A DNA stretch of 32,160 bases from IMG/VR virus record IMGVR_UViG_3300030104_001516, positions 8,625-40,784 of that record. The stretch is one strand, 5' to 3'. The translations under genes and the position numbers were made by a program. The DNA is from a virus. Shown one piece after another: positions 1 through 32,160 of this stretch. How positions within the stretch are numbered: the first letter of the stretch is position 1; every line of letters begins with the position of its first letter. A model generated the notes under the pieces. That model was not told where the DNA came from. It did not search any database and saw only the letters and a list, made by a program, of their open reading frames with translations.

Positions 1-455
1 TTCTTGTAACCGAATACACTGCTCAAACAGTCGAACCTTTAGAGGCTGACGATCTAATGGGCATATGGGCAACTGATCCAGAATTCCACAAAGGCTCTCG
101 TAAGATTATTGTGAGCACAGACAAGGACATGCGTACAATTCCCTGTGAACTGTGGAACCCAAACAAACCTGAGCTAGGTGTTCAAAAGATAACCAAGGCT
201 CATGCCAATCATAATCATTTGATGCAGACCCTCATAGGAGATAGCACTGACGGTTACGGAGGCTGTCCTACCATTGGGCCTGCCAGAGCAGAGAGGCTAT
301 TAACCAAAGAGTCTTCTTGGGATACAGTTGTTACAGCATACCAAGCTCAAGGACTAACGAGTGAGGACGCTGTAGTCCAAGGCCAACTAGCTAGAATTTT
401 ACGGGTAGATAATTACGATCCCGTAACCAAAAAGATAACACACTGGAAACCATGA
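1..455 (+). CDS. 5'-3' exonuclease (T7 gp6-like), C-terminal part
   Basis: This is the C-terminal part of a T7 gp6-type 5'-3' exonuclease, the FEN-family nuclease that degrades host DNA, removes primers and supports phage recombination. The frame is open from base 3 to the left edge, so the N-terminal catalytic part lies outside the window; the ATG at 57 is an internal methionine. Visible family motifs are EADDLMGIWAT just at the edge, the acidic IVSTDKDM strand, and the helix-three-turn-helix DNA-binding segment (GDSTDGYGG followed by IGPARAERLL). The stop overlaps the next start by 4 nt (ATGA), which suggests translational coupling to the kinase gene. Family assignment is firm from the motif order; in vivo role is inferred from T7. 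Confidence 0.85.
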   Translation, partial: LVTEYTAQTVEPLEADDLMGIWATDPEFHKGSRKIIVSTDKDMRTIPCELWNPNKPELGVQKITKAHANHNHLMQTLIGDSTDGYGGCPTIGPARAERLLTKESSWDTVVTAYQAQGLTSEDAVVQGQLARILRVDNYDPVTKKITHWKP

Positions 456-1009
456 AGATCATAGGACTATCGGGAAAAAAGAGATCAGGAAAAGACACTG
501 TCTATCAACTGGCAGGAGACATTCTGTTTAAAAATGCAATCAAAGCTGGACGTGTTGCATTTGCTGATCCTTTAAAACATGAAGTATCTGAAATAACTGG
601 GTTCAACCTAGAGTTCATAGAGAAAAACAAAGAGAAGCTAAGGCCTCTGCTTCAAGTGTGGGGTGCTGACTTCAGGAGAGTATTCAGTGGAGCTAACTAC
701 TGGATAGATAAAATGAGACCAATAGTGTCAAAAGCTGAAGTAGATGTGCTGTTTATCACTGACTGCCGGTACAAAAATGAAGCTGAGTTTATCAAGGAAG
801 AAGGAGGGTTCTTGGTTAAGGTTGAGCGACGAGGCGAAAGCTATCTGCACTACCAAGACGCAATAGAAGACGCTCATTCTTCCGAAAATGACCTGAACAA
901 CTACGGAAGCTATGATTATATTCTCAACAACGACAAAACCAAGGCTGAACTAACTGAGTCTGTTGTTCAAATGCTTGAGTGTTTTGATATTTTGAAAAAT
1001 GCCGCTTGA
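452..1009 (+). CDS. deoxynucleoside monophosphate kinase
   Basis: This 185-residue P-loop kinase probably phosphorylates dNMPs to dNDPs with ATP, feeding recycled host nucleotides into phage DNA synthesis. A Walker A loop, GKKRSGKDT, sits at residues 8-16. It is followed by an FADPLK segment and a WGADFRR motif, both typical of T4 gene 1-type dNMP kinases, and a later FITDCRYKNEAEF stretch that fits the nucleotide-binding core. Length fits phage members of the family. The start overlaps the exonuclease stop by 4 nt, and the end overlaps the next small ORF by 11 nt. Substrate preference among dNMPs cannot be read from sequence. Confidence 0.85.
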   Translation: MKIIGLSGKKRSGKDTVYQLAGDILFKNAIKAGRVAFADPLKHEVSEITGFNLEFIEKNKEKLRPLLQVWGADFRRVFSGANYWIDKMRPIVSKAEVDVLFITDCRYKNEAEFIKEEGGFLVKVERRGESYLHYQDAIEDAHSSENDLNNYGSYDYILNNDKTKAELTESVVQMLECFDILKNAA

Positions 1010-1220
1010 CCTGCCCATCAATTATGCTAATGAGAAGTTGCCTCCAGTACCAGAGGAATTGGTATTCTGGTTGAAACAGGTGTACCCTAATAGGTTGCCT
1101 GACATAGGTGAAGACCTAGATTCAATCCGAATAAAACAGGGGCAACAGTCTGTAGTACAAACTTTAATCAGTATAAACGAGGAGAATAAAGAAAATGTGT
1201 ATGGGAATGAAACCTCCTAA
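999..1220 (+). CDS. small conserved hypothetical protein upstream of portal
   Basis: A 73-residue soluble protein of unknown function. It begins with MPLDLPINYA, has a proline-rich start to a helix (PPVPEELVFWLKQVYP), and a later GQQSVVQTLI stretch. I recall similar short proteins just upstream of portal genes in other podophages, but no function is established. There is no signal peptide, membrane segment or enzyme motif. The ATG lies inside the end of the kinase gene (11-nt overlap) without a good Shine-Dalgarno site, so translation is probably coupled. Its 3' end contains the GAGGAG ribosome site used by the next gene and overlaps that gene by 26 nt. Confidence 0.6.
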   Translation: MPLDLPINYANEKLPPVPEELVFWLKQVYPNRLPDIGEDLDSIRIKQGQQSVVQTLISINEENKENVYGNETS

Positions 1221-1419
1221 AGTACAGCCACCCCCTGTACTTATGAAGAAGCCAGAGCCTCCTAAAAAACCTGTGGAAGTAAGCAAAAAACCTTCACGAA
1301 CGACAGGCAGTGGCAAATCCAAAAGACGTCGAGGAACTGCAAGAGATACATTAGTGGCACAACGACCTACACCACCTACTGGAGTAAACAATAGTTCAAC
1401 TGGAACAGGTGTCTACTAG
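1195..1419 (+). CDS. small basic, proline/lysine-rich protein, possibly T7 gp7.3-like
   Basis: A 74-residue low-complexity protein starting MCMGMKPPKV. It has a proline/lysine-rich first half, a strongly basic centre (SGKSKRRRG) followed by ARDTLVAQR, and a Gly/Ser/Thr tail ending GTGVY. T7 has a small basic protein, gp7.3 (a virion tail component), in the same position just before the portal gene; its C-terminal half also runs basic cluster, then a hydrophobic-Val-Ala-Arg motif, then a glycine-rich end. The match is by position and composition only, so the name is tentative. A GAGGAG site at 1179-1184, 10 nt before the ATG, supports this start. Confidence 0.5.
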   Translation: MCMGMKPPKVQPPPVLMKKPEPPKKPVEVSKKPSRTTGSGKSKRRRGTARDTLVAQRPTPPTGVNNSSTGTGVY

Positions 1420-1426
1420 GAACAAA

Positions 1427-1534
1427 ATGATAAAAATTAATTTATCTTTGTCTCCTAGTAAAAAAAGGTTGATCGAGAAAAATCTACTAAAAAATGCACG
1501 AAGGTTCTCTAAAGCAGTACTACCAAGGCTGTGA
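1427..1534 (+). CDS. possible 35-residue leader ORF overlapping the portal start
   Basis: A short ORF begins at an ATG preceded by AGGA (1418-1421, 5-nt spacer), a better ribosome site than any visible for the portal ATG at 1494. It runs 35 codons and ends 38 nt inside the portal gene in another frame. The predicted peptide is basic and begins MIKINLSLSPSKKR. It could be a leader whose translation delivers ribosomes to the portal start, or a chance ORF. No homologue is recognised, and the T7 portal N-terminus does not resemble it, so a frameshifted portal start is not supported. Confidence 0.3.
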   Translation: MIKINLSLSPSKKRLIEKNLLKNARRFSKAVLPRL

Positions 1535-3071
1535 GGCAGAACGAGAGTCTTACTTGAGACGTTCTCGTGATGCATCAGCACTGACTATTCCATTTCTTGT
1601 CCCGCCTGAAGGTCATTCAGCCAACACGCAGTACTCTACTCCTTACCAAAGCATAGGAGCACGAGGCGTAAACAACCTAGCGTCAAAACTGCTGCTGGCG
1701 TTGCTGCCTCCAAACTCTCCTTTCTTCAGGTTAGTCATAGATAAATTTGCATTAAAAGAAGAGGCTGACCAAATGGACGCCTCCCTTAAAACTGAATTAG
1801 AAAAAGGATTGGCCGAAGTTGAACGTGCTGTGCAAGCTGAAGTGGAAACGTCAGCCATCCGAGTCGGTGTTTTTGAGGCACTTAAACAATTAATAGTATC
1901 CGGTAATGTTCTATTGTACGTCCCTGACAAGGGGGGTTTACGTGTTTTTAATTTAGATCGGTATGTGGTTAAGCGTGACCCAATGGGGAATGTTCAATCA
2001 ATCATCACTAAAGAATCTCTGTCTCCTGAAACTCTTCCTTTAAATATACGGGAGAACATGGAAACTGATGGGGAGTACAACACTTCCAACAAAAAAACCG
2101 TTGAGGTTTACACTGCTATTTATAGGGATAAAACAAAATGGGCTGTCCGACAGGAGGTTGCTGGCCAAGATGTTCCTGAAGCTAGAGGAGAATATCCTTT
2201 AGACAAAAATCCGTGGATTCCTCTACGGTACAGCAGGATCGAGAATGAAGACTATGGGCGTGGGTTCATTGAAGAGTACTTGGGAGACCTTCAATCATTA
2301 GAAGGACTCACTCGTGCCATAGTCGAAGCTAGTGCAGCAGCAGCAAAAGTATTATTTTTAGTTAATCCAAATGGAACCACTCGCCCACGCATTCTGGCTA
2401 ATTCCGCTAATGGTGCTGTTGTTCAAGGCAACGCACAAGACGTCACGTGTCTGCAGATGGAGAAATTTGCCGACCTCCGAGTGGCTCAAGAAACTGTAAG
2501 GGATATTAAAGAACGATTAGGCTTTGCCTTCTTAATGAACACAGCAATTCAGCGTCAAGGTGAACGTGTCACTGCTGAAGAGATAAGGTTCATGGCACAA
2601 GAACTTGAAGATGTCTTGGGAGGTGTGTACTCCATATTATCCCTAGAATTTCAAACACCTTTGGTCAATCGATTGATGGATCGAATGTCCAAGTCAGGTC
2701 GCTTACCTAAATTGCCCAAGAAAATCGTTAAGACTACTATTGTAACAGGGCTTGAGGCACTTGGAAGAGGTCATGACCTGAACAAACTGGACTCTTTTGT
2801 ATCAGGAGCTAGTCAACTGTTAGGGCCTGAGTTTACAAAGCACGTCAACATGACTGATTATCTGAAACGACGTGCTACATCTCTTGGAATAGACACTGAA
2901 GGTTTGATAAGAACCGAAGAAGAAATTCAAGAGGAGCAGATGGCAATGCAACAGCAACAGATGATGCAGCAGGCGATGCCTAATGTAGTCAATGCTGCTG
3001 GGAAGATGGCCCAAGACAATCCAGAAGCTGTTGAACAAATGGCATCAGCAGCAGCACAACAGATGCAATGA
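1494..3071 (+). CDS. portal (head-tail connector) protein, T7 gp8-like
   Basis: The 525-residue portal forms the dodecameric ring at the capsid vertex through which DNA is packaged and ejected and onto which tail and internal core assemble. Similarity to T7 gp8 runs nearly end to end: GARGVNNLASKLLLALLP near residue 53, FEALKQLIVSGNVLLY, YGRGFIEEYLGDLQSLEGL, QRQGERVTAEEIRFMAQEL and GLEALGRGHDLNKL. The C-terminus is glutamine/methionine-rich (residues about 480-525). An in-frame TAA lies at 1488-1490, so the ATG at 1494 is the first possible start; it has no clear Shine-Dalgarno site. Its N-terminus is about 17 residues shorter than T7's by alignment of the IP-hydrophobic-P motif. Identification is very secure. 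Confidence 0.97.
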   Translation: MHEGSLKQYYQGCEAERESYLRRSRDASALTIPFLVPPEGHSANTQYSTPYQSIGARGVNNLASKLLLALLPPNSPFFRLVIDKFALKEEADQMDASLKTELEKGLAEVERAVQAEVETSAIRVGVFEALKQLIVSGNVLLYVPDKGGLRVFNLDRYVVKRDPMGNVQSIITKESLSPETLPLNIRENMETDGEYNTSNKKTVEVYTAIYRDKTKWAVRQEVAGQDVPEARGEYPLDKNPWIPLRYSRIENEDYGRGFIEEYLGDLQSLEGLTRAIVEASAAAAKVLFLVNPNGTTRPRILANSANGAVVQGNAQDVTCLQMEKFADLRVAQETVRDIKERLGFAFLMNTAIQRQGERVTAEEIRFMAQELEDVLGGVYSILSLEFQTPLVNRLMDRMSKSGRLPKLPKKIVKTTIVTGLEALGRGHDLNKLDSFVSGASQLLGPEFTKHVNMTDYLKRRATSLGIDTEGLIRTEEEIQEEQMAMQQQQMMQQAMPNVVNAAGKMAQDNPEAVEQMASAAAQQMQ

Positions 3072-3084
3072 CATGGGATATCTA

Positions 3085-3159
3085 ATGTGTACTAACAAAG
3101 ATTGTTTTGAAGATACTTGCACTGGAGAGTGTAACAAACAAAAGAGAAAAAATGGATAG
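3085..3159 (+). CDS. possible 24-residue cysteine-rich peptide overlapping the scaffold start
   Basis: A tiny ORF lies in the 80-nt gap between portal and scaffold, with GGGA (3075-3078) 6 nt before its ATG. The peptide has four cysteines at positions 2, 7, 12 and 16 (C-X4-C-X4-C-X3-C) and a basic tail, and ends in TAG just inside the scaffold gene (overlap 8 nt). Four cysteines in 24 residues is unusual here, since neighbouring virion proteins are cysteine-poor. It might be a metal-binding mini-protein or simply a leader that couples scaffold translation. Expression is not shown and chance cannot be excluded. Confidence 0.3.
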   Translation: MCTNKDCFEDTCTGECNKQKRKNG

Positions 3160-3871
3160 CGTTCAATTCACCGACCAAGAAACTGGCCCCGATGCTCCTG
3201 AAACCACAACTGCTCCCGAAGAAAACCAAGAGCAGTCACAGGAAGCCCAACAACAAGAACAACCTAAAGAGTTTCAACTGCCTGACAAATTCAAGTCAGT
3301 CGAAGACCTCCTTGAATCGTACGAGAACCTTGAAAAGAAGTTCTCTGCAGGGCAAGCGGAAAAGAAAGGCCTCCTTACTGACAGTGACTTTGATCAATAC
3401 ACAGAAGAGTATAATGAAAACGGCGGCCTAAGTGACAAGACCTATGACGCCTTAGAAAAGAAAGGCCTGTCTCGTGCTGTGGTTGATAATTATATTTCAG
3501 GCCAACAGCTAAAAGCAACACAGTCCGCTAATAAACTGTTTGATTTAGCTGGAGGAGAAGAGTCATACAATAAGATGACTGAATGGATGCGAGAGACTTT
3601 AGATGAAGAGGAACTAAAAGCCTTTGACGAAGCCATCGACGGTAGCGACAGGTTAGCTGCAATGACTATTAAGGGAATGTATGCCACATATCAAAAACTA
3701 GGAGGAAGCCAAAGCGAACCTAACCTATTACAGGGAGGCAAGCCTGTTGCTGAAGGAGGCTATTCATCAACATACGACATGCAGCAAGACATGAAAGACC
3801 CTAGATACAAAAATGGTGATCCTGCATTTCACGCTTATGTTGAAGGACGTCTACGCAAAACCAATTTGTAA
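3152..3871 (+). CDS. capsid assembly scaffolding protein, T7 gp9-like
   Basis: This acidic, glutamine-rich protein of 239 residues is the scaffold that organises capsid and portal subunits into the procapsid and then leaves. The N-terminal 45 residues are disordered and Glu/Gln/Pro-rich. Next comes the family motif PDKFKSVEDLLESYENLEKK, then helical segments and a C-terminal part with a DMKDPRYKNGDPAFHAYVE motif typical of scaffold C-termini in this group. I chose the ATG at 3152, with AAGAG upstream, over the in-frame ATG at 3107, because the extra 15 residues lie outside the conserved acidic start and the 3107 ATG has no ribosome site. Position between portal and capsid fits T7. Confidence 0.9.
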   Translation: MDSVQFTDQETGPDAPETTTAPEENQEQSQEAQQQEQPKEFQLPDKFKSVEDLLESYENLEKKFSAGQAEKKGLLTDSDFDQYTEEYNENGGLSDKTYDALEKKGLSRAVVDNYISGQQLKATQSANKLFDLAGGEESYNKMTEWMRETLDEEELKAFDEAIDGSDRLAAMTIKGMYATYQKLGGSQSEPNLLQGGKPVAEGGYSSTYDMQQDMKDPRYKNGDPAFHAYVEGRLRKTNL

Positions 3872-3872
3872 T

Positions 3873-4151
3873 ATGAGTCAACAAGTAGAAAAGAAAGCAG
3901 GGTACAAAAGCACCGAGTTTTGGATGAGCCTCGCAGCAGTAGCTGTAGGAGCCATAGCTAGTACCGGAATGGTAGAGGACAATGAGTTTGCTGCTAAAAT
4001 AGTAGGCTTAATTACTGCTACCCTAGTAGCTTTAGGATACACAGGCTCACGCCTGACCCTGAAGAAGCACGCACTAGATGCACAAGTACAGATAAATGCT
4101 GGGAATAATAACAGTAATTCTGAAGGAGATACTAAAGCTCCTGCTGAATGA
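3873..4151 (+). CDS. two-TM membrane protein, putative holin
   Basis: This 92-residue protein has two predicted membrane helices, about residues 17-33 and 40-57, separated by a short acidic turn (EDNE). A basic N-terminus (QVEKKAGYKSTEFW) precedes them and a hydrophilic Asn/Ser-rich C-tail follows. Size and layout resemble class II holins, and the GYKSTEFWMSL and ALGYTGSR segments recall phage membrane proteins often annotated as holin-like. The ATG at 3873 directly follows the scaffold stop (gap 1 nt); an in-frame ATG at 3813 lies inside the scaffold gene and is less likely. It overlaps the next lipoprotein gene by 4 nt, so the two are probably co-translated. Role in lysis is inference; an inner-membrane protein of another function is possible. 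Confidence 0.6.
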   Translation: MSQQVEKKAGYKSTEFWMSLAAVAVGAIASTGMVEDNEFAAKIVGLITATLVALGYTGSRLTLKKHALDAQVQINAGNNNSNSEGDTKAPAE

Positions 4152-4414
4152 TGCGGCAAAACCTGTCACGGCTACCGTTGCCCCTGCTGTTCCTCGTAAG
4201 TTGCGGGATGCTTGGGTTAACGGGATGCTTGACAAGTGGAAAAAAAGTCGTCTTCATTCAACCGAATGACAATTTGGTACGCATAGGCCCAAATGTCAAA
4301 GGCCGTGTCTACGTTTGGGATGGTAAACAATGGGAGCTTAGTAGAAACAAAGTGACCATACCTGAAGGATGGATGGCAGGGCCACTGAATTTGCCCGAAG
4401 GGAAAGCTGAATAG
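4148..4414 (+). CDS. small phage lipoprotein
   Basis: An 88-residue predicted lipoprotein. The N-terminus is basic (MMRQNLSR), followed by a hydrophobic stretch and a lipobox LTGC, with cysteine 27 as the likely lipidated residue; an earlier LVSC at 16-19 is an alternative. The mature part carries VRIGPNVKGRVYVWDGKQW and a PEGWMAGPL motif, a small domain I recall from other phage hypothetical proteins, with no known reaction. It starts within the stop of the holin-like gene (ATGA). A membrane protein followed by an outer-membrane lipoprotein could act in lysis, but there is no coiled coil or proline-rich spanin hallmark, so a role in superinfection exclusion is equally open. Confidence 0.6.
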   Translation: MMRQNLSRLPLPLLFLVSCGMLGLTGCLTSGKKVVFIQPNDNLVRIGPNVKGRVYVWDGKQWELSRNKVTIPEGWMAGPLNLPEGKAE

Positions 4415-4494
4415 CCCGATACGTCGGATAACTGGTAGCCAATCTAAAGGGATTGTTAGTTAAATAGTTATACAAAAGTAAAAGGTAAATCATA
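4415..4494 (+). promoter_or_regulatory. capsid gene leader with ribosome-binding site
   Basis: This 80-nt non-coding stretch precedes the capsid gene. It contains a small perfect inverted repeat, CCGA-TACG-TCGG (4416-4427), and an AAAGGT ribosome site at 4481-4486, 8 nt before the capsid ATG, one of the better Shine-Dalgarno matches in the window. In T7 a strong phage promoter precedes gene 10; no T7-type promoter consensus is visible here, and no convincing sigma70 promoter. A dedicated promoter is possible but cannot be shown. Confidence 0.4.
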
Positions 4495-5727
4495 ATGGCA
4501 AACTTATTCACTACAAGTAATCCAGCCGGTCGCGTAGGTCAAAACCTCGCCACCGGAGATGATACGGCTCTCTTTCTGAAGAAATTCGCAGGAGAGGTTC
4601 TCACGGTTTTTGATGAAAAGAACATCATGAAACCGTTGCATACCATTCGTACTATATCGAAAGGTAAATCGGCGCAGTTCCCAGTTATCGGAACCGCGAA
4701 TGCAGGGTACTACACCCCCGGCGATGACATCCTAAACGACAACCTTGCTGAAGGTACACGGACAGGAAAAGCTGCTGGTGGTGGTCTCAATCAGATGAAG
4801 CAGACTGAAGTGCTGATCAACATCGACAAGGTCTTGATGGCTAACACCTTCATTGCCTCTATCGACGAGTTGGTTTCTCACTTCGATGTTCGTTCTCCGT
4901 ACACACACCAGTTAGGTGAAGCACTGGCGATTGCGTTTGATAAGAACGTACTCAAAACTGCTATCAAGACGGGTGCTAAACAGAGCGTGAAGTCACCGTC
5001 GAACAGGACTACTGCCAACGACGATGCTATGCTTCCTTCGGATGCTTACATCTCTGGACAGACCAAGCGTGGTTCAGTTGTGTACTCTGCTAAACCAGCA
5101 GGTGTTACTCATCACTCCACTCCAAATAGTGATGACCTGTACTACAACACTATTGATCAAGCACACGCAGAACCCGCAAGTGCTTCAGGCACTAAGACAG
5201 GCAATCTGAAAGCTACTCCTAATGCGGATTACATTCGGAATGCTCTGTTTGAGTCAGCACGCTTGTTGGACGAGAAGGATGTTCCACAGTCTGATCGTTT
5301 CGCAATCATCACCCCTGCCATGTACTACACGTTGATTAACAGTGGTGACATTGTCACTGGTTCTGTTATTAACCGTGACATTGGGGGTCAAGGCTCGATT
5401 GCTACAGGCACTGTAAGTCAGATTGCTGGCATCACATTGCTCACTAGCAACCACCTGCCTTCGGACGATCACACCACAACGGAGAACAAGTTTGGTGCAA
5501 GCCAAGCCTCGTTCAACGACTATCGCCTGAACTACGCTGACGTAGCAGGCATCGTCTTCCAGAAGGGTGGGTTCGGTACGCTCAAGTTGATGGACTTGGC
5601 AATGGAGTCTGAGTATCAGATTCAACGTCAAGGTACTTTGTTTGTAGCCAAATACAGCATGGGACATGGTGCTCTTCGTCCTGAGTCTGTAGTTGTCTGG
5701 TCAGACGGACAACGGGTTGGACAGTAA
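4495..5727 (+). CDS. major capsid protein, T7 gp10-like
   Basis: The 410-residue HK97-fold shell protein. Typical T7 gp10 features are the N-terminal FLKKFAGEVLTVFDEKNIM segment, the FPVIGTANAGYYTPG motif of the E-loop region, INIDKVLMANTFIASIDELVSHFDV, and a C-terminal half with FAIITPAMYY and the closing SMGHGALRPE. It is about 65 residues longer than T7 gp10A, apparently from extra sequence around residues 165-240 (Asp/Ser/Thr-rich), possibly a surface insertion. Codons use more C in third position than neighbouring genes, as expected for high expression. No gp10B-like frameshift extension is seen: a terminator follows 9 nt after the stop. Identification is secure. Confidence 0.96.
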   Translation: MANLFTTSNPAGRVGQNLATGDDTALFLKKFAGEVLTVFDEKNIMKPLHTIRTISKGKSAQFPVIGTANAGYYTPGDDILNDNLAEGTRTGKAAGGGLNQMKQTEVLINIDKVLMANTFIASIDELVSHFDVRSPYTHQLGEALAIAFDKNVLKTAIKTGAKQSVKSPSNRTTANDDAMLPSDAYISGQTKRGSVVYSAKPAGVTHHSTPNSDDLYYNTIDQAHAEPASASGTKTGNLKATPNADYIRNALFESARLLDEKDVPQSDRFAIITPAMYYTLINSGDIVTGSVINRDIGGQGSIATGTVSQIAGITLLTSNHLPSDDHTTTENKFGASQASFNDYRLNYADVAGIVFQKGGFGTLKLMDLAMESEYQIQRQGTLFVAKYSMGHGALRPESVVVWSDGQRVGQ

Positions 5728-5735
5728 ACTACACT

Positions 5736-5771
5736 GGGAACCCCTCTGTAATATGGGGGGTTCCCTTTTTT
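5736..5771 (+). terminator. rho-independent terminator after the capsid gene
   Basis: A perfect 9-bp stem, GGGAACCCC (5736-5744) with GGGGTTCCC (5757-5765), and a 12-nt loop are followed immediately by six T residues (5766-5771). It lies 9 nt after the capsid stop and 8 nt before the tail tubular A start. Position matches the T-phi terminator that follows gene 10 in T7, where partial read-through lowers expression of the tail genes. Confidence 0.9.
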
Positions 5772-5778
5772 AATCATC

Positions 5779-6585
5779 ATGGCATACGGTTCATTTACAT
5801 CTAAGTTAGAAGCAGTTAATCAAATGTTGTCCACTATAGGACAATCAAGGATTAGCCAATTAGCATCAGCAGGCGAAGCTAATGATGCACAAAAGATTTT
5901 AGAGGAGATTGATAAGGCAGTGCAGTCTGAGGGTTGGCACTTCAATCAAATTCCTGATGTAGAATTACCGCTAGGCACAGTCAGCTTTACGCACTCAAAC
6001 AGTGGAGCAAACATCACAACCACAGTACCTCATTACTTAGTGAAAGATGAAAAGGTTCTAAACGGTACTGATAATTTAACTGCAACTACAATAACATCCA
6101 CAACTGCAGCTACACTAAGTGGAACCCCTTCGCAAACTAAGACGTTCTATTCAGAACGTATTGGAGTTCCTACTGACGCTCTGGATATTGATCTTTCCAT
6201 CTATAGTTACCAAGGCATAGACCCAGTAACTAGAGGTAAATTTCTTTTTGATAAGAAAAACAACACATACTTTTTTGGCTCTAAAGTTAAAGCTATAGTC
6301 ACTTACTTACTCCCGTTTGAAACAACTAACGAAACAGGTGAGTCCGTGCTGCCTGAATATGCACGCCGGTACATCACCATGAAAGCAGCACGTGTGTTTG
6401 CACAACGACACGTAGGCGATCCGCAGTTAGTACAGATGGCTTCTCTAGAAGAACGTGAAGCCAGAATGAATTTAATCCACAAAGAATCCGAGAACGCAGA
6501 CTACAGCATATTTAACAGTCCATTGTCTAACTACACTGTAACAAGAGATGCTACGTCTTCTATCTCTTACACTACAACTGGTTAG
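5779..6585 (+). CDS. tail tubular protein A, T7 gp11-like
   Basis: This 268-residue protein forms the adaptor (gatekeeper) ring between portal and nozzle. The family signature is at the N-terminus: KLEAVNQMLSTIGQSRISQL, then DAQKILEEIDKAVQSEGWHFN. The C-terminal half has YITMKAARVFAQRHVGDP and the closing EREARMNLIHKESENADYSIF. T7 gp11 is 196 residues; the extra length is a Thr/Ser-rich segment at about residues 57-120 (TTTVPHYL...TATTITSTTAATL) inserted in the central beta part. The ATG is only 8 nt after the terminator's T-tract with no Shine-Dalgarno site, so its translation depends on read-through RNA or on an unseen promoter. Confidence 0.93.
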   Translation: MAYGSFTSKLEAVNQMLSTIGQSRISQLASAGEANDAQKILEEIDKAVQSEGWHFNQIPDVELPLGTVSFTHSNSGANITTTVPHYLVKDEKVLNGTDNLTATTITSTTAATLSGTPSQTKTFYSERIGVPTDALDIDLSIYSYQGIDPVTRGKFLFDKKNNTYFFGSKVKAIVTYLLPFETTNETGESVLPEYARRYITMKAARVFAQRHVGDPQLVQMASLEEREARMNLIHKESENADYSIFNSPLSNYTVTRDATSSISYTTTG

Positions 6586-6587
6586 AC

Positions 6588-9500
6588 ATGCCGTTAATTA
6601 AGAATGCAGCAGCAACACTGAACCAAGGGGTTAGTCAGCAGACTGAATCCCAACGGTATCCTTCGCAAGCGTCAGAGCAAATCAATGCTTACTCTTCGCA
6701 TGTAAAAGGTTTAGTCAAACGCCCTCCTATTAAGCACGTAAGTTCAATAGGAGTTAATGCAGCAACAGGCAATCAGAGTTTCATGCATCTCATGTACCGA
6801 GATGACTCTGAGCAGTATGCTGTTGTAATCAACAAGGGTACTGAAACTAGAGTCACAGGTGTCGATCTAACTACACAGTTACATTCACTAAAGTACACCA
6901 ATGCGTCAGATGTTTTTGCAGTAGATGATGCGGTTCAGTTTACTCGCACTGGTTTAGAAGACAGGCTTGCCACAGGAATCAAAGAGGGTGTCACATATTA
7001 TGTTCATTCTTTTGGCACTACATCAGGCAACAACCGTTGGTTTAAACTGAAAGAAACCACTGCTGCCTCAACAGCTTCAAACATATTAACACTGGGACAT
7101 GTTGAGCTTACGACAACAAATTTAGGAAGTAGCACAGCAGGCGATGAATACAAAGCAGGTTTGCTGATTGAATCAATACGTAATGCTGATGGATCGTGGA
7201 TCGATGGCGTACTTACAGTACGGTTTAGTTCACCAGCATCAGGAACAGGACATTCTTTTTCCAACGGAGACATCATAAGGATTAAGAACCTCGGTGGCAC
7301 TGCTGCTTACATCTTAGACTCACAGGAGCAAGTTGAATTAAGTCAGCCTACCAAGACAATGGGAGGTACAAACCTTAGAGCTAATGAAACTTCTTTTAAG
7401 TTCTGGTTGAAAACTCCTAGTAGACTAGGAGATTCAGTAGGAAATAATTTTGGGTACAGAGTTGATGGGGATCAATTGTTTCAGATTCCAAGGTACAACG
7501 AACGCTTTCAACAAGGAGAATCTATCCGTGACTACATAGATTTTTATTCTACCAGTTCTACGTTTAGTGTAGATGGCAATGAGCTAACAAGAGAATCAGG
7601 CACGTTTGACATCACTACCCTTCCTCTAGGAAGTCTGATACGAGTAGGCAGCAACCCTAAAAACCCAAGGGCTATAGTCACTGCTGTTGATGCTTCAGGA
7701 GCTAAACCTATAATAACATTAGCTGAAGGAATAGATACTCTGTTCAATCTAGGTGCTGACAGTTCAAGTGGTAACCATACTCTGTTCTACTGGGCTAATC
7801 CTAAGAACACTTCTAAGTTCCGAAGCATAAATCAGAGTGACTACAGAGCCTCTAATGATTTGGCTTATGTTGGTGACGATGGCGGCACATGCAGTGCTAC
7901 CAGCAGTGAGAAAGGCACAGGCCCTTACGTTACTGATCTAAATTCAGGAGCAACATATCCAGTAGTTCCTGACAACACTTACGGAAATCCTTACAATTAT
8001 TTATTAGAGGTAAACAACCCCGCTAAAGATTTAAAAGCTAAGACAATAGGAGACACTACTTTTATTGTTAACAAGTCCAGACAAGTTGTAGAGAACCACT
8101 ACCCTGAACACGAACCAACATACGAAGCATTCATTCGTGTCAAGACTGCTGACTATGGTAAGTACTACAGGATAAAAATAGGAACAGAGGCTATAGAAAG
8201 AGTAGCCACGGAAGCCACAGGTGAAACTGCAAAGGTAGCGTCAGTTCTTCTGTACGGAAACAGCACTACAGGAGATAACGTAGTCTCTCGTCCTATCTGT
8301 AAAATCCGTGCAAAAAAGAAAGGAGGCCACTTCAACAACACGCATGTCAGGTTAATGCAAAACTGGGCATATGAGTACGGACAACACGACGTGTATACCC
8401 AAGAAGGGCAAGTATTTTCAATAACCTTTCCCGATAAATACGCAGATCACGTAGACTTGTTGGCAGGTGAACAAACAATCAACAACAAAAAATATTTAGA
8501 AAGTTCTAAACAAGATTTACGAAAAGTTCATTCAGGACTTCGGCTTGATAAAAGGCAAAATATTGCCAACGAAAACGACAAGGTTCTGACACAAGACCTT
8601 GATAACGATTACGTAGCTATCCATTACGATACAACAGGAACAGGCAAACTGTTTATATGGGCAAATTTTTATTGGGCTAACAACAGTGATGTAAGAAACA
8701 AAAAAACTACAGTTGGTCATTTAAAGAATGCTTTTGAAAACGCAAACGGACTGCTTTCAGAAGATTGGGAAGTAGTGTTGTGTGATTCTTCAGGATTGGC
8801 TTCCGATGAAACAGGATACAACAGCAGCACAGTTTCCGCAGAGGGTTGGTTCTTTTTAGATTCTGAGCTAGGAACTTTAAAGGTAGGAAAACAGATTGTT
8901 CATGTAGATAAAAACGGTGTCTCTAAACAAGACTACAAAGGTGCAAGCACATATGATCTAAATAATGGAGTAGAATATAATGTAGGCCTTGATTACATTG
9001 TACGATCTTTTGGCGTCTTTAGAACATTAGATAGCTTTGACGATTACGAGTTTGTACGACAAGGTTTGCAGTCTCCTAATACACCAGTAGATTCATCATC
9101 AGGTAAAATCTCTCGACTGTTTCGAGGGCGTGCTTTTACTTCAGGTGGAAGAGGCACAGCTACTCAAACACCTATAAGTGATTTTGGAAATGCAACAGTT
9201 TTTGACGGGGAGTTCTTTTATAAAACACCTCGGTGGACAGGGAAGGATGAAGATCAACGAGCTATAGGAACTGAAAGAGTTGCTGAAGTGCTGGCAAGCA
9301 ACGCGCTGATTGTTGATGGAGAGTACTTTGTCCGAGGTGGTGCTAGTGGAAAACTTTCACGCGCTGACGGCAGAACACTTCAAGAGGATCACACTCAATA
9401 CAAACGGGAGCACCAAGAAGAAGCTATTGGCCTGACTTTTACGCGCTCTGTTGTTGCCGCTAATAGCCGCAGTACATCAGGTTCGTCTACCGTCACCTTA

Positions 9501-11360
9501 AATGCACAGTTTCATACAGACGCCGCCAAAGATAAATTTCTCACCAAGTTCAGCAGTACATCAGGAGAACTAATTGACAACCTCACTTGGGAAGTAACTC
9601 AATTAGGTAACGTCATTGCCATAAGGAATGCTCAACAGATTCCTTTTGAAATACAGGTAACAGATGATCTAGGCGGTCAGGGACTAGACCTAACTACTAA
9701 TGAAGTCAGTGAGGAAACTGAACTGCCTTCTATATGCAGGCACGGCCACGTAGTCAGAGTCATTGGACACGCTCGTGAAGAGGCTGACGATTATTACCTA
9801 CAATTTGTAGCTGATAAAGCAGACCCAACACAACTGCGTCATGGACGCTGGGAAGAGTGTGTAGGCTTCAGTACTCCCAAGGGTATAGCTAATCAGTCTA
9901 TGCCGGTAAAACTGAAACGAACATTCAACACTGATGGAAGCAAACAATTTAAACTTAGCCATTGTAATTGGGACTACAGAATAGCTGGAGATACTTTCAC
10001 GAACCGCACCCCATCTTTTGTGGGCAGGCATATTAACGATGTGTTCCTGTTTAAAAACAGGTTAGGGTTTATAGCTGGAGAATCTGTAGTACTTAGCGAG
10101 GCAGGTGAGTACTTTAATTTTTTCAGAACAACAGTAGCTTCCTTTATGGATTCAGCACCTATCGACGTTACGTTGTCTTCAGAAAAAGTATCAACACTAC
10201 ATTCAGCCTTAACGTATGCTGACCGTTTAATTTTGTTCAGTCGTAGCCAGCAGTTCTCCCTTCAAGGGACACAGTACCTGTCACCTAAGACTGTCAACGT
10301 CACTCCCACTACTGACTTCCAGAACACAGGGGTCACTCCTGTCTTATCAGGCAACAGTGTTTTCTTTGCTTTTCCACGTACAGACTTTGGCGGTGTTGCT
10401 GAGTACTTTTTATCTAAAGAACAATTAGACAGCATGGAGGCACAAGATGTCACAGCCCATGTGCCTAAGTACGTTAAGGGTAACATTATTAAAATGGCGG
10501 CGTGCTCGTCGGAAAACATTTTAGCAGTCCTCACTGACAATTCAGGTGAGGCCATGTTGTACGTTTATAAATATTTTATCAGCAACGGTCAGAAGATTCA
10601 GTCTGCTTGGTTCAGCTACAAAACAGGTGATGCTTCTTCTCAAATACTTTCTATTGAGTTTATAAAGAACACCCTCTACATGGTTGTTAAGCGTGGCTCA
10701 CTTGTGTTTATCGAGAAGCTGACGTTTGAAGATGATCAAGTAGATGCCTCGATGGAATATGAAGTCTTGCTTGATCGTCGTGTTGACAAAGCTGCCTGCA
10801 CGATTAACGGAGGCAACACAGCAGTCACTCTACCTACAGGATACGTAGTCACAAGCAACACCCTATTGGTGACTGACCAAGGGGTTCAGTACAAAAGCTC
10901 AACGACTAACAACAATATCTTCACTCCAAAGAACAGTGGAGGGGATGCTGTTTCTGTACCCTCATCTAACTTTTTTATAGGGGAACCTTATGACATGGAG
11001 TACACCATGAGTCGCCCTTATTTAAAAAGTGAGCGAGTAACAGAGTCAGGCAGGTATCAAATACAAAGAGGCATCTTAGAGTACTCTAATGCGAGATCGT
11101 TTGAAGTGGAGGTAGTTCACAACCCCAAGATGAGCGCACCTAATAAGGTGACTATTACAAACACTTATGCTAATGATGCCCTTCACTCACTGTTGACAGG
11201 AAGTGCAGACCTTCAGGATGGTTTGTTTAAATTTGGGGTACAGGAGCAACATGACAAACTGCAGTTAAAAATTAAAAACGGAACACCGTATCCGTCTGAT
11301 TTTTTAAGCATAGACTACGAAGCTATGGCATATGGAAGAGGAACACGCTGGAAAGGTTAA
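6588..11360 (+). CDS. tail tubular protein B (nozzle), T7 gp12-like, greatly enlarged
   Basis: The nozzle protein closes the distal tail. Conserved parts are the N-terminus (LNQGVSQQTESQRYPSQA, VKRPP near residue 43), a TTFIVNKSRQV strand near residue 490, GRWEECVGF near 1086, and the hallmark FVGRHINDVFLFKNRLGFIAGES with SEAGEYFNFF at about 1142-1180, continuing to the end. At 1590 residues it is twice T7 gp12 (794). Most of the additional length lies at about 97-480 and 600-1080, between conserved blade segments, where the sequence is Thr/Ser/Asp-rich and beta-like without an enzymatic motif I recognise. It begins 2 nt after gp11 and overlaps gp13 by 29 nt. No frameshift is visible. Confidence 0.93.
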   Translation: MPLIKNAAATLNQGVSQQTESQRYPSQASEQINAYSSHVKGLVKRPPIKHVSSIGVNAATGNQSFMHLMYRDDSEQYAVVINKGTETRVTGVDLTTQLHSLKYTNASDVFAVDDAVQFTRTGLEDRLATGIKEGVTYYVHSFGTTSGNNRWFKLKETTAASTASNILTLGHVELTTTNLGSSTAGDEYKAGLLIESIRNADGSWIDGVLTVRFSSPASGTGHSFSNGDIIRIKNLGGTAAYILDSQEQVELSQPTKTMGGTNLRANETSFKFWLKTPSRLGDSVGNNFGYRVDGDQLFQIPRYNERFQQGESIRDYIDFYSTSSTFSVDGNELTRESGTFDITTLPLGSLIRVGSNPKNPRAIVTAVDASGAKPIITLAEGIDTLFNLGADSSSGNHTLFYWANPKNTSKFRSINQSDYRASNDLAYVGDDGGTCSATSSEKGTGPYVTDLNSGATYPVVPDNTYGNPYNYLLEVNNPAKDLKAKTIGDTTFIVNKSRQVVENHYPEHEPTYEAFIRVKTADYGKYYRIKIGTEAIERVATEATGETAKVASVLLYGNSTTGDNVVSRPICKIRAKKKGGHFNNTHVRLMQNWAYEYGQHDVYTQEGQVFSITFPDKYADHVDLLAGEQTINNKKYLESSKQDLRKVHSGLRLDKRQNIANENDKVLTQDLDNDYVAIHYDTTGTGKLFIWANFYWANNSDVRNKKTTVGHLKNAFENANGLLSEDWEVVLCDSSGLASDETGYNSSTVSAEGWFFLDSELGTLKVGKQIVHVDKNGVSKQDYKGASTYDLNNGVEYNVGLDYIVRSFGVFRTLDSFDDYEFVRQGLQSPNTPVDSSSGKISRLFRGRAFTSGGRGTATQTPISDFGNATVFDGEFFYKTPRWTGKDEDQRAIGTERVAEVLASNALIVDGEYFVRGGASGKLSRADGRTLQEDHTQYKREHQEEAIGLTFTRSVVAANSRSTSGSSTVTLNAQFHTDAAKDKFLTKFSSTSGELIDNLTWEVTQLGNVIAIRNAQQIPFEIQVTDDLGGQGLDLTTNEVSEETELPSICRHGHVVRVIGHAREEADDYYLQFVADKADPTQLRHGRWEECVGFSTPKGIANQSMPVKLKRTFNTDGSKQFKLSHCNWDYRIAGDTFTNRTPSFVGRHINDVFLFKNRLGFIAGESVVLSEAGEYFNFFRTTVASFMDSAPIDVTLSSEKVSTLHSALTYADRLILFSRSQQFSLQGTQYLSPKTVNVTPTTDFQNTGVTPVLSGNSVFFAFPRTDFGGVAEYFLSKEQLDSMEAQDVTAHVPKYVKGNIIKMAACSSENILAVLTDNSGEAMLYVYKYFISNGQKIQSAWFSYKTGDASSQILSIEFIKNTLYMVVKRGSLVFIEKLTFEDDQVDASMEYEVLLDRRVDKAACTINGGNTAVTLPTGYVVTSNTLLVTDQGVQYKSSTTNNNIFTPKNSGGDAVSVPSSNFFIGEPYDMEYTMSRPYLKSERVTESGRYQIQRGILEYSNARSFEVEVVHNPKMSAPNKVTITNTYANDALHSLLTGSADLQDGLFKFGVQEQHDKLQLKIKNGTPYPSDFLSIDYEAMAYGRGTRWKG

Positions 11361-11829
11361 ACAATACAAAGAACTTTATGTTAGAAACGCAACTAGAGAT
11401 GACGGGATTAGTCTGTCAGGACGCCTTAGAAAAGCAGACCGAAGAGAAATTGCTGCATTCACAAGGGAGTCTCCTCTATCCGTGCTTGAGTCTGGAATCC
11501 TCAGTTCAACACCGTGCTATGCAATTACGAGACATGACGGAACCTGTATTGGAGTCTTTGGAACCAGAGATTCAGATCACCCCGATAGTGGACTCGTATG
11601 GCTCCTCGGTAGTGACGATCTCGTTAGACACTCACGAACTTTTCTTAGGTTTTCCCAATTCTTTCTAGATGAATTACACAAAAAATATAGGTTATTGTAT
11701 AATGTCATTGACGCAAGGAACACTGTTCATCTTAGATGGCTTGAGTGGTTGGGGTTTGACTTTGTCGAAGAGTTGCCAAGATACGGAGTAGAAAAAAGAA
11801 AGTTCATACTGTTTAGAAGATATGTGTAA
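11332..11829 (+). CDS. gp13-like internal virion protein with GNAT-like fold
   Basis: A 165-residue homologue of T7 gp13, needed for assembly of infectious T7 virions. The C-terminal part follows gp13 closely: LYNVIDARNTVHLRWLEWLG and then FDFVEELPRYGV with a FILFRR strand match T7's NYVWVGNTSHIRFLKTIG block. The family has the outline of a GNAT acetyltransferase, but I do not see a clear acetyl-CoA pyrophosphate-binding motif (Q/R-x-x-G-x-G/A), so activity is doubtful and the fold may be structural. It starts 29 nt inside the gp12 gene and ends overlapping gp14 by 8 nt. An out-of-frame 96-codon ORF inside it is considered a shadow. Confidence 0.8.
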   Translation: MEEEHAGKVKQYKELYVRNATRDDGISLSGRLRKADRREIAAFTRESPLSVLESGILSSTPCYAITRHDGTCIGVFGTRDSDHPDSGLVWLLGSDDLVRHSRTFLRFSQFFLDELHKKYRLLYNVIDARNTVHLRWLEWLGFDFVEELPRYGVEKRKFILFRRYV

Positions 11830-12421
11830 TCCAGCAGCAATATTAGTAGCGTCAGTAGGCATAAATGCAGCAAAAGCAGGAGCCAATTACGTGGCTGCAA
11901 AGCAGCAGGCAAAGGCTACTGAAGATCATCAAAAAAGATTAGGCGAAAGCATGGTTGATCAGCATTCAGCCAACATGTCTAATTCATTGATATCGCAAGC
12001 AGAACAAGATGCTAAAGCTGCTAAAGACAGGAGCAACATCATACGCAGAGCTTCTTCAGCGCAGAGTGTAGCACGTACTTCAGCGTTAGAAAGTGGAGCA
12101 CTAGGTAATTCATTTGATATGCTGATGAATGACTATGAAGCCACTGAAGCTGAATTACTCTCTGCCTCGATGATCAACCAGAATTTATTAGAAAACCGTT
12201 TTCTCCGTGAACGTGAACAAGCTAACTTACAAACTAAAGCTCGTTTGTTATCAAACTATCGTCCTATTAATCAACCTAGTCCGACTGCTGCCGTTTTGGA
12301 ATTTGCAGGAGACTCTCTACAAGCTGCAGGTAACTACTATGCTGCTACTGGTGGTGGGGGAGGAGGAGGAGGAGCTTCGTGGTCTCCAAGAGGAGCTTCA
12401 GATTTCGCGGGGCCATCATAA
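11822..12421 (+). CDS. internal virion protein, T7 gp14-like
   Basis: This 199-residue protein is the counterpart of T7 gp14, which is ejected first and forms the outer-membrane part of the DNA translocation channel. It starts MCNPAAI, and the Met-Cys start is shared with T7 gp14. The first 20 residues are a hydrophobic/alanine-rich helix, followed by long Ala/Gln/Glu-rich helices (residues 25-145) with an ALESGALGNSFDMLMNDYEA stretch characteristic of the family. The C-terminus has a run of nine glycines around residues 177-185. It overlaps gp13 by 8 nt and is followed after 18 nt by gp15, the T7 order. Confidence 0.85.
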   Translation: MCNPAAILVASVGINAAKAGANYVAAKQQAKATEDHQKRLGESMVDQHSANMSNSLISQAEQDAKAAKDRSNIIRRASSAQSVARTSALESGALGNSFDMLMNDYEATEAELLSASMINQNLLENRFLREREQANLQTKARLLSNYRPINQPSPTAAVLEFAGDSLQAAGNYYAATGGGGGGGGASWSPRGASDFAGPS

Positions 12422-12439
12422 ACCTATTATTTAACAGCA

Positions 12440-15400
12440 ATGGCAGCTAAAAGAATTACACCTGACGTTGAGTCTTTAGGACAAGCAGAAGTAACTCCCA
12501 CCAGTGGGACAGGCTTTAACATTGTAGGCGCAGCAGGGCCTCCTGTGGGGCCTAGTCAGTTGTCACAGATTGCTGATGCTCTTGGTGACTTCAACCCTGC
12601 ACTACAGAAGTTTGGATACCAGTTACATGCTCGCAAGGAACAAAGGTCTGCTGAAGAAGCAGCAAAATATTTTGATGAAATTGAGCAGTCAGTTGGGGCC
12701 ACTAAGATTAGGATAAAACGTGACCTAAAAAAACTAGGGTATTCTGATTGGGATAACCCTGAAGCATATAGGCAGCAGTTAATAAACACAGGAAGAAACA
12801 CTGCTACCAAAGATGTGGAGTCGATGCTTAACAACAAAGATTTCACAGACATGATGAATGCGCTGATGACGTCTTCATCACCTGAAGATTTTCGAGGCTC
12901 TGCTGAACAACTTATCTATGAAAATTTTAAGCCTGCTCAACGTGAAGCTGAAGATGAAAAGGTAGGTCATTATTTTGAAATGGGCTACGGTGCATCTTGG
13001 GTTAGAGAAAAGAATAAATACCTAGATGCCATTGGTAAAAAACAAACAGAATATGCACAGGCCCAACTTAAACGTGACTTCTATGAGTCTGCTTCTAATG
13101 AAATAAAAACAGCAATTGAATCAGGAACAGAAGCATCTTACAGGCAGCTACGTAAATTCTTTAACACAGGGTTTGCAGGGTTCCCTGAAGCAGGTAAGTC
13201 CTATTCTAAATCTTTAATCGACAATGCAGTCATGCCGACTCTTATGGAGTTAGCACGCAATCCTGACAATGAACTGAACGTCGAAACAGCACTGACAAGA
13301 ATATTGTCAATGACACGTGAGAACGGCAACGGAGGTCGCAGTCGCTTGTTTAAGGGAAGTGACCTGTCAGACAGAGATGGGCGTCAAAATGAAAATGATT
13401 TACGTGAACAACTCTACAACACTCAACTCCAAGCCGACAAACTTTTTGATCAACGGCACGCTGCCGCAAGGACTCGCATTTTTAGCACAGTCAACACTAC
13501 GCTAAACAACTGGGTTCAGTGGCAGGAGAACAATGAAGAGTTCGCAAAGAAGCACAATATCTATGGACTAGACGCAGGTGATTCAGACAATGCAGTAAAG
13601 ATAGCATCAGCGTTGGCACTTCATCCTGATTTTAAATTGTCCATCAAGCAAACAGACGAGCAGATTCAATACATGTTTGCAGATGCAGTTCAAGACGCAC
13701 GTCGCAAAGTCATGGCTGCAAATGTAGATGAATTTAAAACTGAAGCAGAGTTTAACAAAGAGTTGATGGCATCTCTGTACAACAAAACAGAGTTTGATTC
13801 TTTGTCCCTAATTAGGCCTGCACTTCCAAGCATAGAAAGAATCTTATTAGACCCTAACCTGACAGCAGCAGAAGCTAGGGAACAATTGATGAACGAAGCA
13901 CTCACTTCAGATAACTTCCGTGCTGCATTCTTTACAGACAATCAACACCTTGATCCTAATCAACTTATTTGGCAACAGGTGCTGAGACAGAAATTTGACA
14001 ACACATTTAAACACGATGGAATTCAAGCAGGATATAGTGCAATAGAACTAGCAACAGCAAAACTACACGACCCCTACACTACCCCAAGAGAACTGAATGA
14101 TATATCTGAAACACTACAAGCGTTTATAAATGAAATAGATGACCCTGATGTTGAGTCTAAAATAAATGCTACACTCAAGGGGGTTGAACAACGCCTTAAT
14201 CTTGATGAGTGGGTTAAAACAATCACACCTACGGATATCAACACGATTGTTACAACAGGACTTGTTAGTGCTGGAAAAACTGAAATATCAGATGTATTAA
14301 GTAAGTTACAACGCAGTGCTCCTGATGCAGCCGATTCGCAAACACCTGACATGGGTGCGCTCACCCCTGCTCAATGGCAGGCAGCTACGTTTGCCCATAA
14401 TACGATCAAAGCTGATGTAACGAGAGCCGCGATAGGAATGGCACAGGAAAAACTGGCCAACATAGACTACCAACTTAGAGACGCTCAGTGGCCTGAAGTT
14501 AGGCAACAAATACTAGCAGAGTTGACTGAGTACACTAAAAATAGGGCAGGGGTGTTTGAGCAAAACTACGCAGACAAACTAAATCTGCAGACCAAAGCTG
14601 CAGGTAAAACAGCAGCAACAGAGCAAACACTTCTACTGGAAGAAGATATACAATTATTTAAAGGGTACACTGACATCCAAAACTCATTTAAACGTGACGA
14701 AACATTTGGAATAGGAGGAGTGCCTATGCAGAGAGCAGTGGATTCTCCTGCCATGTTAACACAGTTTCTAACAGGGCCTCAAGGTTATGCTAATCAGGAA
14801 AGTCTTGTTGCACTGAAAAAGAAGTACGTAGACAGAAAAGAAACGTTGGAGGAGGATTTGTTTAAAATGGAGGGAAACATGAAAGAGAATGCCCCCTCAC
14901 AAACGCCTGAACAACGCGCACAAGCATTAAAAGATTTCAATACTGCCAAAGAACACTACAAGGATTACATTCAGAAAGGTGAGATACTAAGCTGGAAAGA
15001 GTTGAACAAAGAAGGAGGCCTCGTACACACCATCAACACGGGTGAGGCAGGACAGACTTCATCTATGTCGCTTGTTTTTAATCCTGAAACTGACGATATA
15101 AATTTAAACAGCACTTTAGTTTACCAAGACATCTCTGAGCTTAAATCAATACTGGAAGCCACCAACACGTTTGAAGATGAAAACGGTGGTGAGTCAGGCT
15201 TACTTGATCGAGACAAAGCTCCTCAAGATGTGTTAGAGCACGCTAACTTTCTTAGGCGTGTACATGGTTTTGATATCTTGGCTAAAAGCCCTGCAGACCG
15301 TAAAGCTGCAATGGCTAATTACACTAAGTTAGCACGTGAGCAGTACACGATGTTGAGCGTACGTCACCCTGACAAAATGCCTGCAAGTCTTTTAAAGAGA

Positions 15401-16108
15401 CATGAAGATGTTATCATAGAAGAATACATTGAAAGTGATTTCAATCATTTCCAAGGCCAGTACTACACACAAGATACTAAAGATTGGGTTGGCAATGTGT
15501 ATCTACAAAACAAAGATGTGTTAGGAACCACAACATCACCTCCCAAATTCAATCTTGAAGATGGAATAACTGCTTCTGATTTTACAACTATGAGGGACAG
15601 GGTGTTTGGAACTGTGGCTCCTGTTGAATACATAATTGAAAAAAGAGGCGATAACTATTTCTTGGATAGAGACAGCAGAGAATTAGATGATGCTGGCCTT
15701 GATTTTCCTGATGCCCTTACTGCTGAAAGATTTAAAACAAAACCATACAAACGCATTGCTCAAGAAATTGCTTTAGCAGAACTAGGAGTCCTTAATCCTA
15801 TACTGGCACAACGAGATGGATTCTTTAAGGAAGGGTGGCAGACTATTAAAGACATGTTGTTCATTGAGTCAGATGAGCCAAGAGGAGTAAACAGGTATTT
15901 ACGGATAGAAGCTGACAAATACAAAAGACTTCAAGAGAGGCAGCAGTACTACGAGAAGATACTTAAAGAAGATTCACCAATAACAAAACATCCTGACCTA
16001 GCACGTGCTTTCAATAAACTGTTACTCACGCAACCCAATTATTTTCAACTTAAATTTGGACAAGAAAACCGTTTCGGTGTAATGCCTTTACCAATCCCAC
16101 ACAAATAA
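12440..16108 (+). CDS. internal core protein, T7 gp15-like
   Basis: A 1222-residue, largely helical protein in the gp15 slot between gp14 and gp16. T7 gp15 (747 residues) is part of the internal core and, after ejection, of the periplasmic tunnel. The N-terminal 60 residues are Gly/Pro/Thr-rich (VGAAGPPVGPSQLSQIADAL), then long charged helical segments with a GLDAGDSDNAVKIASALALH stretch near residue 375. Direct similarity to T7 gp15 is weak by eye, so the call depends mainly on gene order, size class and helix content. The extra ~475 residues show no enzymatic motif I recognise. The gene is separated from gp16 by a single base. Confidence 0.8.
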   Translation: MAAKRITPDVESLGQAEVTPTSGTGFNIVGAAGPPVGPSQLSQIADALGDFNPALQKFGYQLHARKEQRSAEEAAKYFDEIEQSVGATKIRIKRDLKKLGYSDWDNPEAYRQQLINTGRNTATKDVESMLNNKDFTDMMNALMTSSSPEDFRGSAEQLIYENFKPAQREAEDEKVGHYFEMGYGASWVREKNKYLDAIGKKQTEYAQAQLKRDFYESASNEIKTAIESGTEASYRQLRKFFNTGFAGFPEAGKSYSKSLIDNAVMPTLMELARNPDNELNVETALTRILSMTRENGNGGRSRLFKGSDLSDRDGRQNENDLREQLYNTQLQADKLFDQRHAAARTRIFSTVNTTLNNWVQWQENNEEFAKKHNIYGLDAGDSDNAVKIASALALHPDFKLSIKQTDEQIQYMFADAVQDARRKVMAANVDEFKTEAEFNKELMASLYNKTEFDSLSLIRPALPSIERILLDPNLTAAEAREQLMNEALTSDNFRAAFFTDNQHLDPNQLIWQQVLRQKFDNTFKHDGIQAGYSAIELATAKLHDPYTTPRELNDISETLQAFINEIDDPDVESKINATLKGVEQRLNLDEWVKTITPTDINTIVTTGLVSAGKTEISDVLSKLQRSAPDAADSQTPDMGALTPAQWQAATFAHNTIKADVTRAAIGMAQEKLANIDYQLRDAQWPEVRQQILAELTEYTKNRAGVFEQNYADKLNLQTKAAGKTAATEQTLLLEEDIQLFKGYTDIQNSFKRDETFGIGGVPMQRAVDSPAMLTQFLTGPQGYANQESLVALKKKYVDRKETLEEDLFKMEGNMKENAPSQTPEQRAQALKDFNTAKEHYKDYIQKGEILSWKELNKEGGLVHTINTGEAGQTSSMSLVFNPETDDINLNSTLVYQDISELKSILEATNTFEDENGGESGLLDRDKAPQDVLEHANFLRRVHGFDILAKSPADRKAAMANYTKLAREQYTMLSVRHPDKMPASLLKRHEDVIIEEYIESDFNHFQGQYYTQDTKDWVGNVYLQNKDVLGTTTSPPKFNLEDGITASDFTTMRDRVFGTVAPVEYIIEKRGDNYFLDRDSRELDDAGLDFPDALTAERFKTKPYKRIAQEIALAELGVLNPILAQRDGFFKEGWQTIKDMLFIESDEPRGVNRYLRIEADKYKRLQERQQYYEKILKEDSPITKHPDLARAFNKLLLTQPNYFQLKFGQENRFGVMPLPIPHK

Positions 16109-16109
16109 A

Positions 16110-19100
16110 ATGCCCATAGGACACATATACGAAGGAGACAACAAGCAGTCAGAGTTAGATCGTTACGGCAGTCAACTTGAGGACGTCATGAGTCGGATGC
16201 CAAACGGGGCTGACGATGCAAACTATAGACGTCTCTTAATGAAGAACAGGCATTGGACTGAAAACTTTTATAAGGCAGCAGGCAAAGGCATACTTAAAGC
16301 TACCGAAAGTACCATTAACTTTCCATTTGATTTGGCAGGTTCTGAAAAACGATTTGCTACTTTTTCAGATTACATTGCTGACAACCCTGACAGCACCCTG
16401 TTCCAGATAGTCGAAGACGTCTCCCAGTTGGGTACTGGTTTGATCACTGGAGGTGCTCTGATTAAAGGAGCTAAAGGCCTCAAGAACAACAAAGAGGCTA
16501 TTGAAGAATTAAGGCGTGCTCAATTAAGAGACGCAGGCGTGCGTGGAGGGAGTAAAAGACTTGGAGCTAAAATGTGGGACACTGCTAAAAGAGGCGCGTT
16601 CCACGGTGCTGTTGCTGAAATGTTAGCCTTTCGAGGACAAGATGAAGCATTATTACTAAGTGCTTTCTTTGACAAACATCCTGATTACAAAACTGCTTTT
16701 GATCAGGTAACAAGTCAGGAGGGGTGGGAAAACAACACGGTTGAAGAGAACGGGTATAGTTTTCAAGCTGCCTTAAAAAACATAAAAGGTCGTGCAGCTT
16801 TTGCAGGCGAAGGAGCCATAATAGGCGCGTTGGCTAACTTCCTTATGGCGGGAGCAGGTGCTGCATGGAGAGCAGCTAAGGGGGAAAGCAAAGGAGCTTT
16901 AGAGTCAGCAGCACGAGGAACGGATACTATTGGTGATGATGCTGCACAAAAAACAGCAGACAAAGCTGACGGAGTTGATGAAATCGATGATACTTCTTTA
17001 AAGGCAAGTCAGGAAGATGAAGCCAACAAAGCGTTGTCTCAAGCACGAGATGATTTACACGAAGCTGAACTAGATGCTAGGGCTGCAATGGAAGATGGGC
17101 AACCAAAGGTACGTGATGACGATAGCACTGCCACACGTAATACTGATTTGATGCCCGAAGAAGCTGACGATTTTTTACGTCCTGAAGCAACAACATCAAA
17201 AGGCATCAACAAAGACGTGTACACACAGGAGCCTATCGCAAGAGACACTCCTATTAGTGTGAAGACACAAATCCTCAAAGGGGGAGCACGTACTGCTTTT
17301 GAAAACAACACAGTACTTTTAAACAAGAACAAAGCGGTAAGTGAGTTCAATCTGTCTAGTCCCAATGCTGAAAAATTTACAGGAGACAATGGCTTCAATG
17401 CCAAAGACATTTTTGACACCGCAGATGACTACCAACGCTTTTTAATTGAGAAAGAAAAAGCACGACAGTTCTTTCCAAGATTAAAGAAAGAATCAAAAAA
17501 GGCTTATGAAGCACGTGTAGAAAAACACGCTATAAACGAAAGCAAACGCTTAGGTTTGGGCAACTGGTACAAGTATGAGTTTCGTGCTCCAGCCAAACTC
17601 TCTCATCTAAAATTGAACGATGATGAGTTGAAGATGCTGTTTAAAGAAGATCATGCTGAAGGTGCTAAGACAATGGTAGACATGTTGCGTGGCACATTCA
17701 AAGACAGTGCAGGTAAAACTGTAAGGTTTACTCCTGAAGAAATACTAGCACAGGCATCAAAGGTCATGCGCCTAGACACGTCGTTTACCGACAACGGAAT
17801 GCAATATTTCCAAGGACGTTTCATGCACCTTTTCATGGACTCCTATAAACAAAATTTTGAGAAGATTTCAGACGCTGATACTTTTGCTAAAGCTGTAGGA
17901 TACGTTAACCAACCAAAGGACATGAGCTTGGATGACATGTTGAGAAATCACATGTTTGATTCAATAGACGATTTAGCAGCTTCTACCGGATTGTCTTCAC
18001 GCAGTGCAATGCACCGGATAACAAAAGGTCGTGGTGCTTTTGATCAGATTTTTGATTCAATGGACATGTCTCGGATGGCCAACCTAGACACAGAAGTCAT
18101 GAAAGAAATGAACGCACGCATCATGGCTTACCGTCTGACACAGGCTATCGGTATGAAAAACTACCGAGACCTAGCTAAGAAAATTGCTAACTCAACTATG
18201 GAGGATTTAAAAACTACTCCTGATGGACAGCAATTAGTCAAAGAGTACATGATTGAAATGGAAAAGCAGGCTGCACGTATTGAGCAGATGCAGAAGCTAC
18301 GTAGAGCTTCAGGAAAAGTCCTGCGATCATGGCGCGACTTTAACGATGTAGGTCTTACTGGAATTGAAGGTGGAAAGCTATTGGCTGAAAAAGGTGGGCT
18401 AGGCAACCTCAAGAAACACGCTCAACGTACTGACGCAATCTTTGATGCTGCAGATAATCAGTTGGACGGGGCAACAGCAGCTTCAGACTACTTGGTAAAA
18501 ACAACCAACTGGATAGATGTCCACAACGAATATTGGCTAAATTCCCTTTTAAGTGGCACAAAAACTCAAGTTGTGAACATGTTATCTACAGGGATGCACA
18601 TGTACTACAAACCTTTAGAGGGAATTATCGGAAGTTTGGGAGACCCTCAAGCACGCCGAGGTTTCACTAAAGCATTGGTTCAGACTGCCATGATTAACGT
18701 GCAGGTTGCCAAAGTGATTGCAAAACTAGGAGCCAATAAACTCAAAAGAATGTCACGCCTTGTTGATGAGAATCAATACTTACAAGATCGTGGTGACATT
18801 TTTGCAGGAGGTTCAGGTGTGGCTACTGATTCGTACCAACAAGCACTAGGTGCAGTTGCAGGAGCACGTAAAGCCATGCGTACTGGGGATGCTACTTTAA
18901 CTCGTGGTGCTGATCTGTTTGATGTTACACCGGCTAATGTCATTGGAGGTGACTTGCTTAGTGAAGGTGCATCACAGATGGCTAAAAACACCTTAGACCA
19001 CATAGGTAACATTATAAGATTACCTAGTCGTTTAATGATCACAGGTGACGAACTATTTAAACAAATCAGCTTTAGGTCTGCAGCTATGGGAAGGCTTGCA

Positions 19101-20810
19101 GCAGATGCGTATGAAGTAGCCATTGAGCGTGGCTTAAAGCCTAGTGAAATTGATTCTGATTATATTTCTAAATATGTGGGAGATCATTTTAATGGGATGA
19201 TCAGATCATCAGGACGAAGGTACTCTCCAAAGGCTTTGAAAGAAGAAGGACGTGCTGCTTACAAACAACGCAGTGAGGAAGCTAGAGAAGGCATGGAACC
19301 TTTTGAAGTGTCTGAAGATGAGTTTGTAGAAGCATATGCAAAGCGACATCAGAATCAACAGCTAGGAAGAACATCTGATATGGCAATGGACTACGCTGAA
19401 GATGTTACTTTTACTAGGTCTTTAGACGCTGATTTAAAAGCCTTACAGGACGATGAGTTTTTAGGAAACGTAGCTGAAGATGGTTTCACACCTATACGTG
19501 TTTCTAAAAGCAGACGCTCGTTTCTGGCTGACACACAGGACATGGTGAATGCACACCCTTGGATGAGAATCCTGATGCCTTTCATACGTACTCCTGTAAA
19601 CATTATTAAGTGGCCTATTGCTAGATTAGGTAGTGTGGTGGGTGCTGACGGTAAAGTATTAGGACACGAAGTAGAGTGGCTTAAACATTTGCACTTACGG
19701 TATCAGGCAGACATGGCTAGTGGAGACCCTTTACGTGCTGCTGCCGCAAGAGGTCGCATAATGACCGGAAGATTTTACTGGGCAGGTTTTGTAAGTGCAG
19801 CCATGACAGGCACTATAACCGGAGCAGGCCCTAGCAATCCCCGCGAAAAAAGAAACCTGATGGCTACTGGGTGGAGGCCTTACTCTGTTCGCGTAGGAGA
19901 TAAGTACATCAGCTACTCTCGACTTGATCCGTTCTCTGGCGTACTGGGATTAGCTGCTGACGTCTATGAGAAGTTTGAGTACTTAGGGCGTCACGGAGAT
20001 GTAGACGACAGTTGGGTTCAGGCTATTATGATGTCAGGAGCTTATTCACTGTCGAACAACATTGCAGACAAAAGTTACTTGGCTGGAATTAACAATGTCT
20101 TACAGGCTTTAATCGATCCTGAACATGAGTTTGAATCATTAGTCAAAAAACAAACAACATCTTATCTGCCTAAAATCATATCGCAGTGGACTCCCATTAC
20201 GGATGACAATTACATAAAGAAATCGTATGGGTTGCTAGAAGGGGTGCTGCAACGCACTCCGTTTGCTAACAGCTACATCGAGCCTATGCGTAATTATTTA
20301 GGAGAACCTTTAGAAGCCATGTATGCCCCAACAGTGTGGGCATCAGGGATAAACCCGTTCATGGTTTCTAAAGATAAGAACGATAGAATCTTAGATGAAC
20401 TTGTAGCCTTGCAGTATGGTTTCGGTGCTCCTAGTCCTCGTATCAAAGGAAACAAATACTTAGACATGCGTAAGTACCGTAACGCTAAGACAGGTCGTTC
20501 TGCTTTTGATCGGTATCAAGAATTAGTAGGTGAAGTTAAAAGTCAAACAGGAGGCACGCTCAGAGACGCACTGACTGACCTGTTCAACACACGCTTTTAT
20601 CGGAATGCTACTATTCTCGCAAACAGGGATTCTTTGGAATTTAAAGGAACACATCGTGACCCTCGCATTAAAGCTGTAAAAAGCGTAATGTCAAAATGGA
20701 GGTCAGCAGCTAAAGCGCAAGTCTTGCGTGAATACCCTGATCTGTTAAAAGCTGTGCAGAGCTTTGACCAAAGCGTCAACAACCAGACATTAAAAATATT
20801 AGAAATGTAA
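16110..20810 (+). CDS. internal core/ejection protein, T7 gp16-like, without visible transglycosylase domain
   Basis: A 1566-residue protein in the gp16 position. T7 gp16 (1318 residues) spans the inner membrane during DNA ejection and has an N-terminal lytic transglycosylase. Here the N-terminus (ESTINFPFDLAG near residue 70, then LGTGLITGGALIKGAKGL) shows no E-S/G catalytic motif of soluble lytic transglycosylases. A charged, low-complexity stretch lies at about 270-360. The C-terminal third carries family motifs: RTPVNIIKWPIARLG near 1159, RFYWAGFVSAAMTGTITGAGP near 1225 and SRLDPFSGVLGLAADVYE near 1270, with hydrophobic helices that could insert into the membrane. The gene lies 1 nt from both neighbours. 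Confidence 0.88.
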   Translation: MPIGHIYEGDNKQSELDRYGSQLEDVMSRMPNGADDANYRRLLMKNRHWTENFYKAAGKGILKATESTINFPFDLAGSEKRFATFSDYIADNPDSTLFQIVEDVSQLGTGLITGGALIKGAKGLKNNKEAIEELRRAQLRDAGVRGGSKRLGAKMWDTAKRGAFHGAVAEMLAFRGQDEALLLSAFFDKHPDYKTAFDQVTSQEGWENNTVEENGYSFQAALKNIKGRAAFAGEGAIIGALANFLMAGAGAAWRAAKGESKGALESAARGTDTIGDDAAQKTADKADGVDEIDDTSLKASQEDEANKALSQARDDLHEAELDARAAMEDGQPKVRDDDSTATRNTDLMPEEADDFLRPEATTSKGINKDVYTQEPIARDTPISVKTQILKGGARTAFENNTVLLNKNKAVSEFNLSSPNAEKFTGDNGFNAKDIFDTADDYQRFLIEKEKARQFFPRLKKESKKAYEARVEKHAINESKRLGLGNWYKYEFRAPAKLSHLKLNDDELKMLFKEDHAEGAKTMVDMLRGTFKDSAGKTVRFTPEEILAQASKVMRLDTSFTDNGMQYFQGRFMHLFMDSYKQNFEKISDADTFAKAVGYVNQPKDMSLDDMLRNHMFDSIDDLAASTGLSSRSAMHRITKGRGAFDQIFDSMDMSRMANLDTEVMKEMNARIMAYRLTQAIGMKNYRDLAKKIANSTMEDLKTTPDGQQLVKEYMIEMEKQAARIEQMQKLRRASGKVLRSWRDFNDVGLTGIEGGKLLAEKGGLGNLKKHAQRTDAIFDAADNQLDGATAASDYLVKTTNWIDVHNEYWLNSLLSGTKTQVVNMLSTGMHMYYKPLEGIIGSLGDPQARRGFTKALVQTAMINVQVAKVIAKLGANKLKRMSRLVDENQYLQDRGDIFAGGSGVATDSYQQALGAVAGARKAMRTGDATLTRGADLFDVTPANVIGGDLLSEGASQMAKNTLDHIGNIIRLPSRLMITGDELFKQISFRSAAMGRLAADAYEVAIERGLKPSEIDSDYISKYVGDHFNGMIRSSGRRYSPKALKEEGRAAYKQRSEEAREGMEPFEVSEDEFVEAYAKRHQNQQLGRTSDMAMDYAEDVTFTRSLDADLKALQDDEFLGNVAEDGFTPIRVSKSRRSFLADTQDMVNAHPWMRILMPFIRTPVNIIKWPIARLGSVVGADGKVLGHEVEWLKHLHLRYQADMASGDPLRAAAARGRIMTGRFYWAGFVSAAMTGTITGAGPSNPREKRNLMATGWRPYSVRVGDKYISYSRLDPFSGVLGLAADVYEKFEYLGRHGDVDDSWVQAIMMSGAYSLSNNIADKSYLAGINNVLQALIDPEHEFESLVKKQTTSYLPKIISQWTPITDDNYIKKSYGLLEGVLQRTPFANSYIEPMRNYLGEPLEAMYAPTVWASGINPFMVSKDKNDRILDELVALQYGFGAPSPRIKGNKYLDMRKYRNAKTGRSAFDRYQELVGEVKSQTGGTLRDALTDLFNTRFYRNATILANRDSLEFKGTHRDPRIKAVKSVMSKWRSAAKAQVLREYPDLLKAVQSFDQSVNNQTLKILEM

Positions 20811-20811
20811 A

Positions 20812-21369
20812 ATGGGATACTCTAGATACATAGGAGGTGGAACGACCACATCGTCAGGTGGACTTGTTCATGCTGTGTCTAATCCAGACAACAACAATTT
20901 TTCGTGGCTCTCTCCTGACCACATACAAATATATCTAAGTACAGCAGGACAAAGCCTTAGTAGCTTTGAAGCTGCCTTAAATGCAGGCACTGTAAATCTG
21001 TTTAATCCTTCTGATGGGTATGTGCTGGCAGGAACCACACTGACCTTCACGGGATTAGCAGCAAGCAGTCAGTACAAATTCCAAATAAAAAGAGTAACCC
21101 CAAAGTTAACTCATTTTGTGGATTTCACAGCAGGGTCACCGTTGACTGAGGCTGACCTTGACAACAGCAACAAATACGCTTTATTTAGAGCGCAAGAGTT
21201 GGAAGATGAGGTCAGTGATAAAACCATATCTCTAGCCAAGATGAAATCTACAGCAAACATTACTGGAGACTTTGTTGACACAACGTCAGCACAAACAATA
21301 ACTAATAAGAATTTTCCTGACTCAACATCAGTGTTTGATGGAGGGTCTTTATCCTTTAGTGGAGACTAA
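20812..21369 (+). CDS. tail fibre anchor protein (T7 gp17 N-terminal domain only)
   Basis: This 185-residue protein matches the T7-type fibre N-terminal domain that docks onto the tail between gp11 and gp12. Motifs are DHIQIYLS (37-43), the LTFTGLAASSQYKFQIKRVTP strand pair (77-97), and FVDFTAGSPLTEADLDNSN (102-120) followed by LFRAQELEDEV. After the anchor it carries an FVDTTSAQTITNK motif common in phage fibres and then stops. T7 gp17 is 553 residues; the coiled shaft and receptor-binding head are absent here, so the rest of the fibre must come from the downstream polypeptides. It begins 1 nt after gp16, with no Shine-Dalgarno site. Confidence 0.9.
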   Translation: MGYSRYIGGGTTTSSGGLVHAVSNPDNNNFSWLSPDHIQIYLSTAGQSLSSFEAALNAGTVNLFNPSDGYVLAGTTLTFTGLAASSQYKFQIKRVTPKLTHFVDFTAGSPLTEADLDNSNKYALFRAQELEDEVSDKTISLAKMKSTANITGDFVDTTSAQTITNKNFPDSTSVFDGGSLSFSGD

Positions 21370-21393
21370 TAAAAACAAAAAACCCCTCTCAAA

Positions 21394-22719
21394 ATGGCAA
21401 ATACTATTCAAGTCAAACGTCACAGTACGTACAACGAAAGCAAGAACCCAACTTCCAATCAGTTAGCTGAAGGTGAGTTAGGTTGGAATAACCACGGTGG
21501 TAGGCTGTGGATCGGAAAAAAGACATCAGGCAGCAATGTTGATGCTTACGAAGTTAACCCAACAGCGACAGCATCAGTTAAAGGATTAGCGTCTTTTGAT
21601 GCTACCGATTTTGCTGTTACAGGAGGAGCAGTGTCTATCGCAGCGATGAATGCTAACCTCCTAACAGGCACAATTAATAACGCACGGTTATCGTCTATCC
21701 CTGCCAGTGCGTTAGCAGGAAGTATAGGAAACAGTAAGTTATCTAACAATTCAATCACCATAGGAGGCACAGCAACTGCTTTAGGCGGCACAATAACCGA
21801 CCTGACTGCGTTGACTGATCTTGATCTTACTGCAGGTAACAAAACTATTTTTGATGGTGTAGGTTCCAGCACGCTGACGATAGGTGCTTCAGGCACTACT
21901 ATTAAGATTGCAGGTGACCTGACTGTTGAAGGTGATACTACCACCATAAACACAGCTACGCTTACGGTTGAAGATGATGTAATTGAAATTAGTTCAGGAA
22001 ATGATTCACGTGCTAACGCTGATGGCTCTGGCATTAAGATTCCTTGTTCTGGTGCTGATTCAGACATTACTCTTGGTTGGCAGTCCAGTACTGCATCTTG
22101 GTACTCACCTGAAAACATTAAGTCCAATAATCAAGTCATTGCCAGTGGTGGTAACTCCAGCCAATGGAATACTGCTTATAGTGACCGCATGAAGTGGGAT
22201 GGGGGTGCTACAGGGCTGAATGCAGCTACAGCACGTGCAAGCCTTGATCTTGAAATTGGCACAGACGTACAGGCCGTCCTTACTTTTGGAATTGCAAGTG
22301 GCAATGCTCTTAAAGTCGATGGCTCTCCAAATGACAACGAATACGCTAGGTTCACTGCTACAGGCCTAGAAGGAAGAACTGCAGCCGAGCTAAAGTCTGA
22401 TTTGGGTTTAGGAGGTCTCGCTGACGCCAGCACCGTCAACAACGGCAACTGGTCAGGCACTGATCTTGCAGTAGCTAACGGTGGTACAGGAGCTTCAGAT
22501 GCTACGACTGCACGTACAAACCTCGGAGTAACTGCTTCATGGGTACAGAACAACCACGCTTCATACAATTCTTTTAATATTACCACAACAGGCAAAGAGG
22601 TAATTCAAACTGTAACTGTAAATAATACAGGTCATGTCACAAACGTCACTAAGCGTACTACAAATTTCTTGGACGATGATGACACGATTGATGGTGGGAC
22701 TGTAACATGGACTAACTAA
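21394..22719 (+). CDS. tail fibre protein 1 (beta-repeat shaft)
   Basis: A 441-residue Thr/Ser/Gly/Ala-rich protein with fibre character. The N-terminal cap (MANTIQVKR, LAEGELGWN, RLWIGKK) is shared in pattern with the next protein. The middle contains repeated beta-strand segments such as GDLTVEGDTTTINTATL and VEDDVIEISSGN, seen in many phage fibres. Near 22480-22530 it has the ANGGTGASDATTARTNLGV motif, a common shaft-repeat element. The last 40 residues contain IQTVTVNNTGHVTNV, a degenerate single copy of the unit that is repeated six times in the following gene. Probably trimeric and attached to the anchor or to the next fibre protein; the contact is inferred. Confidence 0.75.
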   Translation: MANTIQVKRHSTYNESKNPTSNQLAEGELGWNNHGGRLWIGKKTSGSNVDAYEVNPTATASVKGLASFDATDFAVTGGAVSIAAMNANLLTGTINNARLSSIPASALAGSIGNSKLSNNSITIGGTATALGGTITDLTALTDLDLTAGNKTIFDGVGSSTLTIGASGTTIKIAGDLTVEGDTTTINTATLTVEDDVIEISSGNDSRANADGSGIKIPCSGADSDITLGWQSSTASWYSPENIKSNNQVIASGGNSSQWNTAYSDRMKWDGGATGLNAATARASLDLEIGTDVQAVLTFGIASGNALKVDGSPNDNEYARFTATGLEGRTAAELKSDLGLGGLADASTVNNGNWSGTDLAVANGGTGASDATTARTNLGVTASWVQNNHASYNSFNITTTGKEVIQTVTVNNTGHVTNVTKRTTNFLDDDDTIDGGTVTWTN

Positions 22720-22737
22720 TCAACACGTGCGTGAACA

Positions 22738-25700
22738 ATGGCAAACACAATAAAATTAAACCACAATGCTAATAGTGGAAAAACACCTACTGATCTTGCC
22801 GCTGGGGAGATTGCAATCAACAGTGCAAACAAAAAGATATGGGTAGGAACAGACGATACTACTAATGGGCAGGTACTTTTATTTGACCATTCGATCTACA
22901 GCACTGACCTTAGTGACAACGATACCACTTACACTTCTGGCGGTGGCTTATCTTTGTCTGGTACTGTTTTCAGTCATAGCGATACTTCTAGTCAAGGCAG
23001 CATTAACCTCAGTGGACGTCAGTACATTCAGGATTTAACTCTAGATACTTACGGACACGTCACAGGATATGGATATGGTACTGAAACAGTAACTAACACC
23101 AACACTACCTATAGTGCAGGCTCAGGACTAAACCTAAGTGGAACTACATTCAGTCACTCAGACACCTCTAGCCAAGGTAGTATCAACCTAAGTGGACGTC
23201 AGTACATTCAGGATTTAACTCTTGATACCTATGGTCACGTCACGGGGTATGGTTATGGCACTGAAACAATAACTGACTCTGACACAAACACCACATACTC
23301 TGCAGGCACTGCACTAACCCTAAGTGGGACTACGTTTAGTTTAACGAACAGTACTCAGTACCTCAAAAAATTATCAGCGGGGGCTGCAGCTAATTTAGAC
23401 ACTTACACAGATAACGGGTTTCGTTCAGTTTCTCATACAGGACACAGTAAGTTGTTGTTGAGTATGAATGCTGGAGGTTCTACAGGAACATTCCAATTAG
23501 AAAACCATTATAATGGTCAGTGTCGCGTTAGAAACAAAGTAGACAGCAGCACTTGGGCAGATTGGGAGTACTTAGTTTCTACAACTACAGGCCAAACAGC
23601 GATTTCAGGAACCATACTGCACACAGGAAACCTAACTGCAGGGGGAGGCTTAACACGCTCAAGCACTACAATTTCGCATAGTGATACTTCTAGTCAAGGC
23701 AGCATTGACGGTACTGGACGTCAATACATCCAAGATGTCACTTTAGATACTTACGGTCACGTCACAGGATTAGGAGTGGCGACTGAAACAGTAACCAATA
23801 CGAACACAACGTATACAGCAGGCACTGGTTTAAGTCTTAGCGGGACTACATTTAATATGAATGCCGCTGGGAATGGAGTGAGGGGCGGCGTCATGCTAGG
23901 GTATCCAGAGTCAGGACAATTTTACCCAGTTGAAGCTCACGCCACTTCCGAAAGACTGTATGTAAACGTGCCGTGGCAAAACACTACGTATGTTGTACAG
24001 GATGGAGGTCTTACTCAGAAGAATTTTACTACAACTCTAAAAAGTAAGCTGGATGGCATAACTGGATATAATTACTCGGCAGGTACAGGACTAACCCTAA
24101 GTGGAAGTACGTTTAGTTTAACTAACCCTACAGTTCTTGCTAGTGCAGGTAACTATGTTTGGAGTCAGTCTACAACAGCAGGAAATTACACCACAGGGCT
24201 ACAATGCTCTTTTGTTCGGAATGCCGATGGTTGGCCTAATTACGGTTCAGTATTACATGTTGGTGCTAGAGGGGGAAACGATGCTGGTGGTGATTTTCAA
24301 ATTTATTGTGGTCATGGAAGTAGCTACGGCGGGAATTATTTAAGAGTAAGAAACGCAGATAATAATGCTAGTCCGACTGACGCTTGGACTGATTGGAGAA
24401 CGATTTGGGACTCAGGCAATGTCTCTGCTGGAACTGGTATAAGTATTTCTGGAACCACTATTACAAACACTGTAACAAACACCAACACTACCTACTCAGC
24501 AGGCTCAGGACTAAGCCTTAGTGGAACTACATTCAGTCACTCAGATACTTCTAGTCAAGGCAGCATTAACCTAAGTGGACGCCAGTACATTCAGGATTTA
24601 ACTCTAGATACTTACGGTCACGTTACAGGGTATGGTTATGGCACTGAAACAGTAACTGACTCTGACACAAACACTACCTACTCTGCAGGCACAGGACTGT
24701 CTTTGAGCGGCACGACGTTTAGCGTAGACAGTAATGTACTGCGAAAGACTACTTATTATAACGCAAACACATGGATGCAGTTTAGTGGTCAGTACGGACT
24801 TTACTGGAATTCTGGTGTAGGCTCACAATGGCACATTTATCCGATAAACACGACTACGATGCTGTTCCAGACAGCAAATTCATCTGATAAGACCTGTTTG
24901 CAATTTCGAGGAGGTTCTACTACTTACGGTAGTATAGAATTTGAAGATGACGGTAAATTTATACTTCGTGATGAAGCCAACAATGAACGCTTAGGCATTC
25001 CTACATCTGGAAGTTTTGTTCGTGATAACACTCATATTGTATGGGACTCAGGAAACGTAACCGCTGGAACTGGAATAAGCATTTCTGGAAACACGATTAC
25101 AAATACTGTAACTAACACTGACACTAATTATTATCTTAATGGATTATCGTGGAATAGCTCCAACGGGGTACTAACAGCAACTGTCAGCGGGACTACTACT
25201 CGTACAGTTGATCTAGATGGAAGATATTCAACTACAGATACAAACACCACGTACTCAGCAGGCTCAGGACTAAGTCTTAGTGGGACTACTTTTAGTCACA
25301 CAGATACCTCCAGCCAAGGCAGTATTAACCTAAGTGGACGTCAGTACATTCAAGATTTAACTCTGGATACTTACGGTCACGTTACAGGGTATGGGTATGG
25401 TACTGAAACAGTAACTAACACTGACACTAATACTACCTACAGTGCTGGCACAGGACTAAGTCTAAGTGGAACTACTTTTGGTCTTAATGAAAGTTTAGGG
25501 CGAAGCTACATTGAAATGGGCAACAGCACCGGAAGTGTTTCTAACGATGGAAGTTGGAACGCTCGCTTCAATGTTGCTGGCAGTTCTCATGCTCGTATAG
25601 ATGTATATGAAAATGATGATGGAATCAAAGCAACTATGTATGCACATACAGGGCATACAGGGCCACGCTTTGGTTCCATGTCAAACCATCCGGTTAACTT

Positions 25701-26766
25701 CATGTGCAATGGAACTAACCGTGCGACTCTCACAACAGCAGGAAGTTTAAGCACAACTGTTCAAGGAACACTTTGGGGAACAAGCTCTAAATTTACTGCA
25801 GGGAGTAACCTTTCATGGAGTGGTTCTACATTAAATGCCACCGATACAAATACAAATACTACGTACTCTGCAGGATCGGGATTAAGTCTTAGCGGAACTA
25901 CATTCAGTCACTCAGATACCTCAAGCCAAGGCAGTATTAACCTAAGTGGACGTCAGTACATTCAGGATTTAACTCTGGATACCTATGGTCACGTAACTGG
26001 ATATGCTTATGCTACAGAAACAGTAACCAATACAGATACAAATACGTGGAGACCAGTAGAAGCAGGTGGAAACACTCTTAGCGGTAGTGAAACCTTAGAG
26101 TTTAAATCTGGTTCTGGTATATCTATTTCAGAAAGCGGAGGAGAAGTAACTCTTACTTGTACGGTCACAGATACGAATACGTGGAGGTCTATAAGTGATT
26201 CGGTAACGTCCACATCATCAAGCGTTTCAGCCTCTAGTGCTGCAGCTAAAGCTGCTTATGACCGTTCTTGGGTCAGTTTCGTAGCCACAGGTACTGGACT
26301 TTCAGGAACAGTCACCTCTGCAGGAACAATCAGTCTCGCTTTGGGCAATCTTGCTGATATGTCGGAATCGTGGGATAACACAGCCGACGAATTCATTGTT
26401 CTAAATAATGGAAGCCAAGCCAGAAAATTGTCTTCAGAAATATTTGGTCTGAACGCTTTTACAGATACTGCTATTCTTACTACTGGCCAAACAAACACTT
26501 TGATTGGCGCGTATAGTGGTGGAATACCTAACCTGACTTCCGCAGGGTGTTTTGGTGGAGCCTCAAGTGGCGTAACTAACCAAGGGTTAAGCAGGGACGT
26601 TGCTTACAAAATAATGAACAACTCCAACTCCACAGTAGCTTGTGTAACAACACAAAACGGGAGTTCAGAGGAATACCTTCGCTACAAAAATGGAGGCAAC
26701 TTTTCGTGGGAAACTATTGAGTGGAACCACATTCAAGGGATGAGCGCATTAGACCCTTTACCATAA
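22738..26766 (+). CDS. giant modular tail fibre protein with six 41-residue repeats
   Basis: A 1342-residue Ser/Thr/Gly/Tyr-rich fibre. After a cap (MANTIKLNHN, LAAGEIAIN, KIWVGTDD) it alternates a 41-residue unit, with core SQGSINLSGRQYIQDLTLD then TYGHVTGYG, with different inserts. Inserts at about 23341-23640 and 24112-24420 look like pyocin-knob domains (a WADWEYL or WTDWRTIWDSGN ending after an R-x-R strand); those at about 24721-25056 and 25480-25800 are other beta-rich modules. About 14 copies of a shorter motif, GTGLSLSGTTF, mark the joints. The end has SVSASSAAAKAAYD, common near fibre C-termini, and a unique last 150 residues. Probably the receptor-binding shaft. The stop shares a base with the next start (TAATG). 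Confidence 0.85.
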   Translation: MANTIKLNHNANSGKTPTDLAAGEIAINSANKKIWVGTDDTTNGQVLLFDHSIYSTDLSDNDTTYTSGGGLSLSGTVFSHSDTSSQGSINLSGRQYIQDLTLDTYGHVTGYGYGTETVTNTNTTYSAGSGLNLSGTTFSHSDTSSQGSINLSGRQYIQDLTLDTYGHVTGYGYGTETITDSDTNTTYSAGTALTLSGTTFSLTNSTQYLKKLSAGAAANLDTYTDNGFRSVSHTGHSKLLLSMNAGGSTGTFQLENHYNGQCRVRNKVDSSTWADWEYLVSTTTGQTAISGTILHTGNLTAGGGLTRSSTTISHSDTSSQGSIDGTGRQYIQDVTLDTYGHVTGLGVATETVTNTNTTYTAGTGLSLSGTTFNMNAAGNGVRGGVMLGYPESGQFYPVEAHATSERLYVNVPWQNTTYVVQDGGLTQKNFTTTLKSKLDGITGYNYSAGTGLTLSGSTFSLTNPTVLASAGNYVWSQSTTAGNYTTGLQCSFVRNADGWPNYGSVLHVGARGGNDAGGDFQIYCGHGSSYGGNYLRVRNADNNASPTDAWTDWRTIWDSGNVSAGTGISISGTTITNTVTNTNTTYSAGSGLSLSGTTFSHSDTSSQGSINLSGRQYIQDLTLDTYGHVTGYGYGTETVTDSDTNTTYSAGTGLSLSGTTFSVDSNVLRKTTYYNANTWMQFSGQYGLYWNSGVGSQWHIYPINTTTMLFQTANSSDKTCLQFRGGSTTYGSIEFEDDGKFILRDEANNERLGIPTSGSFVRDNTHIVWDSGNVTAGTGISISGNTITNTVTNTDTNYYLNGLSWNSSNGVLTATVSGTTTRTVDLDGRYSTTDTNTTYSAGSGLSLSGTTFSHTDTSSQGSINLSGRQYIQDLTLDTYGHVTGYGYGTETVTNTDTNTTYSAGTGLSLSGTTFGLNESLGRSYIEMGNSTGSVSNDGSWNARFNVAGSSHARIDVYENDDGIKATMYAHTGHTGPRFGSMSNHPVNFMCNGTNRATLTTAGSLSTTVQGTLWGTSSKFTAGSNLSWSGSTLNATDTNTNTTYSAGSGLSLSGTTFSHSDTSSQGSINLSGRQYIQDLTLDTYGHVTGYAYATETVTNTDTNTWRPVEAGGNTLSGSETLEFKSGSGISISESGGEVTLTCTVTDTNTWRSISDSVTSTSSSVSASSAAAKAAYDRSWVSFVATGTGLSGTVTSAGTISLALGNLADMSESWDNTADEFIVLNNGSQARKLSSEIFGLNAFTDTAILTTGQTNTLIGAYSGGIPNLTSAGCFGGASSGVTNQGLSRDVAYKIMNNSNSTVACVTTQNGSSEEYLRYKNGGNFSWETIEWNHIQGMSALDPLP
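22972..26028 (+). repeat. six interspersed copies of a 123-nt coding repeat
   Basis: Copies are at 22972-23094, 23152-23274, 23674-23796, 24535-24657, 25294-25416 and 25906-26028, all in frame in the giant fibre gene. Five encode nearly the same 41 residues; copy 3 is diverged (SIDGTGRQYIQDVTLD, then GLGVATET). The DNA copies differ at many synonymous sites while the protein is held constant. Copies 1 and 2 are separated by 57 nt; later ones by several hundred nt of non-repeated modules. Confidence 0.95.
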
Positions 26767-27719
26767 TGGGATTAGTAGATTCTGACATACTTTTAGTTGA
26801 AAGAAGTGGCACGGTTTACAAAGAAACTTTTGGCAACCGCACTAACATAGAAGACAGCGATATACTGTTGGTTGAAGCGGCGTCTACTGACAATAGTAGG
26901 ACAAACGGTAAAGTGTACAGATGTACCTATGGCGATTGGAAACAGGATATTTCTGGAGGAGGCGGTGGCGGTAGTGCCACGCACGGCTGGGGATCAGCTA
27001 ACACATCCATTGCAGGTGCGATTAGTACTTCATCTACGTCTATATCTAATGATTCTACTAACGCCTATAACATCTTCCATCAATCCATGTCGGTTACAGG
27101 AGGAACTTCTGTTACTGGTAGGTTGTACATAGGAATGAGGATGCGAGGAGTTACCTCGTATTACCATGATTTTTGCCTAGCTGTTGTTCAAATAGTTCAA
27201 AGTAACGGCGCATCGTTTAGGACTGATTCTACTTATACAAATGGATATGATTGGAATTCTAGGGATACGTTAAGCGCACAATACCAATCAAGCAGTTTTT
27301 TCAACTGGCAGACTAGCACAGGATTTACACATGCTTATACTACAGACCCTAGTACCCTTAGTTTTTCAACTCTAGCAACAGCGAGTAACGCTAGGTGGGG
27401 CAGGGGGATGAGTACAGGTTCTAGTTACACAGGGGCTGACAATGGGGTTTACTCCCCTTCAGGTTATTCTGGTGGAGGAGGGTCAGTACTTCCCACTTCT
27501 GGAACTGTCTCTCAAACAAGTGGGACTCCTTTTCTCTATACGGAAACGTCAGGAAGCGGATACCAAATAGGAAACACTACAATATGGCTTAGGTCTCCTG
27601 AAATAACCGTCTATAATGGCGATATTTTGAAGATGTTGTACCTTGGGATTGGGGGAAATTCTTCAACAAATGGACTGGGACGCTACGACGATGACACTAT
27701 TTACTTTAGATTTAAATGA
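26766..27719 (+). CDS. fibre-tip or adhesin-like protein with DSDILLVE adaptor and polyglycine linker
   Basis: A 317-residue protein with no named family I can assign. The motif DSDILLVE occurs twice (residues 5-12 and 30-37); the second copy is followed by SRTNGKVYRCTYGDW, then a run of six glycines (64-69). The remaining 250 residues are Ser/Thr/Tyr/Gly-rich, beta-like, with a second glycine stretch (SGYSGGGGS) near 236. The ATG at 26766 overlaps the previous stop by one base; an upstream in-frame ATG at 26721 lies inside the fibre gene and would add 15 residues unlike the rest. The design (short adaptor, flexible linker, variable beta domain) suggests an exchangeable distal receptor-binding module, by inference. 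Confidence 0.65.
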   Translation: MGLVDSDILLVERSGTVYKETFGNRTNIEDSDILLVEAASTDNSRTNGKVYRCTYGDWKQDISGGGGGGSATHGWGSANTSIAGAISTSSTSISNDSTNAYNIFHQSMSVTGGTSVTGRLYIGMRMRGVTSYYHDFCLAVVQIVQSNGASFRTDSTYTNGYDWNSRDTLSAQYQSSSFFNWQTSTGFTHAYTTDPSTLSFSTLATASNARWGRGMSTGSSYTGADNGVYSPSGYSGGGGSVLPTSGTVSQTSGTPFLYTETSGSGYQIGNTTIWLRSPEITVYNGDILKMLYLGIGGNSSTNGLGRYDDDTIYFRFK

Positions 27720-28432
27720 GTACACCTGTAGGAACAGACAGAATTTTAGTTGAAGCGAATTCAACCACAGGAGGCCGTACATCCGGTCAAATTTACACAG
27801 AAACTAAAACTAACTGGGATACAGCAGCCGGAACCGGAGGGGGTGGTGGAGGAGGTGGAGGGAGTGCTAACAACGGTCTCGCCATTCAGTTTGCTCACGC
27901 CTCTATGGGCAGCTATTCCAACTCTGGTTCCCATTTTAAAATAACGACGGGTAAAATGTTTGGCACTCGTACCGATTCAAACGGCGCGTATGGCTTGACG
28001 TCAACAACCTCAAACAGCGATAACGGGAGGCCAAACACAAAACTAAAAATAGACAACACTTGGTACGAGGTGATCGCAGGCGGTAGTAGTGATTATACTC
28101 AGACCACAAACCGAGGCCCGTTTAACGTCTACTACTGGAGATCATTTGTTAGTTGGACTCTTACTGCCTCTGAAATTTCAACTGCATGTGGGGCAACTTC
28201 AGGAACCATAAGCGCACTTGCTGTTAAAATGGATGATGCACCTACAAGGACTATGCCTAACCATTACATTGGAGTTAAGTTAGTTAGTTCAGGTGACGCT
28301 GACACAAACAACACAGGAAGCAACAACGGCAGTTACACTCAAGTATCTTTTGTAAACCCAAGGAATTGGACGAGCGCGACTGAAGAGACGTACCAAGAAA
28401 TATCATTTTCATCAAACATTTCATGGAGTTAA
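27716..28432 (+). CDS. second adaptor-polyglycine-domain protein, fibre-tip candidate
   Basis: A 238-residue protein built like its upstream neighbour. TDRILVEANSTTGGRTSG with QIYTETKTNW at residues 7-34 parallels the neighbour's DILLVE...RTNGKVY...W module; nine glycines (41-49) follow, then a beta-rich Ser/Thr/Asn domain ending in SFSSNISWS. The distal domains of the two proteins are not obviously alike, although both include aromatic and Ser/Thr-rich strands. It overlaps the upstream gene by 4 nt (ATGA) and lies 1 nt before the next. It may be an alternative or additional fibre tip; no function is established. Confidence 0.65.
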   Translation: MSTPVGTDRILVEANSTTGGRTSGQIYTETKTNWDTAAGTGGGGGGGGGSANNGLAIQFAHASMGSYSNSGSHFKITTGKMFGTRTDSNGAYGLTSTTSNSDNGRPNTKLKIDNTWYEVIAGGSSDYTQTTNRGPFNVYYWRSFVSWTLTASEISTACGATSGTISALAVKMDDAPTRTMPNHYIGVKLVSSGDADTNNTGSNNGSYTQVSFVNPRNWTSATEETYQEISFSSNISWS

Positions 28433-28433
28433 C

Positions 28434-28757
28434 ATGGCATTAAAAGCAAAATACAAGAAACCCATGCCCGAAGCACCTGACGGCAAAATAGATGCTTACT
28501 ACAGAGTGAGTGATGCACGGTGGAACTACGATAAACCTTTAGGCACGTTCGCAGAGAAGAAGATCACCTTTAGCGTTGAGGCGTTTACATTTGATGATCC
28601 AAGAGAATTACTCACAGATGATTGGCGATACGATGAAGCTGTAGGTACTTACTCCATCCCAATGCCTGAAAACGGCACAAACGTGGACACTATTGTTGAT
28701 CTAGCGTACGCACATTTGAAAACCCTTGACCATTTTGCCAATGCAGAGGATTGTTGA
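28434..28757 (+). CDS. hypothetical protein of the fibre cluster
   Basis: A 107-residue soluble, acidic protein of unknown function. It starts MALKAKYKKPMPEAPDG, contains YYRVSDARWNYD and a DDPRELLTDDW segment, and ends with a helix (VDTIVDLAYAHLKTLDHF) before NAEDC. There is no signal peptide or TM segment. It lies 1 nt after the second adaptor protein and shares a base with the next start (TGATG), so it is part of the same translational unit. A fibre-assembly chaperone or minor fibre component is possible by position, but no motif supports either. Confidence 0.55.
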   Translation: MALKAKYKKPMPEAPDGKIDAYYRVSDARWNYDKPLGTFAEKKITFSVEAFTFDDPRELLTDDWRYDEAVGTYSIPMPENGTNVDTIVDLAYAHLKTLDHFANAEDC

Positions 28758-29056
28758 TGGAGGGATTGATGGAAGACAAGCTGCTAGAACAAGGCATAGC
28801 AGTCGTGGCTCTCTTTGGGGTGAGCTACTATGTCATTCGCTTGACTAACTTCCTTTTCCGTACGCTCGCAGGCGGTCTTGATGAACACAAGGAAATAACT
28901 ATAAAACAGATAGACGCTTTGAATCAAATAAGAAGCACTTTATGTGATTTAAAGCAAGAAATGGTAAAATTACATGAACAAAATCGCATTTATAGGGATA
29001 TTGACAATACTGTCTCTCAACGCTTGCAGAACACCGAGCGGTCTAAAAGAGGTTGA
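28757..29056 (+). CDS. TM plus coiled-coil membrane protein, candidate inner-membrane spanin
   Basis: A 99-residue protein with one membrane helix (about residues 12-36) and a following amphipathic, charged helix (about 43-80: EHKEITIKQIDALNQI and LKQEMVKLHEQ). This layout is that of Rz-type i-spanins, which join inner and outer membranes in the last step of lysis. The next ORF, a lipoprotein, begins inside this gene in another frame, the hallmark arrangement of spanin pairs. I chose the ATG at 28757, which has AGAGGA (28745-28750) 6 nt upstream and overlaps the previous stop; in-frame TTG codons lie at 28751 and 28754 and another ATG at 28769. A small membrane-anchored holin accessory is the main alternative. 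Confidence 0.5.
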   Translation: MEGLMEDKLLEQGIAVVALFGVSYYVIRLTNFLFRTLAGGLDEHKEITIKQIDALNQIRSTLCDLKQEMVKLHEQNRIYRDIDNTVSQRLQNTERSKRG

Positions 29057-29201
29057 TTTATCCTTGACAGGACTAGAGATGGAGTTTTATGAACCTGTTG
29101 CACCTGTAGTGGTTGTTACTAATTCAGCCGCAACACGCGCCACATACAGAGTAATACCTAATCAGTTTCCAAAACTAATGGAAATGAATAATAAAAAATA
29201 A
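28974..29201 (+). CDS. small lipoprotein overlapping the coiled-coil protein, candidate outer-membrane spanin
   Basis: A 75-residue predicted lipoprotein: basic start (MNK), hydrophobic stretch, lipobox LNAC with cysteine 18 as the acylated residue, and a mature part of about 58 residues including LKEVDLSLTGLEMEFYEPVAP. It overlaps the preceding TM/coiled-coil gene by 83 nt in another frame, as Rz1 genes overlap Rz. It is less proline-rich than typical Rz1, and asparagine at position -2 of the lipobox is uncommon, so the spanin call is moderate. No Shine-Dalgarno site is clear. Confidence 0.5.
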   Translation: MNKIAFIGILTILSLNACRTPSGLKEVDLSLTGLEMEFYEPVAPVVVVTNSAATRATYRVIPNQFPKLMEMNNKK

Positions 29202-29203
29202 AA

Positions 29204-29503
29204 ATGGCAACAGAATACACTTGGGAAAAAACTGAACCCTACGTAAAGGACAACAAAGTTGTTCAATGGGGCCTGACGTTTAAAGCCACAAATGGTGACG
29301 TTAGTGCCGTAACAAATGAAATAGTAGATGTCCCTGAAGACGATCAAAAACCCCTAGCTGATTGGACAAATGAAGAAATTCAAGCATTTAGAGAAGGCAT
29401 TAAAGATGATCGAGGTTGGGCATCAGAACTTGAAAAACAAGTTGGAGGGGGTGAATTAGTTGCTAATTGGGATAACGCTTCGTTGTCTGTATCATCTGAA
29501 TAA
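29204..29503 (+). CDS. hypothetical small acidic protein
   Basis: A 99-residue soluble, acidic protein. The N-terminal half is beta-like (YTWEKTEPYV, VVQWGLTFKATNGDVSAV), followed by a D/E-rich loop and a helix (WTNEEIQAFREGIKDDRGW, ELEKQVGGG). Small proteins of this outline occur near the fibre genes of T7- and T4-type phages, where the role is unknown. The ATG follows an A-rich tract (AAAAATAAAAATG) without a Shine-Dalgarno site, 2 nt after the lipoprotein stop. No membrane segment or enzyme motif is present. Confidence 0.55.
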   Translation: MATEYTWEKTEPYVKDNKVVQWGLTFKATNGDVSAVTNEIVDVPEDDQKPLADWTNEEIQAFREGIKDDRGWASELEKQVGGGELVANWDNASLSVSSE

Positions 29504-29512
29504 TTTTTTGTC

Positions 29513-29761
29513 ATGGAAGAGAAACCTACCTTAATGACCGCAGAAGAAGTAGAGAAGGGCGTGTCCTTCTTGAACATCGTATATCAAGCAGCAATCAGTA
29601 ATGTGCCTACAGGACTTGTTCCAGAAGCTGCTGCAGCACAGAGGCAAGGCATACAGGAAGCTGCTCAAAATGTTGTAGACCTAATCCAAGCTCATGGGCC
29701 TTTGGCCGAAGAAAGAGCAAAAATGATGGAAGAGGCTATTGCTCCTGTTAAAAATGAATAG
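29513..29761 (+). CDS. hypothetical small helical protein
   Basis: An 82-residue, mostly helical acidic protein starting MEEKPTLMTAEEVEKGVSF, with an alanine/glutamine-rich middle (EAAAAQRQGIQEAAQNVVDL) and a charged C-terminal helix. It has no signal peptide or TM segment and resembles no family I can name. Its TAG stop shares its last base with the GTG start of the next small membrane protein, so those two are probably co-translated. Position just before the putative holin and terminase suggests a late-gene role, not further resolvable. Confidence 0.5.
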   Translation: MEEKPTLMTAEEVEKGVSFLNIVYQAAISNVPTGLVPEAAAAQRQGIQEAAQNVVDLIQAHGPLAEERAKMMEEAIAPVKNE

Positions 29762-29925
29762 TGGAAGAATACTTCAAAATCTTTGGCATCAATGGCACTG
29801 TGCTGGGTGTGGTCACCCTTACAGACGTTGAAGTTATTTTGAAGATTATTCTGCTTGTTGTTACAATAACATGGACAACGGGTAAAGCAGTGAACGAATG
29901 GCGAAAACTAAAGAACAAAAATTAG
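29761..29925 (+). CDS. 54-residue single-TM protein with GTG start, holin candidate
   Basis: A short ORF with a GTG start overlapping the preceding stop by one base fills the 136-nt gap before the small terminase gene. The predicted protein has an amphipathic N-terminus (EEYFKIFGINGTV), then TDVEVILKIILLVVTITWT as a strong membrane helix (about residues 22-40), and a basic tail (NEWRKLKNKN). T7 has its holin gene 17.5 immediately before the small terminase gene, and marine T7-like phages often carry a similar small TM protein here. The reading frame overlaps the terminase gene by 28 nt. Holin function is inferred from position and topology. Confidence 0.6.
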   Translation: MEEYFKIFGINGTVLGVVTLTDVEVILKIILLVVTITWTTGKAVNEWRKLKNKN

Positions 29926-30134
29926 AGAGTCTGTTTGATTTAGTCTGTGATGAATTAACAGGCAGGATTGTCTCTGGTGAAGCCACGTCAACTGATATCA
30001 ATGTTTCCCGTCAGTTTTTGAAGGACAATGGGGTCACAGCAACGCCTGCGGAAGCCTCCCCTCTGGAGGGTCTTGTAAATGCGTTGCCATTTCCTTCGTC
30101 TGACGAGGTTTCTAAAGCTGCAGAGGGTAACTAG
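29898..30134 (+). CDS. terminase small subunit, T7 gp18-like
   Basis: A 78-residue DNA-recognition subunit of the packaging terminase. The helix-rich N-terminus (KEQKLESLFDLVCDELTGRI) is followed by the family motif SGEATSTDINVSRQFLKDNG at about residues 26-45, as in small terminases of T7-like phages, and a short proline-containing tail. It starts 28 nt inside the small membrane-protein gene and precedes the large subunit by 47 nt. Its position directly before gp19 agrees with the assignment. Confidence 0.82.
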   Translation: MAKTKEQKLESLFDLVCDELTGRIVSGEATSTDINVSRQFLKDNGVTATPAEASPLEGLVNALPFPSSDEVSKAAEGN

Positions 30135-30152
30135 GCTCTCTCTCCATAAAAA

Positions 30153-30166
30153 GCCCTTAGAAGGGC
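30153..30166 (+). promoter_or_regulatory. small hairpin between terminase genes
   Basis: A 5-bp perfect stem, GCCCT-TAGA-AGGGC, sits in the 47-nt gap between the two terminase genes, 15 nt before the large-subunit ATG. It has no T-tract, so it is unlikely to be a terminator. It may be an RNA-processing site or may modulate translation, as the terminase ATG has no other visible ribosome site. Short and possibly fortuitous. Confidence 0.3.
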
Positions 30167-30181
30167 ATCTACGGCTCATAG

Positions 30182-31909
30182 ATGGCATACTCAGTACCTG
30201 AAGAACTACAAGACTTCAGGAACTTTCTGTACATCACGTGGAAACACCTCGGTCTTCCTGACCCTACCAAGACTCAATACGACATTGCCGAGTATGTGGA
30301 CAATGGGCCACGGCGGTGCTGCATTCAGGCTTTTCGAGGAGTAGGCAAAAGCTGGATTACGTCAGCCTACGTATGTCACCAATTGTTATTAAATCCGTCT
30401 ATGAATATACTGGTTGTCAGTGCCAGTAAGACTCGTAGTGATGATTTCTCCACTTTTACTCTAAGATTAATAAATGAGATGCCTTTGCTAAAGCATCTGA
30501 TTCCTAGAGAAGAACAACGTAGCTCAAAGATTGCTTTTGATGTGGGGCCAGCACCAGCAGCACACGCCCCATCAGTAAAGTCTGTAGGAATCACAGGTCA
30601 GCTTACCGGAAGTCGTGCAGACCTGATTGTTGCTGATGATGTAGAATCCCTAAACAATTCTCTCACTCAGCAAATGAGGGACAAGATTCAGGAGACAATT
30701 AAAGAATTTGATGCTGTTCTTAAACCTGACGGTCGCATCGTTTATCTTGGTACTCCTCAGACCGAGATGTCGATCTACAACGTGCTGCCTGAACGTGGCT
30801 ACGAAATAAGGATTTGGCCAGCAAGAGTACCTTCAGAAAAAGCAATAACAGCATACGGTCACCGACTAGCTCCTTACATTTCAGATAAGTGTAAGGAATC
30901 TCCAGAAGGCACTCCTGTTGACCCACAACGATTCGACAGTACTGATTTAGCAGAACGGGAAGCCTCTTACGGCAAAAGCGGTTTTGCTCTGCAGTACATG
31001 CTCGATACGTCATTAAGCGACGTAGGTAAGTATCCTCTGCGTCTAAGTGACCTCATAGTACACCCCCTAGACGCAGAAGTTGCATCCCCAAAGCTCACAT
31101 GGGCCTCTTCTCCAGAACTAGCGTGGAAAGACCTGCAAAGCGTAGGACTAGCAGGAGATGCCTACTACAGGCCTATGGAGGTAGCTAAAGACCACCAAAA
31201 ATACACAGGAGCCGTCATGAGTATTGACCCTGCAGGTATGGGTAAAGACGAAACTGCTTATGCTGTTGTCAAAATACTAAACGGACAATTATTCTTAACA
31301 GCTTCAGGAGGATACCTTGGGGGTTACACTCCTCCTGTATTATCGTCATTAGGTCAAATTGCTAAGTCACATAAAGTCAACCACATCATCGTAGAAAGTA
31401 ACTTTGGAGACGGAATGTTTACTCAGTTACTGAAACCTGTATTGACTAATGATGTTGGTTATCCTTGCACAATTGAAGAGGTAAGACACTCCGTCCAGAA
31501 AGAGAAACGCATAATAGACACCTTAGAGCCTGTAATGAACAGTCATAGGCTCATTGTTGACCCTAAAGTTGTCCAGAATGACTTTAGGTTAGCCTCTATA
31601 GACGCAGATAATGTAGATAATAGGAATAACAACATCGACAGTACACATAGGAAGAACATTGGGAATAACCAATTGTACCAACTGTTCTACCAGATGTCAA
31701 GACTTACTTTTCAAAAGGGTGCATTACGACACGATGACCGTCTTGATGCTCTGTCTATTGCTGTTAGCTATTGGGTGGAGCACATGGAAAGACACGTAGA
31801 ACAAGGCCTTGAAGATTACAGGCAGGAACAAATCGATAAATCCATAGAATCCTTTATGGAATCCCACAATAAGCTATGGGGGAAGACTGAATCTACTACT
31901 TGGATGTAA
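30182..31909 (+). CDS. terminase large subunit, T7 gp19-like
   Basis: The 575-residue ATPase-nuclease motor that packages DNA through the portal and cuts concatemers. Walker A is FRGVGKSW (51-58), Walker B with catalytic carboxylates is DLIVADDVE (147-155), and the SVKSVGITGQLTGSRAD segment before it is the T7-family signature. The RNase H-like nuclease shows SIDPAGMGKDE (347-357, first acidic D349), VESNFGDGMF (405-413) and HDDRLDAL (518-525). The central REASYGKSGFALQYML and YPLRL segments also match T7 gp19. Length is close to T7's 586. The start lacks a Shine-Dalgarno site. Identification is very secure. Confidence 0.97.
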   Translation: MAYSVPEELQDFRNFLYITWKHLGLPDPTKTQYDIAEYVDNGPRRCCIQAFRGVGKSWITSAYVCHQLLLNPSMNILVVSASKTRSDDFSTFTLRLINEMPLLKHLIPREEQRSSKIAFDVGPAPAAHAPSVKSVGITGQLTGSRADLIVADDVESLNNSLTQQMRDKIQETIKEFDAVLKPDGRIVYLGTPQTEMSIYNVLPERGYEIRIWPARVPSEKAITAYGHRLAPYISDKCKESPEGTPVDPQRFDSTDLAEREASYGKSGFALQYMLDTSLSDVGKYPLRLSDLIVHPLDAEVASPKLTWASSPELAWKDLQSVGLAGDAYYRPMEVAKDHQKYTGAVMSIDPAGMGKDETAYAVVKILNGQLFLTASGGYLGGYTPPVLSSLGQIAKSHKVNHIIVESNFGDGMFTQLLKPVLTNDVGYPCTIEEVRHSVQKEKRIIDTLEPVMNSHRLIVDPKVVQNDFRLASIDADNVDNRNNNIDSTHRKNIGNNQLYQLFYQMSRLTFQKGALRHDDRLDALSIAVSYWVEHMERHVEQGLEDYRQEQIDKSIESFMESHNKLWGKTESTTWM

Positions 31910-32160
31910 GTTTACTGACCCTACTTGGATACTTTTTGACACAAAAATGTGAGACCCCTTTCGTTTAATCAACGAACAGTTTCACCCCCGTGGCCCCACC
32001 TCGCACTCGCCGAAATGACAATCCGAAAGTCTCCCACAAGATTTGCCCCTGTTTGTTTTTGCATCTGTCAGAGTTTCTTGCGGTCACTTTTTGACCACTC
32101 CCGTCGTTGCCCCTACTCCCTATTCCAATTGACTATCATAGGCTCTTGCACGCTCCGGTG
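31910..32160. other. non-coding, C-rich right-end region with hairpins; possible genome end or terminal repeat
   Basis: The last 251 nt contain no convincing ORF. The + strand is rich in C runs, unlike the A-rich genes. Visible structures are TTCGTT-TAATC-AACGAA (31960-31976), extendable by GTGA/TCAC at 31949 and 31985; GGTCA-CTTTT-TGACC (32082-32096); TTTTTG-ACA-CAAAAA (31933-31947); a 10-nt direct repeat ACTTTTTGAC (31931-31940 and 32086-32095); and TTGCCCCT twice (32043-32050, 32107-32114). In T7 the large terminase gene lies near the right end just before the terminal repeat, so this may be the concatemer-junction/cleavage region. No left end is available for comparison. Confidence 0.5.

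Follow-up and report, generated by a model that had tools for sequence, protein, structure and literature searches.

In what is known as Tetart-type exchange, dating from 1998, conserved short motifs reportedly lie between variable host-recognition segments, and exchange is said to have been inferred at the motifs. Across distant phages, domain mosaicism is concentrated in the tail fibers (Smug et al. 2023, PMC10684548). In R-type pyocin and Alteromonas phage fibers, globular knobs are separated by a shaft (PMC6363177, PMC10579305). Modular exchange in fibers, also at conserved motifs, is already known; newly described here is a grammar of repeat and connector in the fiber gene of an uncultured phage.

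The DNA that we analyzed, called the window below, is a stretch of 32,160 nucleotides corresponding to bases 8625 to 40784 of a 40.8-kb uncultured virus record. Its genes follow a T7-like order: portal (1494–3071), major head protein (4495–5727), internal virion protein (16110–20810), fiber genes, and the T7-type large terminase gene terL (30182–31909). Several fiber-like genes lie between terL and a protein with the T7 tail-fiber N-terminal domain (20812–21369; PF03906, E = 1e-9). One of them, at 22738–26766 and encoding 1,342 aa, bears the repeats described here; it is on the + strand, as are all features within it, and the PF03906 domain is on the separate upstream protein rather than fused to it. 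This gene is a tail fiber of a T7-like phage, a reading supported by the PF03906 neighbor, the internal virion protein, the T7-type terL, and the fiber position. The closest isolate terminases were less than 60% identical to that of the window, which places the phage in an uncultured T7-like group. The whole gene had no match among named phages by tblastn and blastn, and a Pfam scan found neither the Peptidase_S74 chaperone (PF13884) at its C-terminus nor any other Pfam match.

A sequence-only reading of the window had described six 41-residue repeats in this gene, and all six were found in one open reading frame (22975–26031), one codon away from the register given earlier. We call them B boxes. 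Using a B-box HMM and comparison of the copies, we placed them at 22975–23097 (B1), 23155–23277 (B2), 23677–23799 (B3), 24538–24660 (B4), 25297–25419 (B5), and 25909–26031 (B6). The copies were far beyond chance expectation (repeat families D1 and D2), with HMM scores of 89 to 99 bits. B3 is a divergent copy, with 78% to 83% amino acid identity to the others, and the remaining five are nearly identical (90% to 98%), as the earlier reading had said. It had also noted that codons differ between copies, and we found this in 32% of same-amino-acid codon comparisons. Among the five close copies, dN was 0.011 to 0.049 (mean about 0.03), dS was 0.39 to 1.17 (mean about 0.7), and dN/dS was about 0.05 (NG86), with wide errors on these distances because each rests on 41 codons. 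The combination of low dN and high dS indicates that the five copies are old and under purifying selection. Low synonymous divergence was not seen among the copies, so the two inferences drawn earlier from the letters, that the copies are not a recent tandem expansion and that selection holds the protein sequence, both agree with the measured distances.

Nucleotide identity among the five copies (83% to 91%) exceeded that of randomly recoded synonymous copies (71% to 74%; z about 3 to 5), and the synonymous divergence is therefore substantial but not saturated. The window copies have identical runs of 23 to 41 nt in common, and codons 11 to 22 are almost identical among the five (permutation P = 0.016). 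Adjacent informative sites agreed beyond expectation when all six copies were included (P = 0.008; five copies, P = 0.13). These clustered differences and the mosaic pattern fit partial gene conversion between window copies. The nearest neighbor of each window B box (6/6) was in the same gene, whereas for the other multi-box genes the figure was 10 of 95, which indicates that the window boxes descend from each other and that amplification within the gene dominates here. The window repeats thus look amplified in place and partly converted, not like linkers brought in from elsewhere. In other genes, codon difference between boxes was 57% within genes and 60% between unrelated genes; the exception was a locus we call L229, with 30% within the gene. 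Apart from this exception in codon difference, boxes in other genes lacked both the conserved codon tract and the mosaic clustering. A constraint at the DNA or RNA level on the box core (codons 11 to 22) was rejected as an explanation because the tract is absent in other genes (0.557 vs. 0.570).

The 41-residue repeat had been proposed as a standard connector between exchangeable modules. That role falls instead to a shorter element, the a box, found in front of both B boxes and inserts. The a box is about 17 aa long (NTTYSAGxGLxLSGTTF), and the natural unit of about 60 residues consists of the 41-aa B box and an a box of about 19 aa. There are 14 a cores in the window gene, and each of the six B boxes and six inserts comes directly after one. 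The a boxes before B boxes are at 22915–22974 (TSGGGL, with the core starting at 22933) for B1, 23098–23154 (SAGSGL) for B2, 23635–23676 (degenerate, TAGGGL) for B3, and 25231–25296 (SAGSGL) for B5, with double cores at 24424–24537 (SAGTGI then SAGSGL) for B4 and 25795–25908 (TAGSNL then SAGSGL) for B6. Those before inserts are at 23278–23340 (I1, SAGTAL), 23800–23853 (I2, TAGTGL), 24070–24117 (I3, SAGTGL), 24661–24723 (I4, SAGTGL), 25060–25128 (I5, TAGTGI), and 25420–25479 (I6, SAGTGL). Inserts I2 and I3, and likewise I4 and I5, are adjacent with no B box between them. L229 contains 37 B boxes alternating with a boxes in a mostly regular tandem (aB)n shaft. Taken together, the presence of an a box before every B box and insert and the L229 tandem indicate that a serves as the connector and that B counts among the modules.

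Residue 8 of the a box differs with what follows. In the window gene, B1 to B6 are preceded by G, S, G, S, S, and S at this position, whereas each of the six inserts is preceded by T (P = 0.002). Having noticed this rule in the window, we then tested it in other loci, where T occurred in 6 of 81 a boxes before B and in 25 of 55 before other modules (P = 5 × 10−7; P = 1 × 10−4 without L229). After contexts were clustered by similarity, T preceded 2 of 31 B boxes vs. 13 of 32 other modules (P = 0.002), and S, G, D, or A preceded 29 of 31 vs. 11 of 32 (P = 9 × 10−7). By these sequence comparisons, the dependence of residue 8 on the following module also holds in independent phages. Since residue 8 varies with the following module, the cassette is best read as a plus module. 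More tentatively, many uncultured phages may use a common plug-in standard, in which a residue-typed connector (S/G/D for the hairpin, T/N for an insert) is also the preferred seam at which unrelated phages exchange cassettes; we consider this possible, though doubtful.

The inserts are I1 (23341–23634, 98 aa), I2 (23854–24069, 72 aa), I3 (24118–24423, 102 aa, ending in WTDWRTIWDSGNV), I4 (24724–25059, 112 aa, ending in IVWDSGNV), I5 (25129–25230, a short module of 34 aa), and I6 (25480–25794, 105 aa). I5 is common to several genes, and I2 is shared with L017 and present in several copies in L238. No relative was found for I3 or I6, nor for I4 in viral contigs, and the large inserts matched no family in Pfam, PHROGs, or NCBIfam. 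The description of the inserts as unrelated agrees with BLASTP, which at its sensitivity gave no significant similarity between I1 and I3 or between I4 and I6. I1 and I3 nevertheless have a common RVRN...W.DW stretch. Both end in a W-rich motif, which we take to be one known from knob domains. I1 and I3 had no sequence match to pyocin-type knob domains. The AF2 model of I1 was poor (pLDDT 44), and its top Foldseek matches, which include phage and pyocin fibers (9b45, 24qi, 6cl5), were not significant (E ≥ 0.3). Thus, we treat "knob-like" as a lead for I1, in keeping with a weak structural hint.

The two gene ends are conserved among relatives, and the middle is replaced. The closest phage (L084, IMGVR_UViG_3300030333_001444) is collinear with the window, and most surrounding genes are 75% to 97% identical. 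The flanks of its fiber gene have 81% to 83% DNA identity to ours, and the middle (22925–26550, 3.6 kb) is unrelated. Homology at the DNA level is lost at nt 22924, where the first a box starts, and returns at 26551; a second relative, L003, gives the same left junction. The N-terminal segment of about 63 aa (22738–22924), a putative attachment segment, has 81% to 82% amino acid identity with L084 and L003. The C-terminal domain (26266–26763) is kept in the closest relatives (62% over 154 aa with L084), and within it lies a single copy of the repeat from which their shafts are built (56% to 71% with the L084 internal repeats). In both relatives, the replaced middle is built of this other repeat, LDLSEL...DEFIVLD...EIFGSNAF. 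Other members of the clade (L091, L095, and L096/L097) carry a similar C-terminal tail with still other kinds of shaft, and in L096 and L097 there is one B box that belongs to the same variant as those of the window, GSINLSG.NFIQDLTLDAYGHITGY. Relatives of I1, about 50% identical to it, are present in structural genes of other phages (L168–L171) that have no a or B boxes. With both ends kept, the middle unrelated, and I1 found elsewhere, the earlier view of the inserts as exchangeable is upheld. We found no relative in which the window's inserts stand in a different order.

We then asked where homology ends, using the alignment ends of related genes, collapsed to 77, and a null with one gene per end. 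Breakpoints fell at a boxes 10 times vs. 3.3 expected (P = 0.0003), inside B boxes 7 times vs. 9.9 expected, and within 15 nt of B boxes 18 times vs. 12.4 expected (P = 0.06); note that a conserved motif can also end an alignment when no recombination took place at that point. The expectation that breakpoints would fall in the 41-residue repeats therefore did not hold. From these sequence comparisons, the 41-residue repeat is a less likely seam of module exchange than the a box. Unit gain or loss and replacement of box segments were seen among the near-identical pairs L175/L177, L046/L009, and L060/L183.

Other explanations would assign the boxes a different role. If the 41-aa repeat itself connected the modules and were the place where homologous recombination swaps inserts, one would account for the L053/L202 comparison, in which homology breaks off within a B box with only unrelated sequence beyond it, for the L175/L177 and L046/L009 gene pairs, which differ by exactly one box unit (with the overlap falling within a box for L046/L009), and for identical runs as long as 41 nt among window copies. 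We nevertheless find this quite improbable, because inserts are flanked by a boxes and not always by B boxes (I2–I3, I4–I5), breakpoints inside B boxes are below expectation, and the codon differences between boxes of other genes leave little DNA homology. Pure lengthening of the shaft, with structural repeats amplified within the gene, inserts arriving by illegitimate recombination, and boxes having no exchange role, is unlikely. It would explain the same-gene nearest neighbors of the window boxes, the long tandem shaft of L229, and the lack of known relatives for I3, I4, and I6, but other multi-box genes draw on a shared box pool, breakpoints are enriched at a boxes, and each insert has an a core immediately before it.

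Finally, repeats are prone to misassembly, and the record is an uncultured virus contig, so the gene might join fiber repeats of several phages. This seems highly implausible given a single uninterrupted frame of 1,342 codons, copies that are distinguishable in DNA, gene ends that match collinear relatives, and recurrence of the same grammar in many independent contigs.

The reading that we prefer, and consider quite probable, is a probably trimeric tail fiber whose shaft is made of a box plus module cassettes that are exchanged preferentially at a boxes. Each cassette would consist of an a box connector and either a B box, as a hairpin shaft segment, or an inserted domain. The inserted domains may be knob-like or act as decorations, and they probably touch or come near the host surface. 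The first 63 residues would attach the fiber and the C-terminal domain would close it, both ends being kept among relatives as the middle is replaced. B boxes would have multiplied within the lineage and been kept by purifying selection on the hairpin, with recombination between copies partly homogenizing them. Cassettes would be swapped between phages preferentially at a boxes, and box-to-box recombination may also add or remove units. The anatomy of repeats and connectors, the selection on the copies, the mosaic middle, the typed connectors, and the breakpoint enrichment at a boxes are observed directly in the sequences; host contact and this recombination mechanism we infer.

AF2 modeling of the a-B-a unit from a 45-row alignment predicted one β-hairpin in B, with strands RQYIQDLT and VTGYGYGT (block pLDDT 93 and 91) and a turn around LDTYGH, and extended flanks. 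A hairpin with extended flanks fits a fiber shaft. The model is a monomer (pTM 0.46), and we infer that the fiber is probably trimeric. Whether searched as the whole protein or in pieces, the a-B unit had no family in Pfam, PHROGs, or NCBIfam, with chance-level matches at most; PDB searches by sequence and fold gave nothing significant, and a string search of the literature did not find the a and B motifs described. Within these libraries and the literature searched, the hairpin family and its typed connector appear to be undescribed.

Matches to the B box lie in at least hundreds of stretches from uncultured viral contigs of 4 to 400 kb (from the best 80 matches per scan), and also in four genome contigs. 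A consensus-box search found it convincingly in two isolates, Celeribacter phage P12053L and Roseobacter phage CRP-118. Peptidase_S74 was found in four of nine other box genes (Pfam/PHROGs), and the CRP-118 box gene bears the T7 fiber N-terminus PF03906; box genes therefore look like tail fibers. The repeat thus occurs in at least hundreds of uncultured stretches, yet in two isolates and in zero of the domain libraries searched. Describing it would help to annotate fibers and host-recognition modules in viral metagenomes, and the connector rule offers a testable grammar for where fiber modules can be exchanged.

Among described systems, Tetart-type exchange resembles the window gene in having swap junctions at a conserved motif, a likeness seen at the sequence level. 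It differs in its motifs and phage type, and here the motif, the a box, recurs 14 times over the length of a shaft. The survey of Smug et al. (2023, PMC10684548) is broad, whereas the window gene presents one defined repeat and connector grammar. Pyocin and Alteromonas phage fibers have one or two knobs, whereas the window gene has many modules and no significant match to them in sequence or structure. The P12053L tail fiber and CRP-118 gp35 each have a single B box, with identities to the family consensus of 77% and 67%, respectively, but they come from other phage families and their fiber domains are otherwise unrelated. Closest of all are L084 and L003, which have the orthologous fiber gene with the same N-terminus, C-terminus, and neighbors as the window, but a different shaft repeat; a full B box is absent from them, as are the window's inserts.

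The main fibre gene carries a second linker (24406-24490 and 25042-25126) downstream of inserts I3 and I4, where it reads WDSGNV(S/T)AGTGISISG(T/N)TITNTVTNT(N/D)T. A similar linker, likewise following a domain, is found in the viral locus L095. Just upstream of the main fibre gene, a second fibre-like gene of 441 aa (21394-22719) also starts with MANTI and has a weak stretch resembling the B box, the 41-residue repeat of the main fibre gene, close to its end. Its first 298 aa share approximately 80% identity with L084, the closest phage, and this level returns in one stretch near the end; the L084 counterpart has an additional segment between these two parts. Two small genes follow the main fibre gene (26721-27719 and 27716-28432), the first opening with a motif resembling SDILLVERSGTVYKET, and in relatives such a motif recurs at the starts of consecutive genes.

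Comparison of 28680-31180 with L102 showed 96-100% identity across the packaging genes, whereas identity falls to 64-89% upstream of approximately 28680. The fibre-tip side looks as if it had been recently exchanged between near-identical phages. Elsewhere, a structural protein (12440-16108) has just 33% identity with its L084 counterpart, against 55-75% for its neighbours.

The orthologous fibre genes of L091, L095, L084, and L003, which belong to one phage clade, have unrelated shaft repeats (NHTHNYAA; TTTASNSQTFTNKGGNISQW; LDLSEL..DEFIVLD), and their C-terminal tails are similar. In L229, an ORF of 2635 residues with both ends open (1-7905) contains 37 B boxes, mainly in regular units of 58-62 residues, which make it a giant fibre shaft.
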